Of a stretch of DNA of 64,000 bases, positions 1 to 64,000 are shown piece after piece. This stretch comes from Synechococcus sp. AG-679-C18. GTDB taxonomy: Bacteria > Cyanobacteriota > Cyanobacteriia > PCC-6307 > Cyanobiaceae. Where the stretch lies: the NCBI GenBank assembly GCA_003210755.1, contig QCUL01000011.1, positions 1 to 64,000 of the forward strand, in the 5' to 3' direction. Within the stretch, counting starts at the first letter, position 1; every line of letters starts with the position of its first letter. The notes beneath the pieces were generated by a model. The model was given only the letters and a program-made list of their open reading frames with translations, searched no databases and was not told where the DNA came from. The position numbers were made by a program, and so were the translations under genes.

Positions 1-1
1 T

Positions 2-550
2 GCTAATCCTGATCAGCTGCCGTTATTGGTGCTTGGGGCAGGTGCTAATGGGGCTAATAATCACATTCAATTGTTGGAGGCATTGATTCCCTTGGCAGGG
101 AGGTTGCGGGTGGTGGCTTTGTGCGGTCGCCGTGCGTCTGCTTTGAGCCAGATTCAGCAATGGACTGAGAAGCACCCCCAATTGACCCTGAATGCTTTGG
201 GCTTCCAAGGGCCTGCCGCGATGGCAGACCTTTACAAAAAAGCCTGGGCAATGGTTTCCAGACCGGGAGCGCGAACAGCCACGGAAGCCCTAGCTGCAGG
301 CTCCGTCCTGATTTTTAATGGCTTTGGTATGACCATGCCCCAGGAGCTTTTAGCGCGTCGCTATTTTCAGGCAAGGCAGATCGATTGCTGTATCCGTAAG
401 CCTCAGGATTTGGCTGAGGTTTGCCTCCGTTGGCTGGATCAACCCGAGCAGTACAACCAGCTCAAGGCTCGGGTGGTAAGGCATCAGCTATTTTCAAATC
501 GCGAGGCGATTCGCACTCTCATCTTTGACGGTCCTAAAGCAGTTTCATGA
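2..550 (+). CDS. Glycosyltransferase, MurG/MGDG-synthase-like (GT28 C-terminal domain), 5' end outside window
   Basis: The frame is open from base 2, so this is the C-terminal part (about 182 residues) of a gene that begins before the window. It shows the GT28-type nucleotide-sugar binding half: a glycine-rich LGAGAN segment near the start, then a stretch reading SRPGARTATEALAAG, which corresponds to the donor-binding loop of MurG and MGDG synthases. Members transfer a sugar to a lipid carrier or lipid at the membrane. Its stop overlaps the polyketide synthase start by ATGA (547-550), so the two are translationally coupled. I infer that it glycosylates a lipid made by the downstream synthase. 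The acceptor cannot be told from this fragment; a role in ordinary glycolipid synthesis is the alternative. Confidence 0.7.
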   Translation, partial: ANPDQLPLLVLGAGANGANNHIQLLEALIPLAGRLRVVALCGRRASALSQIQQWTEKHPQLTLNALGFQGPAAMADLYKKAWAMVSRPGARTATEALAAGSVLIFNGFGMTMPQELLARRYFQARQIDCCIRKPQDLAEVCLRWLDQPEQYNQLKARVVRHQLFSNREAIRTLIFDGPKAVS

Positions 551-3500
551 CGGCATTGGATCCTCTGGACTTGCCCATGCAACCCATACCAATCGCCGTA
601 ATTGGCATGGGTTGCCGGCTCCCAGGTGGTGTTGAAAATCCTGGAGATTTTTGGGATCTGCTTGTCGAAGGGCGGGAGGTGATTACCGAGGTGCCCGCCG
701 ATCGTTGGGATCTATCACTTCACCACCATCCCGACCCCCGTCATCCGCTTACTCAACATGTGAGCCGTGGCGGTTTTGTGGAGGGAATCGATCAGTTTGA
801 TCCTTCGTTTTTTGGGATCAGTCCTCGGGAAGCAGTGTGTATGGATCCTCAACAGAGGATGCTTCTAGAGGTGGCCTGGCGGGCGATTGAAAATGGTGGT
901 CAACCACTTGAGCGGCTTAAGGGGCGTTCAGTAGGGGTGTTTATCGGCATTTCAAGTACTGATTACGCGGCCTTGCTCTGGGCTTCGGAAGATCGTTGGC
1001 TCACCCCAGATAACGATCCTTTCATCTTGGCGGGTAACACCGGTTCCATTGCCGCCAATCGGATCTCCTATCTATTCGATCTGCGAGGCCCCAGCTACAC
1101 GATTGATACGGCCTGCTCTTCTTCACTGGTGGCTGTGGATCAGGCCTGCGCCAGTCTTTGGAGAGGTGAATCTGAACTGGCGTTGGTCGGGGGCGTCCAA
1201 GCCCTGATTCATCCAGCGATGCAGACCATGTTCTGCAAGGCTGGATTGTTATCTCCTGCCGGGCGTTGCCGCAGTTTTGATGCTGCTGCTGATGGTTACG
1301 TCCGTTCAGAGGGTGCAGGAGCGGTTTTGTTGAAACCATTGGACGCTGCATTGCGTGATGGGGATCCAGTGCAAGCTCTGATCCGCGGTACGGCAGTGAA
1401 TTCCGATGGACGTAGTCCAGGCATGGCTGCTCCCAGTGTCAAAGCTCAGGCGGCCTGCATGAAACAGGCCTATGCCCGCGCCGGCCTCGATCCGAGAAAT
1501 TGTCTCTACGTAGAGGCCCATGGCACAGGAACGCGTCAGGGGGATCCGATTGAATTGCGGGCCTTGGGGAGTGTGTTGGCTCCTGGTCGGGCCTTCGATT
1601 CACCCTGTCGGGTGGGATCGGTCAAATCAAACCTGGGCCACAGTGAGACTGCGGCTGGGATCACGGGCTTGATCAAGGCGGTGCTATGCCTTCAAAAAAG
1701 GCAGCTGCCGGCCAGCTTGCACTTAAAGACGCCAAATCCTGCAGTTGATTTTGCTGCTCTTCGCCTGCAGGTGCAAACAGAGCTGGAACCCTTCCCGGAG
1801 AGAGAGAGAGAGCCGGTTTTGGGCGTTAGTTCCTTTGGCTTCGGTGGCACCAATGCCCACGCGTTATTGACGCAGGCACCTGATCAATCTCCACAAAAAC
1901 GAGAGGAGGAGCATGGGCCCTGGGTGCTACTGCTCAGTGCTCGCAGCGAAGTGGCGCTCAACCAACTCAAGCGTGAGACAGCTGAATGGTTGGAAGCTGA
2001 CCCCAGTCTCAATTTGGCAGATGTTTCTGCCACCAGCCTGCGAGGGCGCAGCCGTTTCCCCCATGCACTGGCTTGTCAATACCACAATCACCACGATTTG
2101 CTGGCCCAGTTGCGCGGAGAGCAGCCCATTAGCTGGCTAGGGATGCTCTCCGAAGAAGGTCCTGCAGAGCTCCAGGCCATAATCAAGGCTTGCGCGACGC
2201 TGCCGGAGCGACACCGTTGGCTGCCGCTGCCTGGGCACCCTTTTCTGCGACAACGATTCTGGTGGCCTCAGGCTGACGATGCTGCTGCTGCAAAGGGTGC
2301 GTCTCTTTGGCTTGATCGGCTTGGGTTAGGTCAAGTAATTAAAGATACTCAGGCGCATGCTTGGCAACGCCTGGACCTGCCTGGTGAAACTCAGTATCTG
2401 CAGGCAAGGATTCTGGAGCCCAGTCAGGGAGATCTGGACGACCATCGCATCCGTGGCCAGATCGTTTACCCAATAGCTGGGCACCTGGCGCTCGCTTTCG
2501 ATTGGTTGCATCGCAATCGGGAGCCTCTGAAGCTTCAGAAGTTCGCGCTCGACACCCCTTTGCGCCTTGATCCCCTTAGTGATGTCACGCTGCAGGCCGT
2601 GCTGAAGGATCAGCAGCTGGAGCTGTTTAGCCGTTCGGATGGGGAGGAAGGCAACTGGTGCCGCCATGGCGCTTTAGCGATGGTTCCAACGGCCGAATCG
2701 GACCTATCGCCACATCCATTGATCGACGAAGACGGGGAGCAGGAGCGCAAGGATTGCGGGGAATTTTATGCCGAGCTACGCAGTCTTGGGTTGGAGTACG
2801 GCCCGAAGTATCAGCCGATTTTCAGTTTGCGTGCCCAAAACGGGGTTGCTGAGGCTGAACTGCAACGGCCAGCGGATGCACCAGATCGATGTCTTCTCGA
2901 TGGTTGTCTTCAGGTGGTGGCTGGGACCTTGCCTCAGGGTTCGGCGAGAGCTCAGCTTCTGTTGCCGATTGGATTGGAGCGGATTCAGATGCTGCATTGG
3001 CCACTGCCAGAGCGGTTGCAGTGCTGGGCGCAGAAACGTCCTGATCATGGTCAGGCTGATCCTTCTCTACTAGTGGCGGATCTCTGGATCGAGGCCGATG
3101 GTCAACTTGTTGGCTGGATTGAGGGTCTAACGGCGCGCCGCCTCCCGAGGCCAATGCTCGAGCTGCTTTTCCCTCTACCCCCACCTCCTGCAGGACCGGA
3201 CTTGCTGGAAACCCGCTGGGAGCAGATCGAGGTTTTGCCAGATCCGCCAGCGGTCTTGGTACCCGAGGACTCAACTGAGGGTGGGGAGCAGATCGTTGAA
3301 CTCGACGGAATTACTACGGCATTGTTCCTGGAGAAGGTGCAGGCTTACGCAGCGGATGAACCACTTCAATTAAGGGTGATCGTTCGGGATGCGGGTGAAG
3401 ATTCGCTCGCTCTGCGAGCAGCATTGCGCTGCCTGGCCATGGAGAGACCTCGTTGGACCTGTAGCTGGTGGCAGCTGCCTCCTTTGGTCGAGCGTCAGCC

Positions 3501-6500
3501 GGATGAGACCGATCGGGCCCGTTTGGCCCTGATCAGTTCAGAGATCAGTGAACTGTGCTGGCAGGACGGGACGGTTTCAACCCCTCGCCTTCAGCGTTTG
3601 GACCCTGTGCGGGCTCAATGGCTCGGGGATGGCAGCGGCCGATTGGATGGACTGCTCCGTCAGCCTTTGCCTGTGCCTGTCTTAATGCCAGGAGAGTTGG
3701 AGTTGCAAGTTGAGGCAACAGGGCTCAATTTCAGAGATGTGCTCAATGCCCTTGGGCTGTTGCAGGCGCATGCCGCGGGCCTCGGTCTGCAAGGAACCAG
3801 TCAGTTGCCCTTTGGTGGGGAAGCGGTTGGGCAAGTGCTGGCTGTTGGGCAAGGTGTGGATCCGGCCCTTGTCGGCCAACGGGTGCTTGCAGCTCTCTCG
3901 GTGGGCAGCCTGGCCACTCATGTTGTTTGCCAGGCTGAGCTCTGTGTGCCCTGGCCTGAGGCGTTGCCGCTGGAGCTTGGAGCGAGTGTGTCCACCGCAT
4001 TCCTCACAGCGATTTATGGGCTAGAGACGCTCGCCAAGCTCCAGCCTGGTGAAACCGTGTTGATTCATGCTGCTGCTGGCGGTGTTGGGCAGGCGGCCCT
4101 GCAGATCGCCCATCGCTGTGGTGCTCGGATTCTGGCGACTGCGAGTGCTGGTAAACACGAGAGGGTGCTGGAGCACCCCGGGGTCGAAGCCGTGTTTGAT
4201 TCCCGTAGCACAGCATTTTCTGAGCAGGTGTTGGCCCACACCTTGGGCTGCGGCGTGGATGTGGTGCTCAACAGCCTCAAGGGGGAGTGGGTGGATGGCA
4301 GCTTTGCGGCTCTCGCTGATGGCGGCCGTTTTGTGGAGCTTGGAAAGTTGGAAGTGTGGACGCGAGAGCAGGCCGAGGAACGACGCCCCGATGTGCGCTA
4401 TCTGCCCTTTGATCTGCTTGAAGTGTCGGCCGCTGATCCCTTACCGCTGCGCCGTCAGTTGCAAAAGCTCTCCGTTGCCTTTCATGAGGGTGCACTCGCT
4501 CCGATTCCTTGCCAGTCCTTTCCGGTGGAAGAGCTTGCCGATGCCTTTCGGCTGATGGCCCAGGGTCGCCATGTGGGCAAGCTGGTCATCCTTCAGCCAC
4601 AACGCCCTCAGCCGGTGCGGATCCTGGCGGATGCCACCTATCTCGTAACTGGCGCCTTGGGAGGCGTGGGGTTGCAGTTGCTGCCGTGGCTTGTCGATCA
4701 GGGCGCGCGTTCCCTGTTGCTGGTGAGCCGAGGGGTGGAAGCGCCATCTACAGAGGCCCAGGCTGTGCTGGATCAGTTGGAGGCCCAAGGCGTGAGCTGC
4801 CGCAGGTTTGCTTGTGATTTGTCCGGGGGCGCTTCGGAAGCGGAGCGATTGCGCCAGGTGCTGATGGCCTTGCCGATGGAGCAGCCCTTACGCGGGTTGG
4901 TCCATGCGGCTGGGGTGTTGCGAGACCGCCCCATGCAAGAGCTCACATCTCAAGATCTCAATGCAGTGATGGCTCCCAAATTGAATGGCTGGCACTTACT
5001 CGAGCAAGCTCTCGAACCCTTTCCTCCTCTGGACTTTCAGCTGGCATTCTCATCATTAGCAACTCTGCTGGGCTCGCCTGGTCAAGTGGCCTATGCCGCC
5101 GCCAATGGAGCTCTGGAGACCTGTTGTGCCATGGCTGCAGACCACACTCCTGGCAGCCCGATGAAGCTGGCGATTCAGTGGGGACCCTGGGCTGGGGCTG
5201 GAATGGCCGCTGGCCTGGAGGATCGTTTCGCAAGTGTGGGCCTTCAGATGTTGACGCCGGATGCGGCGCTGGAGGCTTTGGGGACTCTGCTTGAGCGCGG
5301 ACGTTCCGGCGTGGTGGCTGTGGTGGAGGCCGACTGGGCACGGGTGCGGGGCCAGGCCCTGCCACGTCAGAGCGATTTTTTGGAAGCACTGCAGCCGGAC
5401 GATACGGCCGACGCGCGTTTGGCGGTGCAAGAACAGTTGCGTTCTTTGGCCGTAGACGATCGCCTTCCTTGGTTGGTGAAAAGCCTGACAGAGAAGCTGG
5501 CTGAGGTGATGGAGGCCGATGCCGGCGCGATTGATCCGCTGGCCTCGTTGTTCAGCCTGGGCCTTGATTCGCTCATGGCCGTGGAATTTGCCGCAGTTGT
5601 GCAGACCGAGCTGGGGTTGCGCTTGGAGTTGGAGGCGTTTCAGAACGACCCTCGTTTGCAGGATCTGGCCCATCTGGGCCTGGAACAGTTGCTCCCCGAA
5701 GCCGGTGGTTCGGCCCCTGTGCTTGATCTGACTGCTGAAGCCCAGCTGCCAGTCGACTGGTTGTTACCTGAGACGCCTGCTCTTGAATCCCCCGGGGAGC
5801 GGGTGCTGATGACTGGCGCCAGCGGGTTTTTGGGCGCTTATCTGCTTGCAGGGCAGTTGCGGCGCTGGCCTGATCTCCAAGTGCGCTGTTTGGTGCGCTG
5901 CCCCGCGGCGGAACAGGGCCTGGAGCGGTTGGAGGCCAATCTGCGTTGCTACGGCCTTTGGGATCCGGCATGGCGTGCGCGGCTGGAGGTCGTCCCCAGT
6001 GATCTCGCGCGTGCACGCTTCGGACTAGAGGAGGATGCTTTTAAGTCTCTGATCGCTGGAGTAGGAGGCATCCTTCATAACGGCGCCCAGTTGGGCTACT
6101 TGGCTTCCTATTCACAGCTGGCAGCCGCGAATGTGGGCAGTACCCGCGATCTATTGCGGTTGGCTACGGAGCACGGACCGATTCGCCTGGAGCTGATCTC
6201 CAGCGTGGCTGCTTTTGAGGCGGATGCCTGCCGGAACCGGGAGATTTTGGAAGATGAACCCCTGCTGCATTGGCAAGGCATCCATCTGGGCTATTCCCAG
6301 ACCAAGTGGGTGAGCGATCGGCTGGTGTGGAAGGCGGGTCAGTCCGGGTTGCCGGTCACAATTTATCGACCTCCCTTGATCGGCGGAAATACTCGGCCTG
6401 ATCGAGACGGCCGCCATCATTGGCAGGAGGGCAATCTGCTTCAGCGCCTTCTGCAGGGCTGCTTGCAGCTGGGGAAGGTGCCTGATCTGGAGTGGGAGCT

Positions 6501-6918
6501 TGATGCAGTGCCTGTGGACTATGTGGCTGATGCCATTTCGGCGTTGGCCTGGAGCGATGGAGCCGCAGGCCAGGTGTACCACCTCCAACACCCGCAACCG
6601 TTGTTACTCAGTGAGTTATTGGCGCGGCTTTCGGCACGAGGGATGCGTCTAGAGACGGTGTCAACTGAGGAATGGCTAACTGCAATCGCGGGGACGAGCT
6701 CTGACCATCCATTGCGACCGTTGTTGCCCTTCTTTAAGCAGCGCTGGGGTCTGGAGGGACTCACATTCCCAGAACGCAATGTGCGTGGCGTGCGGGCTCG
6801 CCCCAGCTGCGATGTCACGGTACGGGCTTTGGGGGCTCTGGGAGTGCAATGCCCTGACCACGACCTCTTGGAACATGCCTGGGGAACGGCTCTACTGGGT
6901 CAAGCAACCGTGGAGTGA
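547..6918 (+). CDS. Type I polyketide synthase, KS-DH-ER-KR-ACP-thioester reductase, lacking AT
   Basis: This 2123-residue synthase is a single fully reducing module with a reductive release domain. Ketosynthase is at about 13-445, with Cys190 (DTACSSS), His325 (HGTGT) and His365 (NLGHSE). Residues 450-570 are a short linker with no GHSxG acyltransferase motif. Dehydratase is at about 575-880, with His633 in HxxxGxxxxP and Asp785 in DxxxQ. Enoylreductase is at about 1035-1355, with GGVG at 1178. Ketoreductase is at about 1362-1560, with GALGGVG at 1369, Ser1503, Tyr1516 and Asn1520. ACP Ser1675 sits in GLDSL. The C-terminal thioester reductase has GASGFLG at 1757 and Tyr1916/Lys1920 (YSQTK). 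All catalytic residues are present, so I expect a saturated chain released as aldehyde or alcohol, with malonyl loading in trans (perhaps by FabD). Glycosyltransferases flank it on both sides with overlapping start and stop codons. Confidence 0.92.
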   Translation: MTALDPLDLPMQPIPIAVIGMGCRLPGGVENPGDFWDLLVEGREVITEVPADRWDLSLHHHPDPRHPLTQHVSRGGFVEGIDQFDPSFFGISPREAVCMDPQQRMLLEVAWRAIENGGQPLERLKGRSVGVFIGISSTDYAALLWASEDRWLTPDNDPFILAGNTGSIAANRISYLFDLRGPSYTIDTACSSSLVAVDQACASLWRGESELALVGGVQALIHPAMQTMFCKAGLLSPAGRCRSFDAAADGYVRSEGAGAVLLKPLDAALRDGDPVQALIRGTAVNSDGRSPGMAAPSVKAQAACMKQAYARAGLDPRNCLYVEAHGTGTRQGDPIELRALGSVLAPGRAFDSPCRVGSVKSNLGHSETAAGITGLIKAVLCLQKRQLPASLHLKTPNPAVDFAALRLQVQTELEPFPEREREPVLGVSSFGFGGTNAHALLTQAPDQSPQKREEEHGPWVLLLSARSEVALNQLKRETAEWLEADPSLNLADVSATSLRGRSRFPHALACQYHNHHDLLAQLRGEQPISWLGMLSEEGPAELQAIIKACATLPERHRWLPLPGHPFLRQRFWWPQADDAAAAKGASLWLDRLGLGQVIKDTQAHAWQRLDLPGETQYLQARILEPSQGDLDDHRIRGQIVYPIAGHLALAFDWLHRNREPLKLQKFALDTPLRLDPLSDVTLQAVLKDQQLELFSRSDGEEGNWCRHGALAMVPTAESDLSPHPLIDEDGEQERKDCGEFYAELRSLGLEYGPKYQPIFSLRAQNGVAEAELQRPADAPDRCLLDGCLQVVAGTLPQGSARAQLLLPIGLERIQMLHWPLPERLQCWAQKRPDHGQADPSLLVADLWIEADGQLVGWIEGLTARRLPRPMLELLFPLPPPPAGPDLLETRWEQIEVLPDPPAVLVPEDSTEGGEQIVELDGITTALFLEKVQAYAADEPLQLRVIVRDAGEDSLALRAALRCLAMERPRWTCSWWQLPPLVERQPDETDRARLALISSEISELCWQDGTVSTPRLQRLDPVRAQWLGDGSGRLDGLLRQPLPVPVLMPGELELQVEATGLNFRDVLNALGLLQAHAAGLGLQGTSQLPFGGEAVGQVLAVGQGVDPALVGQRVLAALSVGSLATHVVCQAELCVPWPEALPLELGASVSTAFLTAIYGLETLAKLQPGETVLIHAAAGGVGQAALQIAHRCGARILATASAGKHERVLEHPGVEAVFDSRSTAFSEQVLAHTLGCGVDVVLNSLKGEWVDGSFAALADGGRFVELGKLEVWTREQAEERRPDVRYLPFDLLEVSAADPLPLRRQLQKLSVAFHEGALAPIPCQSFPVEELADAFRLMAQGRHVGKLVILQPQRPQPVRILADATYLVTGALGGVGLQLLPWLVDQGARSLLLVSRGVEAPSTEAQAVLDQLEAQGVSCRRFACDLSGGASEAERLRQVLMALPMEQPLRGLVHAAGVLRDRPMQELTSQDLNAVMAPKLNGWHLLEQALEPFPPLDFQLAFSSLATLLGSPGQVAYAAANGALETCCAMAADHTPGSPMKLAIQWGPWAGAGMAAGLEDRFASVGLQMLTPDAALEALGTLLERGRSGVVAVVEADWARVRGQALPRQSDFLEALQPDDTADARLAVQEQLRSLAVDDRLPWLVKSLTEKLAEVMEADAGAIDPLASLFSLGLDSLMAVEFAAVVQTELGLRLELEAFQNDPRLQDLAHLGLEQLLPEAGGSAPVLDLTAEAQLPVDWLLPETPALESPGERVLMTGASGFLGAYLLAGQLRRWPDLQVRCLVRCPAAEQGLERLEANLRCYGLWDPAWRARLEVVPSDLARARFGLEEDAFKSLIAGVGGILHNGAQLGYLASYSQLAAANVGSTRDLLRLATEHGPIRLELISSVAAFEADACRNREILEDEPLLHWQGIHLGYSQTKWVSDRLVWKAGQSGLPVTIYRPPLIGGNTRPDRDGRHHWQEGNLLQRLLQGCLQLGKVPDLEWELDAVPVDYVADAISALAWSDGAAGQVYHLQHPQPLLLSELLARLSARGMRLETVSTEEWLTAIAGTSSDHPLRPLLPFFKQRWGLEGLTFPERNVRGVRARPSCDVTVRALGALGVQCPDHDLLEHAWGTALLGQATVE

Positions 6919-8135
6919 TCGAGCTGATTTGTGCACAGGGATTGTGGCTGGCCCTAGGGATCCAGGGGTTGGTCCTGGCGCTGTTCGCTTGGCGCTGGCA
7001 CGGGCTGAGGCATGAGCAACGCCGTTGGCCGAGGGAGCCCGAGGATGGTTGGCCGGAATTGGAAGTCCTTCTGTGTTTGCGTGGTGCTGATGCCGCGCTA
7101 CCGGCTCTTCTGGCCAGTTTGGCGGCACAGGCCTACTCAGGCTGCTGGCACTTGCATCTTGTGGTGGACAGCGAGGATGATCCCGCCTGGGGCCTTGTGG
7201 ATCCTTGGCTGAAAACGTCGCAGGCGGGTTGGTCCACGCTCCGGCGAGAGCGTCTCCACAACCGACCTGTGCAGGGATCGCTGAAATGTGCAGCCCTGCG
7301 TCAGGCGTGCTCTGGCTTGATGCCTGCAACGCAGCTGGTGGTGCTGTTGGATGCCGATGCCACTCTCGCTCCGGACGGTCTGCAGCGCCTAGCACGTGCG
7401 TGTTGGCGTCCAGGGGTGGGGGCGGTGTCCGGTAATCGTTGGTATGCGCCCGCTGGCTGGGGTGTCCTTGCCTGGTCTCGGGCGGTGTGGGGTGCTGCTG
7501 CCCTGGTCTTGATGACCTTGCTCCACATCCCCTGGGGCGGCAACCTCGCTCTGCGGCGGGAGTTGGTGGATGTCGGTGGTTGGACCCAGCTGCTCGAGCA
7601 AGGGCTCTGTGAAGACACTGGCCTGCTAGGGCCGTTGCAGCACTTGGGGATGCGTTATGAACCGCGCCCAGAGCTGCTCGTAATGGAGCGGAGCGAGCCT
7701 GAAACTTGGGGCGAGCATTATCACTGGATCAGCCGTCAGATTCTCAACACCCGTTTGCACCATCCCTTAGGTGTGCTGGTGTTGCTTTATGGCCTGGGTT
7801 CCATACTGGTTTTGGCACTGCTTGGGCTGGCAGTCCTCAATGGGATCTGGTGGATAGCGCTTGGATACGAGCTGGGCTGTTGGATTCTGCTGCTGTGTCT
7901 CCAAGCGGTGGTGATTCGACGCTGGTCGCAGTCTCGTCAGGTCATCGGTTGGCTGCTAGGTGTTCTGCCGGGACAGGTGATCAATAGCGCCACCACTGTT
8001 GGCGCTTGGTTGCAGAAAAAGGTGGCGTGGCGTGGCGTTACTTACCAGGTGACCCACCGCCCTGATGGAGTCCGCTTGATTGCCGAGACCAACCGCCTTA
8101 GGCGGGAGCCAGCATCAACTGACGCAGTGTCTTGA
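6915..8135 (+). CDS. Membrane glycosyltransferase family 2, ceramide-glucosyltransferase-like
   Basis: This 406-residue protein starts at GTG inside the synthase stop (GTGA, 6915-6918), so it is coupled to the polyketide synthase. An N-terminal membrane anchor (about 8-26) is followed by a GT2 catalytic domain with VVDSEDD near 84, the DAD motif at 146-148, and CEDTGLLG followed by HWISRQ further on. This layout is that of processive or lipid glucosyltransferases such as glucosylceramide synthase (GT21-like). The C-terminal third carries two or three hydrophobic segments. The family uses UDP-sugars on the cytoplasmic face of the membrane and transfers to lipid acceptors. I infer that the acceptor is the alcohol or lipid made by the polyketide synthase. 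The last 38 bases overlap the convergent SRPBCC gene. Confidence 0.8.
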   Translation: MIELICAQGLWLALGIQGLVLALFAWRWHGLRHEQRRWPREPEDGWPELEVLLCLRGADAALPALLASLAAQAYSGCWHLHLVVDSEDDPAWGLVDPWLKTSQAGWSTLRRERLHNRPVQGSLKCAALRQACSGLMPATQLVVLLDADATLAPDGLQRLARACWRPGVGAVSGNRWYAPAGWGVLAWSRAVWGAAALVLMTLLHIPWGGNLALRRELVDVGGWTQLLEQGLCEDTGLLGPLQHLGMRYEPRPELLVMERSEPETWGEHYHWISRQILNTRLHHPLGVLVLLYGLGSILVLALLGLAVLNGIWWIALGYELGCWILLLCLQAVVIRRWSQSRQVIGWLLGVLPGQVINSATTVGAWLQKKVAWRGVTYQVTHRPDGVRLIAETNRLRREPASTDAVS

Positions 8136-8646
8136 AGTTCTCTCGAAGGCTGGCGTCATGGAGCTTGCGGAAGCTGGGCAGCAGTAAAGGTGGCACCTCC
8201 GGCTTGAGACGGATGGTGTGAACAATGCGTGTGCCACCTGCCACTGGAGTGAGTGTCCAGTGGCCTGAGAGGGCATGAATGCGCTCCCCTTGCACAAGCC
8301 CGTAGCGAAGGGTGCGGGACTTCGAATCTTCTGTTCCCTCAAGAAGCGCCGTGATGGTGAGCCCAAAGGTGTACGGAGCTTTCAGAACTTGGCGCAGGCG
8401 CAATCGCTGCCCCTTCCTTGACACCAGGCTCACGGCCTTCACATCTGGCATGGCCGCGAAGGTGCGGGTGTAGTCGGTGAGTACGGCCCAGGCTCGCTGT
8501 GGTGAAACTGGAACTTGCATGGAGACTGTGGCCTTCTCTCCATTGCGGACCAGTTGCACTTGTCCGCTGGCCTGGAGTTGCACCAGGGCAGCCGGTTTAG
8601 GCCGCGGTGGTTGCTGCAGATGCGGATTAAGGAGGATCCAAAGCAT
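8098..8646 (-). CDS. SRPBCC (START/polyketide-cyclase-like) protein
   Basis: The 182-residue product has an N-terminal hydrophobic and proline-rich segment, then a SRPBCC/COQ10-type fold from about residue 35. The typical pattern VPVSPQRAWAVLTDYTRTFAAMPDV is seen in part, followed by a domain ending in FRKLHDASLRENFKTLRQL. The family forms a hydrophobic cavity that binds lipids or polyketides and seldom has catalytic motifs that can be read from sequence. It is the last gene of the minus-strand set wzc, phosphatase, beta-barrel protein, SRPBCC, with 2 bases between it and the beta-barrel gene. Its 3' end overlaps the GT2 gene on the other strand. A lipid-binding role for the polyketide product is attractive but only an inference. 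Confidence 0.75.
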   Translation of the reverse strand: MLWILLNPHLQQPPRPKPAALVQLQASGQVQLVRNGEKATVSMQVPVSPQRAWAVLTDYTRTFAAMPDVKAVSLVSRKGQRLRLRQVLKAPYTFGLTITALLEGTEDSKSRTLRYGLVQGERIHALSGHWTLTPVAGGTRIVHTIRLKPEVPPLLLPSFRKLHDASLRENFKTLRQLMLAPA

Positions 8647-8648
8647 GG

Positions 8649-10421
8649 TTAGAAACTCACCAAAACCCTTCCTCCCCAGCGGATCTGCTCAGCATTGAGC
8701 AATTGGCCAATGTCAACGATCGAGGCGGCGGTGCTGCCATACGCTTCGATCGCCATGTTGTCAGTCGCGTGCCAGCGCAGACCAAGCGTGCCATTGCTTT
8801 GAGCCAAGTTGTTCACCACCACGTTGCCTTCAGGAACGAGCTCCCAGCGCGGGGCTAATTGAACGCTGGAACTAACCCCCACACCCCAGAGGTTACCGGT
8901 ACCAACTAGGGCAACCTTCGGATTAAGGCTGATGGCCAGTCTTGGGGTTGCTTCCCATGTGGCCATTGTTTCTGCGAACAGATAACCCTGTCCTGTGGTG
9001 TTGACGAGATCAAAATTGCGTCCAACTGTAATGCGCCCTCCACCCCAGAAGGGGGCCCCACGCAGGGGGCTAAAAAACACGGCTTTGCCGCCAATCCGCA
9101 AATTGCGGGCGCCGTCGTTGGCGAAGAGGCGCGCCTGGGGTGTGGTCTGGGGCAAGTTATTAGAGAGACCGCCAATCACCTGAAGCTGAAAGATGTTGGA
9201 GAGTGAATAGCCCACGAATCCGTTCACGTTGCCGCTTTCGTCGGCATTGGCCCACAACTCCGAGCTGTCGTCGGGGGGGACTAGGGCGGAGTTCACGGTC
9301 AGCCCCCCTTTGGCGAGGGAACGTTGCCGCTTCGTTAGGGGTTGTTGCGGAGTGTCGGGACCATCGGGGGTGAATACAAAACTGGCTGAGTAGCCGAGCC
9401 GATTGTCTGATGGAAGGGCGAGCAGGGCAGTCGCAGGAGTAGTCCCAAAGCCATTGGTGAGTTGTCCGCGTAGGCCGATTCTTGGGTTGAGATCCCAGTT
9501 CAGACCGGCTGAGTAGATCGGTACGCGTGAAAAGTCCAGATTGGTATTGAAACTATTGCTCCCTGATCCAATCGGCTGAGCAAAGGTTGCTGTTAATCCC
9601 AAGTGCTGATTGGCTTGCCAGAGCAGACCAGCGGCGAGGTATGGAGTGGTGCCATAAAAACTGCCGCTGCCGCCCTGTCCTGCGCCTTGCTTGGCCGGGA
9701 GCCAACTCACACCTGGGACAAAACTGAGCAGTAATTGGTCAGTGGCCTGCCAGCTGAGGGGAAGGGTAAGAGATCCCACCAAGTTGGACGTGAACACCCG
9801 CTGCCCTGAGCTATTAAAGATGTTTGGTGTGGCGTCGTCCCCTTTGCTCGCAAAAGAATCGTCTCCTCCACTACCAACATTCCATATTTCTAAGGAACCA
9901 TTGGCGGCAATACTGAGGTGCTTGTTTTTAAACAATCTCCAGCGAGCTGCAGCGGCGTAGCTCTCCCAGAAGTTGGCGGGCGCAACACTGAATCCATCCA
10001 AAGGGGCGTTTAGAGGGTCATCGGCCTGGGAGTAATAGGCGGAGAGTTGAAAAGATTCTGAGAGGCCTACATCAAGACTCACGGCATAATTTTGATTGCC
10101 TGTGCCAGTAGCACTCCTAAACGGCGACAACTGGGTAGCCGAGAAACGCCATCGCTCAGGTTCGAGTAACAAAGACGTTGGCACTGCAGCAGAAAGGCGC
10201 AGCAACGGCAAGTAGTCCGCAGAGATCAGAGGAGTGTTGATGTATGTCGCTTCAATTTGTTCGGCATTCAGTGGTTGTAAGGCCGGAGCTGGAGGGTTGG
10301 CTTTGATTGGTAATGCCGGCTCCTTGAGTACTTCCCAGCGAGGCCCATCGTTGGAGATAAAAACTGGTGAAATGATCGGCGGCGGTGGGGGTGGTGGAAC
10401 CGGAGTCCAAGTGATTGGCAT
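8649..10421 (-). CDS. Predicted outer-membrane beta-barrel protein, function unknown
   Basis: I do not recognise a named family for this 590-residue protein. It begins with a proline-rich stretch (seven consecutive Pro around residues 9-15). From about residue 90 it becomes a long run of alternating polar and hydrophobic strands with repeated aromatic/Gly turns (for example LGLTATFAQPIGSG and WDLNPRIGLRGQLTNGFG) and ends in RWGGRVLVSF, a terminal aromatic strand typical of outer-membrane barrels. No classical signal peptide is visible at the chosen ATG, which overlaps the phosphatase stop (ATGA, 10418-10421 read on the minus strand); this is odd for an exported barrel. Because it lies in one operon with the Wzc kinase, a porin-like part of polysaccharide export is one possibility; a lipid-related role is another. 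Confidence 0.65.
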   Translation of the reverse strand: MPITWTPVPPPPPPPIISPVFISNDGPRWEVLKEPALPIKANPPAPALQPLNAEQIEATYINTPLISADYLPLLRLSAAVPTSLLLEPERWRFSATQLSPFRSATGTGNQNYAVSLDVGLSESFQLSAYYSQADDPLNAPLDGFSVAPANFWESYAAAARWRLFKNKHLSIAANGSLEIWNVGSGGDDSFASKGDDATPNIFNSSGQRVFTSNLVGSLTLPLSWQATDQLLLSFVPGVSWLPAKQGAGQGGSGSFYGTTPYLAAGLLWQANQHLGLTATFAQPIGSGSNSFNTNLDFSRVPIYSAGLNWDLNPRIGLRGQLTNGFGTTPATALLALPSDNRLGYSASFVFTPDGPDTPQQPLTKRQRSLAKGGLTVNSALVPPDDSSELWANADESGNVNGFVGYSLSNIFQLQVIGGLSNNLPQTTPQARLFANDGARNLRIGGKAVFFSPLRGAPFWGGGRITVGRNFDLVNTTGQGYLFAETMATWEATPRLAISLNPKVALVGTGNLWGVGVSSSVQLAPRWELVPEGNVVVNNLAQSNGTLGLRWHATDNMAIEAYGSTAASIVDIGQLLNAEQIRWGGRVLVSF

Positions 10422-10900
10422 CAGCTTGCTCCTGCCTGTGATCCTCTTAAGGCAGGTTTTCTCAACAGTGCGAGTTGGCCTGGAAGTGGGTTGGTGCCTT
10501 TGTGCACTTGCATCAGGTAATCGAGAGCTTGCTCAGGGCTCAGGCTGTGGCGTTGCACCAGCCAAGCCAGGCAAACCAGGGGAGATCTTTCCATTGCTGC
10601 CACACAATGGACAAAGACAGAGCCATACTTTTCGTGCAGCGTTGCTAATTGATCCAGTGCTGCGAGTAGCTCATTAAACTCGGGAAGGCGACCGCTTTGA
10701 TGGTCAGGCAGCACTAGGCGACAACAGGCGAATTGGTCATTCATTGCGGCTGGAGGAAGAGCTTCTTCTTCTGCGCACAGGCTGAACACGGCTTTGATAC
10801 CGGCGTCCTTGAGGAGGGAAATATGATTCTCTTCGGTGGGAGCTGGGCCAATCGCTAACTCATCAACGAGAATCCAATTGATCTGAAAACGTTTTTGCAT
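10421..10900 (-). CDS. Dual-specificity/tyrosine phosphatase family protein
   Basis: The 159-residue protein carries the cysteine phosphatase signature HCVAAMERS (HCx5RS) at about residues 96-104, with an upstream acidic loop position around VLPDH that could supply the general acid. The fold is of the dual-specificity type, not the low-molecular-weight (Wzb) type. It starts 5 bases after the Wzc kinase stop and its own stop overlaps the beta-barrel gene, so all are probably on one transcript. In polysaccharide systems a phosphatase resets the tyrosine-phosphorylated tail of the Wzc kinase; I infer that this protein does so here in place of Wzb. Other phosphoprotein substrates remain possible. 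Confidence 0.82.
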   Translation of the reverse strand: MQKRFQINWILVDELAIGPAPTEENHISLLKDAGIKAVFSLCAEEEALPPAAMNDQFACCRLVLPDHQSGRLPEFNELLAALDQLATLHEKYGSVFVHCVAAMERSPLVCLAWLVQRHSLSPEQALDYLMQVHKGTNPLPGQLALLRKPALRGSQAGAS

Positions 10901-10905
10901 AGAGA

Positions 10906-13341
10906 TCAGCTATCAATCCAGCGCATAAAATTTCTGCGTTTTCTTGTAAATTTCTGGCGCCAGTTTTTTGTTTTAGTAGTTGGTTTGTCTTGTTGGGTTG
11001 ACGCGTTCTCTACGTCTGAGTTGGCGTAGTGGGCATAGGTCCATGAGGAGTCGTAAGCACCATATCCATATTTTTTATAACCGTACTGCCCATATCCATA
11101 GGCGGAGCGAGACTCTTTTGATTGCTTAATCCCATTGGTGACTAAACCCAGAAGTGGAGCACCACTGGCAAGAATGCGGTTTACGGAATCTTTAGGCATT
11201 CCACGGTCAACACGTTCGAGACTTACGAGAAGCATCAAGCCGTCGCAATGTTCAGCCACGAGGGCTGCATCTGCGAGTCCCAGAACAGGAGGAGTATCGA
11301 ATAAAATTAAATCAAAATCATCACTATTTGCAAGCTCATCAATTAAGGAGTGCATTCGGTTAGAACTCAGCAATCTAGTTGGATCTGGTGGTCGTCGACC
11401 AGCAGTCAGTACTTTCCAATTGTCGTAACCAGGAACATTTTGCAAAGCGTTGTTCCAGCTCTGTTCACTTTCAGTCAGCAGATTGGAAAGGCCTGTGAGA
11501 TTATTAAGGCCCAGACGGGTATGCATTTGTGGTTTGCGCAAGTCAGCATCAATCAAAAGCACACGCTGTCCCATTTCAGATAGGGTTTTGGCAAGAAGTA
11601 CATTCACCAGTGATTTACCTTCTGCAGGAAGAGAACTCGTGAGAGCAATAGTCTTCAACGGTTGATCACTATTCAAAAAACGGATGGAGGTAAACAAGTT
11701 ACGAAACGCTTCTTGATAGAAAAAGCGTTGATAGCTTTTCAGCTTGATGTCTGCTTTCTCTTTGTTTTTTGCAACATCCGAATTGCTATCCAGTTCTGAG
11801 AGCAGGAAGCGTTTATCCTCTCGAACACCCTCAAAGAACTCCACATGGGGTATGTGTCCGAGTAAAGCAAGTCCTAGTTCTTCTTTAACTTCTTCGGGGT
11901 TGTGAAAGACATGGTCAAAGCGCTCTCGTAGGAGACCGATGCCAAGGCCAGAGAACAGTCCCAAAAAGATTGCCTTGAAAAGCCCATTCCCCACCCTGGG
12001 CTCGATGGGATTTGGATTCATCGTGGGAGGAGATATTAATCTCCACGGCACGCTATTTTGAGCGAGTTCGAGCCGGAAGGATTCTTGCGCAGAGGTGAGA
12101 GCTGCCAGATTACCTTGTACTAACTGAAGCCTGCCTATCAGCTTTTCATAAGCTTTAATTAAGGCTGGTTGGCGCGAAAAATTCTGATTGAGGCGATTGA
12201 CCTCCTCCTCTGTGGAATTGATCTGGTCGGCATTGACCTGAAGAGCTGTGTCAATAGCTTGAAGCTGGCTTGCTAAAAGTAAAGGCTCGATTTGGGCTTT
12301 TTTTTGCACCAAGCTTTGCACCACTGAGGAGTTCGGCTGATAGGTGCTACGAGCTTCCGCGAGAGCTTCCTCAACTGAGGTGAGTTGTTCGACTAAGCCT
12401 GGGTCGATGCCCGTAATATTGAGACTTCCAATGATGGAGGAACCAGATGTGGAGTTGGATCCTCCCGACATGCTGCCATTTTGACCACTACTAATACTGC
12501 CTTGGAAGCCAGAAGAACTGAGATTACCAGCGGCTACTTGTATACGTATTTGTTCTAAATTACGACGCGTATTTTTTAAACCCAGCAGACCTTGCTCTTT
12601 GCTAGCTAGATTACTCTCAGCTGTGGCAGCTTCGTCTGCTGCGTTGATTAAACGATTCTGTTTGCGGAAAGATTCAAGTTCATTGAGCACTTCAGCGGTT
12701 TTTTCTTCTAGGTCGGGTGCCTGTTGATCAAGAAAGGCCAAGCCATCTCGAAGACGCTGCTGGCGCTGTCTTTGAGCTGTTTTTAGATAGGTATTGGCTA
12801 ATTCAGCAAGCAGAAGTTTATCTTCTTCTGGATCCTTGCCCTTGAGGCTAACTTTGAGAATCCCTGCGCCAATATTTCGTGGTCCGCCACCTTCTGGCGT
12901 AATGGAAATGCGGGATGCAAGGCTACCTTCATTAATGCCTATTCTTTTCGCTAACGGCTCAAGAACGAGATAGCTGCGCATCACCGCAATTAAAGTTGGC
13001 AAGTCGTTGTTGATAGAGTTAAGCGCTAAATTTTGAAAGTTTGTATTGCTTTCCTGAGCGCTTTGTCCTGAAGGGTTATTGCTAATAGGGTCTTTAATGA
13101 GAAGGCGAAATGATCCTTGGTATACAGGATTAAATATCCTTTCAGTTAATAGCTGTAAGCTCATTGCCGAGATAACAACGCCGGCTGTGATGGCAATTAG
13201 CTTTTTTCGTCTTGAAACTACTCGAATAAAATCTTTCCATCTGAAACCTTTGTCTGCAAAACTATTTGTGTGGCTAGGTGAACCCGTTGCAGAAAAAGAT
13301 TGAAATTGCTCATTATTTTTTGAGCTTGAGCTCAAGGCCAT
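10906..13341 (-). CDS. wzc: Polysaccharide co-polymerase with C-terminal BY-kinase (Wzc-like)
   Basis: The 811-residue inner-membrane protein has a Wzz-type domain with a first transmembrane helix near residues 46-66 and a second near 450-470. The periplasmic region between them is long, coiled-coil-rich, and contains a Ser/Gly-rich insert (about 270-310). The cytoplasmic kinase follows: Walker A in SSLPAEGKSL (about 566), Walker A' in LLIDADLRKPQ (about 600), Walker B in LILFDTPPV (about 680). Near residues 744-770 is a tyrosine cluster with nine Tyr in about 30 residues. Proteins of this type control chain length and export of capsule or exopolysaccharide by cycles of tail phosphorylation. 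It diverges from the Wza-type gene across 75 bases and leads an operon with the phosphatase. Confidence 0.93.
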   Translation of the reverse strand: MALSSSSKNNEQFQSFSATGSPSHTNSFADKGFRWKDFIRVVSRRKKLIAITAGVVISAMSLQLLTERIFNPVYQGSFRLLIKDPISNNPSGQSAQESNTNFQNLALNSINNDLPTLIAVMRSYLVLEPLAKRIGINEGSLASRISITPEGGGPRNIGAGILKVSLKGKDPEEDKLLLAELANTYLKTAQRQRQQRLRDGLAFLDQQAPDLEEKTAEVLNELESFRKQNRLINAADEAATAESNLASKEQGLLGLKNTRRNLEQIRIQVAAGNLSSSGFQGSISSGQNGSMSGGSNSTSGSSIIGSLNITGIDPGLVEQLTSVEEALAEARSTYQPNSSVVQSLVQKKAQIEPLLLASQLQAIDTALQVNADQINSTEEEVNRLNQNFSRQPALIKAYEKLIGRLQLVQGNLAALTSAQESFRLELAQNSVPWRLISPPTMNPNPIEPRVGNGLFKAIFLGLFSGLGIGLLRERFDHVFHNPEEVKEELGLALLGHIPHVEFFEGVREDKRFLLSELDSNSDVAKNKEKADIKLKSYQRFFYQEAFRNLFTSIRFLNSDQPLKTIALTSSLPAEGKSLVNVLLAKTLSEMGQRVLLIDADLRKPQMHTRLGLNNLTGLSNLLTESEQSWNNALQNVPGYDNWKVLTAGRRPPDPTRLLSSNRMHSLIDELANSDDFDLILFDTPPVLGLADAALVAEHCDGLMLLVSLERVDRGMPKDSVNRILASGAPLLGLVTNGIKQSKESRSAYGYGQYGYKKYGYGAYDSSWTYAHYANSDVENASTQQDKPTTKTKNWRQKFTRKRRNFMRWIDS

Positions 13342-13416
13342 ATCGCCTAACTACCAGTGAGACTATTGTCCGGTGCGACCTTGCTTAAGCGAGTCCCTGT
13401 GGGACACTTCTATTAA
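13342..13416. promoter_or_regulatory. Divergent wzc/wza intergenic region
   Basis: Only 75 bases separate the start of the wzc-like operon (minus strand) from the assigned start of the wza-like gene (plus strand). Promoters for both directions must lie here or inside the first codons. I see no convincing -10/-35 pair or operator, so this is inferred from gene layout alone. Confidence 0.4.
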
Positions 13417-14550
13417 TTGGCTTTGGTGCTAGCGGTGATCTCATTGATTCGTCGTCCCCTAGCGCTAACTCTAATGTGCGCCCTTTATTCGGCTCAGGTT
13501 GCTTCCGGGGTTTTTGCGGTAACAACAGACTATGATGCACTCAAAAATAGTGCATCTCAACGAGAAATAGATGTTTCTGAAGATGTTTACATCATAGGTC
13601 CTGGTGATGAGCTTGAGCTCAAGGTCTTTGGTTCTGAGGAATTGTCAGGACCACTCACAGTCTTAAGTGATGGCAGCGTTTCGTTTCCCTATCTTGGCTC
13701 TGTACGACTGGCGGGGCTTACGTTGCAGCAGGCGATGCTTTGGACGCGAGAGTTGTTAAGCAAGGAATTATTGCGGACTGATCTGCAGTTAACCGTCACT
13801 CGTCCGCGTCCTATGCACATTTCCATCATTGGGCAGGTTCAGCGACCTGGGCTTTACACTCTTGGTGAAAATACTGGAAGTTCTTCCGGCGGAAATTCTG
13901 AAGGTGTGGGAGGAGCTACAAATGGACTTCCTACCTTAGTTTCTGCGATTCAAACAGCAGGGGGAATCACGCAGCAGGCCAGTCTCCGTGATGTGGTGTT
14001 GCAACGCCGAATGCCAGGCTTGGAGCCTCGTTACAAGATGCAGCGCCTCAATCTTTTTTCCTTATTGTTTGATGGTGATCAACGTCAGAATCCTTATTTA
14101 TTTGATGGCGATGTGATTAAGGTGCTTTTGGCGGAAGAAACGCCAGAGCAAGCCGTTGAGCTCGCCGCAGTTAACCTGTCGCCTAATACCATCAGTGTCA
14201 ATGTGATGGGAGAGGTTCAATCGCCGGGGGTTATGAATCTCCGGGCTAATATTCCTCTTACTCAAGCTGTATTAATGGCTGGCGGTACACGAGAGTGGAG
14301 AGCAAACCGCGGAGATATTGAGCTTGTAAGACTCAACCGTAATGGCAGCGTTACATTGAAACGCTTTCGGCTGAATTTAAGTGCGGGAGCTTCAAACGAA
14401 AAGAACCCGCCGTTGCGAGATGGAGATATTGTTCGCGTTAAGCGCAGCTTGCTGGCGAAAGGTTCGGATGCAATTACCGGGGTAACCCAACCCTTTACGG
14501 GCTTGGTGAGCGTCTGGGGATTGGTGAGGCTTATTGGAGATAACAACTAA
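13417..14550 (+). CDS. wza: Polysaccharide export outer-membrane protein (Wza/OPX-like)
   Basis: The 377-residue protein has an N-terminal hydrophobic signal segment (about 1-36, ending ...VASGVFA). A Poly_export domain begins near residue 55 with the hallmark IIGPGDELEL and continues with SDGSVSFPYLGSVRLAGLT. Two SLBB domains follow, opening with ISIIGQVQRPGLY (about 133) and VNVMGEVQSPGVM (about 261). The C-terminus (GLVSVWGLVRLIGDN) can form an amphipathic helix, as in the Wza alpha-barrel. Family members form the periplasmic and outer-membrane channel for capsule or exopolysaccharide. A TTG start was used because it precedes the signal segment; GTG at 13426 and 13435 are alternatives. It pairs with the divergent Wzc kinase. 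Confidence 0.9.
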   Translation: MALVLAVISLIRRPLALTLMCALYSAQVASGVFAVTTDYDALKNSASQREIDVSEDVYIIGPGDELELKVFGSEELSGPLTVLSDGSVSFPYLGSVRLAGLTLQQAMLWTRELLSKELLRTDLQLTVTRPRPMHISIIGQVQRPGLYTLGENTGSSSGGNSEGVGGATNGLPTLVSAIQTAGGITQQASLRDVVLQRRMPGLEPRYKMQRLNLFSLLFDGDQRQNPYLFDGDVIKVLLAEETPEQAVELAAVNLSPNTISVNVMGEVQSPGVMNLRANIPLTQAVLMAGGTREWRANRGDIELVRLNRNGSVTLKRFRLNLSAGASNEKNPPLRDGDIVRVKRSLLAKGSDAITGVTQPFTGLVSVWGLVRLIGDNN

Positions 14551-15448
14551 TTCTTTAATTCTCGCAAAGATAGATAATTTTGGATTTTTGCCATTACCTC
14601 GCAAAAAAATATTTATTTGGCAGATTTTAAACATTGTCCTGTTATGCTGCTGTCCTAAGGTGTATTAATTGCTGGAATGAATGTTCAGGGCTTTTTAAAA
14701 GATAAGGCAAGAATATAGGCGTAAAGTAAAAATATCACTATCCCTATAGGCGTAAGTATTTTGATGTATTTGTGCTTAAGAGCGATGCAGATATTGCTTC
14801 TGATGAAAGAAGCTATTGATGCTTTCGAATTCGTATGTTGCTTTTGTGAGGATGTTTTTAGATGTTGTTATAATTGCCAGTATGGCTATGTTGCTGAGAG
14901 AATTTCCTTTTGATGCGTAAGATGTTGCGGTTAGTTTTTGAAGAGATGATTGGCCGGTTTTCCTGGTAGAAATGATTCGGGTTCTAGTTGAATGTCTCGC
15001 TTTGGTTTTGATAAGTGATGTCTTGTGGTTGGGAAAATAAATCAAATGTTGTTGGAAAGATTGGCGGAGGTAACGTTTTTGAGCTCAATTCAGATTAAGA
15101 TTCATAATCAGGCATGAAAATACGTTGATTTTAGTCAGGTTTATATTAATATTTTATTACTATTCCCTTTCGCTCGCTTTGACCACGCCCCTGCTAACCA
15201 AGTAGGGAAAAGCAAGCTCAGCAGCTTGCTAAGAAATCGGGATGGCTATAGATCAGGGAGAGGATGTATCTAAGTTAGAAAAATCTGTTTGTAGGGAATC
15301 ACAGTGGTTTACATTTGAAAATTGAATTAGGGAAAATTATCCTAGCTCTAATCTTTGGCACAGCTTCCTATTTTAAGCAAGAAAGAACTTACGCCGAGTT
15401 TAAGAAGGTTTGTAGTTCTTCTTTCCTCTACTACTTCGCCTACGCAAG
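14551..15448. other. Gene-free AT-rich gap between wza and galE
   Basis: About 900 AT-rich bases lie here with no convincing gene on either strand. An 11-base direct repeat (tataggcgtaa) occurs at 14714-14724 and 14745-14755. A perfect hairpin lies at 15211-15230 and is listed separately. The stretch upstream of galE probably holds its promoter, but no clear -10/-35 pair was picked out. Confidence 0.5.
15211..15230. repeat. Perfect 8-bp inverted repeat (hairpin)
   Basis: The sequence agcaagct, a 4-base loop cagc, and agcttgct form a perfect hairpin. There is no T-tract after it on either strand, so it is not a standard Rho-independent terminator. It sits about 220 bases before galE in otherwise empty sequence. 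It may be a decayed terminator, part of a small RNA, or a protein-binding site. Confidence 0.45.
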
Positions 15449-16477
15449 ATGACAATTCTGGTGACTGGGGGAGCGGGTTACATCGGTAGTCATGCCGTGC
15501 GGGCGTTGCAGCGAGCCGGCTATCGAACGGTAGTGCTGGACAATTTGGTGTATGGCCACCGGCAGATTGTGGAGGAGGTGCTGCAGGTGCCTCTGGTGGT
15601 GGGCCAAGTGGGTAATCGAGAGCTGCTGGACAAGCTTTTGAGCGGGGCTCATCCCGCCATAGGCGGAGAGCCTATTCAAGCGCTTCTGCACTTTGCCGCT
15701 TACGCCTATGTAGGTGAGAGCATGGCCAATCCAGCTAAATACTATCGTAATAATCTAGGCGACTCGCTGACGTTGCTTGAAGCGCTTAAGTCAGAGGGGG
15801 AGCGCCGGGGAACAACTCCTCTACCGCTGGTGTTTTCCAGCACCTGCGCCAGCTACGGGATTCCCGACCCGGCTCAGATTCCCATTGATGAGAGCTGCCC
15901 GCAGCAGCCAATCAATCCCTATGGCCGCAGCAAAGCGATGGTGGAGCAGCTGATTGCCGATTTCGGCGCGGCCTATGGCCTTCCGAGTGTGATCTTCCGC
16001 TACTTCAATGCCGCTGGCGCTGATCCAGCCGGTGATCTGGGGGAAAACCATATCCCTGAAACCCACCTTATTCCCCTGGTGCTCGATGCCATAAGCGGAG
16101 CCCAGCCCTACCTGCGGGTCTTTGGCGACGACTACCCCACGCCTGACGGCACCTGCATCCGCGACTACATCCACGTGACTGACCTTGCCGATGCCCATGT
16201 GCTGGGGCTGCAACGAGTTCTCGCGGTCGGAGGCCAGCACCTCTTCAACCTTGGCAATGGCACCGGCTACTCCGTCAAGCAGGTGATCGAGGTGGCCCAA
16301 TCCGTCACGGGGAGGGGCCTACTGGCCCACGTCGTGCCAAGGCGACCTGGGGATCCGCCGGTTTTGGTTGCTTCTGCGCACAAGGCTCGGCGGGAACTTG
16401 ATTGGCAGCCGCGCTATACGGATCTGAGTACGATCTTGGAGCACGCCTGGCTCTGGCACCGAACCTTTTCACCTTAA
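15449..16477 (+). CDS. galE: UDP-glucose 4-epimerase
   Basis: The 342-residue enzyme interconverts UDP-glucose and UDP-galactose using bound NAD+. It is a short-chain dehydrogenase-type epimerase with the N-terminal nucleotide motif [10 protein letters not shown] (about 6-15), the second-strand VLDNLVYGH, the catalytic Ser/Thr region FSSTCASYG (about 129), and Tyr/Lys in NPYGRSK (about 156-162). Length matches the family. It provides UDP-galactose for the glycosyltransferases of the island and lies 2 bases upstream of the UDP-glucuronate decarboxylase, so the pair is probably co-transcribed. Confidence 0.95.
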
Positions 16478-16479
16478 AG

Positions 16480-17454
16480 ATGTCTACTGCCATCACGCGT
16501 AACTTGATCACCGGTGGTGCAGGCTTCCTTGGCTCTCATCTGGTAGATCGGCTGATGCAGGCCGGTGAGGAGGTGATCTGCCTCGACAACTACTTCACCG
16601 GTCGCAAGGCCAATATCGCCCAGTGGATCGGCCATCCGGCCTTTGAGCTGATCCGTCACGACGTGACAGAGCCGCTGCGCATCGAGGTGGACCGGATCTG
16701 GCATTTGGCCTGTCCGGCTTCACCCGTGCACTACCAGTTCAATCCGATCAAAACGGCCAAAACTAGTTTCCTTGGTACCTACAATATGCTTGGGCTTGCT
16801 CGGCGGGTGGGAGCAAGGTTGCTGCTGGCCAGCACGAGTGAGGTATATGGCGATCCGGAAGTGCATCCGCAGCCCGAGACCTACCGCGGGTGTGTGAATA
16901 CGATCGGCCTGCGCAGCTGTTACGACGAAGGTAAGCGCATCGCTGAAACCCTTTGTTTCGACTATCAGCGCATGCACGGCACTGAGATCCGTGTGATGCG
17001 GATCTTTAACACCTATGGGCCACGAATGTTGCCCGATGATGGCCGGGTGGTGAGCAATTTCATCGTGCAGGCGCTGCGCGGTGAACCGCTCACCCTCTAT
17101 GGCGATGGCAGCCAGACGCGCAGCTTTTGCTTTGTGGATGATTTGATCGAGGGCATGATCCGACTCATGAACGCCAATCACTGCGGTCCAATAAATATCG
17201 GCAACCCTGGTGAATTCACGATTCGCCAGCTTGCTGATCTCGTACGCGCCAAGGTGAACACGCAGTTGGAAGTGATCGAACAACCCCTGCCTCAAGACGA
17301 TCCGCTGCAACGCCAGCCGGTGATCGATCTTGCTCAACGGGAGCTGGGCTGGCAGCCCACAGTGCCCCTTGAGCATGGCCTCGATGCCACAATCGCATGG
17401 TTCCGCGACAGCCTGGCCAACACCCCAGAACATCAGGTGTCTTCATCCCCGTAA
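16480..17454 (+). CDS. uxs: UDP-glucuronate decarboxylase (UDP-xylose synthase)
   Basis: From the ATG at 16480 the product is 324 residues; a longer reading from 16402 would overlap galE and adds sequence before the start of the Rossmann fold. The Rossmann motif GGAGFLGSH is near residue 9, and the catalytic signature SCYDEGKR (YxxxK) is near 147. This signature separates UDP-glucuronate decarboxylases from other epimerases. Also typical are TSEVYGDP and [10 protein letters not shown]. The reaction converts UDP-glucuronate to UDP-xylose with NAD+ recycling. The gene follows galE by 2 bases. UDP-glucose dehydrogenase, needed to supply the substrate, is not in the window. Confidence 0.92.
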
Positions 17455-19022
17455 GTCGTCAGCGTTTCAAGAGGGAATCTTGACCCCTGTGCCTGCAGCC
17501 ATCGCCGCAACATGGAGGAGAAGTCCCATTGATCCTTTCGCGTGAGACCCAAAGCGGCTATGGGGTGTTCAACGTCGCAATCTTTGTGCTGGCCAGGGTT
17601 AGGGGGAGCTTTTGCAGGGGCGTAATGATCAGCTCGCTCACTGTTACGCGTGATTCTGTTTAATACCAACGCGGGCTCTGCCGTAATGCAGAACCCCTAT
17701 ATCCGGCCCTGTTGATCTGCGCTACACCCTTAGGGAAGAGAGCGATCCTGATCACATTTTGGCTCTTGGCAACTGCGAAGGTCCCCAACGTTCGCGGCTA
17801 TCTTTTCTTCATTCAGCGCTGAGACCCTTGAACGCCGACCGCCTGGATCTACCGCGTCATCCAGAGTGCTCCCGACCTGATCGTTGAGCTCCTCGCATCT
17901 CAGCCTCCTCCTCGATGGTGTGCTCTGGCCGCGCCAATCAACAGGCTGCGCTAAACCGGCAGACCAGAGTGCCGGTGGTGCTGCTTGAGGACGTGGGGAT
18001 CATCGTTTTTACCAATGGAGCAGCGCTGCATCAAGCAATTGGAGCAAGAGCTGGAGGCCTACCTGGGGATGTTGTTCTTCAACGGACCCAGGCTCTATGT
18101 GTTGGCTCTCAAGTCGTTTCGCTTGAGCTCGACGTGATCAATTCTCCGTTTTCGTTGGTTGCTACCAACGATGTGCTGCGCTTGAATGGCCTGGAGCGGA
18201 TCTTTGCCGAGATTCATCAAGACATCTAGAGGCATAATCCGGCCATATCTTTGTGCAGACATTATTCTTGGCGCTGCAGCCGTCCTGCCAGGAACAATGT
18301 TAAGGCTATCTCTGTGCTGTATATGCAAATCTGCGCATGGCCGATTTTTTGAAATTCAAGGTGATTTCAGAAGCGGCCTATGCCTTCGGGGTTGGTGGTC
18401 CACTCAGGCTCCCTATTGCTGCATGGTGATCTAAGCGTGCTGAGCTCTCACGTTTTCAAGATGTTCAATTCCTTTGAGGCTGGCGCAACCGTCTGTCAGG
18501 GCGCGAAGACAAGGAAGCCCATCGACCGCTTCAAGAACTTCGGTTTAGGGGATGAGCAACAATGGCGGCCAACGGCATCAAGGCCTAAATGAGTGAGTTG
18601 CAAACTTCGGTATGAAGTGGCGCTGTTGCCGGGCGTTAATGCTGCGATGGGGAAATGCGGAAGATAACTTAGGCCTATCTGGAACAATTACCTGAGATCT
18701 CAAGGCCAGTGCTGCTGGATTTTAGAGTCTGCAAACGGCCGAACCACGCCTACTTCCTTTTGCTGATCAAAGAAACAGCCGCCTTCAGCAGCGATGAGCT
18801 GTTGGCAAAGCTGCGGTCTCTAGGGATTGTGCGTGGCGTTACATTAATCTGGTGATTCCGAGGGTTAAATTAAAATTTTTGAATTGCCAGATTGAAATCT
18901 AGGCAGCTAAACAGATTGCACTCCGGCATCAACAGAGGCATTCACCTCATTTACCCCGACATGAATTATTAGGCGGTGCTGCTTTCACTATCTAATGCCC
19001 AAGCCCACTACCAACATCAATT
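17455..19022. other. Gene-poor gap with decayed coding sequence
   Basis: About 1.57 kb without an intact gene. Its moderate GC content and broken reading frames look like decayed genes, unlike the AT-rich spacer before galE. A likely Rpn/DUF2887 remnant at 17838-18229 is listed separately. A second stretch, about 18679-18855 (+ strand), reads as some 55 coding-like residues (for example HAYFLLLIKETAAFSSDELL) with no start and was not identified. A 78-residue minus-strand frame (17433-17669) overlapping the uxs end could be a small gene but has no recognisable feature. Confidence 0.5.
17838..18229 (+). pseudogene. Decayed Rpn/DUF2887-family (PD-(D/E)XK) protein remnant
   Basis: One frame from about 17841 reads AWIYRVIQSAPDLIVELLAS followed by QPPP, close to the N-terminal pattern of cyanobacterial DUF2887/Rpn-type proteins (a FYRxFQxxPxLxFELLGxPP-like opening). 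A second frame at about 17912 gives LDGVLWPR, matching the RIDGVFLP segment that follows in that family. A third, longer frame (17915-18229) covers the region where the nuclease core would be but has lost the motif order. The frames do not join, so the gene is inactive. These proteins are related to transposon-linked recombination nucleases and often appear in many decayed copies in cyanobacteria. The identification rests on remembered family patterns and needs a profile search. Confidence 0.4.
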
Positions 19023-20894
19023 TTGCGCCTTCCCGTAGTCCTGCACAATTTCCTCAATCCCCTTCTGGGCCAGGAGCCTGCAATCCAGCTGATTCGCCAT
19101 ACAGCACGGCAGCAGTGGCGAGTGATTGCTCTGAACCTGGGAACCAGCCTGCTGCAGGCGGCCACGGAAGGTGTCACCTTGGCGGTGGTGTTTCTGGCCG
19201 TGGAAGTGTTGTCGGCCCCGGCCGGCGGATTCAACTGGGCCACCAACCCGTTGGTGGGTTGGTGGCCGGCGGCGGCGGCCTGGATGAATGGGCTCACCGC
19301 CACGATGGTGGTTCTCAGCATGCTGGCGCTGGCGGTGCTACTGCAGGCGCTGCAGAGTTTCAGTCGCTTCCTGAACCGGGTGAGCGTGGGTTACTTCTCA
19401 GCTCGCTGCAGGGCGCTTGTGACATCCCGGATCCACAGCCAGGTCCTCAGCTTCAGCTTTCCCTGTGCCAGTAGCTACCGGGTGGGGGATCTCCTCAGTT
19501 ACGCCAGCAGGGGGCCTGATGCCGTTCGTAGGCAGATCGAATGCCTGAGCAACGTGATGGTGGGTCTGTTAATGACAGCCACTTACCTGGTGGTTCTGGT
19601 GGGCATCTCGCCGTGGATGCTGCTGGCGGTGCTGCTGATGGGCGCCTCAATCATGCTGCTGCAGAATCAGTTGCTGCCGCGGATCCGAGCGAGATCGAAG
19701 GGCGTGACCCTTGCCCAGGTAGAGATCAGCAGCCGGATCACCGAGGATTTTCAGGGCCTGCGGTTGCTGCACAGCAACGGTCATCTTGATGAGTCCGATC
19801 AACAATTGAGAAGGCGCATGGGTGAGCTTGAGCGGCAGTTGCGCGCTCAGTCGCGGCTGTTAGCGGTTGTGGAACCTTTCTCCAGCTTCCTGCCGATTCT
19901 GGCAATTGCACTGATCGTTGCCATCAGCCTGCTGCTGCTGGGGGGGCGCAACTCGGGGGTGTTGCCCAGCCTGGTGACGTTTGTGCTGGCGCTGCAACGT
20001 CTCACCATGCGCTTGAGTCTTTTGTCCTCAACGATTAATCAACTGGCCGCCAACACTGCAGAATTGGAACGTCTTAATCAGATCCTCTCGCCCAAAGGCA
20101 AACAGTTTCGGCGCCTTGGGGGCTCCCTCTTCAGGAACCTCGAGAGTGCGATCCGATTTGAGCGGATCGGCCTGCAGTACAGCCCCGAACTCCCCCCGGC
20201 CCTGGCGGACATCTCCTTCACCCTCCAGCAGGGTCAGATGCTTGCCCTGGTGGGATCCAGCGGTGGTGGCAAGAGTTCCATTGCAGATTTGCTCGTCGGC
20301 CTCTATTCATCGACCTCCGGCCAAATCTGGGTTGATCACACACCTCTGCAGCACCTGGAGTTAGCCAGCTGGCAGCAGCGTCTGGGGGTGGTGAGCCAGG
20401 ACACGTTTCTGTTCAACTCCACAATCGCGGAGAACATCGCCTTCGGTACGCCTGGGGCCAGTCAGGCCAAGATCGCAGCTGCCTGCGAGGCTGCCCAGGC
20501 GGCTGAGTTTATCGAGAGATTGCCGCATGGCTACGACACCCTGGTGGGTGAGCGTGGCTACAGGCTCAGCGGAGGCCAGAGGCAGCGGCTGAGTCTGGCG
20601 CGGGCAATCTGTCGTGATCCAGAGCTTCTGATCCTTGATGAGGCCACCAGCGCGTTGGATTCTCAGAGCGAACTCCTAGTGCAGGAGGCGATCGAGCGCT
20701 TGGACAGCAACTACACGGTGCTGGTGATTGCCCACCGACTTAGCACGATCGTACGGGCCGACCAGATCCTGGTGCTTGATAAGGGCCGTGTTGTGCAACA
20801 GGGCAATCACACCAGTCTACTAACTGAGGTCGGTCTTTACCAACAGCTTTGGGTGCAGCAATCTACGACCGCCCAACCGGCTGCTCGTAATTGA
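19023..20894 (+). CDS. ABC transporter, fused membrane and ATPase domains (MsbA-like exporter)
   Basis: The 623-residue half-transporter has an N-terminal membrane domain with about six helices (roughly 35-345) and a C-terminal nucleotide-binding domain from about 375. Walker A is GSSGGGKSS (about 416), the Q-loop is VVSQDTFLFN, the signature is LSGGQRQR (about 519), and Walker B is LLILDEATSALD (about 538), followed by the H-loop IAHRLST. All ATPase motifs are intact. Such exporters flip lipids, lipid-linked oligosaccharides or peptides across the inner membrane; in this island a lipid-linked glycan is likely. The start is uncertain: an upstream in-frame stop lies at 18993, no ATG is available before the membrane domain, and TTG at 19023 was chosen. 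Confidence 0.88.
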   Translation: MRLPVVLHNFLNPLLGQEPAIQLIRHTARQQWRVIALNLGTSLLQAATEGVTLAVVFLAVEVLSAPAGGFNWATNPLVGWWPAAAAWMNGLTATMVVLSMLALAVLLQALQSFSRFLNRVSVGYFSARCRALVTSRIHSQVLSFSFPCASSYRVGDLLSYASRGPDAVRRQIECLSNVMVGLLMTATYLVVLVGISPWMLLAVLLMGASIMLLQNQLLPRIRARSKGVTLAQVEISSRITEDFQGLRLLHSNGHLDESDQQLRRRMGELERQLRAQSRLLAVVEPFSSFLPILAIALIVAISLLLLGGRNSGVLPSLVTFVLALQRLTMRLSLLSSTINQLAANTAELERLNQILSPKGKQFRRLGGSLFRNLESAIRFERIGLQYSPELPPALADISFTLQQGQMLALVGSSGGGKSSIADLLVGLYSSTSGQIWVDHTPLQHLELASWQQRLGVVSQDTFLFNSTIAENIAFGTPGASQAKIAAACEAAQAAEFIERLPHGYDTLVGERGYRLSGGQRQRLSLARAICRDPELLILDEATSALDSQSELLVQEAIERLDSNYTVLVIAHRLSTIVRADQILVLDKGRVVQQGNHTSLLTEVGLYQQLWVQQSTTAQPAARN

Positions 20895-21447
20895 ACGCTA
20901 GAATTGAGGCTCCAGTTCGCGCTGATGCTAACCAGGAGCAACGCCCGTGGGGCTGTTCATATCAGCTTCAGTCTGGTGTAGTAAATCAGGTCATGATCTC
21001 AAGTCGGGGATGTGCGAGATCAGGCAGTATTCAGGTGATTTTCCTTTGAATGGCGGCTACCCTGAAATTATTCGCTTGTCAGGCCGAGAGCATTGGCGCA
21101 TTATGCAGCTCACCGACGCGAATTTTGCGCTGCAGGCTTTCTACTGCATTCCTTTTATTGGCTAGCTGCCGGCTGTGGATTTTATATTGAAGAATTGAAA
21201 CTTCTCATTTAATTTAGTGCATCTCCTGTGGATCAGTTTCTCCACCCACTCGATCAAGGAAATCGGCTGCCTTCACGACTAATCCATCCTTTTGATTGTT
21301 CTATCAGGATATTTTTAATCCAGTTCCAAAAAATAACTCATCAACCTCAGCTGTCGCTTGTGTCACTAGAGGTATCTCATTGAGGGTAAAGTAGTCAATA
21401 AATCTCATCTCCTATCCATTCTAAAATTTTCATAAATTATCAAAATA
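20895..21447. other. Gap without a supported gene
   Basis: About 550 bases between the ABC exporter and the broken methyltransferase. A 72-codon GTG-started frame at 20947-21165 is open but shows no recognisable motif and no good ribosome site, so it is not called. The second half is AT-rich and probably contains the promoter for the following gene. Confidence 0.45.
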
Positions 21448-22332
21448 ATGCCAATTCCTGATCCATGCATGTGGTGGAAACCTTTACTACGTTGTCCAGA
21501 CTGTGGCGCCACTCTTGAGGCAAGCAACCAGGGGTTCAGCTGTTCAGGAGGTTGCGGCTGGCAGAGCAGAGATGGGCGAGATCTGCTCTGCCAAAATCCA
21601 AGACCCTGTTCCCTTACCCACACCCGTGATCCAGGCCTCGATCCAGACGCTTACTTACAGGAGCTGAACACTGACCCGCCACCATCCTGCTATACCGGCC
21701 CAGCCGCCCTACGAGACTCGACGCAATTTCTTTCTGTGCTTCAAGACCAACTGCAGCCGGGTGATGCGGTGCTCGACCTAGGTTGCGGACCTAGAGACCA
21801 GGCATTGCCGTTGCAGTCGTTGGGTTTTCGTTATGTGGGTGTCGACGTCGACTCCCCAGCGGCCGATTTGCTCGTCGACGGTCACACCTTGCCCTTTGCA
21901 GATTTCAGCTTTGATGCAGTGTTTTCCTATGCAGTGTTGGAGCATTTACGGGATCCGCTCATGGGCCTGGTAGAAGTTGCACGTGTGCTCAAACCCGGTG
22001 GTCTCTATCTCGGTACAGTCTCTCTGGGAGAGCCTTTCCATGCTTCTTTTTCTCATCAAACCGCTTGGGGACTGTTGGCACTTCTTCATTAGGTGCCTGA
22101 TTTACGCGTTGTCAGGCTCTGGTCCACTCGCGACACGTTGCACGCTCTGGCCAGTATGGGGCGTTATCCACGTTTGATCCGCAACGGCCTTCAATCTTTA
22201 GCCACGCTCCATGAGCAGCTGCCTGTGCTTGCACCCCGTCGCATGCGATGGCCCCAGAAGAAGAAGCAGATCGATGCTCTTCATCGAGCTGGATCGATTG
22301 GCTTCGTTGTAGAGAAAGCGGTAGAAAATTAA
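21448..22332 (+). pseudogene. Class I SAM methyltransferase with N-terminal zinc ribbon, interrupted by TAG
   Basis: The open frame from 21448 to 22092 gives 214 residues: an N-terminal zinc-ribbon-like part (RCPDC near 11, then SGGCGW), followed by a Methyltransf_11 domain with motif I LDLGCGPRDQ (about 110), a VDVD motif II and the LEHLRDP loop. It ends at an in-frame TAG (22090-22092). The same frame then continues open to 22332 with VVRLWSTRDTLHALASMGRYP and so on, which is the normal C-terminal extension of such proteins. A single substitution at the TAG would restore a 294-residue protein. As written, the truncated product lacks the C-terminal part of the fold. It could be a recent pseudogene or a sequencing error. 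The family methylates sugars, lipids or glycan ends. Confidence 0.8.
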
Positions 22333-22945
22333 TCAGGCTTCTCTGCCGGATAAATTTAACAGCGAACTGAGGCCTGGTTGATGTATCATGATCATGAATT
22401 GGTAATGTGATATTAACGGAGAATTTTCGGATCAAGTGAATCTGTAGAGCAATTGATTGTGCCACTTGCTGGTAATTCAATTCGTCAACATGTTCAAATC
22501 TTTAGTCAAAACTTCCAAAATATTTAACATTCAATAAATTAAGCTACTGACCAGCTTCTTTGCGGATGATTTTTCCTTCCGTTTGCTAGATAACTTCCAT
22601 CCAAAAGTTCTTGCCCAGTAGATATCATGGAGGGCGTTGCATGCAATGACGTATATCATTTTAACATAATGGTTATTAAAGCATGCGCTTTATTATGTAG
22701 CGGCATGTCATTATTCTCAATGCTCACTAAGCTAGTGGCAACTGAGATTGAATTCGCTGATCAGCTCAAGAGAATAAATATTTTCTCTCTATCTGGTTAA
22801 TTCATAATAATGCCTTTTCCCATGGTTAGGGGGTTTCGGGTGCATATTGGCAACGAAAGGCTTGTAGAGTAAGATAGAATTTAAAAATGAAAGTTAGATT
22901 CTGTCGATTCGAATACCTAGGTTTCGCTACAGAGATGTCAAATTC
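22333..22945. other. AT-rich gap without a gene
   Basis: About 610 AT-rich bases with no supported coding sequence. A 12-base palindrome (tcatgatcatga) lies at 22386-22397. Nothing else stands out. Confidence 0.5.
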
Positions 22946-23876
22946 ATGGTTTCTTTTCCTATTGCTAACACGAAAATATTGTGCTGTCGGCCAAGGGTAG
23001 GCTTGGCCGATTCGTTTGCGCAGATTAGCAAGTGCATGATTTATGCAAAAGCTCATAATCGAAGGCTATGGATTAATGCTAAGAGTGCTGGCCAACTTCA
23101 AAGATTAACTGATTATTTTTTAGTTCATGCATCTTCTTCGAAAACAATTGCCCTGACTGAAAGTCTTAATCAAAGTTTGCTAAATGAATCATATTCGAGT
23201 ATTTTAACCTTAGCCGAGTTGAGGGATCTTGACTCTCTGTTTCCAGTCTACGATCAAGTATTAAATAAACACATTGATCCTCGCTCAAAGCTCGTAACCA
23301 CTTTTGATTTCAATATAGATTATCCACACGATATTCTTCTCCATGAGCAGTGTGGATCAGGCCCTTCCTGGAATGTTTTTGAACGCCTTGTACTCACCTC
23401 CAAAGCTAGAATATCCATATCAGAAAGATTGAGAGAATTACCCCCTAGATATATGCTGTTCACATACGTAATACAGATCTAAAAACAAATTACAAAGAAC
23501 AGCTGAAATCTATCAGTGCCAAACTCTATAAGCATGGTCTGCCTGTATTGATATGTACTGATAATTACCATACTCTCCAAGCTTGCAAAATTCTTCTTGT
23601 GGGTATAGACGTTTTGTCAATTTATAAATTCCCTAACAACTCTAAACAAGCTATGCCTTCTTCACTGCATTATAATTTGAATACTGGCAGGCTGGGATGG
23701 TGACATTGGCTTGCTATCTGAATCTTATGGCCTTAGCCTTGTCTGAAAATCTCTTCATTCTACAATTAGAAAATGGATTTTTCTCTGGCTTTAGCACCAT
23801 AGCGCAAGACTTGCATTCGCGGCCTTGGATTCTCGAGCGGCTCTTCGGCTCTCGAATCGCTGAAATTCGTCTATAA
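22946..23876 (+). pseudogene. NodZ/fucosyltransferase-like transferase, two frameshifts
   Basis: Three successive frames together read as one protein of about 310 residues. The first (22946 to about 23455) has the opening RPRVGLADSFAQISKCMIYA, equivalent to the GxLNxxxQIxxxxxYA start of NodZ-like transferases. The second frame, entered near 23455, gives AVHIRNTDLKTNY, the conserved donor-binding HxRxTD motif, and continues to about 23690 (ICTDNYHTLQACK). The third, entered near 23675-23690, gives AGMVTLACYLNLMALALSEN and ends at TAA 23874-23876. Because the motif order is intact, the lesions are recent. The family transfers fucose or related sugars to glycans. A 92-residue minus-strand frame over the 3' part is a shadow. 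Base composition is AT-rich compared with the island's intact GT4 genes. Confidence 0.78.
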
Positions 23877-23920
23877 TAACGGTACTGGGTTTTGATAATA
23901 ATCTTTATTGATTGGATGAA

Positions 23921-24730
23921 ATGAATATAGCGCTTTGTTTTTCTGGTCAGGTTCGAGAATTTGCAGTAACTTTGAGAAGCCTTAGAAAACATATTTTAAG
24001 GCCGCTCCGCTCACACAATGTCTATCTGTTTTGCCATACACCTGCTGTTGGTAAATACCCAGAGCGGTTTGGTCTTCACTTTACGTCAATCCATCGTGAA
24101 GAAAACGAGCCGAGATCCTTTCCATTTCTTGAAGATCTTTCGATTCACCACGATGTTGAAGCTCGCCCCTGGAACCAAAGTGATCCTTTGATTGGTTATG
24201 TCCGGCAATTGAGAAGTATCTATTTAGCTCATCAGCTACAACGAGATTTTGCTCAAACCAACAACATCAAGTTTGATCTAGTTTTTCGGCTTCGATTCGA
24301 TAACCTTTACATCCAATCTCTCGAGCCCTTAAGCTCTTTGGCCTGCTCTGCTCTTTATGTGCCCGCCCATGACAGCTGGGGTGGCGTGAACGATCGATTT
24401 GCGTTCGGGCCACCCGAGATGATGGATGTTTATTGCAACCGCTTTAATGAGTTAACAGCTTTTTATAAAAAGAGGGTCTTCATTCACCCTGAAACCCTTC
24501 TTAAAGATTACTTAGTGCACTGTTCTGTTCCTGTGAGGCATACCCGAGTGGTTCATCATCTCTATCGCCACGGAACCCTTAACAAAGCAAACTTCAAAGT
24601 TGAAGAAGGAGATGACCCTTTCTTCTCACCACAACAGCCAGGGATGCGTTGGCGCTTCCAGATCAAAAAGCACTTTGGTGGTATGTTCTATAATAAATTA
24701 GCGCTCTTTTGGTGGAGGTTCTTTTGCTAA
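23921..24730 (+). CDS. Hypothetical glycan-biosynthesis protein
   Basis: The ATG at 23921 gives about 269 residues beginning MNIALCFSGQVREFAVTLRS. This opening (IALCxSGQxR) is known to me from uncharacterised proteins in polysaccharide loci and phage genomes. A central FDLVFRLRFDNLYI segment resembles an acidic metal-binding position of nucleotide-sugar transferases (RxRxD), and DSWGGVNDRFAFG follows. No membrane helix is present. I infer a glycosyltransferase-like role from context and these motifs but cannot assign a family. The gene lies 45 bases after the broken NodZ-like gene and is AT-rich. Confidence 0.7.
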   Translation: MNIALCFSGQVREFAVTLRSLRKHILRPLRSHNVYLFCHTPAVGKYPERFGLHFTSIHREENEPRSFPFLEDLSIHHDVEARPWNQSDPLIGYVRQLRSIYLAHQLQRDFAQTNNIKFDLVFRLRFDNLYIQSLEPLSSLACSALYVPAHDSWGGVNDRFAFGPPEMMDVYCNRFNELTAFYKKRVFIHPETLLKDYLVHCSVPVRHTRVVHHLYRHGTLNKANFKVEEGDDPFFSPQQPGMRWRFQIKKHFGGMFYNKLALFWWRFFC

Positions 24731-24860
24731 TATTCATAATCATCCTGAGCCAACTCATTTCAAAATTGTTTTTCCTTTGATATAAATATAGTCAAAATGT
24801 ATGCTCACATGTTCTACCATTTGCTAAATTATCAAAAGCTATTGTAATCTCATTAACCTT

Positions 24861-25865
24861 ATGCCAGTCGAAACCAAATACGTAGTTGTTAAATCAAACA
24901 AGGGTGCAGGCTTGGGCGATAATCTCTGCTCAGTTTTCGCTGGTATCGTTGTTGCTACAGTTTACGGTCGCAAGCTTATAGTTGACTGGAGCGACGGTTC
25001 ATTTGGAGAACCAAACATGAACGTGTTCCCGCTTCTGTTTGATTTAAGTCCCAGTATTTCTACTGATAAATCTCTAAGCGAGCTTAATGGCTCAACTTCT
25101 GTACAGCCGCCTTCATGGGTTGGTAACCTTTTAAGGCATTCATATGAGCTCTATCTTGAGCAAAACTGGGATACATATCAGAGGAAGCGTACAATTGATC
25201 TTCTTTCATCTGACCCTCAGTATTTCAACTCTGAAGTTGATATTCTTGTAATAACTGACTTTACTAGGTTGCCCTGCCAGAGCACCTTAAAGGACCTTGC
25301 TCCAGTGGTTGCTGGACATATCAAACCATCCCAAACAATCCGAAAATATCTTGATGATTATATAAGTTTAAATCTTACTCAGCACTACATTGGAATTCAT
25401 GTGAGGATGACTAGTGAGAAAGGAGCTCAGGAGAAATCTAGAAAGCTTTCGTATTATATTCAATTACTAAAAGAAATCCGAGCAGAAAACCCTTCTTTGA
25501 AAAAGATCTTTCTTGCCACTGATAATGCCTCTGTTATCAATGAGTGGAAGAATATTTTTCCTGATGTTGTTGTGCGTCAGAAGCTAATGCCAAAAGCTGG
25601 CGACCCTATGCACCTTACAGAATTTGGTTTGTCCAGGTTTGAAGTGACAATAGATGCTGTTCTTGATATGCTAATTCTATCTAAAGGTAATTTTTTGCTC
25701 TTCCCAGATAATTCATCATTTAGCCTTTCTAGCGCAATATTAAGTGGACTTCCATCTGGTAATATTTATCCAATTCCTTTTAAGCCAGTCTCTCCTTTTG
25801 TTTTACGCCTTGTATCTAAAATGCATAAAATACTCCTTCTCTTGATCTCAAAAATCAGGCTGTAA
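24861..25865 (+). CDS. NodZ/fucosyltransferase-like glycosyltransferase
   Basis: The 334-residue protein opens with a Rossmann-like loop GAGLGDNLCSVFAGIVVA followed by YGRKLIVDW, the usual N-terminal half of the NodZ/FUT8-like superfamily. The second half has the donor motif HYIGIHVRMTSEK (about 173-185) and IFLATDN (about 213), where GDP-sugar binding residues lie. Members transfer fucose or another 6-deoxy sugar to a glycan. It is intact, in contrast to the related broken gene at 22.9-23.9 kb. It is followed after 4 bases by the FkbM methyltransferase, so the two are probably co-transcribed. Confidence 0.72.
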   Translation: MPVETKYVVVKSNKGAGLGDNLCSVFAGIVVATVYGRKLIVDWSDGSFGEPNMNVFPLLFDLSPSISTDKSLSELNGSTSVQPPSWVGNLLRHSYELYLEQNWDTYQRKRTIDLLSSDPQYFNSEVDILVITDFTRLPCQSTLKDLAPVVAGHIKPSQTIRKYLDDYISLNLTQHYIGIHVRMTSEKGAQEKSRKLSYYIQLLKEIRAENPSLKKIFLATDNASVINEWKNIFPDVVVRQKLMPKAGDPMHLTEFGLSRFEVTIDAVLDMLILSKGNFLLFPDNSSFSLSSAILSGLPSGNIYPIPFKPVSPFVLRLVSKMHKILLLLISKIRL

Positions 25866-25869
25866 AATA

Positions 25870-26769
25870 ATGACTTCTTTGCTCTATAAAACAATTAAAA
25901 GGCTAAAGCCTCGCCCATCTCCTTTTCCGCTCATTCGCGTAGGCCCTTTTTCTGATGGTGGATATTTACTCCCTAATGATCTCAGTGGAATTTCGGCATG
26001 TTTCTCTCCTGGAAATGATAACCGCAAGCCATTTGAAGATTCTCTTTTGCATGGATGGGGTATTCAATCTTATTTGCTTGATAAAAGCTCAGATGTTGAC
26101 CAATTTGCAACTCCACTGCTTTCGGGTCAATCTTTTCGCAAATTGTGGTTATCCGCTTTTCCTGCTGAGGATTCAATTACTCTGTCTCAGTGGCTAGCTG
26201 AAGCTGATGTTCCCAACGATCAAGATCTAATCTTGCAGATGGATATTGAAGGAGCCGAGTGGCTTATTTTGTCCTCTGTTCATTCGTCTATACTTTCTAG
26301 ATTCAGAATTATTGTAGTTGAATTTCATGGTTTAGGCGATCTTCTTAATTCGACAAAACTTGCTTCCTTGCATGCACCAGCTCTTCTCAATCTTACTTCC
26401 CACCACACTTGTGTACATGTTCACCCAAATAATACCGGTAGCGAACTTATGATCCCTGGCACTGCGATCAATATTCCTACGATACTTGAATGTACATTTT
26501 TGAGAAACGATCGTTTTGATGTGCGTTTTAATAGCTTTATCCCTTCTCCGCCAATACTGCCTCATCCACTTGATAGGTGCTGTTCATCCAACTATCCTTC
26601 TCTATCGTTATCAGCAGGCTGGTCTGCAAATACGATGAAATTCTCTTGCTATGCTGTTTTTTTCGCGGCTTTGATGCACCGTTGGAGTCTTATTCGGCGG
26701 CGAATGGTAAAAAATAATCGATTTTTGGATTTTATTTTAACATTGATATGTCCCGAGCAAGACAAATGA
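25870..26769 (+). CDS. FkbM-family methyltransferase
   Basis: The 299-residue protein contains the FkbM hallmark LQMDIEGAEW (about 126-135), followed by FRIIVVEFHGL. The N-terminal part has VGPFSDGGYLLPND, where the glycine-rich region differs from the classic SAM motif. FkbM-type enzymes usually O-methylate sugars or polyketides using SAM. The start lies 4 bases after the NodZ-like gene. A C-terminal arginine-rich and hydrophobic tail (about 258-285) could attach to the membrane. The likely role is methylation of a sugar in the surface glycan. Confidence 0.75.
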   Translation: MTSLLYKTIKRLKPRPSPFPLIRVGPFSDGGYLLPNDLSGISACFSPGNDNRKPFEDSLLHGWGIQSYLLDKSSDVDQFATPLLSGQSFRKLWLSAFPAEDSITLSQWLAEADVPNDQDLILQMDIEGAEWLILSSVHSSILSRFRIIVVEFHGLGDLLNSTKLASLHAPALLNLTSHHTCVHVHPNNTGSELMIPGTAINIPTILECTFLRNDRFDVRFNSFIPSPPILPHPLDRCCSSNYPSLSLSAGWSANTMKFSCYAVFFAALMHRWSLIRRRMVKNNRFLDFILTLICPEQDK

Positions 26770-26861
26770 GTCTAATCTTTGCATATGAAAAAAATTCATA
26801 ACTTTAGCCTCGGCTTTGTACTCCTATCCGTCTTTTGTTTATTCAAGGTCTTTCCGGGGTT

Positions 26862-27707
26862 ATGAACCAGTCTCTTCTTGTTTTTCTTACATTCTCTCCC
26901 ACGTATGATCAGTTGCACGAGTATAGCCAGTATGGCGACAGTGGTTATGATGTGTATATCATAATTGATGATAATAACTTTGTCCCTCCACTAGCGTTTT
27001 CTCGTATCTGCATTCAAGTTAAGGATAGCGAATGTATTGGTCGAGGGTTTTCAGACTTTAACCCTGCAATTGTAAAGCGAAGTCGATGTAGTGCATGGGA
27101 CAAAGCTGTTTATGCATTGACATATATTCTTTGCGACTATCAAAGTTGTTGGATTATAGAAGAAGATGTTTTTATCCCCTCGCCTTCAGTCTTGGTGCAG
27201 CTTGATATCGATTATCCTCTTGCAGATTTATTGGTTGAGTCATGCTCCATGATTGATAGTGGTTGTAAATTTGCTTCAACTCAACGCTGGCCTTGGGCCA
27301 GGCATATGCCGGGTTTACTTTTTCTTCCTAAGCGTGCCCATGGGATGGTTTGTGCATGTCGTATGAGTAGGCAATTGATATATTGCGTAGGTTTATTCAT
27401 TAAGTGTTATTCGTTGTACTTTAGCTGTTTCAATATGTTTGTTCGAGGTGTGAATTTTTTATTGAAGAAGTTGCCAGGCATGGAGAGGTGCAGATTGTAT
27501 GAAAAATACCCTTTTATAGAATATATTTTTCATTCGATTGCGCTTTCTAGGGGTTTATCCATTTGTGTTCCTGGTGAGCTTGGTACTATTCAATGGCGAG
27601 GTAATGTGGACATTGATAAGATGGTAACAACTAATCTTTACCATCCTGTGAAGGATGTATCCAGTCATGCACGAATCCGAGAATTGATATTCGATGACTC
27701 CCAGTAG
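26862..27707 (+). CDS. Hypothetical protein, possible glycosyltransferase
   Basis: The chosen ATG gives 281 residues (MNQSLLVFLTFSPTYDQL...); an upstream TTG at 26835 would add nine. I do not recognise a family. The N-terminal VYIIIDDN and the WIIEEDVFIP segment (about 102-111) look like the strand-acid patterns of GT-A fold glycosyltransferases, where an EED or DXD binds the metal. A Cys-rich hydrophobic stretch follows near residues 175-205. The 3' end overlaps the GT4 gene by 14 bases. Its base composition is AT-rich, unlike the GT4 gene after it. Confidence 0.55.
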   Translation: MNQSLLVFLTFSPTYDQLHEYSQYGDSGYDVYIIIDDNNFVPPLAFSRICIQVKDSECIGRGFSDFNPAIVKRSRCSAWDKAVYALTYILCDYQSCWIIEEDVFIPSPSVLVQLDIDYPLADLLVESCSMIDSGCKFASTQRWPWARHMPGLLFLPKRAHGMVCACRMSRQLIYCVGLFIKCYSLYFSCFNMFVRGVNFLLKKLPGMERCRLYEKYPFIEYIFHSIALSRGLSICVPGELGTIQWRGNVDIDKMVTTNLYHPVKDVSSHARIRELIFDDSQ

Positions 27708-29028
27708 TGGCCCCATGCATGATAGACGTGTGACATTTTTCGCCCCTTCTGCGTACACGCTGGGAGGTGTTCAAGTGTGGCTCAATGATTTTGTTAATTA
27801 TTTAAAAGACCAACGCTCTTGGCAGGTTGATGTAGCACTCGCCTCTGGGTTGCAACATGATCATCTTGCATACCAGGCTGCTTACCCAAATCTTCCGATC
27901 ACTCCTTTAAGCAATTTTACTGGGTCTGCCGAAGGCCGCCGACGCACTATCTGTACCTATTTGCTGGATCGCCATCCTGCCCTGGTGGTCGGCGTGAACA
28001 TCGCAGATCTTTATCCAGCCGTTCGCAGGGCACGTGCCATGGGATTTCGGGGCAAGGTAGCTTTTAGCCTGCATGGGATTGTTGCAGACCTTCTCGATGA
28101 CATCGCGGCCAATGCCGATCTGTTGGATGCTGTGATTGCTACTAATCGTCTCAGCTGTGCCCTCGTAGAACGCCAGGCTGGCCTGCAGCCATCTCGTGTG
28201 TTCTATGCCCCCTACGGCGTCAAATCGTTCTCCCACCAATCGCGCCCCCTTGACTTTTCAGTCTTGCGCATCGCCTGGGTGGGCCGATTGGAGCAAGCGC
28301 AGAAGCGTGTGCATGATCTTGTGTTGATTTTGCATTACCTAACCAACGCAGGCACCAACTTCCAAATCACCATTGCAGGTGATGGCCCCGAGGCATGCTT
28401 ACTGCGTGAGGAGCTTGATCCTTGGATTCGCTCAGGCACTGTAGTCATGGCCGGTGCCCTCTCAAGCCCCCAGTTGGCCCGTCAGGTGTATGCCACCCAT
28501 CACGTCTTGCTGATCACCTCCAGCTGGGAAACCGGTCCAATCGTGGCCTGGGAGGCCATGGCAGCAGGGATGGCTGTGGTGAGCAGCGCCTATGTTGGAT
28601 CCGGACTTGAGAAGGCTTTGGTCGACGGCCATACTGCCCTGCTATTCCCCGTTGGTGATGCGGCTGCGGCAGCCAGGGCTTTGGGGCGGCTGCTTGATTC
28701 TGCACTGCATGAGCGCCTGACCCTGGCTGGCCGAGATCTTGTGGTGCAGCGTTACTCGGATCAAGCTTCCTGCAACGCCTGGAATGAGGCTTTCGAAAAG
28801 GTTCTGGCTCTTCAGGATCTGCCCCTACCGACCCCAGAGCGACCGATTGCACCGTCCGGGCGTCTCGAAGGCTTGATCGGTATTAGAGCTGCCGAATCTC
28901 TGCGCCGGCGACTCGGCGTACGCTTCAAGCACAGGTCACCCGGTGGAGAATGGCCCCACACCGCCCATGGCTGTAGTGACGAGCAGACTCTGTTGAGCCT
29001 GGCTGGAGCGTTGGACCAGCATGCGTGA
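27694..29028 (+). CDS. Glycosyltransferase family 4
   Basis: The 444-residue protein has the two GT-B halves. The N-terminal domain opens VTFFAPSAYTLGGVQVW (the glycine-rich loop after strand 1). The C-terminal domain contains RIAWVGRLEQAQKRVHDL (about 195), IAGDGPEA, and the donor-binding SSWETGPIVAWEAMAAGMAVVS (about 278), corresponding to the ExxGxxxxEAMAxGxPV motif with Thr/Gly spacing preserved. It uses an NDP-sugar with retention of configuration. The start at 27694 lies inside the previous gene; ATG 27715 is an alternative. A C-terminal Arg-rich tail of about 60 residues goes beyond the usual domain. It overlaps the next GT2 gene by 8 bases. Confidence 0.88.
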   Translation: MTPSSGPMHDRRVTFFAPSAYTLGGVQVWLNDFVNYLKDQRSWQVDVALASGLQHDHLAYQAAYPNLPITPLSNFTGSAEGRRRTICTYLLDRHPALVVGVNIADLYPAVRRARAMGFRGKVAFSLHGIVADLLDDIAANADLLDAVIATNRLSCALVERQAGLQPSRVFYAPYGVKSFSHQSRPLDFSVLRIAWVGRLEQAQKRVHDLVLILHYLTNAGTNFQITIAGDGPEACLLREELDPWIRSGTVVMAGALSSPQLARQVYATHHVLLITSSWETGPIVAWEAMAAGMAVVSSAYVGSGLEKALVDGHTALLFPVGDAAAAARALGRLLDSALHERLTLAGRDLVVQRYSDQASCNAWNEAFEKVLALQDLPLPTPERPIAPSGRLEGLIGIRAAESLRRRLGVRFKHRSPGGEWPHTAHGCSDEQTLLSLAGALDQHA

Positions 29029-30025
29029 GTTGCTGGGCGTCTGGTTGAAAGACCTCTGGCGCTATGAACGTGCCTTAAGGGGCCCTGCGGAGCTCTACCT
29101 TTCCCTTTGTAACCGACATGAAGTGCTCGAAGCCGCCCCCGGCCAAACTTCTGGATATGCATGCTGCTGGGCCTTCACCTCCCACTTGCACGCCCCCACC
29201 GTGTTGCCAAGCCTGGGTCAGCGGCTTTTGCAGCGTTGCCTGGAGCAGGCCCCGATTGCACAACAATATGCCCCAACACCAACCACCGCTCCACCCCAGA
29301 TCAGCGTGCTGATCGGCCACCGCGGTCTGGAACGCCTGCCGCTGTTGTTGGCCACCCTCGCGTCGCTCGCTGCCCAACGTCAGGTGCGCTTTGAATGTCT
29401 GGTGATCGAACACAGTGATCATTCCAGCATTAGCAACCAGTTGCCTGCATGGGTTCGTCACCACCTTTGCCGGGTACCACAATCCACGCCTTACAACCGC
29501 TCTCAGACGTTCAATGTGGGTGCACGGCTCGCCAAGGCCCCTGTGTTAGTTCTGCATGATAACGACATGCTGGTTCCCTCTGATTACCTCAGTCGCATTA
29601 TTCAGAGGTTGTCCCTGGGTTACGAAGTGGTGAATCCCAAGCGTTTTATCTTCTACCTCTCCCGTCAGCACAGTGAGGCCATGCTGGCCGGCACCAGCAC
29701 CGCCGTTGAACACGCGCCGGAGGCGATCGTGCAAAACCTGGAGGCTGGCGGCAGCATGGCAATCACTCGCCAAGGCTACGAGCAGATCGGCGGCATGGAT
29801 GAGGATTTTGTTGGTTGGGGCGGAGAAGATAACGAATTCTGGGATCGCTGCCTCACCCTTCCTACATGGATCTGGGGCTATGAACCGATCGTGCACCTTT
29901 GGCACAGAGCCCAACCCCTCAAGCAGCAGGACCTGAATCCCAACCTTGATCGCCTGCGGCAGCGCCTAAGTATCCCCACCGAAGAGCGGATCCTTGCACT
30001 GGTTGGATCTCAGCAGAAGAGTTAA
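29021..30025 (+). CDS. Glycosyltransferase family 2 with galactosyltransferase-like C-terminus
   Basis: The 334-residue protein has a GT-A domain beginning ISVLIGHRGLERLPLLLATL (about 91). The metal-binding motif is in VLVLHDNDMLVP (about 170-181, DND). Further on, GMDEDFVGWGGEDNEFWDR (about 259-277) is the hallmark of the Glyco_transf_7C acceptor-binding region of beta-galactosyl/GalNAc transferases. The combination points to a transfer of galactose or a hexosamine to a growing glycan. The start overlaps the GT4 gene by 8 bases, indicating translational coupling. Confidence 0.85.
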   Translation: MRELLGVWLKDLWRYERALRGPAELYLSLCNRHEVLEAAPGQTSGYACCWAFTSHLHAPTVLPSLGQRLLQRCLEQAPIAQQYAPTPTTAPPQISVLIGHRGLERLPLLLATLASLAAQRQVRFECLVIEHSDHSSISNQLPAWVRHHLCRVPQSTPYNRSQTFNVGARLAKAPVLVLHDNDMLVPSDYLSRIIQRLSLGYEVVNPKRFIFYLSRQHSEAMLAGTSTAVEHAPEAIVQNLEAGGSMAITRQGYEQIGGMDEDFVGWGGEDNEFWDRCLTLPTWIWGYEPIVHLWHRAQPLKQQDLNPNLDRLRQRLSIPTEERILALVGSQQKS

Positions 30026-30282
30026 GGATCACTTCACACATTCCGGCGATCGTATACGTGACCTCCGGCAATGTGGAAGTCTTTTTGGACATGGATTCAC
30101 TTCGCCAGAATAAACCTGTCAAGTTGAATGGCAGCCTGTGGTCTCGCTTTTTCAGAAGATCACCGACAAGCTGCTTTTAATAGTCATGAATCTTGCTTCG
30201 TCAATCATCAAATTACCCTAGTTCAATCTTTTCATATCAATGCAATTTTTACGGTTAAAAAGAGTGTTTTCTTCGAATTCAC

Positions 30283-31776
30283 TTGCATTTTCTTATTGCG
30301 CTAATAATAATCCGCAGCGCCTTCGTTTTTTCGATACCTCTTAATGGTGATGATCTTCTTTTTTCTTATTCAAGCCTTGATGCTCTTTTGAGTGAACATG
30401 CAATGCAGCTACTTATAGTAGCAGCCTTTGCGACTTGGGTTGCTGGATTTTTAGGAGGTCTAGTACCTTTTCAGACCTCTTTCTGGAGCGCTTCTGTACT
30501 GGCTTCTATGGCCATTTTTTCGTTGGCCTTAAGGCATTATTGGGCGCCTAAATCTTCTACCTTTTTTGCGCTAACGGTTGGTTTGCTATTTGGCCTTCTC
30601 CCATATCACACAGATATACAACTTTTTGGAATTGCCAATCCCACTCTTGTTTTTTGCTATTTGATCGGTTCTGTTGGTATTGCACTTGCAGGTCGTGAGG
30701 GCCTCCAGAGTGTTATTTCGATCTTTGCAATATCATTAGCGCTTGGTTATCAGACATTTGCTTCTATCTTTATTTCGGCTGGCCTAGTGAAGACGGTTTT
30801 GCTTGTTCATTCCTCGCTATCTGGTAATGGTAAATTATTTCATGATGCTTTAAGGCCTAGTATTTTGTATTTCTTGCGGCTTGTTGCTGCTTGTTTTGTT
30901 TATATGGCTTTTCCTGTCTGTCCGCAAAATTGCTATTTCTGCCAATATCTGACAGAGCAACACTTGCTTCTTCCCCCGAAGAATTTATTCAAAATGCTCT
31001 ATTCTTGTTCCGAAATGTAAAGCGTTATGTTTATGGTCTTGATTTTGGTACAACCATTGCCAGCGGAAGAATCACTAATTTAATGCTATCCGCTATTGAA
31101 CTTGTTTCAATTTTATCATCCAACCTGATTCGCTCAACAAATAACAAGCTTCGATGGTCTAAGCAGTTCTTCTTTTCGCTATTTGTATTAATTGCTTTTT
31201 TCTTAAGCATTGCATCCATCCAGTTCCCATCATTACTCTTGGCTAAGGTTGGGGAAGGGCCTAGGACCTTGATTAGTGCTTCAGTATTCCCCGCTGGAAT
31301 TTCGTACTTATTGCTTTTATCGCCAAGTTCTAAAATGCGGAAAGCTGGGCTTGGAGTTATTTTGTGCATTGTAGTATGCTTCTCCCATCATTTCATCTTC
31401 TATTGACCAGGCAAACCTTAGATCGCAAAGACGTGAGATATTAGTTGCTCAAGCCATGGTTGAAAGGCTAAACATTGCCTCTTCTGTGCCCACAAGAACC
31501 GTTGTTTTTATTGGTAGTTTTAGTCTTCAAGTTCACGATCATTCTTCTTCACCATCTCGTCGGAAGTTCGTCCACAGTCTTTTTTGGCCTTGGGCCCGGC
31601 TGCCGCTTTTGTCTGAAGTTAGTGGGCAACACTTTTCGGTTCCAACAAATCGCGACTTAGAAATTGCAAACTCCTCTGCAATTGATAAACCAGGCTGGCC
31701 AATGAATGGATCTGTATATGCAGTAGATGATATAGGTATTGTAGTCCTTTCTTCGTTGTCTCATGAGTCTCCCTAG
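30283..31776 (+). pseudogene. GtrII-like polytopic glucosyltransferase, two compensating frameshifts
   Basis: Three frames together make one membrane protein of about 497 residues. The first (30283 to about 30910) has IPLNGDDLLF followed by several hydrophobic helices and SLALGYQTFASIF. It passes near 30908-30915, in a run of four T, to the second frame (LSAKLLFLPISDRAT to about 31385, with GEGPRTLISASVFPAG). A second shift returns to the first frame (PIISSSIDQANLRSQRREIL...), which stops at 31774-31776. The helical layout and the PRTLISASVF segment resemble GtrII-type glucosyltransferases that add side-branch glucose to O-antigen from a lipid-phosphate donor. The two shifts cancel in phase, but the middle third is read in the wrong frame, so the gene is inactive unless these are sequencing errors. 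Confidence 0.65.
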
Positions 31777-31974
31777 TTTTTTGTCTTGTCCTAGAGGCTC
31801 GTCTTTCACCGTTCAACTCCTTTCCCTGTTTTTGGTTTTTGAATTGAGTCATGATTATTAATTGAGGTCTCGTTGAGGTCTGGTTCTTGAGGCTGAAGTC
31901 ATTCCCGCCATCAGCCCCGGCGGTTGGCTGCTACGTATTGCTCTGGAATTTGAACATTTAGAAGCCATATTGCT

Positions 31975-33147
31975 ATGACCCGCAATCTCTCAATTGTCTG
32001 TCAGGGATTAGAGCAGCGCCATTCTGTGGCAAATGTGGCCCTCCACCACGCCGAGCAGCTCAAGGCACGCGGCTGGCAAGTGCGCCTTCTCTCCGACAGC
32101 TTCCCTTGCGACCTCCCGTTGACCTTGTTACAGGAGCGGCTTGACCCGCTTCGCTTCAATTGGCTGCGCCGTTTCTGCCACCTACCCAACGCCCTGAGCT
32201 TCAGCCTTACAGCTCTATTGCGACTGCAGAACCTGGCCAGCAGCAGTGCCTGCGATGCCGTGCTGTTTCACAGCCATCCCGATGCCGCTATAGCCGGACG
32301 TTGGCTTCAGAGGCGTTATCGCCTCCCCTATGCACTGGTGACTCATGGAGTCGTGAACGATCGGCCCAAAGGTACCTATTCGCCTCAGCTCACCTGGCTC
32401 TACAAGGTAAGCACCAGACCAGCTTTTGCTGCCGCAGACTGCAATGTGGCACTAGCACCGGCAATGGCCGAGCTAGCAAGCCGGCACGGTGCCAGGCCCC
32501 ACACCTTGCGTTTGATCCCCAATGGCATCGATCCTGCCGAAATCGGCCTCGCCCCTGCTGCCCCTCTACTTTCTGGCTTTCCAGAAGCATCCGGGAAACT
32601 TCTTTTTCTTGGTTCCCTGGCCCCAGTAAAAGGTCTCGACATCTTGTTGCAAGCCTGTGCATTGCTGCGTCAGTGCCACCAGCCCTTTTCCCTCACGATC
32701 GCTGGTAGCGGCACTCCCGCCCAGGAGCGACACTACCGCCAGCAGGTCAATGGTCTTCGCCTGGGCGATCAGGTTACTTTTATAGGGCGAGTACCCCGCC
32801 CCCAACTCGGTGCCCTCTTGCAGTGCCATCATTTTATGGTGGTTCCCTCCCTTAGCGAACCGTTGCCCACCGTGGTGCTCGAAGCGATGATTGCTGGCTG
32901 TCCAGTGATTGGCTCAGACGTGGGAGGCATTCCATTTTTGCTCAATGGTGGCAAGGCCGGAGGCCTGGTACCGCCCGCCTCTGCGGAAAAGCTGGCCGCT
33001 ACCATTCAAAAAATGTTGATTGAATTGCACACCACCAGTCAATGGAGGCATCAGGCTCACCAACGAGCGTCTTCCCGCTTCTCCTGGCCATCCTGCGGGG
33101 AGGCTCTTTCTGCAGCCATGACTGAACTGATGGCCATGAAAGCCTGA
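31975..33147 (+). CDS. Glycosyltransferase family 4
   Basis: The 390-residue GT-B enzyme has an N-terminal domain with VTHGVVNDRPKGTYSP (about 122-137) and a C-terminal domain opening KLLFLGSLAPVKGLDILLQA (about 204), then IAGSGTPAQE and the donor motif PSLSEPLPTVVLEAMIAGCPVIGSDVGG (ExxPTVVLEAM). All landmarks of active GT4 enzymes are present. The next GT2 starts one base after its stop, and two more genes follow closely, so 31975-35093 reads as one coupled set of three GC-rich glycosyltransferases. Preceding sequence (31777-31974) shows no gene. Confidence 0.9.
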   Translation: MTRNLSIVCQGLEQRHSVANVALHHAEQLKARGWQVRLLSDSFPCDLPLTLLQERLDPLRFNWLRRFCHLPNALSFSLTALLRLQNLASSSACDAVLFHSHPDAAIAGRWLQRRYRLPYALVTHGVVNDRPKGTYSPQLTWLYKVSTRPAFAAADCNVALAPAMAELASRHGARPHTLRLIPNGIDPAEIGLAPAAPLLSGFPEASGKLLFLGSLAPVKGLDILLQACALLRQCHQPFSLTIAGSGTPAQERHYRQQVNGLRLGDQVTFIGRVPRPQLGALLQCHHFMVVPSLSEPLPTVVLEAMIAGCPVIGSDVGGIPFLLNGGKAGGLVPPASAEKLAATIQKMLIELHTTSQWRHQAHQRASSRFSWPSCGEALSAAMTELMAMKA

Positions 33148-34152
33148 ATGACTGAGAATCCTGGCCTCGTCTCAACTATTATTCCTGTCCACAATCGCCC
33201 TGAACTTCTTGCTGAGGCGGTGGAATCGGCCATGGGGCAGGAATATCCGCATATTGAGGTTTTAATCGTCGATGATGCCTCTACCGATCACACACTCCAG
33301 GTCGCCACAGGCCTCAGCAAGCGCTGGCGAGGCCAGGTTCGCGTGCTTCAACAGGAGCATTGCTGCGGCCCCGGAGCAGCTCGTCAGCGGGCTCTGGAGC
33401 AGGCTCAAGGAGAGTTCATCCAGTATCTAGACAGTGACGATCTGCTGTTACCTGGCAAGTTCCAGGTGCAGGTAGCGGCGCTTCAGGCTAGTCCTGATGC
33501 CCAGATCTGCTACGGCCGTAGCTACGAAGAGAATCACTGTCACCAGCCATCTACTTATACCGGTCCGATGCGCTCCACAGGTGAAGTGCTTCCAACACTC
33601 TTCCCACACCTGCTCCAGGAGCGTTGGTGGAGCACTAGCACACCCCTCTACCGCCATAGCCTCTGTCGCCGAATCGGCCCATGGCTGAACCTTATCAACG
33701 AAGAAGACTGGGAATATGATGCGCGAGCTGGCGCCTATGGAGCCAAAATCTTGGCGGTGCCCCACGACGTTTCCGTTCGCCGAATCGGCCTCTCTACAGA
33801 TCAATTGAGCCTCGGTGCTGATAAGACTCACAGCAAGCTTCGCGATAAGTCAAGAGCACGCCTACTAATTCATCGCCACGCTCTCAGCGCCGGTGTGGAT
33901 ATTGACAGTCCAGAAATGGCGCATTTCCACCGTGCAGCGCTAGTTCTCTCGCGCCAGTGTGCGGCGGCGGGCTTAGACGCAGAAGCTACCTCATTGTTCG
34001 CCCTAGTAAAAACCAATGCAGCAAAATCTATTAGTAAAAATCCTTCCGTGCGGTTGTATGGCCGCCTAGCACGATGGATTGGCTGGCGGAGAGCGGCCTT
34101 GGTGGCTCAAGCTATTACCAACCTGGCTTATCCCCTGAGGCGCAGCGGATGA
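33148..34152 (+). CDS. Glycosyltransferase family 2
   Basis: The 334-residue protein starts directly after the GT4 stop. It opens VSTIIPVHNRPELLAEAVES and has VLIVDDASTDHTLQVA (about 38) and the metal-binding YLDSDDLLLPGK (about 93-104, DSDD). This is the classical GT2 arrangement. The C-terminal third is less conserved and lacks membrane helices. It acts on the cytoplasmic side, adding one sugar to a lipid-linked glycan. Its stop overlaps the next GT2 start by ATGA at 34149-34152. Confidence 0.9.
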   Translation: MTENPGLVSTIIPVHNRPELLAEAVESAMGQEYPHIEVLIVDDASTDHTLQVATGLSKRWRGQVRVLQQEHCCGPGAARQRALEQAQGEFIQYLDSDDLLLPGKFQVQVAALQASPDAQICYGRSYEENHCHQPSTYTGPMRSTGEVLPTLFPHLLQERWWSTSTPLYRHSLCRRIGPWLNLINEEDWEYDARAGAYGAKILAVPHDVSVRRIGLSTDQLSLGADKTHSKLRDKSRARLLIHRHALSAGVDIDSPEMAHFHRAALVLSRQCAAAGLDAEATSLFALVKTNAAKSISKNPSVRLYGRLARWIGWRRAALVAQAITNLAYPLRRSG

Positions 34153-35093
34153 GGGTGAGCCAACCTCCAACCGTTTCCGTCGTGATGGCGGTTCACAACG
34201 GATTTTCTCAGTTGCCAGCCACCCTGACTTCCATCCAACAGCAGGAGGGTTTACCACTCGAATTTCTCGTGGTGAACGATGGCTCCAATGATGGCAGTGC
34301 GGAACTGCTTGATCAGGCTGCTGCACTTGACCGGCGACTGCGGGTACTACACCGTCCCCATCGCGGCCTCACCGCTTCGCTGATCGAAGCTTGCGCCCAA
34401 GCCCGTGCTCCCTTCATCGCACGTCAGGACTGTGGTGATCGTTCATTGCCGGGTAGGTTGCAGCAGCAGTGGGATCTCTTGCAGGCATGCCCTGAAGCTG
34501 TGCTCTGCTCCAGCCACGCTCGCTTCGTGGTTCCGGAAGGTGTAGTGGTGCATGAACAGCGTCCCCTCCAAGAGGATCTTCAGACTGGCCTCACCGGCCC
34601 GGCGCACCATGGCAGTGTTATGTTTCGGCGCGACGCCTACGAACAATCCGGTGGCTATCGGCCGATGTTCTTCTACGCACAGGACATTGACCTATGGAGC
34701 CGCCTCTCGGAGCTAGGCGCCCACATGATGGTGCCTGAGGTGCTCTACGAAGCAGGTGTATCTCCTGGTTCGATCAGCGGCCTGCAGACACGGGAGCAGC
34801 GCCGTTTCCACGGTCTCATTCGCGCCGCTACAGCAGCCCGCCGCAGCCAGCGCCCCGAAGCTCCATGGCTTGCTCGTGCGGCAGCTCTTTCTGATCGTTG
34901 CCGCATTCTCCGCCCAGATCCCCGCCGTCGCGCTCGGGGGGCCTACTTCATCGGTGCTTGCCTGCAGCCTCAACACCCTGAGTTGGCCCGGAAATATCTG
35001 CGGGAAGCTGTAAAGCAAGACCCAATGCATCTTCGGGCATGGTTACGCCTCATCCAAGAGAGGAAAAAAGGGAATATGCGGTCTAATCCTTAA
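34149..35093 (+). CDS. Glycosyltransferase family 2
   Basis: Using the ATG at 34149, which overlaps the preceding stop as ATGA, the product is 314 residues; an upstream in-frame start at 34074 would lie well inside the previous gene and adds no domain. The GT2 core is VSVVMAVHNGFSQLPATL, LVVNDGSNDGSAELLDQ, and the metal-binding region around FIARQDCGDRS, where the usual DXD is replaced by QDCGD. The acceptor region has HHGSVMFRRDAYEQSGGYR and FFYAQDIDLWSRLSE (QDIDLW). The C-terminal part is Arg-rich. It is the last of three coupled GC-rich glycosyltransferases. Confidence 0.88.
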   Translation: MRVSQPPTVSVVMAVHNGFSQLPATLTSIQQQEGLPLEFLVVNDGSNDGSAELLDQAAALDRRLRVLHRPHRGLTASLIEACAQARAPFIARQDCGDRSLPGRLQQQWDLLQACPEAVLCSSHARFVVPEGVVVHEQRPLQEDLQTGLTGPAHHGSVMFRRDAYEQSGGYRPMFFYAQDIDLWSRLSELGAHMMVPEVLYEAGVSPGSISGLQTREQRRFHGLIRAATAARRSQRPEAPWLARAAALSDRCRILRPDPRRRARGAYFIGACLQPQHPELARKYLREAVKQDPMHLRAWLRLIQERKKGNMRSNP

Positions 35094-35129
35094 TTCTAAT
35101 CTGTTATCCACTTAGTTCAATCAATCTTT

Positions 35130-35990
35130 GTGCCAACGAAATCTTCCTTTTCAAAAGCCCTCTGCCATGCTGATGCAAGCATCCGAGATGCTTTCAAAAG
35201 ATGCCTTGAATTGGTTGGAAAAGAGGCAAAAATAGCAGTTCCTGATGACGAGCTATATGCCTTAAGATTTAAGCTCAAAGATATCATACAAGAGCGTGTA
35301 TATAAGTATCTGTTGGCGTCAACAGGATGTTTGGTCAGGCACGGTCCATTTCAGGGAATGTCTTACGAAGTAAGAAGCACATGGGGAGATCCAGTGATGA
35401 AGTTGCTGGGGCTTTACGAGTCCTGCCTGCATCCAGCTATAAATTCCATAGCAGAGGAGTGCTTTGGATATACCGTAATAGACTTGGGTTGCGCTGAGGG
35501 CTATTACGCTGCAGGTTTAGCGAAACTATTGCATGCAAGCCATGTAATCATATCTGATATTAGCAAAAATGCGATTACTGAATCTAGTTCTCTTGTTTCT
35601 CTTAACTGCCCATCAGCAGATCTTTTGATTTATGGCAAAGCAACTGGTGAAGCTTTGCTTGGATTACTTAAAGTGCATCCTATGAGTGTTATTATATGCG
35701 ACATCGAGGGTGGTGAGCTTGAGATGTTCGACTCTCGTGATGTTGTTAAAGCATGTCAGTCGTCCTATCTGATCATCGAATTGCACGAATTCTGTCGGCC
35801 TGGTGTTGGTGATATACTTTCAAGTAAATTTTCGTCCTCTCACAATATCAAGCGCGTTAAAGAATTGGATTTAGCCCCAACTGATGTGCCTGAGTTGCGC
35901 ACATTGCCGGGTCTTGATCGTGCTTTATCAAGCTGCGAATCACGACCTGAGCCAATGGAGTGGCTGTATCTGACTCCTGTAGCTAGGTGA
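35130..35990 (+). CDS. SAM-dependent methyltransferase
   Basis: The 286-residue protein from a GTG start contains SAM motif I VIDLGCAEGYYAAGLA (about 116-131), motif II HVIISDISKNAI, and an FkbM-like acidic stretch VIICDIEGGELEMFDSRD (about 189-206) followed by YLIIELHEF. This places it near the FkbM/Methyltransf_21 group. It probably methylates a sugar or a glycan terminus. It lies 36 bases after the GT2 gene and 6 bases before a GT8 gene. It is AT-rich compared with the preceding three glycosyltransferases, indicating a different origin. Confidence 0.75.
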   Translation: MPTKSSFSKALCHADASIRDAFKRCLELVGKEAKIAVPDDELYALRFKLKDIIQERVYKYLLASTGCLVRHGPFQGMSYEVRSTWGDPVMKLLGLYESCLHPAINSIAEECFGYTVIDLGCAEGYYAAGLAKLLHASHVIISDISKNAITESSSLVSLNCPSADLLIYGKATGEALLGLLKVHPMSVIICDIEGGELEMFDSRDVVKACQSSYLIIELHEFCRPGVGDILSSKFSSSHNIKRVKELDLAPTDVPELRTLPGLDRALSSCESRPEPMEWLYLTPVAR

Positions 35991-35996
35991 CTCCTG

Positions 35997-36914
35997 ATGG
36001 GATCTAAGCAACATAGAAATTCTATTGTCTGCTGTTGTGACAGTAGCTATGCGCCCCATCTTGCTGCTTCTATGACGACCTTAGCCGAACATAATAATGC
36101 CTGTCTTTATGATGTTTACGTACTGTCTAGTGATGTAAAAGCTCGTTCTATAAAAAGACTTAGGGCTTGTCTTTCGGGCCTAGGCTTTAATGTCCATTTT
36201 CTGCAAGTTGATGCTTCGGCTTTCGAGGGATATCCCATTTCCGGTCATATCTCGATGGCTGCTTATTACAGGCTCGTAATTCCGGATGAGCTGCCGCAAC
36301 ATCTTTCTCGTGTTCTTTACTTGGATTGTGATACATGCATCACCTCAAGTATTGAGAGTTTGTTTGGTGTTGATATTTCAAGGTATGCTTTGGCCGCAGT
36401 GGAATCATCGGATAATCCTGAGTTTGATAGAAATAGACTGTCAATTCCTTGTCCGCATAAATACTTTAATTCAGGCGTAATGCTTATGAATTTGGAGTAC
36501 TTAAGGCTTGCTAAGCTTTCGAGTCGTTCGCGTGATTTTGTAGTAGCTAATAAAGATCTTATAATTTGGTGGGACCAAGATGTCTTAAATGGATTGTTTT
36601 ATGATCAATGGTTCGAATTAGACATGACTTGGAACTTCACTCATAGTCATTCTTGCCTGACTCGCGATGGACTGAGTTTGACGTATGTGAACTCGCGAGG
36701 GGAAACCCGAAGTGACATCATAAAAGTTGTTCACTTTACTGGCGGCGGCTTTTCAAAGCCATGGAATATTAATTGCAAAAGCCCGTTTACTTCTATTTAT
36801 AGAGAAGCGCTCGCTAAAACATCCTTCAAGGGTCTTCGGCTTGAGGGCACTCCCTCGATTCTCTCTCGCATTGTTAATAAACTAAGAAGGATCTTTACTC
36901 TACAAAAAAAGTAA
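35997..36914 (+). CDS. Glycosyltransferase family 8
   Basis: The 305-residue protein is a retaining GT-A enzyme of the LPS galactosyl/glucosyltransferase type. It opens SIVCCCDSSYAPHLAASMTT, with the YYRLVIPDELP segment (about 89) and the metal-binding VLYLDCDTCI with Asp110 and Asp112. FNSGVMLMNLEYLR (about 158) and WWDQDVLNGLF are the expected donor and acceptor contacts. A conserved HFTGGGFSKPW near 244 supplies the third metal ligand. All residues for activity are present. It follows the methyltransferase by 6 bases. Confidence 0.9.
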   Translation: MGSKQHRNSIVCCCDSSYAPHLAASMTTLAEHNNACLYDVYVLSSDVKARSIKRLRACLSGLGFNVHFLQVDASAFEGYPISGHISMAAYYRLVIPDELPQHLSRVLYLDCDTCITSSIESLFGVDISRYALAAVESSDNPEFDRNRLSIPCPHKYFNSGVMLMNLEYLRLAKLSSRSRDFVVANKDLIIWWDQDVLNGLFYDQWFELDMTWNFTHSHSCLTRDGLSLTYVNSRGETRSDIIKVVHFTGGGFSKPWNINCKSPFTSIYREALAKTSFKGLRLEGTPSILSRIVNKLRRIFTLQKK

Positions 36915-36985
36915 TCCTCTTTGTTGCTTCCGCTGGTTTATTGTATGATTTTTGAAGTTTTTATATTTCTTGAGTTGTAATTGTC

Positions 36986-39109
36986 TTGAATTCATTGTCT
37001 CGATTCAATCTATCGGTTGCGATCGTCACTTACCAGCGCGAGCAGGTGCTGGTGGATTCAATTGCCGCTCTGTTGGCCCTTGATCTCCAGCCCCTGGAGA
37101 TCCTGGTGATTGACCAGACAGTGAGTCACATTGAGCCGGTGCAGAGCCAGCTGCAGGCGTGGCATCAGGCTCAGAAGATTCGTTGGGTCCACCTCTCTCC
37201 ACCCAGTATCACCGCCGCTATGAACCGGGCTCTGTGGGAGGCCCGCTCTGAGCGTGTGTTGTTCGTGGATGACGACGTCATTCCCGCACCGGAACTGCTT
37301 TCAGCCCACATCCATGCCGCTGAGCAGTGCCCTGGGGCTCTGATCGCCGGCCGCGTTTTGCAGCCCTGGCATCACGGCAACCCGCATTCAGAGGAACTCA
37401 CGCCCTTCCGCTTCAACACCCTCAAGCCGCGCCTTCCCGCCGATTTCATCGGTTGCAACTTCTCTGTTCCCCGGGCTGCCGCTCTTGAACTCGGCGGTTT
37501 TGATCAGAACTTCGTGCGTGTGGCTTACCGCTATGAAGCGGAATTCGCCCACCGCTGGCGCCAAGTCGGCCATTCGATCCGCTACGAACCTAGAGCCCTG
37601 CTCCACCACCTGCACGCTGGTGGTGGCGGCACACGCAGCTACGGCGATCACCTCACCACCACACGGCCCTTCCATGCCGTCGGTCGTTACTACTTTCTTC
37701 TGCGAACCCTCCCCCTATTGCCCGCCCTGCTGGCTGCTTCTGGTGCCCTGATCCGATCCATACGCAGCCGCCACCACCTTCGGCGCCCCTGGTGGATCCC
37801 CCTCACCTTGCTGGCCGAGCTGTGGGGACTGGCCTGGGCTTTGCTCATGCACGGCCGCGGTCCCCAGCTCCGGGCTGATCCCCGCCCTCGGCTGCTGATT
37901 GCCACCAGCCATCCAATTCAATATCAGGTTCCACTCTTTCAGGCCATTGAACGGCAGGGGGATTTGGCCGCTGAGGTGCTGTTTCTTACCATCCCCGACG
38001 CCCAGCAGCAGGGTGTTGGATTTGGTGTGCCCTTTCAGTGGGACCAGCCCCTGCTCGATGGCTACCGCTGGCGTCAGGCCGCCTCCCAGCGAGGTGATGG
38101 CAGCCTTGAGCGCGCTGGGGGCCTCTGGCTCTCCAATCCATTTCGCGAGTTGCGCTGGGGCCCTGGAGGCCTACGGCCCGATGCTTTGCTGATTACCGGC
38201 TGGCAGTGTCGCGGCCTGCTCCAACTGTTGCTGACCGCTCGCTTCCAACGGCTACCGGTGCTCTTGCGCATCGAATCAAACAACCTCTGCCCGCGGCCCT
38301 TCCTTGCTCGCCTCTGGCACCGCTTGTTAGTGCATCAGGCTCGCACCTGTCTCTCCATCGGATCCGCCAACACGGCGTTCTATCGCGCCTTGGGCGTGCC
38401 GACGCAGCGGCTGATCCCCGCGCCCTATTTCGTTGACAACAGCTTTTTTGCGGAACGGGCGTCCAAAGCTCGCGAGCAACGGCAGGCATTACGCGAACGC
38501 TGGAGCATCCCCCCTGAATGCTTTTGTTTCCTATTTGCCGGCAAACTCCAGCAGAAGAAACGTCCCCTACTGCTGCTTGCCGCCCTTGCGCAGCTGCTCG
38601 CCCGCCCTGATCACCCATCCGTGCATCTGCTTATCGTGGGTAGCGGCGAACTTGAAAGCACTTGCCACCATCACGCAGAACGTGCGGACTTGCCTGTCAC
38701 CTTTGCCGGCTTTCTCAACCAGGGTGAAATTGCAGACGCCTATGCCGTCGCTGATGCCTTGGTGTTGCCCTCCGACGGCGGCGAAACCTGGGGATTGGTT
38801 GTGAATGAAGCCATGGCTTGCGGCCTGCCTGCCGTTGTGAGTGATCATGTGGGCTGCGCTGCTGACCTCGTCACCCATGGACAAACAGGACTGATCTTTC
38901 CACTGGATCAGGTGTCAGCCCTGGCTACCTGTCTCGCCCAGCTGGCGCAGGCACCAGCTGAAGCCCGCGCCATGGGTGAGGCCGCCAGAGAACGCGTCGG
39001 CCAGCACTACACGGTTGGACACGCTGCTGAAGCCATCATTCAAGCCACTCAAATCAATTCACGGAGCTTACAGACTCAATACAACACAACCTTTTCAACG
39101 AATTTTTAA
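36986..39109 (+). CDS. Bifunctional glycosyltransferase, GT2-GT4 fusion
   Basis: The 707-residue protein joins two glycosyltransferases. The N-terminal GT2 (about 8-230) has VAIVTYQREQVLVDSIAALL, ILVIDQT and the metal site VLFVDDDVIP (about 91-100). It is followed by hydrophobic segments (about 230-290) that probably tether it to the membrane. The C-terminal GT4 (about 305-690) opens RLLIATSHPIQYQVPLFQAI, and has FAGKLQQKKRPLLLLAAL, IVGSGELE and the donor motif LPSDGGETWGLVVNEAMACGLPAVV. Both active sites look complete, so the protein may add two successive sugars. The TTG start at 36986 is the first reasonable one; later TTG codons are possible. Its stop overlaps the next gene by one base (TAATG). 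Confidence 0.9.
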   Translation: MNSLSRFNLSVAIVTYQREQVLVDSIAALLALDLQPLEILVIDQTVSHIEPVQSQLQAWHQAQKIRWVHLSPPSITAAMNRALWEARSERVLFVDDDVIPAPELLSAHIHAAEQCPGALIAGRVLQPWHHGNPHSEELTPFRFNTLKPRLPADFIGCNFSVPRAAALELGGFDQNFVRVAYRYEAEFAHRWRQVGHSIRYEPRALLHHLHAGGGGTRSYGDHLTTTRPFHAVGRYYFLLRTLPLLPALLAASGALIRSIRSRHHLRRPWWIPLTLLAELWGLAWALLMHGRGPQLRADPRPRLLIATSHPIQYQVPLFQAIERQGDLAAEVLFLTIPDAQQQGVGFGVPFQWDQPLLDGYRWRQAASQRGDGSLERAGGLWLSNPFRELRWGPGGLRPDALLITGWQCRGLLQLLLTARFQRLPVLLRIESNNLCPRPFLARLWHRLLVHQARTCLSIGSANTAFYRALGVPTQRLIPAPYFVDNSFFAERASKAREQRQALRERWSIPPECFCFLFAGKLQQKKRPLLLLAALAQLLARPDHPSVHLLIVGSGELESTCHHHAERADLPVTFAGFLNQGEIADAYAVADALVLPSDGGETWGLVVNEAMACGLPAVVSDHVGCAADLVTHGQTGLIFPLDQVSALATCLAQLAQAPAEARAMGEAARERVGQHYTVGHAAEAIIQATQINSRSLQTQYNTTFSTNF

Positions 39110-40161
39110 TGATAAAAATTGTTCGGCCACATGGAGGATATGGATTAGGAAACGAGCTGATCCCATGGGCAAAGGCCTGGATTTTCGCTCAAGAAGCAAG
39201 TGCTATGTGTATGCCGCCAGCGTGGGGAAGTAATCCAAGAGAGTATTGGAGATATTTTAAATCACCAAGGTGGGACTCGCTTGTACATCGCGCAGTCTCT
39301 AAAGTTGTCCCAACGATTTCCTTCGCACAGTCCGACTTTGATGCAATTGGATTAACCGATTTTCGAGAAGCCTCTCGTCGCTTTATCGAGCTTCACAACC
39401 TGGACATCAAAAGCTTCTGGAATGTTGAAATCACAGGGCTTTGGGGCGCCTTCGAAGGCCTGCGGCCCAGTCGCTCATTTCTTCTATCTAGACTTCTTTC
39501 AACAACCCACACAATTCAAAATATCTATCGCATAAAACAAAACATTGATAATCAGAAACTGTTCGTGGGCCTTCATGTTAGAATGGGAGACTTTAGTAAA
39601 TCAAATTTATACTCATACCAGTCTTCTGTTAATATGTCTTGGCCAATTGAATGGTGGGTCAATATTATAGAGCGCCTGAATAACTGCTTTGGCGCTAGTA
39701 ACATTAACTTTTTGCTGGCCAGTAATGGAAGCTTGAATGAACTTTCTCCACTGCTATCACATGATAATGTCTTATTTACTAGTTCCTTGCCGTATTCAGA
39801 CATTAGCGACTTATTGACGCTTTCGGAATGTGACTTAATATGTGGCTCGCTCAGTTCCTTTTCGATGTGGGCAATCTTTTTAGGTAACGCATTTAGCCTT
39901 TGGTTCGATGAAAACTTTGAGAGGATTGATAGTACTACTCTTGCTTCCCATTTTCATTCTTTGCTAGAATTGGGTGTGAGCAGCCCTCATGCACTTGAGC
40001 AAGATGCGCATCAAAAAAAAGATAATGCATATCCAAAAAGTTTCGCCTGCGGAGTTGGAGGTCCAATTAGTGACAAGCTTTTAAATCGACTCCATGTCAT
40101 ACTTGAGGAAAGAAAAACTCGCTATGACTTTATTAGAGAAGGTCGCATATATATAGACTGA
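39109..40161 (+). CDS. Fucosyltransferase-like (GT11-type) glycosyltransferase
   Basis: The 350-residue protein starts at ATG overlapping the previous stop. It opens IVRPHGGYGLGNELIPWAKAW, which matches the GGLGNQLFQYA start of alpha-1,2-fucosyltransferases in position and pattern, and has the donor motif VGLHVRMGDFSK (about 143-154, HxRxGD). A later stretch around NFLLASNGSLNELSPLL is typical for nucleotide-sugar contacts, with CDLICGSLSSFSMWAIFLG after it. Fucose transfer to a surface glycan is likely, though other 6-deoxyhexoses cannot be excluded. The gene is AT-rich, unlike the GC-rich fusion before it. Confidence 0.75.
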   Translation: MIKIVRPHGGYGLGNELIPWAKAWIFAQEASAMCMPPAWGSNPREYWRYFKSPRWDSLVHRAVSKVVPTISFAQSDFDAIGLTDFREASRRFIELHNLDIKSFWNVEITGLWGAFEGLRPSRSFLLSRLLSTTHTIQNIYRIKQNIDNQKLFVGLHVRMGDFSKSNLYSYQSSVNMSWPIEWWVNIIERLNNCFGASNINFLLASNGSLNELSPLLSHDNVLFTSSLPYSDISDLLTLSECDLICGSLSSFSMWAIFLGNAFSLWFDENFERIDSTTLASHFHSLLELGVSSPHALEQDAHQKKDNAYPKSFACGVGGPISDKLLNRLHVILEERKTRYDFIREGRIYID

Positions 40162-40195
40162 CAAGAAACTTCTCCTATCGTCTGCAGTATTGAAC

Positions 40196-40903
40196 ATGGG
40201 ATTTATTTCATTTTCTCAAACCCTTCGGGGATGTTTTGATTGCATTAGAACTCCAGTCTCCCAAAGAGTTTGGCATGGCCCTCTAAATGGGCAAGCTTTA
40301 CGCCAAATCATGCTTATAAGGCTCCTGTGTATATTTAAATTTAAGGCAATAGTCGAGGCGGGATCTTTTAGAGGTGCTACAACTGAAATGCTAGCTTCTA
40401 TATACAGAGGTAAGGTGTATTCTATTGAACACAATTCTCGTAACTTTGGGTACGCGCTTGCTTGAATGTTTCTATATGATAATTGCACGCTAATCCGCGG
40501 AGATAGCGCAAGCATATTAAGAAGCCTGTTGTCAGAGAAACTAGCTGATTGCTCTCCTCTATGTGATTTACCTTGATGCTCATTGGGAAAAAGTTTTACC
40601 GATACGTCAAGTAATCGAGGCTATTGGAAATTCTAGAATAAACTTTTTAGCCATTGTTGACCATTTACGGTGCCAGGCGATGCAGGATATAAATGGGTTT
40701 ACTATGGCCAATCAGGCTCCCTGCAATTATCATTTATTCATGACCTGCTTGAGAAATATTCACTTGATAGCTGGTTCCCATCCGCGCCGTCATCACAAGA
40801 AACTGGAGCAAAAAGAGGTTCTCTCATGATCACATCTTCGGGAATGCTTAATGATTACTCGGAGACCATTGGTTTAGTCGATTCGAAGGAGTATACTTTC
40901 TAG
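40196..40903 (+). pseudogene. Class I SAM methyltransferase, nonsense codon and two frameshifts
   Basis: The pieces line up as one methyltransferase. The first frame (from ATG 40196) has AIVEAGSFRGATTEMLAS, a motif I of the Methyltransf_24 type, and stops at TGA 40463-40465. The same frame then continues with MFLYDNCTLIRGDSASILRS. Near 40545-40562 the reading passes to another frame with VIYLDAHWEKVLPIR, the conserved YLDAHW motif. Near 40655-40670 it passes again, to VPGDAGYKWVYYGQSGSL, where a single missing T in the run before ACGGTGCC would explain the shift (VDDFxVPGD in relatives). The last frame ends at 40901-40903. The gene is inactive as written. The lesions appear recent because motif order and spacing are kept. 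Confidence 0.72.
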
Positions 40904-40958
40904 GACTTTATATGCTTTTTAAGGACCAGCTTCTATCCCTCTCGCTTGGACTCTACCG

Positions 40959-41849
40959 TTGACTGGCTTTGTCAAGAGCGTCTATCACGCAGTGCTGCCT
41001 GCAGAGGTAAGGGGCCGTATCGGTTTAGGTTCCGCATTCAGCAGAGCTCTGCATCGCCGCAAGGCAAAGCTGATTAGTCAGCTTGAGTGCCACTCACCTT
41101 TCTCCTCTGGGTCAGTGCCCCAGCGTTATGATCTCACCCTTGATGCAGCTGGATGCTGCTATCTCACTCTCCTGAGCTTTCTCAATGCCTGTGACCCAGG
41201 CTTCAGCGACCGCCGAAGGCTCACTCTCGGGCCCTCTGGTTCATCTCTAGAGCGTCAACTCTCTGAGCAGCTCGATTACTACGGCAGCGACAAGTCATCA
41301 AGCCATAGTTATCATTATTTGTATAGCCGTGCATTCAATAATCCAGAGAGAATCAGTTCATTACTGGAAATTGGCATCGGTACCAATAACCCTGGCATCG
41401 TCTCCAATATGACAGAAGTTGGTCGACCAGGAGCATCCCTTCGCGCCTGGCAAGACTTCCTGCCAGAAGCCAAAATTATTGGCGCAGATATTGATCCTGA
41501 AATACTTTTCTCAGATGGGCGAATTCGTTGCATGCCTGTAGACCAACTTGACCTAAATTCCTTGACAAAACTTGCCTCATCGCTTCCACGTCAAGTGGAT
41601 GTGATTATCGACGACGGCCTTCATTCTACGCAGGCCAACCTCCATACAATTCAAGCTCTTTTGCCCGCCTGCGCCCAAGGAGGATGGTTCTTTGTTGAGG
41701 ATATCTTTCCACCTCAGATTGACTTCTTTCTTGCCTTGAGCTGGATTCTTGACAAGCAAGGGATACAGAGCCGCCTATACGAGTTCAACAAGCCGGGAGC
41801 TGTTTTTGCAATCAGTCCGGGTAGATCTCTAGATGATTTTCCTGCCTGA
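40959..41849 (+). CDS. Class I SAM methyltransferase
   Basis: The 296-residue protein has a mid-region beginning QLDYYGSDKSSSHSYHYLYS (about 106), then the SAM motif SLLEIGIGTNN (about 130-140), GASLRAWQDFLPEAKIIGADID (about 152) and DVIIDDGLHSTQAN (about 214). This pattern is that of enzymes close to MycE/cephalosporin-hydroxylase-like methyltransferases that act on sugars and natural products. All SAM-binding motifs are intact. The TTG start gives an N-terminal extension of about 100 residues without a recognised domain. It is GC-richer than the broken methyltransferase before it. Confidence 0.75.
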   Translation: MTGFVKSVYHAVLPAEVRGRIGLGSAFSRALHRRKAKLISQLECHSPFSSGSVPQRYDLTLDAAGCCYLTLLSFLNACDPGFSDRRRLTLGPSGSSLERQLSEQLDYYGSDKSSSHSYHYLYSRAFNNPERISSLLEIGIGTNNPGIVSNMTEVGRPGASLRAWQDFLPEAKIIGADIDPEILFSDGRIRCMPVDQLDLNSLTKLASSLPRQVDVIIDDGLHSTQANLHTIQALLPACAQGGWFFVEDIFPPQIDFFLALSWILDKQGIQSRLYEFNKPGAVFAISPGRSLDDFPA

Positions 41850-42300
41850 GATCAGCAAGTTTCTTGCTTTTTTGCCTGTAGCCTCTATTGCTTAATGCAC
41901 CGAGTGACTGGCCGAATGAACATCCTTATTTGTATACACTCTTATTCAATATTAAATCCTAATCATGTGGGGTTTTGAAGATTTAAGATTGCCAGGTCTC
42001 TTAGAGGTGTTTTGTTGATCCGCTTCGATAAAACCTTGCCGCCTCCAACGCCCATTATGGATCTCATGGATTAGGAAGCTGGCACGATGACCCAACAATT
42101 CAACGCTCTTATGTTTGATCGAACCCTAGCTTAGTGGTGCGATTCCAGTGATCAAGCCGAATCTGGGAACCGCCAATTATCAAGTTCCTCCGCATTTAAT
42201 TCTTCTGCAAGTTGGTTCCCGTTTTTGATAGTTTCCTTTCAAAAGCTTTTGCTGGTAATATGATTACTTTGTTAATAAAATAATGGGGTATTGCTGAGAA
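41850..42300. other. Gap before asnB
   Basis: About 450 bases with no supported gene. Short broken frames are visible (for example MTQQFNALMFDRTLA near 42087) and may be decayed coding sequence, but none was identified. The region just before 42301 is AT-rich and probably holds the asnB promoter; no clear consensus was seen. Confidence 0.45.
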
Positions 42301-44127
42301 ATGTGCGGCATCGCTGGCCTAATCCAGGGTGATCCCTTTCAATCCAAAAGCAGCACCGATCAGCTTTCGAGCCGGCTTGCCGCGGCTTTGAGTCATCGCG
42401 GGCCGGACGATGCAGGGCACTGGGAGCAGCCTTTCGGTGACGGCCCCTCCGCCCTATTGCTCCACCAGCGCCTGGCGATCCAAGATCTTTCCGCTGCAGG
42501 CCACCAGCCGATGCACTCAGCCTGCGGCCGCTACGTGTTGGTGTTCAACGGTGAGATCTACAACCAGCGGGAGCTGCGACTCGAGCTTGAGGCTCAGGGC
42601 CACAGCCTCAGTTCCAGTAGCGACACTGAGGTGTTGCTGGCCCTGCTGGCCCGCCAAGGCCGAGCGGCCATAGCGCGGCTGCGAGGCATGTATGCCTTCT
42701 GCCTCTGGGACCAGCAAGAGCGAACGGCCCTGTTGGCCCGAGATCCCTACGGCATCAAGCCTCTCTATTTTTGGCAGGGCAGCGGCGGGGAGCTTCTTTT
42801 TGCATCGGAGCTGCGGGCCCTGTTGGCCTCTGGCATGGTGGAGCGTCGCCTCAATGGCGCTGCACTTGCCGCTTTCCTCCATGCTGGCAGTGTGCCGGAG
42901 CCCCTCACGCTCGTGGCTGGCGTGCAGAGCCTGCCTCCAGGTCACAGGGCTGAGTGGTCGCAGGGTGCGTTTACCCTCAAGCGTTTCTGGCATCCACCCT
43001 TCGCTCACCAGGAGCAGATCAGTCTGCAAGAGGCCACTGACCGTTGCCGCCAGGCCCTCGAGCGCTCAGTGGAGGCTCACATGCTTAGCGATGTTCCATT
43101 GGGCCTGTTTCTCTCCGGTGGGCTCGATTCGGCTGCCGTGCTTGCCCTAGCTCCACGCGGCCTCCAAACTCTCACGATCGGTTTTTCCCAGGCCAGTCAC
43201 GATGAATCGGCCCGGGCCTCTGAACTGGCTTGCCAATTTGGTGCCCATCACACCCCCCTGCAGATCGATGCTCCCCAGGCAGCTGAGTTGCTGCCTGGCT
43301 TCCTCTCTGCCATCGACCAGCCCACGGTGGATGGCTTTAATACTTATTGCGTGTCGGCTTTGGCTCGCCAGCAGGGACTCAAGGTGGTGCTCAGTGGCAT
43401 GGGTGGCGATGAGCTCTTTGGTGGCTACCCCAGCTTTAGCCGCCTTCCGCGCCTCCTCCGTTGGCACCGCCGTCTTGGCCCCATGAGGCCGGTCGTCGCC
43501 AAGTTGCTTAGACAGCGCCCTTCTCATCGGCAGCAACGGCTGGCGGCCTTCCTCACTGGCCCGGCCAGTGCTACCGCGGCTTTCCGCAGCCAGCGCGGTC
43601 TCTTTGCACCTAATGAAGTGCGGCAGCTGCTGCGACACTGGCAGCTGGAAGCGGACGATCCGGCTGAAGATTCAACCTCCATCACCTTTCCCTGCCTGGC
43701 CGATGAGATTGCCTGGTTGGAGAGCTGCCGCTACATGGGCCAGCAGCTCTTGCGCGACAGCGACGTGTTTTCGATGGCCCACGGCCTCGAACTGCGCCTG
43801 CCCCTGGTGGATGCCCAGCTGCTGTCTGAGCTCGCCCCGATCCAGGCAGCCCAGCGCTTGGCCAGCGGTAAACAGCTGCTCCAGCAGGCCGTGCCCGAAA
43901 TCCTTGAACGCTTACCTCTAGAGGCCAAGCGCGGCTTCTCATTCCCCTTTCAGAGCTGGTTTGAGCAGCCTGATTCACCGATGCGGCCTGGCTCAGCTCT
44001 GCCCATGCCCAGCACGCCGCAAGGGCTTGATCTGAGTCCCTGGGCTCGGCGCTGGGGCCTGATCGTGCTGCGCCACTGGCTTCACAGCCACCTGGATCTG
44101 GAGCTGCCATTGGTGGAGGAGGTATGA
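42301..44127 (+). CDS. asnB: Asparagine synthase, glutamine-hydrolysing
   Basis: The 608-residue enzyme has the N-terminal glutaminase with nucleophile Cys2 (MCGIAG) and the conserved RLAIQDLSAAGHQPM and FNGEIYNQRELR. The C-terminal synthetase has the PPi loop SGGLDS at 272-277 and later GMGGDELFGGYP. Both active sites look complete. In polysaccharide islands AsnB-like enzymes may amidate sugar carboxylates such as uronamides; a primary role in asparagine synthesis is the alternative. A short GT4 start overlaps its stop (ATGA at 44124-44127), suggesting the gene once led a coupled glycosyltransferase. Confidence 0.93.
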   Translation: MCGIAGLIQGDPFQSKSSTDQLSSRLAAALSHRGPDDAGHWEQPFGDGPSALLLHQRLAIQDLSAAGHQPMHSACGRYVLVFNGEIYNQRELRLELEAQGHSLSSSSDTEVLLALLARQGRAAIARLRGMYAFCLWDQQERTALLARDPYGIKPLYFWQGSGGELLFASELRALLASGMVERRLNGAALAAFLHAGSVPEPLTLVAGVQSLPPGHRAEWSQGAFTLKRFWHPPFAHQEQISLQEATDRCRQALERSVEAHMLSDVPLGLFLSGGLDSAAVLALAPRGLQTLTIGFSQASHDESARASELACQFGAHHTPLQIDAPQAAELLPGFLSAIDQPTVDGFNTYCVSALARQQGLKVVLSGMGGDELFGGYPSFSRLPRLLRWHRRLGPMRPVVAKLLRQRPSHRQQRLAAFLTGPASATAAFRSQRGLFAPNEVRQLLRHWQLEADDPAEDSTSITFPCLADEIAWLESCRYMGQQLLRDSDVFSMAHGLELRLPLVDAQLLSELAPIQAAQRLASGKQLLQQAVPEILERLPLEAKRGFSFPFQSWFEQPDSPMRPGSALPMPSTPQGLDLSPWARRWGLIVLRHWLHSHLDLELPLVEEV

Positions 44128-44192
44128 AGATTCTCCAGGTCACCGCCTCGATCAGCCCCCTATTCGGCGATCCTTTGGTGGGTAGGGGCTGA
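44124..44192 (+). pseudogene. 22-codon remnant of a glycosyltransferase family 4 gene
   Basis: The ATG overlaps the asnB stop as ATGA. The reading is MKILQVTASISPLFGDPLVG, which is the normal start of GT4 enzymes (strand 1 and the glycine-rich loop, usually followed by a leucine-rich helix), and the frame closes at TGA 44190-44192. The intact GT4 gene at 52.1 kb begins in the same way (MRVLHLIPSISFLRGGPSQA). Nothing downstream could be matched with the rest of such an enzyme. This is therefore probably the N-terminal stub left after deletion or replacement. Translational coupling to asnB is kept. Confidence 0.6.
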
Positions 44193-44847
44193 TGCTGTTT
44201 GCTCCCCTGAGCCAGCAGGGGTAAAAGCTTCGATCCTCGTTGGCACCGAACAAGGTCCCGAGGTCAACCGCTTCATGCCCTTTGTGCTCTGGATTTTGGC
44301 AGGCCGGTCTTTCCCATACACCCATACCATCAGTCAGCTCAAGCGTTGAAGTCTTGCCATAGTTCAAGCAGCAAGAACTTGTAATGAAAGCTGATCGAAC
44401 ATCAATCATGCTCAAGCAACAGTGATTGATTCCACAGTCAAAACGGGATGGAATGAGGACCACATCCATGGTTTGGCCACTCTCGCGTGAATGATGCCTC
44501 ATGGCGTGTAGCTGACAGACTTGCTGGGCGGAGTGCATCTCCAACTGCTGATTGGTTTCTGCTCCCCTCGTCTTCATAAAACTTCTGCATCTTCACAATC
44601 GAGACTCTCACCGTTTGAACACCCCCAAATCTCTGTCCGAATTTGGCCGTGGGGTTGTCCATCGCCAGGGTTCGGTCAGTGTTGACCACCTAGGCCGTTT
44701 TCAAAGCTCTTGCAGGTGCTGTAAGCAGCTCTCCAAGTCCCGTCGTCGGAAATGCTTCCTTAGCAGCAGCTCGTAGTCTGGCGGCCTGCAACTCCAGCAG
44801 GCTGGCAATCGCTGGCCAGCTCCAATAGACCTACGCCCCAGTCTTCG
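44193..44847. other. Gap between GT4 stub and O-antigen polymerase-like genes
   Basis: About 650 bases without an intact gene. Long but featureless frames exist on both strands (for example 44152-44577 and 44438-44689 on the minus strand) and were not accepted as genes. The sequence may be decayed glycosyltransferase or mobile DNA; I could not identify it. Confidence 0.45.
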
Positions 44848-46269
44848 GTGACGTTCCTTCTCGTTCTGCTCTTTGCGGCCCTGGCCTTGGTGTTGCTAAG
44901 TGGCGACTGGAGCCTCGGCCTGTTGATCACGGTGGTGATCGGTTTTGCGCAAGACCCGATTCGCAAACTCACCCCGGGGCAGCCCGGCTTGTATGTGGGC
45001 CTCGTCCTGGTTGCCTTCTTGGCCTGTGTTCTGGTGCTCTGGCAGCAGCGTCGGGGCCACTTTGATCTTCCCTTGATGTTTCCCGCTACGCCTGCCCTCC
45101 GTAATGTGCTGCCGATGTTCGTGGGGCTAATCGCCCTACAGGCCATTCATTCCCTGGTGCGCTGGGGCATTCCTTCACGCACGCTGATCGGCGTGGGGTT
45201 TTATTTTGCGCCGCTGCTCGGTCTATGGGTGGGATTTCAGATAGGCCGCTTTCAGCCGTTTTTTCGCCGCCTCTTGAAGCTTTACCTTTTCGGTGCGGCG
45301 CTGTTCGGCTTCACCGCCCTGCTCGATTATCTCGGTGTCGAAAGGGCTTTGTTTGAGGCTGTTGGGGGTGGCCAGATCATCCATTTCCGCTATGGCTATT
45401 GGACAACAGGTGCGATCGGCTTGTGGCGCAGCAGCGATATGGCTGCAATCCATCTGACCATCGCGTCTTGTCTGGCGGTTGTTTTTGCTCTCTCTGGTTC
45501 GGCTGGCGTTCAACGAAGCGCATGGCTAGTGCTCTCGGGCTTTTTTGCGGCGATGAGCATGCTCACCGGTCGCCGCAAGGCGATCGTTCAAGTGGTGGTG
45601 TTTCTCGGTCTCTTCTTCTGGCTGGTGTCTCGCTACGGTCCCGGTCGCAGTCGTCAGCAGATCTGGGGGCTTGTCATCTCGGCTGCGGGCCTGGCTGCCT
45701 TAGCCCTGGTGCTTGATCTCAGCGAGTTTGTGAGTGATGACTTCGGCGAATACCTTGCCCGTGCCGGTACTGCCCAGGGTGATCTCTTGGAGCGTTTCAA
45801 CGTTATGGGTCTCTACGCTTTCCGCCGTGGGCTAGACATTTCAGGCGGTATCGGTCTTGGTGTTGGCACTCTTGCTCAGACAGGGGCCGCAGGTGTTGCT
45901 GGCATTCAAGGTGCAGGTTTCGGCTTTGTGAGTGAGAGTGGTCTAGGCAAGATCGTTGCTGAGCTGGGTTGGCCCGGGATCGTGTTGTTAGTGATGCTGG
46001 CCTGGGAGTTGTTTCGAGCTGTTCTTTACTCCCTGAGGATGATGAGATATGAACCTGATTCGATTGCCATTTTCGAGATAGGCCTGCTTGCCTTCGCTCT
46101 ATCCAACCTGCCTTTCTTCTCAGCGGCATCGGGTGTGTATGGCGACCCCTTTGTATTGATCCTCTGCGGGTTCTCTTTAGGCTCTGTTTTTGCCGTGCCC
46201 ACAACGAGCAGCAAAGCCCGCGTCGTGGGTTCCAAGGAGGTGAGGATCGTCGGCTCCATCCCTTCATGA
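44848..46269 (+). CDS. O-antigen ligase/polymerase-like membrane protein
   Basis: The 473-residue protein has about ten hydrophobic helices and a long hydrophilic loop between about 335 and 385, as in the Wzy_C/WaaL (O-antigen ligase/polymerase) superfamily. An Arg-containing segment FAAMSMLTGRRKAIVQVVV (about 231-249) falls where catalytic arginines occur. The loop carries ERFNVMGLYAFRRGLDISGGIGLGVGT. GTG at 44848 starts it. These enzymes join lipid-linked repeat units or transfer the polymer to an acceptor at the periplasmic face. The following gene is of the same class and starts in its stop (ATGA), so the two are coupled. Confidence 0.8.
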   Translation: MTFLLVLLFAALALVLLSGDWSLGLLITVVIGFAQDPIRKLTPGQPGLYVGLVLVAFLACVLVLWQQRRGHFDLPLMFPATPALRNVLPMFVGLIALQAIHSLVRWGIPSRTLIGVGFYFAPLLGLWVGFQIGRFQPFFRRLLKLYLFGAALFGFTALLDYLGVERALFEAVGGGQIIHFRYGYWTTGAIGLWRSSDMAAIHLTIASCLAVVFALSGSAGVQRSAWLVLSGFFAAMSMLTGRRKAIVQVVVFLGLFFWLVSRYGPGRSRQQIWGLVISAAGLAALALVLDLSEFVSDDFGEYLARAGTAQGDLLERFNVMGLYAFRRGLDISGGIGLGVGTLAQTGAAGVAGIQGAGFGFVSESGLGKIVAELGWPGIVLLVMLAWELFRAVLYSLRMMRYEPDSIAIFEIGLLAFALSNLPFFSAASGVYGDPFVLILCGFSLGSVFAVPTTSSKARVVGSKEVRIVGSIPS

Positions 46270-47585
46270 TCCGGACCGCATTCCATCCCCTCATAAGCCG
46301 GACCTTGTTTCATCCCCGTACTCTTGCTGCGCTGCTTTTGTTGGCGTGCTTGCTCAACGGGACTCCGTTCCTAATGGGTCGCATCGGCTGGCTGGATCCC
46401 ACGTCCTATCAGGTCGATCGCCAGCGCTTTTGCCCCAGCAGCGGGCCTCCCGCCGGCTTGGTGAGTGCTTGTGCGCCCTTGCTAGCGGCTGCGGAGCATC
46501 AGGATGGCTTCGCGCGGCTAAACCTGCAGCGCCTGCATTCCCCTTCTGGGTACTGGGACCTGCTGAAAGCCTCACGCCTGCTGTTGCTGCTGGGTTGCCC
46601 GCTGTTTGTTCTGCTGGGCATGGTGCGCGGGCACTGGCCTTGGCTCGGATGGCGACCCCTGCTCCCGGCGTTGCCCCTTCTGGCGAGCAGCGCGATGGCG
46701 CTGCTCATTGCCTTGCCTCAGGCCCCCCTTGCTGCGCTGCTTTACAGCCTGCGCTCGATGGCCTGGCTGCCGCTGCTGGTTCTATCCGGCCCGACCAGTC
46801 AGCGGCAAGTGCTTGTCCAATTGGCCAGGGCAATGGCCCTGTTGATCCTGCTGCAGATCCCCTTAATGCTGGTGGAGGCCATCTGGGGATTGCCGATGTC
46901 TTTTGGACCGCCTGCTGCACAGCTGGCTCAGGCTAGTGCGGGTCTTCCCACCCGGCTGGTGGGCACTTTTACGATGCCCAACAGTCTTGGTGTGGCAGTG
47001 GTTTGCCTGCTGGGCTTCTGCATGGCCTACCTGCCCCAGCGCCGTGCCCTTGTGCCTCTTGCAATTACAGCACTGCCGATCGTGATGCTGGCCCGATCGG
47101 GAACCGGCCTGTTGATCTGGGCCGTGCTTATGGCGTTCTGGGGTAGTGGTGCCTGGCGTCCTCATCCAGCACTGAAGCTGATAGGTCTGACGCTGCTTGC
47201 GCTCATTGCTGTGGCCCTTCCTCTCCTCTTGGGTCGCCCTGATCTTTGGCAATCGCTCAGTGGCCGGCTTTCGGTTCTCAATTCAGTTATGGCAAACAGC
47301 AGTTCATGGCAGTGGTTGTTTGGACAAGGCTTGTTCCATGGAAAACCTACCGAAAGCCTGCCCGCTCATCTGGTGTTAGAGGGTGGCTTGTTGGCCCTTG
47401 TTGCCTTCTATGGACTGCTGGTTTGGGCCTGGTGCCACGACCAGCAGGCTCGCCCCTTCTTGCTCACTATCACATTGAGTAGTTTAACGCTCACAATTGT
47501 TGAATTGTTTCCATTAAATTTTTTATTAGCACTAAGTATTAATAGAAGTTTGAAGCTCATTAGTTTGAGCCAGAAGAGCCCTTAA
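46266..47585 (+). CDS. O-antigen ligase/polymerase-like membrane protein (second copy)
   Basis: The 439-residue protein starts at ATG inside the previous stop codon. It has about ten hydrophobic helices and the typical Wzy_C pattern TRLVGTFTMPNSLGVAVVCLL (about 232), followed by IVMLARSGTGLLIWAVL with an arginine. The periplasmic loop has FGQGLFHGKPTES-like residues near 350. It is less closely similar to its neighbour than a recent duplicate would be. Together the two may divide polymerisation and ligation. The last 54 bases overlap the convergent ABC transporter gene. Confidence 0.8.
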   Translation: MIRTAFHPLISRTLFHPRTLAALLLLACLLNGTPFLMGRIGWLDPTSYQVDRQRFCPSSGPPAGLVSACAPLLAAAEHQDGFARLNLQRLHSPSGYWDLLKASRLLLLLGCPLFVLLGMVRGHWPWLGWRPLLPALPLLASSAMALLIALPQAPLAALLYSLRSMAWLPLLVLSGPTSQRQVLVQLARAMALLILLQIPLMLVEAIWGLPMSFGPPAAQLAQASAGLPTRLVGTFTMPNSLGVAVVCLLGFCMAYLPQRRALVPLAITALPIVMLARSGTGLLIWAVLMAFWGSGAWRPHPALKLIGLTLLALIAVALPLLLGRPDLWQSLSGRLSVLNSVMANSSSWQWLFGQGLFHGKPTESLPAHLVLEGGLLALVAFYGLLVWAWCHDQQARPFLLTITLSSLTLTIVELFPLNFLLALSINRSLKLISLSQKSP

Positions 47586-49295
47586 TTCCCTGCAATTATT
47601 TTTCAAATCAGCGAATGGTGCATCAGCTACGATAACTCCCTGCTTAAGTACAACCACTCTCTCGCAGGTACGCATCACTGCCTCCCGATGGCTGATCACT
47701 ACCACAGCAGGTTTTTGTGGCTGGTTTTTTAGCGTCTGGATCAGGTTCTCGGCGAGTGCCTCCTGAACGCCACTGGTAGCTTCATCAAGAACAATCAGCC
47801 CTGGCTTGCGAAGCAGAGCTGCCGCTAGCGCCAGCCGCTGTTGCTCTCCACCACTCCATCCCCGCCCGTCATCGCCAACTCGACTATCTAGCCCCTGAGG
47901 CAGCCGCTCCACTTGTTCTCGGAGGCCAACCTGCTCGAGCGCTTGCAAAAGCTCTGCTGCTGCTGCTGGCTCTGACCAGCCGCCCAGATTCATTCGCACT
48001 GTGCCTTTCTGCAGCTTGGGTGGTTGACTTACTTCGCTGCATTGTCTTTGCCAAGCAGTTATTCTGTCTAGTGTTAAAGGTGAGTCATCGATTAAAACTT
48101 TTCCACTATCGGGATTGAGTAAGCCAAGTAGTATGGAAGCTAGAGTACTTTTACCGCTACCACTTGCTCCTACAAGTGCAACGATCTCACCTCTTTCTAG
48201 GACTAAATTTAATTTTTGAAGTGTCCATGTCTTTGAATTTGAATAGTATTGGCTTATTCCCTCAAGATATAGTTTTTCCCAATGCATTTGCCGCAAATTT
48301 TTCCAATTTGGCACTCGAATTGGTAGTTCGAGTAGCGGCAATAAGTCTCCTAGCAATGGTCTTCCTGCTTGCAAGCGACTATAGCTTTCAGATAAGTTTT
48401 GCATTGGCTGCGAAAGACGCAGAAGCCCTAGCGTGACCAAGGCTAACCATGGCAACGCAGCACTGCCATTGCTGCGGATGGTAGGAATCTGAAGTAAAAG
48501 TAGGACGACGGATAAGCCCAACGGTTCTACCAGCTGTCTTGGTAAATGAGGCAACACGCCTGACCAGCTGGCGTTGTTTACAATTGCACTAATAAGGTTT
48601 TTTTGGCGTGAAAGTACGGTTTTTTGGCCTCCTTCCAGCAACAAGCGCCGGATGTTTTCGAAAGAATCAAGAATTAGGTTGTTACTTTCTAGTTCTGCTT
48701 GAGTAACTGCACGTCTCTGACTCTGCAGTACCGGTTTGAGCAGCAGTACTTGTAAGCCGTAGCCAATCAAAACTACCAGCAGAACCAAAAGGCTACCCTT
48801 ACCAGCCAAGAATAAGAGGCCGGAACTCAGCATGATCACCGTGACCCCACTGGAAACGGCTTCGATTAAGGGCTTAAGAGTGTTATTTCGTAGTTGAGAT
48901 AGCTGCATTTGCAGCCGTGTACTTAGTTCACTTCGGTCATGATGAAGGTGAAATGCATACGGCTGGTAAAGCAATTTGCTGAGCAAAGTGTTATGAAAAG
49001 ATTTCCAAATACGATAGATAAGTCTGTTTTGCCACAGATTGACTCCAGCTCTGGCAAGAGATGCCAGCCATGCCAGAGCTATGACACTCACCACCAGATT
49101 TCGTATTGGGAATCCGCCGCCGCTTATCAGTGCATCGACCAATTGGGCTAGTAGAACCACAAGGATAAGATCGACTGCAGAAACTCCTGCAGCACAGACA
49201 ATGAGGCCTAGCAATTGCCCAATTTGCTTTGTACTGCACTGTTTGAACAGGCGTTGAAACAGCTTGTCAGAATTTTCGTTCAATGGTCTTTTCAA
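47532..49295 (-). CDS. ABC transporter, fused membrane and ATPase domains
   Basis: The 587-residue half-transporter has an N-terminal membrane domain (about 20-320) and a C-terminal ATPase domain. Walker A is GASGSGKST (about 381-389) and Walker B is LIVLDEATSGV, with the H-loop VISHREAVM. The signature is WSGGEQQR instead of LSGGQ, which is degenerate at the first and fifth positions but may still work. In this island, export of lipid-linked glycan or a lipid is likely. It points against the two polymerase-like genes and overlaps the end of the second by 54 bases. ATG at 49293-49295 is the chosen start. Confidence 0.85.
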   Translation of the reverse strand: MKRPLNENSDKLFQRLFKQCSTKQIGQLLGLIVCAAGVSAVDLILVVLLAQLVDALISGGGFPIRNLVVSVIALAWLASLARAGVNLWQNRLIYRIWKSFHNTLLSKLLYQPYAFHLHHDRSELSTRLQMQLSQLRNNTLKPLIEAVSSGVTVIMLSSGLLFLAGKGSLLVLLVVLIGYGLQVLLLKPVLQSQRRAVTQAELESNNLILDSFENIRRLLLEGGQKTVLSRQKNLISAIVNNASWSGVLPHLPRQLVEPLGLSVVLLLLQIPTIRSNGSAALPWLALVTLGLLRLSQPMQNLSESYSRLQAGRPLLGDLLPLLELPIRVPNWKNLRQMHWEKLYLEGISQYYSNSKTWTLQKLNLVLERGEIVALVGASGSGKSTLASILLGLLNPDSGKVLIDDSPLTLDRITAWQRQCSEVSQPPKLQKGTVRMNLGGWSEPAAAAELLQALEQVGLREQVERLPQGLDSRVGDDGRGWSGGEQQRLALAAALLRKPGLIVLDEATSGVQEALAENLIQTLKNQPQKPAVVVISHREAVMRTCERVVVLKQGVIVADAPFADLKNNCRELRALLAQTNELQTSINT

Positions 49296-50278
49296 GTCTA
49301 TTCATTTCATTGAGAGCTCAGCCAGACTGGAAACATGCATAAATTCCTAATCCCATTCTTTTATGTAATGATTGTGCCATATTAATTGATCTCTATGGCT
49401 GATTCTATCAGAATCGGCGTATTTCTTATCCTGTTTTAACTTGCTTCAGCTGTTCAGGATCTTCAATGTCTCGATTGCTCTACCAAGCGTGAATCCTGGA
49501 GTGTCAATCCTCGATTTTCATTTTTCTAATTTTGCGCCGCTTTGTAAAAGGTCAAGCTCCGCTTCTTGTTTGATGCAGGACTTTCCTAGAGTAATTGGAT
49601 AAGAAAATCGTTTGGCAGTCAGAATTGGAATTTATTAGTTATAAGCACAACGGATAATGACTTCAGTTAATTGTCAGGCTCTATATAATGATCCTTTGGC
49701 TTTGGTTGAATAAACTTTGACTTATGGTATAATTATGGCATATTATTTTTTAAGTCTTGATAGGCCGATGGAAGGAATTGCGTCCTACATGCTCATGGCA
49801 GCTGAATCTGTTCGATCGGGTATTCAAGAAACCAATGGTGTATCGGTATGGGCTTGATTGTTGCAGCCCCTATAGGTTGTTAGCGCCTTGTTAAGGGAAT
49901 GCGCCTAAAAGAAGATCAATCTTTGAATGTTTTACTATATGCCATAATTTAGCATTGAATTTATTTGTTTTGTATTGCTTGGCGGATTGAGATGGCTGTC
50001 GCATTTATTCCGGTAATTGATTTAGGCCTACTTAAGCAGGCGATTCGTGATTTGTTTACTGTTTAATGAAAGGCCCATTAAGTGTCGGCCCTCTTAACAT
50101 GATTTTGTTGTGATCGGACTGGTTAGGTAGTGTTTTCTTGCTGAATGGAAGACTGTCCTTAAATGATTTTTGTTGCTCTGGTCCATATACTCCACTTTCC
50201 AGAAACCTTTGCTGAAATCGGGGGCAATATGGGCTTTTATGCACTGCTGGCCGCGCTTGATTCCTTAGGGCTACGGTA
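49296..50278. other. AT-rich gap with short remnants
   Basis: About 980 AT-rich bases. Two short in-frame stretches look like gene scraps: 49735-49857 (40 residues, MAYYFLSLDRPMEGIASYML...) and a stretch from about 49992 reading MAVAFIPVIDLGLLKQAIRD. Neither was identified, and both are too short to be active enzymes. The end probably holds the promoter of the GT4 gene at 50279. Confidence 0.45.
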
Positions 50279-51388
50279 ATGAAGCCAATCGATTTGCTGA
50301 TTCCAGAATTATTCGCTGCTGATGGCGGCATTCAGCGTTATTCGCACACCCTGATTAGGGCTCTTCGTGTCATCAGACCCAGCACACCATTGAGGGTGTT
50401 CATTCGTAACGATTACCTCCATCAGATGCCTAGTTGCGGCTGGTCTGGGATCGATTGGCACCCAGCACACGGATCCCGACAGCGGTTGATCCAATCCCTC
50501 GCTTTGGCAACATTTCGGCGACGACCACAGCTCCTCCTCTCTACACACCCCAACTTCGCCCCTATCCAATGGTTTCATCAACTCGCCACTGGCTGCCCAA
50601 GTTGGTGCAGCGCCCATGGCATTGAGGTGTGGCAAATGCAGGATGGCCCTAAACGTTGGGCTTTGGCTCGTTTGCAGCGCTTGTTGCCTGTGAGTCGTTT
50701 CACTGCCAAGCGGCTCAAGCTTCAGCTAGGAGCAGATTGTCCTCCCCTTGGAGTGCTCTTCAATAGTTTCGATCAGACGCGTTTCTTTCCGGGACAACCT
50801 TCCAGGCAGCTGCTAAGTCGCTACGAACTCAGGCCAGACCAGCTAGTGATATTCACCCTGAGTCGCCTTAGCCGTTACGACTCTTATAAAAATATTGATC
50901 GGTTAATTGAGGCTTTACCTGATCTGATCCCAGAGTTTCCTGATTTACGTCTTCTCATTGCAGGTGATGGTGATGACAAGCCACGTCTTGAAAATCTCGC
51001 TGACCATCTTGGTCTAGGTCGCTATGTGATCTTCGCGGGAAGGATTTCGGAAGTCGAATTACCCGATCACCATCGTATGGCCTCTGTTTTTGCTCTGCCA
51101 AGCACAGGCGAGGGATTTGGAATTGTTTTTTTGGAAGCCCTTGGTTGCGGTAAGCCTGTCATGGCTGGGAACCGCGATGGCTCCATTGACCCCCTTGCGG
51201 ATGGTCGATACGGGCTTCTGGTGGACCCTCGTTTCCCTTTGGCTCCTCCTCTCGCCTCTCTTTTGCGACAGCAGGGTGCATCTCTCTGGTTTCATCCAGA
51301 GGCTTTATCTAGTGCAGTGACCGAAACTTTTGGCTTTGAGGCATTTTGTGACTGCTTGGATGCTCAACTGGACGCTTTAGAGGGCTAA
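50279..51388 (+). CDS. Glycosyltransferase family 4
   Basis: The 369-residue GT-B enzyme opens PIDLLIPELFAADGGIQRYSH (glycine-rich loop), with CSAHGIEVWQMQ (about 114) in the N-terminal domain. The C-terminal domain has VIFTLSRLSRYDSYKNIDRLI, IAGDGDDKPRLE and the donor motif LPSTGEGFGIVFLEALGCGKPV (ExxGxxxxEAL). Everything needed for activity is visible. It is isolated, with about 980 bases upstream and 725 bases downstream free of genes, so it probably has its own promoter. Confidence 0.9.
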   Translation: MKPIDLLIPELFAADGGIQRYSHTLIRALRVIRPSTPLRVFIRNDYLHQMPSCGWSGIDWHPAHGSRQRLIQSLALATFRRRPQLLLSTHPNFAPIQWFHQLATGCPSWCSAHGIEVWQMQDGPKRWALARLQRLLPVSRFTAKRLKLQLGADCPPLGVLFNSFDQTRFFPGQPSRQLLSRYELRPDQLVIFTLSRLSRYDSYKNIDRLIEALPDLIPEFPDLRLLIAGDGDDKPRLENLADHLGLGRYVIFAGRISEVELPDHHRMASVFALPSTGEGFGIVFLEALGCGKPVMAGNRDGSIDPLADGRYGLLVDPRFPLAPPLASLLRQQGASLWFHPEALSSAVTETFGFEAFCDCLDAQLDALEG

Positions 51389-52114
51389 CGCTTGCCCCGT
51401 CCAGGGACAGAAGAGGATGGAGGCTGTCTTCTGAAGTGGGCTAAGTGGGGTTCGTCTCCTTGGTTGACAATTGCCTGGTGATTCAGGACCTTGCTTTTGG
51501 GGGTAACCAGCTAATGAATTCTCTCTGCAATCTTTGCAAGTTGGTTTTCAGAAAAGTGAGATCAACAACCAACTTGACCTCCGTCGCTATTTGTAATTTC
51601 AATAGTAGTCTTTTCAATCGCGAAGCAACACATAAGTACTGCAGCAGTTGCTGATGCCCAACGACTTTTGAACCCTGCAGCGCCTGCGCGAAATGTATAA
51701 CTTTGCGTTCTGGGATAACTACGTGTAATGGGCTTTGCTTGCTTGTTATCTCTTCGGGGACCCATGAATCATGGTCTTATCTACCGAAGAAACAGTCCAT
51801 GGCCTCGCAATCGACTGTTTCGTGATTGATCTACTGCTCAGTCTTCAGGATTGTTGCTGCTGGAAGCTGGATGAAGAAGGCCATAATTTGCTGTTTTGGC
51901 ACGCTCCTCTGGCACTCTGGTCGAAGCGCCTCATGCTTTTATTCTCTGCTACAACCACAGCTCAGCTCAACAGCAGACCTTTTTCTCTCGCAATTCAGGC
52001 CATACGCGAAAGCCTTCGGGAGCAATCATCCATAGGTGCATAACTTCAACTGAGCGAAGAATCGCCTTCAATCTGCACCCTCTTTCAGTCCGCTCAGCGA
52101 GAACTACTAACCAT
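51389..52114. other. Gap between two GT4 genes
   Basis: About 725 bases without a supported gene. Several frames are open for 65-90 codons (for example from 51771 on the plus strand), but none has recognisable motifs or a consistent start. The composition suggests decayed sequence. The long open frame preceding the next GT4 (51896-52114) is not believed to be translated. Confidence 0.45.
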
Positions 52115-53296
52115 ATGCGAGTCCTCCACCTGATCCCTTCCATCAGTTTCCTTCGTGGAGGTCCCAGCCAGGCCGTGCTCTCGATGGTTGCCGCGTTGCG
52201 CCAGCAGGGGGTGGACGCCTCGATCCTCACCACCAACGACGATGGAAGCGGCATTCAGCGTGCGATGCCTCTTGGACACTGGCATCAGCAGGAAGCGTTG
52301 GGGCAAGCCGTGCCCGTGCTGGCCTTTGGCCGGTGGAGCCCTTCACTCAGCGCTGTACGCGAATTCGCCATAGCCCCATCTCTGAGTCGCTGGCTTGGCA
52401 AGAACTCCGGGCAGTACGACCTCGTGCATGTTCATGCCTTGTTCTCCTGCACCACCTCTTTGGGCATGGCCCAGCTGCGCAAACAGCGCGTGCCTTACAT
52501 CATGCGCACGATTGGCCAGCTCAATCGCTGGAGTCTCGGTCAGAGCCGAATGCGCAAACAGCTCTTCCTCAAGCTTGTGGATCGGGCCAATCTCCAGGGG
52601 GCTCGATATTTGCACTTCACCAGCGAGGCCGAACGCCAGGAGGTGGCTGATCTCCATCTTTCCACACCTTCCTTTGTGTTGCCGCTTGGAGTTCCCGTCA
52701 TGCCAGAGCTCAGTTACGGCAGTCAGGCCGTTCCCAACCCCAAGGCTCCCACTCGATTGTTATTTCTCTCCAGGCTCCATCCAAAGAAGCAGCTGCCTGT
52801 ACTTTTCGATGCACTCGCAGTGCTCAAGAAGCGACATCCCTTGAGACCTTGGCAACTCGAGATTGCTGGTGACGGCGATCCGGAGTACCTGCAGTACTTA
52901 CAACAGCATTGCGCTGCTTTAGACCTTTGCCCTCACATTCACTGGCATGGCTTTGTGCAAGGTGAGGCCAAACAGGAGTTGTTGCAACAAGCCGATTGGT
53001 TTCTTCTCCCTTCAGCGTCTGAAAACTTCGGAATCGCCGCCGCCGAAGCGCTCATGGCCGGAACCCCAGTGTTGCTCTCTCCAGGAGTGGCCTTGGCTGC
53101 CCAGGTTCATGCCACCCAAGCTGGAATAGTTTGCGAACCCACTGTGCAGGCTCTTGCTGTCTGCCTTGAACAGTGCTTAGAGCTACCGTCGTCGCGTATG
53201 CGGCTCGCGGCTCGTCAGCTTGCTGAACAACAGTTCAGCTGGCCCTCCATTACCCGCCGGCTGATTCAGCACTACGAAGAGGTGTTGCATGGCTGA
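52115..53296 (+). CDS. Glycosyltransferase family 4
   Basis: From the ATG at 52115 the product is 393 residues and begins MRVLHLIPSISFLRGGPSQA, the standard GT4 start; reading from 51896 would add 73 residues with no domain. The C-terminal half has LLFLSRLHPKKQLPVLFDAL, IAGDGDPEYLQYLQ and the donor motif LPSASENFGIAAAEALMAGTPVLL (ExxGxxxxEAL). All landmarks of an active retaining transferase are present. It overlaps the next GT2 gene by 8 bases. Its opening resembles the 22-codon stub after asnB. Confidence 0.9.
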   Translation: MRVLHLIPSISFLRGGPSQAVLSMVAALRQQGVDASILTTNDDGSGIQRAMPLGHWHQQEALGQAVPVLAFGRWSPSLSAVREFAIAPSLSRWLGKNSGQYDLVHVHALFSCTTSLGMAQLRKQRVPYIMRTIGQLNRWSLGQSRMRKQLFLKLVDRANLQGARYLHFTSEAERQEVADLHLSTPSFVLPLGVPVMPELSYGSQAVPNPKAPTRLLFLSRLHPKKQLPVLFDALAVLKKRHPLRPWQLEIAGDGDPEYLQYLQQHCAALDLCPHIHWHGFVQGEAKQELLQQADWFLLPSASENFGIAAAEALMAGTPVLLSPGVALAAQVHATQAGIVCEPTVQALAVCLEQCLELPSSRMRLAARQLAEQQFSWPSITRRLIQHYEEVLHG

Positions 53297-54068
53297 TTCC
53301 CTGGACCAAATCACACCGCTGATCCTCACCTTTAACGAAGAGGCCAATATCAATCGCACCCTCTCAGGCCTTCGCTGGGCCAAGAGGATCATGGTGGTCG
53401 ATAGCTTCAGCACCGATGCCACTCTGGAGCTGCTGGCGCAGTACCCGCAAGTGGAGGTGGTGCAGCGCGTTTTTGAGTCCTTCGCCGAGCAGTGCCATGC
53501 CGGCTTGCAGTTGATCATCACTCCTTGGTGCCTCAGCCTCGATGCCGATCATGTGATCACACCCGAGTTCCAGGCTGAGCTGGCTGAGGTTGTAGCCGCC
53601 GCGCCGGCCTCCGTTACGGCCGTCCTCACTCCCTTTCGCTACTGCGTGCGGGGCAGGCCGCTACAAGGCACGTTGTTGCCGCCCCGCTTCAACCTGATGC
53701 GCCCCGATGGCGGTCACTACGTGAACGATGGTCATGCCCATCGCTTCCTGCCCAGTGGGCGCACCCTGGCTATGCGCCAGCCCATTCTTCATGACGACCG
53801 CAAGCCCCTCAGTCGCTGGTTGGCCAGCCAGCAGCGTTATCTCAAACAGGAAACTCAAAAGCTGATTAAGACGCCCCAACACCAGCTTTCCCGCGGCGAC
53901 CGTCTGCGCAAGCGTCACGTGATCGCCCCCTTCGCAGTGCTGTTTTTATGCCTGATCTGGCACCGCGGCTTGCTCGATGGCAGACGCGGTTGGTTCTATG
54001 CCTTCCAGCGAATGTATGTAGAAATTTTGCTTAGTCTCATGCTCTGGGAGGCCCGCAATGATGGCTGA
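53289..54068 (+). CDS. Glycosyltransferase family 2, WaaE/KdtX-like
   Basis: The 259-residue protein opens PLILTFNEEANINRTLSGLRW, then IMVVDSFSTDATLELLAQY (about 36) and the metal site WCLSLDADHVITPEF (about 78-92, DAD). This is the pattern of LPS-core beta-1,4-glucosyltransferases of the WaaE/KdtX type. A hydrophobic C-terminal stretch (PFAVLFLCLIWH) may associate with the membrane. It is translationally coupled to the GT4 gene by an 8-base overlap. Confidence 0.85.
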   Translation: MADSLDQITPLILTFNEEANINRTLSGLRWAKRIMVVDSFSTDATLELLAQYPQVEVVQRVFESFAEQCHAGLQLIITPWCLSLDADHVITPEFQAELAEVVAAAPASVTAVLTPFRYCVRGRPLQGTLLPPRFNLMRPDGGHYVNDGHAHRFLPSGRTLAMRQPILHDDRKPLSRWLASQQRYLKQETQKLIKTPQHQLSRGDRLRKRHVIAPFAVLFLCLIWHRGLLDGRRGWFYAFQRMYVEILLSLMLWEARNDG

Positions 54069-54144
54069 AAGCACGTTTCGAATGATGATTGCGTAGATGA
54101 AAATTTTTCATAGAAGTGTATCTACATTCTTTTTTTGATTATTT

Positions 54145-54318
54145 GTGAAACTGAAGTATATTTTTATTGCTGCATTTTATATAATTAGTTGTCCCCTCTG
54201 GTTTGCAAGGCTTGTTTTGGGCTTTGCGGAATCTTTGGTGGTTATCTTTTGGCTGGTTAATAGTTTTCACAAGCTTCGTAAATGTGTTTTTGTTGACAAG
54301 GCGGTCAGCCCAAGTTAA
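54145..54318 (+). CDS. Small hydrophobic protein, 57 residues
   Basis: A GTG-started frame of 57 codons ends at TAA 54316-54318. It encodes a strongly hydrophobic peptide: KYIFIAAFYIISCPLWFARL followed by VLGFAESLVVIFWLVNSFHK, which can form one or two membrane helices, then a basic end (KLRKCVF). The frame is embedded in a 380-base AT-rich gap where random frames seldom give such regular hydrophobicity. No known small protein is matched. It may be a real membrane peptide or a surviving piece of a larger membrane protein. Confidence 0.35.
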   Translation: MKLKYIFIAAFYIISCPLWFARLVLGFAESLVVIFWLVNSFHKLRKCVFVDKAVSPS

Positions 54319-54448
54319 AGTAATGGTTGTATTTGATTTCAGTACAGACAGCTTCCTATGAAGGTAAGAAAAAAGTGATTTTTAGACTTTTTGAACTACT
54401 TAAAACGTATGATAATCCTAGGCTATGGATTAAAACATTACTTATCGG

Positions 54449-55216
54449 TTGCCTTCTACGATAAGTGATCTAGATGTAGTTTTTGTGGTCGGGTCCCCAC
54501 GTTCCGGCACGACTTTATTGCAAAGGCTGTTGTCTGTTCATAGTCATTTGTTCTCTATAGACGGCGAGGTATCCTTGTTTTCTTATCAGAATATATTTGA
54601 TCCAAAAAGGAAACATCTTGGGCTTTCCAGGAAGCATATTAACGCGCTCTTTGATCAGTCTATTGACATTGTAGATTTCTTTTCGAAAGGAGTAAATCTG
54701 CTTTCTGCAAAAAATAGTGGTAAGAGATTCGTCGAGAAAACGCCTCAGCACATTATGTATTTACCGTTTATCTTCAAACATTTTCCTAATTCTAAAGTGA
54801 TTCATATCGTGCGAGACGGGAGAGATTGTTATTGCTCTTCAAAATCTCATGTGGATATTCCGCAGAATAAGTCTGTTAGAAGCTTCGCAATGTACTAGAA
54901 AAAGTGTGTTTCTTCCGCGATTCCTTTCGAAAGTCGTGAGAATATTTGCATGGTTAAATATGAGCATCTTGTAAGTAAATCGCAGGCCTCTTTGCAGAAA
55001 ATTATGGACTTCCTTGGTTTGCCATTTGAGGAAAAGCAGTTGAACCCATTGATTTACGGCGCAGATGCCAGAAGTCAATTAGATGTTTTTAAAAAATTAG
55101 CTAATCCTATTGATACTGCATCGGTGGGGCGCTATATATTGGAAATGAGAGATTCTGAAAGGCATCAGTTTGAGCGTATTGCCAGGAATGAACTCTCTTA
55201 CTATGGATATTTGTGA
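54449..55216 (+). pseudogene. Sulfotransferase, interrupted by TAG
   Basis: The frame from TTG 54449 reads FVVGSPRSGTTLLQRLLS (5'-phosphosulfate loop, GSPRSGTTLL at about 15-24) and later VIHIVRDGRDCYCSS (3'-phosphate loop), both normal for PAPS-dependent sulfotransferases. It stops at TAG 54896-54898. The same frame then continues with KKCVSSAIPFESRENICMVK, YEHLVSK and a normal C-terminal region (MDFLGLPFEEKQ) to 55216. Relatives have a tryptophan where the TAG is, so one base change (TGG to TAG) explains the break. As written only the N-terminal two thirds are made. The enzyme would sulfate a sugar of the surface glycan. Confidence 0.82.
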
Positions 55217-55411
55217 TTACAACCGTAATATGTTCAGGCAAGCAATGATCTAAATAGGCAGAAGTTGATTAATATTCTGCATATTTACATCAACCTTTAA
55301 GCTTGCCATAATACTTACCCTGAAAGGTACTCTGTCGTAATTATTTATAAAAATGATGCATCGGTTGGTGGCCGGTTCAAGGACTATTTGATCTGCTTTT
55401 TGGCCGTCTGA

Positions 55412-55678
55412 TTCTCGATATGCCGACTCTTCAAATTGTTCGTCTTTCCCATTCCTTATCACGGCTACCTCAAGAACTGCGCCCTGGCCGTAATCGGCAA
55501 TCTTGATGCTCACTTCACAGCTCTTTGGGACGGAGGCCACATCAAGTTTTGGAGCCGGCGCACACTCGCAGTCCTATTGAAAGAGGCGGGTTTCGAGGTG
55601 GTGGCCTTTTGTGGTGCCGGTCGGTTTCCGTTGTTGTGGAAATCAATGCTGCTGGCTGCCCGCAAGCCCTTATTGTGA
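55412..55678 (+). pseudogene. C-terminal remnant of a class I methyltransferase
   Basis: The frame is open from 55412. It reads VFPIPYHGYLKNCALAVIG, then HFTALWDGGHIKFWSRRTL and LLKEAGFEVVAFCGAGRFP and ends at TGA 55676-55678. This corresponds to the C-terminal 80 residues of UbiG-like (Methyltransf_11/23) enzymes with the typical PYHGYLKN and HIKFWS segments. The SAM-binding N-terminal half is missing; upstream sequence has stops in all frames. It is therefore a 5'-truncated pseudogene. The next 270 bases (55679-55950) show nothing. Confidence 0.7.
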
Positions 55679-55950
55679 GCGGATATTGTTTTTTTGTTTG
55701 CTTGAAGGGATCTTTTTCTGTCCACTATTGGAGCGCTCGTATGCTGTTTCCTTTGCACGTTTGATGCTTTCGCGACTGAAGTAGCAGAAGATCGCATCAC
55801 ATATACCGACTGACGTCAGCACAAGGCATTTCTAAATGGATCATTCCACTTGAATGTTTGAGCAGGAAAACTGATTTCTCTTGTTTTCCAATCAACACTC
55901 TTACAAGATTTATTCTCATCTGAGCGCTACTACTATTTCAAAAATTTTGG

Positions 55951-56508
55951 TTGGTAGGCTCTTTCTTGATTCAACGTCTCGATCTCTACCGCACCCCGCC
56001 CGATTGGCATCCTGGCGCTTCCCTTCTCGTTCGCTACTTCTGGTTTTGTTTCGGTGCTCCCTTGTTGAGCGCCCGCTGGCTGCCCGGCTCTGCCTGGCGC
56101 GTAGTTTTGCTGCGAATGTTTGGGGCTCGCATCGGCGTTGGCTGCAGACTCAAGCCAGGGTTGCGGGTGAAATTCCCTTGGCGCTTGCAGGTTGGTCATG
56201 CCTGCTGGCTGGCAGAAGATGCTTGGATCGACAACCTCGCCCTCATCACCATTGGCGATCGTGTTTGCCTTTCTCAGGGCGTTTATCTCTGCACAGGCAA
56301 CCACAATTTCCGCTCACATGGCTTTGATCTGCTCCTTGGCGAAATCAGGATCGGTTCTGACGCATGGATCGCTGCTCGATCAGTCCTGGCACCTGGTACA
56401 GCGATTGGGGATGGTGCTGTTGTCGGTCTTGGGGCTGTTGTGAGTGGTGAAATACCCTCGGGAGTGATTGTTCGTGGCAATCCAGCAGGAGTGGTAGGAA
56501 ACCGCTAA
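55951..56508 (+). CDS. WcaF-like O-acetyltransferase (left-handed beta-helix)
   Basis: The 185-residue protein belongs to the hexapeptide-repeat acetyltransferases. The N-terminal part (LDLYRTPPDWHPGASLLVRYFWF) is typical of the WcaF (colanic acid) subgroup. The repeat region runs from about 60 to 178: IGVGCRLKPGLRVKFPWRLQ, then ITIGDRVCLSQGVYLCTGNHNF with the catalytic His in TGNHNF (about 116), and repeats ending GVIVRGNPAGVVG. It transfers acetyl from acetyl-CoA to a sugar hydroxyl of the surface polysaccharide. A TTG start is used. It stands alone between gaps. Confidence 0.88.
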   Translation: MVGSFLIQRLDLYRTPPDWHPGASLLVRYFWFCFGAPLLSARWLPGSAWRVVLLRMFGARIGVGCRLKPGLRVKFPWRLQVGHACWLAEDAWIDNLALITIGDRVCLSQGVYLCTGNHNFRSHGFDLLLGEIRIGSDAWIAARSVLAPGTAIGDGAVVGLGAVVSGEIPSGVIVRGNPAGVVGNR

Positions 56509-56808
56509 AAATATTATTGGCCTAATGGTAAGGAGATCCAAATATAAGTGTGTGTTAAGGATGATTTATGGGTATCCTAGAGTATTTTTTGAATTATACT
56601 GTGAGATTGGACGGGATTAATATAATCAGATTTGAATTCAGATCCAGTTCGGCGAGGTATTAAACGTAACTCTCTGATCTGGGCTACGAACAGAAGAATT
56701 GCCCCTTGCTGCAGGATGGAAAAGGGTCTATTTTTGTCTTGTTGACCCGAGGCGGAATTCATTTAAATATGGAAACTTCTCGTTGCGTTTTTTGGTTGAC
56801 TTTTTCAA
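56509..56808. other. AT-rich spacer
   Basis: About 300 AT-rich bases with nothing recognisable except the probable promoter region of the following GT4 gene. Confidence 0.4.
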
Positions 56809-58128
56809 GTGGCTGAGTCTCTAAAAACACGCATTTGCCGGAAGCTGCGTCATCGTTGGCAATGGCGAGCAAGTCGAAGTCAGTATTCCAGGTTGACGCT
56901 GGTTAGTCAGTTTTTCCCTCCTGACTTTGCTGCTACTGGGCAGTTGCTTGATGATCTCACGGTTCGTATGGCGAGCCGTGGCTTGCAAGTGCAGATTTTG
57001 AGCGGCATGCCTGCCTATGCATACAACTTTGGCGATGCCAAGCGAATTGAGTTCACGCCCAATCGTTGCATCCGCCGGACTTCCGTTTCTCGTTTTTGGC
57101 CGAAGAAGATACGTGGTAGGGCTGTGAATGGTTTGTTGTATTGCTTCCGCATCAGTCTCCGTCTGTTGCGCTATTCCCGTCGTGGTGATTTGCTCCTTTA
57201 CACCACTGAGCCCCCCTACTTACCCATTCTGGCTTGGGTTCTGCATCGATTCACGCGTACGCCTTATCTTCTGATTCTTTATGATTTATACCCGGATGTA
57301 CTTGTCGAACTTGGAGTGCTTTCACGGCAGCATTGGTTAGTTCGCTGTTGGAGGAAAATTAACTGCTGGGTGATGGCCGATGCAGAAGAATTGATCGTTC
57401 TAAGCGATGCAATGCTTAAGCGTGTAGTCAAGTTTTTACCAGAAGTTGCGAATAAAATAACAGTAATTCCTAGTTGGGCTGATCCTGAGTTGATTAGACC
57501 AAGAAATAAATCAGATAATTGGTTTGTGCAGAAGCATCAACTCGTTGATCGCTTTGTGGTGCTTTACTCAGGGAATCAAGGCCGTTGTCATGACATGGTG
57601 ACTGTTTTAGCGGCGGCAATGTTGCTTAAGTCAGATCCAGATGTATTGTTTTTGTTTGTTGGTAGTGGGCCTCAACATCAAAGAATGCTTGGATTGGTGC
57701 ATGATTGGGGTCTAGGTAATTGTAAATTTCTGCCTTATCAAGATCTTGACGATCTTCCATTCTCTTTATCGTCAGCTGATTTAGCTCTTGTCACTCTATC
57801 GATTGAAGCAGAAGGCTTGGTTGCTCCTTCAAAGCTCTACGGTCACATGGCTGCAGGGACACCGATTGCTGCCATCACCCCAAAGCATTCTTATCTAAAA
57901 AACTTAGTTGAGGAAAGCGGTTGTGGTCGTTGGTTTTCGAATGGTGATGCGAAGGGGCTCGCAGATTGGATCTGCTCTCTCAGGTCTGACTCCGTTTTGG
58001 CTGCCGCATGCGGAAATGCTTCAAGGCAATTGCTAAGGCGCACTGCATCTCCAGAGATTGTTGTGGAGCAGTATCTGTCCTTAATTCTCGCGCACTTGCC
58101 TGATCAGAAAATCCATTCTTTGAATTAA
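56809..58128 (+). CDS. Glycosyltransferase family 4, WcaI/WbuB-like
   Basis: The 439-residue protein from GTG 56809 has the WcaI-type opening LTLVSQFFPPDFAATGQLLD (about 26), with LILYDLYPDVLVELGVLS (about 160) in the linker of this subgroup. The C-terminal part contains VLYSGNQGRCHDMVTVLAA, FVGSGPQHQRML and SSADLALVTLSIEAEGLVAPSKLYGHMAAGTPI (donor site with PSKLYGHMAAG). These are consistent with transfer of fucose or GlcNAc-like sugars during colanic-acid-like synthesis. It is intact. The Arg-rich N-terminus (about 1-20) may mean that the real start is further in. Confidence 0.88.
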   Translation: MAESLKTRICRKLRHRWQWRASRSQYSRLTLVSQFFPPDFAATGQLLDDLTVRMASRGLQVQILSGMPAYAYNFGDAKRIEFTPNRCIRRTSVSRFWPKKIRGRAVNGLLYCFRISLRLLRYSRRGDLLLYTTEPPYLPILAWVLHRFTRTPYLLILYDLYPDVLVELGVLSRQHWLVRCWRKINCWVMADAEELIVLSDAMLKRVVKFLPEVANKITVIPSWADPELIRPRNKSDNWFVQKHQLVDRFVVLYSGNQGRCHDMVTVLAAAMLLKSDPDVLFLFVGSGPQHQRMLGLVHDWGLGNCKFLPYQDLDDLPFSLSSADLALVTLSIEAEGLVAPSKLYGHMAAGTPIAAITPKHSYLKNLVEESGCGRWFSNGDAKGLADWICSLRSDSVLAAACGNASRQLLRRTASPEIVVEQYLSLILAHLPDQKIHSLN

Positions 58129-58943
58129 ACAATGTTGCCTGTTGACTAATCTGTTGGAGGGTAGGCTGAGATCTCACGTTTATAGATTTAAGCAAGTTGT
58201 TGAAGTAGTGGCCGGCTTGATGTTCTTTTGCGGTTGCATTTCGTCTCAATTTGCTACTTGTAAGTAATAACTATTGTTTTTGATTGTCTGAATTAGGTGC
58301 CGGCTGATGCGTTGCGAATGATCGACTTCTCTTTGCGTCTGCGCCTAGTGCAGGGAGAACTTTCCTTAATCAAGTGAAATTTGAATCTCTTGAGGCGAAA
58401 TCATAAAGAATGAAATCAGGGTGATGTTCCGAGATCTCGCTAGATTCGTTTTCGTATTCCTCTATGGAGTGCAAGCGACAAATCGCAAAAAGTATCTGAT
58501 TGGCGAAAGGCTTCGCCTTTCTTTTGTCGCTTGAAATTATTGTTTTTTAAATTTCCCTTAAGGCTAAAAGCAGCCCAAGGATAATAGTAGCCTTAATAGT
58601 GACAAATTTTTATAGAATATCGAATGTATTTGTTGTTTTGGATAACAGTTAAAATTGCTTTGCTTATTTGTTTGCAGCTTGATTCGCAGGCTGATCGACT
58701 ATTGAAACTACCCGAAAGCTTTGCAATATGCATTAATCGTTCACGGAAACCACTGCTTTTAGTACGCGCTGGGTCGCTGTTGAGTGATTTCACTCAGTCT
58801 TTTCGGTGTGCATCTGCACTCGTGGTGAGCTCTCGCTCTTTGGGCGATCTTCTTTAAGCGTTTTTTAAAGGGTCTGAAAGAAGCCGCAGCTCGATATTCC
58901 ATGCTGAAGAGCTGTTGGCGTAGTTGAAACCCGTGAGGCCCTC
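58129..58943. other. Gap at island right end
   Basis: About 815 bases separate the last island gene from the SLC13-type permease. It holds a nested inverted repeat (58472-58533, listed separately). A 77-codon frame (58624-58857) with a hydrophobic start has no recognised family and was not called as a gene. Confidence 0.45.
58472..58533. terminator. Nested inverted repeats, possible terminator
   Basis: The outer arms are caagcgacaaa (58472-58482) and tttgtcgcttg (58523-58533), perfectly complementary over 11 bases. Inside, gaaaggc (58505-58511), a ttc loop and gcctttc (58515-58521) form a perfect 7-base hairpin followed by tttt. The inner hairpin with its short T-run resembles a Rho-independent terminator for the plus strand, about 390 bases after the last island gene. 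The outer pair is unusual and could be a remnant of a small mobile element or repeat. Confidence 0.5.
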
Positions 58944-60698
58944 TTGAGCGCCCTGGTCACGTTGCTGCTGTTGGTGCTGGCGATTGCCTGTTTCATTGGC
59001 GGCTGGCTCGCACCTGAGCTTGTGGCCTTGCTGGCGGCAGGGCTGTTTATGGCTACGGGGGTTCTCACGCCTAACGAGGCTCTAGCGGGATTTGGCAGCC
59101 CAGCTCTGATCACTTTGCTGGGCTTGTTTGTGCTCTCCAATGGCCTGCTGCACAGCGGTGCCTTGGATCGTTTGCGTGAATTGCTGGCGTCGCCGCGAAT
59201 CCGCAACCCCAGCCAGTTGATGGTGGTGTTTGGCTTTGTGGTGGCACCGATCTCCGGGTTCATCCCCAACACTCCGATCGTGGCGATTTTGTTGCCGGTG
59301 GTGCAGGGCTGGTGCCGGCGGCGAGGAATCAGTCCCTCCCGGGTGTTGATGCCACTGTCGTTTGCAACCTTGATCGGCGGCACCATCACCCTGATTGGCA
59401 CCTCCACCAGCCTGCTCGCCAGTGATCTGGTCGCCCGGCTGGGCTATGGCTCTTTTGAGCTGTTTTCCTTCACCGCAATCGGTATTCCGGTGTGGCTGCT
59501 GGGGGCTTGCTACCTCGTGATCGCAGGCCGTTTCCTTCCCGATCGTGGTGATCAGAGCGACGACAACCTCCAGGCGTTAAGCCGGGATGGTTACCTCACC
59601 GAAGTAGTGATTCCGCTGCGTTCACCACTCTGTGAGGTGACCTTGCATGAGAGCAGGTTGCAGCGCCGGTTTGATGTGGATGTGCTTGATGTACACCGCG
59701 ATGGCCAACGGCTGCAGCCCCCCCTCGCTCAGCTGCGATTGCAAGCAGCTGACCGCTTGCTGTTGCGCTGCAGCCGCCAGGAGTTGTTGCGCTTGCAGCA
59801 AGACCGGATGGTGGATTTAGCTGGCACCCTTCTCGCCGAGGAATTGCCCCACATTCGCCATGCCGAGGTGTTGGTGCCAGCGGGCTCCTTGCTGGCGGGC
59901 GCCACGCTGCGTGAGCTGCGCTTTCGACAGCGCTTCAATGCCACGGTGCTCGCTGTGAACCGCGCCAGCAGCACGTTGCGAGATCGCTTGGGCAGGGTGG
60001 TGTTGAGAGAGGGAGACATGCTGCTGTTGCAGGCTCCCCTCGATGCCCTGCGTGGGTTGCAGCAATCCAGCGATCTGGTGGTGCTCGATCAGCTCGATAA
60101 CGACCTGCCCTCCACCCACCGCAAGGGCTTAGCAGTCAGCGTGATGCTGGCTGTTCTGCTGCTGGCAGGCTTGAACGTGATGCCCTTGGTGGCCGCCGTG
60201 CTGTTGGGTGTTGGGGCGTTAGTGATCGGCAATTGTCTGGATGCCGGAACGGCCCTGCGCTCGATTCGCTGGGATTTGTATCTGCTTTTAGGTGGGCTCT
60301 ACAGCTTCAGTGTGGCCCTGCAGAAAACCGGTCTGGCCGATCAGGCGGCCACCAGTTTGCTTTCAGTGCTGCAAAACACGTCCGCCTATGGCGCTCTCTT
60401 GGTGATTTACGCGATCACTCTGGTGACCACTGAGCTGCTGAGCAATGCGGCAGCCGTTGCTTTGGTCTTGCCGATTGCCGCTGGTGTGGCCCAGGGATTG
60501 GGCCAGCCGCCGATGTTGTTTGCCACGGCCGTGGTCATTGCTGCAAGTCAAAGCTTTCTCTCGCCGATTGGCTATCAAACCAACTTGATGGTGTACGTGC
60601 CTGGGCGTTATCGCTTCCTCGATTTTTTCCGCTTCGGCTGGCCGTTGTCGCTCACTTACACCTTGATGGTGCCGCTGCTGCTGCTCCGGTTTGTTTAA
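58944..60698 (+). CDS. SLC13/DASS-type permease with two TrkA-C domains
   Basis: The 584-residue membrane protein has an N-terminal set of helices (about 1-200) with the conserved [22 protein letters not shown] (about 95), then a cytoplasmic part with two TrkA-C (RCK-C) domains (about 215-285 and 300-375, each with a [22 protein letters not shown] opening), and a second helical half with [20 protein letters not shown] (about 495). The repeat layout is that of cyanobacterial SLC13/DASS permeases, which move anions such as sulfate or dicarboxylates with Na+. TTG at 58944 is the likely start. The 3' end overlaps rimM by 4 bases on the opposite strand. Confidence 0.9.
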
Positions 60699-61261
60699 AG
60701 CTCCAGGAGTCCTGGCGGTGGGGTGAGCAGTAACCAGCCCTCCTCGAGGTGCACCTCGGGCACGATCGCCTCCACGAAGGGAATCAACACCGTTTTGCCA
60801 GCGCTCAGCTTGATCTCCAGCAGGTCGTTGCCGCCGCTGATCAGGTTGCTCACCGTGCCAATGGAATCGTTCTTTCCTGCCAAGCGAGCCTCCAATCCCA
60901 CCAGATCGAGTAGATGAAATTCACCTTCGGCGAGCTCGGGCCTGTCTGTGGCGGGCACCAGCACGGTGCAGCCCACGAGTGCTTCGGCGCTGGCGCGGTT
61001 GTTGATGCCCTGTAAGCGCACTACATACAGGCTTTTGCCAGGAAGCTGCCGGCCATCGAGGAGCTCCACTTCCTTCGGCGTTGATCCCTTGGCTTGCAAC
61101 CAGCGCGGGCCCGGTTCGGTGAACCGTTCTGGAAAGTCACTGGCAGGGTTGAGGCGCAGCTCGCCGCGCAACCCCTGAGCTCCCACCAGCTGTCCTACCG
61201 GCAGCCACTCGTCGTCCCTGCTCTGATCAGCTGAAGGTGTTGGCGGAGTGGAAGTCATCAT
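60695..61261 (-). CDS. rimM: Ribosome maturation factor RimM
   Basis: The 188-residue protein has the RimM N-terminal domain opening [21 protein letters not shown] (about 20-40) and a C-terminal PRC-barrel region with [36 protein letters not shown]. It binds protein S19 and helps 30S head maturation. Length is normal for cyanobacteria (an N-terminal Ser/Pro extension is seen). It is convergent with the permease gene and divergent from ndhS, with a 6-base spacer to it. Confidence 0.93.
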
Positions 61262-61267
61262 TCGATA

Positions 61268-61477
61268 ATGGCGCCACGACTGCCCATTCCATTCATGGCC
61301 TCCGCTGCCCCGATTCTGCCCGGTGCCACGGTCACCGTGGTCGACTCCCGTTCGATTTATGCCGGCTACACCGGATTTGTTCAGCGCATCAGCGGTGATC
61401 GTGCAGCGGTGTTATTTGAGGGCGGCAATTGGGACAAGCTCGTCACCATGCGGCTAAGCGATCTCAGCGCCGCCTGA
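61268..61477 (+). CDS. ndhS: NAD(P)H-quinone oxidoreductase subunit S (NdhS-like)
   Basis: The 69-residue protein has the compact SH3-like NdhS fold in its last 55 residues: [20 protein letters not shown] followed by [20 protein letters not shown] and [10 protein letters not shown]. NdhS is the ferredoxin-docking subunit of cyanobacterial and chloroplast NDH-1, acting at the thylakoid membrane in cyclic electron flow. This is the best single marker for a cyanobacterial host. ATG 61268 was used; ATG at 61295 is possible and would remove nine residues. It is 4 bases before the ion channel gene. Confidence 0.85.
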
Positions 61478-61481
61478 TGCG

Positions 61482-62291
61482 ATGAATCTGCGTTTGCGCT
61501 TTCGGCGCGTTGTTCTTGATGCCGATACTCGGGCTGGCCGCATCTACAACCTGGTCATTTTTGGCACGATTCTCGCCAGTGTTGCTGGGCTTTTAGTAGA
61601 GCCCACGCCCACCTGGATCGCTGCTTCAGAGCAACCACCCGATTGGACGAATGGTCTCGAGCAAATCTGCTTGGCGGTGTTTATCGCCGATTTCCTCTTG
61701 CATCTGTGGGTAACCCCGAAGCCGACTAGTTACCTGTTCAGCTTTTACGGCTTAATCGATTTCTCAGCCGTTCTGTTTTTTTTTATCCCCCAGATCAGCA
61801 GCGGCCTCATCCTTTGGATTTTCAAATTCGGACGAGTCCTGCGGGTGTTCAAACTCTTGCGCTTTCTCGATGAAGCTCAGTTGCTCGGGAATGCCTTGAA
61901 GGCGAGTGCGCGCCGCATTGGCGTGTTTTTGTTTTTTGTGGTGATGGCCCAAGTGGTGCTGGGTTACCTCATGGTGTTGGTGGAAAGCCGCCATCCTGAA
62001 ACCCAGTTCCAGACTGTTGGGGAAGGGGTGTATTGGGCCATCGTCACCATGACCACCGTGGGGTATGGAGACATCGTTCCCCAGACGGTGCTGGGACAAT
62101 TGCTCGCTGCCGTGGTGATGCTGCTGGGCTTTGGCATCATTGCCATCCCCACTGGGATCATCACCGTGGAGACGATGGAGCAGGTGCGTCGTGGTGGCAG
62201 GGAGTGTGTGAGTTGTGGAGCGCAGACCCATCGCGCCAAAGCCCTGCACTGCGATCAGTGCGGGGCAACGCTTCCGCCAGCTGTGGTTTGA
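61482..62291 (+). CDS. Voltage-gated K+ channel-like protein with C-terminal zinc ribbon
   Basis: The 269-residue protein has six predicted membrane helices: S1 about 20-42, S2 about 60-80, S3 about 86-103, an S4 with regularly placed basic residues (FKFGRVLRVFKLLRF, 114-128), and S5 about 146-168. The pore loop carries the selectivity filter TTVGYGD at 191-197, followed by S6. The C-terminal tail has a CxxC...CxxC zinc ribbon (Cys242, 245, 257, 260). This tail is not typical of well-studied channels but is found in some cyanobacterial sequences. It likely conducts K+ in response to voltage. The last 37 bases overlap rnc on the other strand. Confidence 0.9.
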   Translation: MNLRLRFRRVVLDADTRAGRIYNLVIFGTILASVAGLLVEPTPTWIAASEQPPDWTNGLEQICLAVFIADFLLHLWVTPKPTSYLFSFYGLIDFSAVLFFFIPQISSGLILWIFKFGRVLRVFKLLRFLDEAQLLGNALKASARRIGVFLFFVVMAQVVLGYLMVLVESRHPETQFQTVGEGVYWAIVTMTTVGYGDIVPQTVLGQLLAAVVMLLGFGIIAIPTGIITVETMEQVRRGGRECVSCGAQTHRAKALHCDQCGATLPPAVV

Positions 62292-63034
62292 GGCTCGAGA
62301 AGAGCGGCTTTTGCGGCCTTCTGCTCTGCTTGGCGGCGCGATCCACCCCATGCTTCCGCGGCTTGGCTGTCTTGGATAAACACCTGGCAGTGGAAGCGTC
62401 TGGGGTCGCCATGACGCTTGCTGATTTCCTGGCATGTGTAGGTCGGCAAGCCCAGCCCCTGCGCTTGAGTCCGTTCCTGCAGCGCGGATTTGCTGTTGCC
62501 CCGATGGGGATCAGCGAGCACTTCACGGCTTGTCCGCTGCCAATAGGGCGTAAGCCAAGTTTGTACGGGCGTCACCTCCCCGCTGATGCGATACATCGCA
62601 CCGATCAGGGCTTCGCAGTGCTCGGCGCGAAGAGTGGCACGTGCCGCTAAATCGCCACTGGCCTTGGAGCCGAGATTCAGCAGCGTTTCAATCCTGATGT
62701 CTTCACCGAGGTCAGCAAGCCAGCGATCACTCACGAGCTGGGCGCGGAGTGCAGAGCGTTCACCAACAGAAAGTTGGCCATGCTCTGATTCGATGAAATC
62801 CGATGCAGCCAGCCGCAGCACCGCATCACCGAGAAATTCCAGCTGTTCGTGATGGCGCGCAAATCCCGTAGAGGTATGGGTAAGGGCTTCATCGAGTTGG
62901 GCGAGTTGCTCCGTGCTCAGCTTGCTGTTGTCGGTACGGCTTGGCTCTGGAACAAGCTGGCACCAGAGTGCGCGCAGTTGCTGTTCGCGGTTGGGAGTGA
63001 TCACGGCAACTGTGATGGTATTCCCAACCATCAT
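62255..63034 (-). CDS. rnc: Ribonuclease III
   Basis: The 259-residue protein has the catalytic domain with the signature HEQLEFLGDAVL (Glu66, Asp70 are the equivalents of E. coli Glu41, Asp45) and a second acidic site AEHCEALIGAMY, in which Glu138 replaces the usual Asp and Glu141 is the conserved catalytic Glu. A dsRNA-binding domain follows from about 175 (NSKSALQERTQAQGLGLPTY) and ends in GSRRQAEQKAAKAAL. The enzyme processes rRNA and other double-stranded RNA. The start is ATG at 63032-63034 (another ATG is the next codon). The Asp-to-Glu change is conservative and may be a lineage trait. Confidence 0.92.
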   Translation of the reverse strand: MMVGNTITVAVITPNREQQLRALWCQLVPEPSRTDNSKLSTEQLAQLDEALTHTSTGFARHHEQLEFLGDAVLRLAASDFIESEHGQLSVGERSALRAQLVSDRWLADLGEDIRIETLLNLGSKASGDLAARATLRAEHCEALIGAMYRISGEVTPVQTWLTPYWQRTSREVLADPHRGNSKSALQERTQAQGLGLPTYTCQEISKRHGDPRRFHCQVFIQDSQAAEAWGGSRRQAEQKAAKAALLEPQTTAGGSVAPH

Positions 63035-63287
63035 GATTCAGTTTGTCGATTGACTATTGGCTACTGCCGAGAGAGCTGAAGCAGGATTTGCAGAAATTAT
63101 TCGTATAAACTAATTTTAGAGCTTGAGATTGTCAAGCTAGTTTAATGGCAAGTATCGCGATCCTGGTAGAAAATTGCGATTGGATTTGATTTTACTGTAT
63201 TTGGTTCTCAGTCACTGATCATTGCGCAAGTTAATGGATGAGTGAGTTGATTAAAGTCGATAAAGTTTAATCGCGAGTTGATTAACT

Positions 63288-63860
63288 TTAGCACTCCCAA
63301 ATTCCATTGGAATACTTGACTCCTGATCCTTGTTGAGCGCAGCCGGCTCTTATAAAGGCAGGATCAAGTCGCGTATTTTGATCAACTTTTTTGTTGTCAC
63401 TGCAATACCAGCCCGCGCCTCGGGTGCCGCCATTTGAAAATCCTGGACTGCTTGAACATCCTGTGTGGATGTAGGCCTTTTCTAAGCAGGTCCAACCTTC
63501 GCCGTTGGTGAGATAATCAACATAATAGTAATCACTGGTGCAACCTTTTTGGATGTTGCAATTGTCCATCCTGGTGTTGTTTGTGATTAGCTTTCCATCT
63601 TTGCAATACCATTCGGCGCCCATACTGTTATTGACGTCGGGGCTTTAGCCGACTCCAGCCTGGCAATTAGTATGGATGAAGTAACGGTCATAATTGCCTG
63701 TTGAGTTAATATGGGGTCCTTGGTTTTGAGGCCCCTCATTTTCAAAGAGTCCTTGATTTTCGCCGTGTATATCCAGCTCTGGCGGCTTTCCACCTCCAAG
63801 TCTTAAATCGATTCCAACTTCGGCAAAAGCCTTTGTTGGGCTAAAAAATACTAAAAAATC
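63288..63860 (-). pseudogene. Secreted Trp/Cys-repeat protein, in-frame stop
   Basis: On the minus strand the frame is open from 63860. It gives DFLVFFSPTKAFAEVGIDL, which looks like the end of a signal peptide (cleavage after AFA) but has no start codon, since a TAG lies just before at 63861-63863. It continues to an in-frame TAA at 63645-63647. Beyond this the same frame goes on to 63288 with Cys- and Trp-containing repeats, such as GAEWYCKDGK, then CNIQKGC, GEGWTCLEKAYIHTGC, GAGWYCSDNK and FIRAGC, ending SNGIWEC. The repeats have the form G-x-x-W-x-C followed by I-x-x-G-C. I do not recognise the family. The intact 111-residue downstream part starts at ATG 63621-63623 but has no signal peptide. 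Confidence 0.55.
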
Positions 63861-64000
63861 CTATTGAAGGACAGGCTGCTAATCCTGTACGACTTGTAAT
63901 TAGAAATTTTGAAATACAGAACTCATTGTTCATTATTATCCAATGAGTTAATAGCTAGCGCTGTGTTCTGGTGTGAGAGCCTTCCAGAAAAATTTAATGC

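Follow-up and report, generated by a model that had tools for sequence, protein, structure and literature searches.

Introduction

Heterocyst glycolipid (hgl) islands, defined by at least seven homologues of HG biosynthesis genes, combine a PKS-made reduced chain, a thioester reductase, a sugar added last and export, features that are found in or predicted for the gene cluster described here (PMC11804610). In contrast to this cluster, which has an AT-less single-module synthase, GT28 and GT2/GT21 glycosyltransferases, an MFS carrier and a P450, the hgl island has HglT and an ABC exporter (PMC11804610). Synechococcus, Cyanobium and Prochlorococcus have 0 occurrences in the main text of that paper. 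Another report describes faint off-target bands that hglT primers gave in Synechococcus; these had some homology to sequences from Synechococcus and Cyanobium (PMC10569477).

The use of FabD as a trans-AT has a precedent in BrnF of barnesin, where, as in the present case, both PKS and cluster are without an AT and FabD is proposed (PMC13096860). BrnF is an NRPS-PKS hybrid with KS-KR-DH-TE domains, unlike the synthase described here, and the portion of that report covered here mentions no repeated AT loss (PMC13096860). Among picocyanobacterial PKSs, the uncharacterised cluster family CF-20 is outlined as widespread, with conserved gene order and content (Calteau 2014, PMC4247773); the likeness lies in distribution and conserved gene order, and CF-20 may be the present cluster or another. 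With that possible exception, our literature search returned nothing that we recognised as this cluster.

Here we analyse the window, a 64,000-nucleotide stretch of a Synechococcus sp. AG-679-C18 contig, and its relatives. We favour, with moderate confidence, a conserved picocyanobacterial pathway to a glycosylated, fully reduced long-chain alcohol, i.e. a glycolipid, with loading by FabD and reductive release of the chain.

Results

Gene order, domain content, conservation of motifs, AT loss and, in relatives, purifying selection are established computationally. ORF reading of the window gives three consecutive frames (Table 1) joined by four-base overlaps, ATGA at 547–550 (GT28/PKS) and GTGA at 6915–6918 (PKS/GT2). 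The GT28 gene is represented by its C-terminal half only, since the window begins at base 1 of the contig. A preliminary description had proposed that the three genes are made together; the overlaps bear this out. Separation of the genes in relatives, which would have spoken against the proposed pathway, was not found: 28/28 counted relatives keep the set, with order and strand unchanged, which is not a chance arrangement (an MFS gene lies between GT28 and PKS in three of these, L036, L038 and L039). The absence of an AT and the wider cluster had been overlooked. Further downstream, at 10906–17454, lie a tyrosine-kinase-like (Wzc-like) gene, a Poly_export gene and two epimerase genes.

Table 1. 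Genes and synthase domains at the start of the window
Feature	Position	Strand	Basis and remarks
GT28 glycosyltransferase, MGDG synthase/diglucosyl-diacylglycerol synthase-like, C-terminal half	2..550	+	Glyco_tran_28_C, E 4e-6; open at contig start
AT-less type I polyketide synthase, KS-DH-ER-KR-ACP-TR, 2123 aa	547..6918	+	Pfam; no PF00698 match
KS domain with C-terminal extension	589..2034	+	Pfam, alignment
KS-AT linker remnant (CurL-like/RhiE-like linker)	1924..2112	+	RhiE-like match below its cut-off
Short spacer at AT position of AT-bearing relatives	2113..2226	+	Alignment
Post-AT linker motif remnant PGHPF...WW	2227..2265	+	Alignment
Dehydratase (DH)	2368..3153	+	Pfam
Enoyl reductase (ER)	3688..4590	+	Pfam
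Ketoreductase (KR)	4633..5193	+	Pfam
Acyl carrier protein (ACP), Ser1675	5485..5673	+	Pfam, alignment
Thioester reductase (TR)	5803..6855	+	TIGR01746, 238 bits, exceeds its cut-off
Membrane GT2/GT21 glycosyltransferase, ceramide-glucosyltransferase-like	6915..8135	+	Pfam Glyco_transf_21, Glyco_trans_2_3
SRPBCC (Polyketide_cyc2) protein	8098..8646	-	Convergent with GT2, overlaps GT2 end; profile in 29/29 loci
Conserved neighbour, 590 aa	8649..10421	-	Without Pfam match; beta-barrel-like by eye only

Pfam analysis of the synthase identified KS, DH, ER, KR, ACP and NAD_binding_4 (thioester reductase) domains and no AT (PF00698). Every catalytic motif pattern tried matched the window synthase, that of the AT excepted, and KS residues Cys190, His325 and His365 are invariant among nine aligned synthases. 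It shares with the iterative reducing type I PKSs a single KS, DH, ER, KR and ACP module with its catalytic residues. Among these, mycocerosic acid synthase (MAS) has an AT and is without a thioester reductase. A MAS-type enzyme (PDB 9d2y) is among the best matches, and KS, DH, ER, KR, ACP and full reduction are shared with it.

The position of the AT-less synthases among their relatives was analysed in 127 rows, including eight locus-derived ones, some identical to database rows. Of the 119 database rows, those bearing the reductase comprise 45 with intact, 12 with damaged and 24 with absent ATs, and those free of it 37 with intact and one with an absent AT; over all rows, 38/39 reductase-free relatives have an intact AT, with one outlier. 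In trees made with FastTree only, with a reductase-free outgroup that is not monophyletic, the AT-less rows, 28/28, group in a single clade nested among AT-bearing rows (support of the parent node, 0.973); the sister of this clade differs with the domain used. This nesting, together with the 12 damaged ATs in further reductase-bearing relatives whose KS Cys, KR Tyr and ACP Ser are all retained, indicates that the AT was lost from the synthase. Within trees confined to such relatives, window-type KSs nest among cis-AT ones. Fitch parsimony requires at least 8–9 changes, or 12–13 groups with separate losses when loss is treated as irreversible; P0050 (without KS), L103_1498 (without DH or ER) and P0118 (two-module, without AT match) were left out before these counts. 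In a tree of KS domains, that of P0118 groups with the AT-less clade.

The same gene occurs with an intact AT, a Ser-to-Gly AT, an eroded AT, and a clean excision that leaves both linkers; the strict PGHPF...WW motif of the post-AT linker is found in 15/29 locus rows. Ten of the 12 damaged ATs lack the Ser. In P0032 the Ser is kept (GQSNG) and the aligned His stretch is missing, whereas P0049 keeps both the Ser and an FH motif and may be active; scoring it as intact leaves 11 damaged ATs and a Fitch minimum of 8. The script's AT His pattern is loose, and readings of alignment columns are the better basis. The damaged-AT rows P0032, P0056 and P0069, missed by some strict motifs, have the KR Tyr and ACP Ser when read at the sites, P0069 with GAFGA at the KR nucleotide site versus GAFGG in the others. 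Intact ATs of relatives carry HAFH or HGFH, which we take to denote malonyl-type ATs, malonyl being also the FabD substrate.

How the AT-less synthases obtain malonyl units is suggested by genome content. The window cluster resembles trans-AT PKSs in having no AT in the synthase and departs from them in that no PF00698 protein, and so no dedicated trans-AT, was detected among the cluster proteins scanned. One PF00698 match per genome was found in 17/17 AT-less genomes, nine of which are at least 90% complete, and that of the window genome is FabD (above the TIGR00128 cut-off). G162, G216 and G283, whose synthases are AT-bearing or cut, also have a single match, so these counts depend on assembly. 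The synthase probably borrows its AT from ordinary fatty-acid synthesis. Supply by another enzyme, or by the malonyl-ACP of fatty acid synthesis, rather than by FabD acting on the synthase ACP, is unlikely yet the most serious of the alternatives: an acyltransferase of another fold would escape a PF00698 search, but none of the 17 AT-less genomes has a second match. The cluster hydrolase was also considered as a trans-AT and rejected, being found neither in G000 nor in the closed G021, whose synthases are AT-less.

Both glycosyltransferases belong to families whose closest relatives act on membrane lipids, as had been proposed. The GT28 part has 55–76% identity with the homologues of eight relatives where the sequences overlap, and a GT28 profile finds no piece in the window's own assembly besides that in the window. 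The closest curated model, diglucosyl diacylglycerol synthase, scores far below its cut-off (53 of 500 bits). At E≤1e-8 the profile finds 3/291 genomes of the class, all from the window's genus, a distribution that gives no support to equating GT28 with HglT. In a Verrucomicrobia MAG a GT28 relative overlaps a KS gene and a second glycosyltransferase. The GT2 protein falls into GT21 by PF13506, above cut-off, and by a profile match to ceramide glucosyltransferase chains (PDB 26qf, whole-sequence E 4.1e-8, in two pieces, the second weak alone). Likeness to ceramide glucosyltransferase and to HpnI (TIGR03472) extends along the sequence, although both are distant (HpnI, 51 of 310 bits).

It is improbable that the glycosyltransferases instead act on polysaccharide carriers, with the synthase making an unrelated metabolite and the genes merely adjoining an exopolysaccharide locus. 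The Wzc-like, Poly_export and epimerase genes near the trio would suit such a role, and the GT2 model finds its best PDB fold matches in hyaluronan synthase and a mannosyltransferase, which means that lipid and polysaccharide acceptors cannot be told apart by fold. Against this, GT28, PKS and GT2 stay together in all 29 loci, across 11 genus labels, despite differing upstream flanks; the GT2 profile matches ceramide glucosyltransferase, and diglucosyl diacylglycerol synthase is the closest curated model of the GT28, though far below its cut-off.

The 29 loci are the window and 28 relatives (34 stretches were fetched and six left out; the cluster places in G126 and G300 and the second one in G216 were not fetched). 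GT28, PKS, GT2 and SRPBCC genes are present in all of them, including Prochlorococcus MIT1307 and MIT1341, and the profile of the 590-aa neighbour in 20, some of the remaining loci being cut short. The carriers, small Cyanobiaceae of oceans and lakes (Prochlorococcus, Synechococcus, Cyanobium), have a conserved gene set with the trio as its core, usually comprising MFS, GT28, PKS, GT2, SRPBCC (opposite strand), hydrolase and P450 genes. The hydrolase profile finds nothing in the window's own genome, and its absence from G000 and G021 suggests that end products may differ between carriers; a fold search with the hydrolase gave no match at E≤0.001 and weak alpha/beta-hydrolase matches. The cluster P450 is not at the window locus, P450 family matches elsewhere in that genome being about 31% identical to it over part only, and tblastn found no hydrolase or P450 relic in the window. 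A locus search with the window GT2 alone gave 13 stretches, none confirmed, and the synthase had no match among plasmids.

The AT-less genes are very unlikely to be decaying pseudogenes. The cluster is patchy (34/400 family genomes), G014 has only a KS stump of 153 aa beside a full-length GT28, the L083 synthase is split into two overlapping frames, and strict patterns miss some of the 29 rows (matches: DH DxxxQ, 27; ER, 25; KR nucleotide, 23; ACP, 28; TR nucleotide, 27). Conversely, 24 database protein clusters have AT-less open frames of 2118–2222 aa; KS Cys, KS His1, KR Tyr and TR YxxxK are present in 29/29 rows (L103_1498 is another synthase type); and dN/dS between AT-less synthases of three relatives is 0.15–0.17, i.e. 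these are under purifying selection.

The cluster would work like heterocyst glycolipid synthesis, with a PKS, thioester reductase, glycosyltransferase and exporter, but the notion that a unicellular cyanobacterium here has a true hgl pathway is hardly tenable given a single-module synthase, an MFS rather than ABC exporter, the lack of both a PfaD-type reductase and a separate ACP-TR protein among the cluster genes, and a Pfam content that falls short of the seven HG homologues.

Discussion

The preliminary description thus holds for gene coupling, glycosyltransferase families and reduction followed by glycosylation, the last still the simplest reading for a predicted product; an HGL pathway taken strictly is not supported. 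In the glycolipid pathway we favour, FabD would load malonyl units in trans onto the synthase ACP, and KS, KR, DH and ER would extend and saturate the acyl chain, probably iteratively, since only one fully reducing module is present. Release of the chain as an aldehyde or alcohol would fall to the thioester reductase, so that a KS-DH-ER-KR-ACP-TR synthase without an AT predicts a saturated product of this kind. GT28 and GT2/GT21 would then glycosylate at the membrane, attaching one or two sugars, the predicted product being their presumed acceptor. In most relatives the P450 and the alpha/beta-hydrolase-like protein may modify the product further, and the MFS carrier may export it.

More tentatively, and with slightly less confidence than doubt, we suggest that a single glycolipid synthase family in Prochlorococcus, Synechococcus and Cyanobium has lost its AT repeatedly, is fed by FabD and makes undescribed glycosylated, often P450-oxidised, long-chain alcohols. 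If so, the family offers a natural series for a cis-AT PKS turning AT-less: with a module fed by FabD of primary metabolism, this can happen without the gain of a dedicated trans-AT. A previously unknown glycolipid would also be predicted in Synechococcus, Cyanobium and low-light Prochlorococcus (LLVII MIT1307 and MIT1341), where it could form part of the membrane or the cell surface and serve as a biomarker. It could be looked for in existing cultures; MIT1307 and MIT1341 are described as LLVII isolates in xenic culture (PMC11559063).

Gene Content and Distribution of the Cluster

The window starts at base 1 of its contig and carries three successive forward frames with a 4-base overlap at each junction. 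The curated NCBIfam model closest to the GT28 protein is diglucosyl diacylglycerol synthase, with a score far below the model cut-off. The thioester reductase (TR) of the synthase scores above the cut-off of TIGR01746.

Cluster genes in the window
Feature	Position	Strand	Assignment
GT28 frame, C-terminal domain	2-550	+	open at contig start; Pfam/NCBIfam
Synthase (PKS)	547-6918	+	KS, DH, ER, KR, ACP, thioester reductase by Pfam/NCBIfam
GT2/GT21	6915-8135	+	Pfam/NCBIfam
SRPBCC protein	8098-8646	-	convergent with GT2

Outside its own genome, the GT2 protein is strongly matched (E below 1e-80) in 8 of 98 relatives. At E<=1e-30 its profile picks up 34 of 400 family genomes, the own one among them; of the 251 good-quality genomes it picks up 20. 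We compared 34 stretches around matches together with the window, leaving six out of the counts: L042 and L043 (distant GT2), L080, L084 and L086 (truncated at contig ends) and L103 (a two-synthase variant). By profile, GT28, PKS, GT2 and SRPBCC are each present in all 29 counted loci (window included), and MFS in 28, the exception being the window, which is cut by the contig start. The hydrolase is found in 27 of 29 loci (missing from the window and L037) and the P450 in 25 (missing from the same two, with L082 and L099 ending too early). In L036, L038 and L039 GT28 is separated from PKS by the MFS gene, which in L037 comes after GT2; L083 has its synthase divided between two frames that overlap. 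By longest-frame calls, which overstate overlap, 27 of 29 loci have a PKS frame overlapping the GT2 frame.

Scanning named genomes with the GT28 profile gave 36 loci, many of them places already counted by GT2, in Prochlorococcus single cells (AG-363, AG-402, AG-409), Synechococcus AG-673, UW140-like MAGs, Cyanobium and two Verrucomicrobia MAGs. In one of these two MAGs a KS gene and a further GT gene both overlap the GT28 relative. In the Verrucomicrobia stretch L136 (7788-12396), ACP-FabA, KS, GT28 and GT4-type genes are seen, the last three overlapping. L143 (genome G014, 8838-10426) is a relic of the cluster, with a full-length GT28 followed, at a 4-base overlap, by a 153-residue KS stump. 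The two-synthase variant (KS-KR-ACP-TR plus KS-AT-DH) adjoins the same GT28 in L113, L115 and L129, and a GT2 in L103.

Loss of the Acyltransferase Domain

No acyltransferase (AT) domain was found in the window synthase by Pfam/NCBIfam scan or in the alignment; after the KS-AT linker, which runs to residue 522, come a short spacer, a post-AT linker motif and then the DH. Among the 29 counted loci the AT profile matches 12 synthases and none of the other 17. The AT-less synthases of the relatives L036, L038 and L039, compared with one another, are under purifying selection (dN 0.03-0.04, dS 0.21-0.22).

A tree built on the KS, ER, KR and DH of 127 synthases gathers all 28 reductase-bearing rows that lack an AT into one clade (support 1.0), nested inside AT-bearing rows (parent support 0.973). 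ER, KR, DH and TR each recover this clade alone (28/28, supports 0.93-1.0); the KS-only tree places P0118 inside it (0.98). P0118 is a two-module protein of 3183 residues without an AT match. Because the clade nests among AT-bearing rows, the AT was apparently ancestral, with a single loss in the AT-less clade.

Catalytic columns were inspected in 98 AT-bearing rows, 17 from the sister group of the AT-less clade and 81 others. By these columns the AT is damaged in 7 of the 17 (Ser replaced in six, GDSAG in one) and in 5 of the 81, all five reductase-bearing; the Ser-to-Gly change also occurs in the fetched loci L083 and L088. Over all 127 rows, the AT is intact in 48, damaged in 12 and absent in 28 reductase-bearing synthases, and intact in 38 and absent in one (P0118) of the reductase-free. 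All 12 damaged-AT rows retain KS Cys, KR Tyr and ACP Ser. With P0118 excluded, Fitch parsimony requires 9 changes and there are 13 purely lost groups, or 8 and 12 when the row P0049 was scored intact.

Proposed Malonyl Loading and Pathway

In intact ATs the motif reads HAFH or HGFH, which we take to be of malonyl type. PF00698 was searched in 40 genomes. Exactly one match was obtained in 17/17 genomes with an AT-less synthase (nine at least 90% complete), at least two in 12 of 15 with an AT-bearing or cut synthase (one in G162, G216 and G283), and one in 7 of the 8 genomes that lack a strong GT2 match (three in G013). The PF00698 protein of the window genome, the only genome classified in this way, is FabD (above the TIGR00128 cut-off). 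Barnesin synthesis offers a precedent for FabD as a proposed trans-AT (PMC13096860). Of 8 genomes searched for a phosphopantetheinyl transferase, the window's among them, 7 gave a match and G048 gave none.

The simplest account is that the synthase, fed by FabD, would build a chain that would then be fully reduced, reductively released, decorated with one or two sugars and exported.

Glycosyltransferase and Hydrolase

Against ceramide glucosyltransferase 26qf the GT2 profile gave a whole-sequence E of 4.1e-8, in two pieces, the second weak. The folds nearest to the GT2 model (pLDDT 92) are hyaluronan synthase and a mannosyltransferase, and the acceptor is therefore not settled by fold. Scanned hydrolase family members had no Pfam or NCBIfam match; the family has a GHSSG motif, and its model is good (pLDDT 90), with weak alpha/beta-hydrolase matches. 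Among ten genomes tested, the hydrolase was detected in six and not found in the window genome, the closed G021, G014 or G013.

Relation to Known Systems

The preliminary description had read GT28, PKS and GT2 as a coupled, putative HGL-like glycolipid pathway; heterocyst glycolipid synthesis is alike in logic and different in gene content. The available text of PMC11804610 describes two non-heterocytous strains with HG analogues and, outside the heterocytous clade, hgl islands without hglT; its main text makes no mention of Synechococcus, Cyanobium or Prochlorococcus. In L042 (genome G095, 1380-16148) a GT2 relative adjoins KS, PfaD-type reductase, ACP-thioester reductase, ABC transporter and sulfotransferase genes. 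This set resembles an hgl-like island and may harbour the glycosyltransferase missing from non-heterocytous hgl islands.

"Polyketide" has zero occurrences in the available text of PMC11559063, which covers Prochlorococcus MIT 1307 and MIT 1341. PKS domains near prochlorosin clusters appear in PMC10783134, in the available part of which no match to the present cluster was recognised. The available text of PMC4247773 lists CF-20, an uncharacterised picocyanobacterial PKS family that may be the present cluster. Near the cluster, the window also holds an exopolysaccharide locus (10421-17454) with dual-specificity phosphatase, Wzc-like, Poly_export and two epimerase genes.
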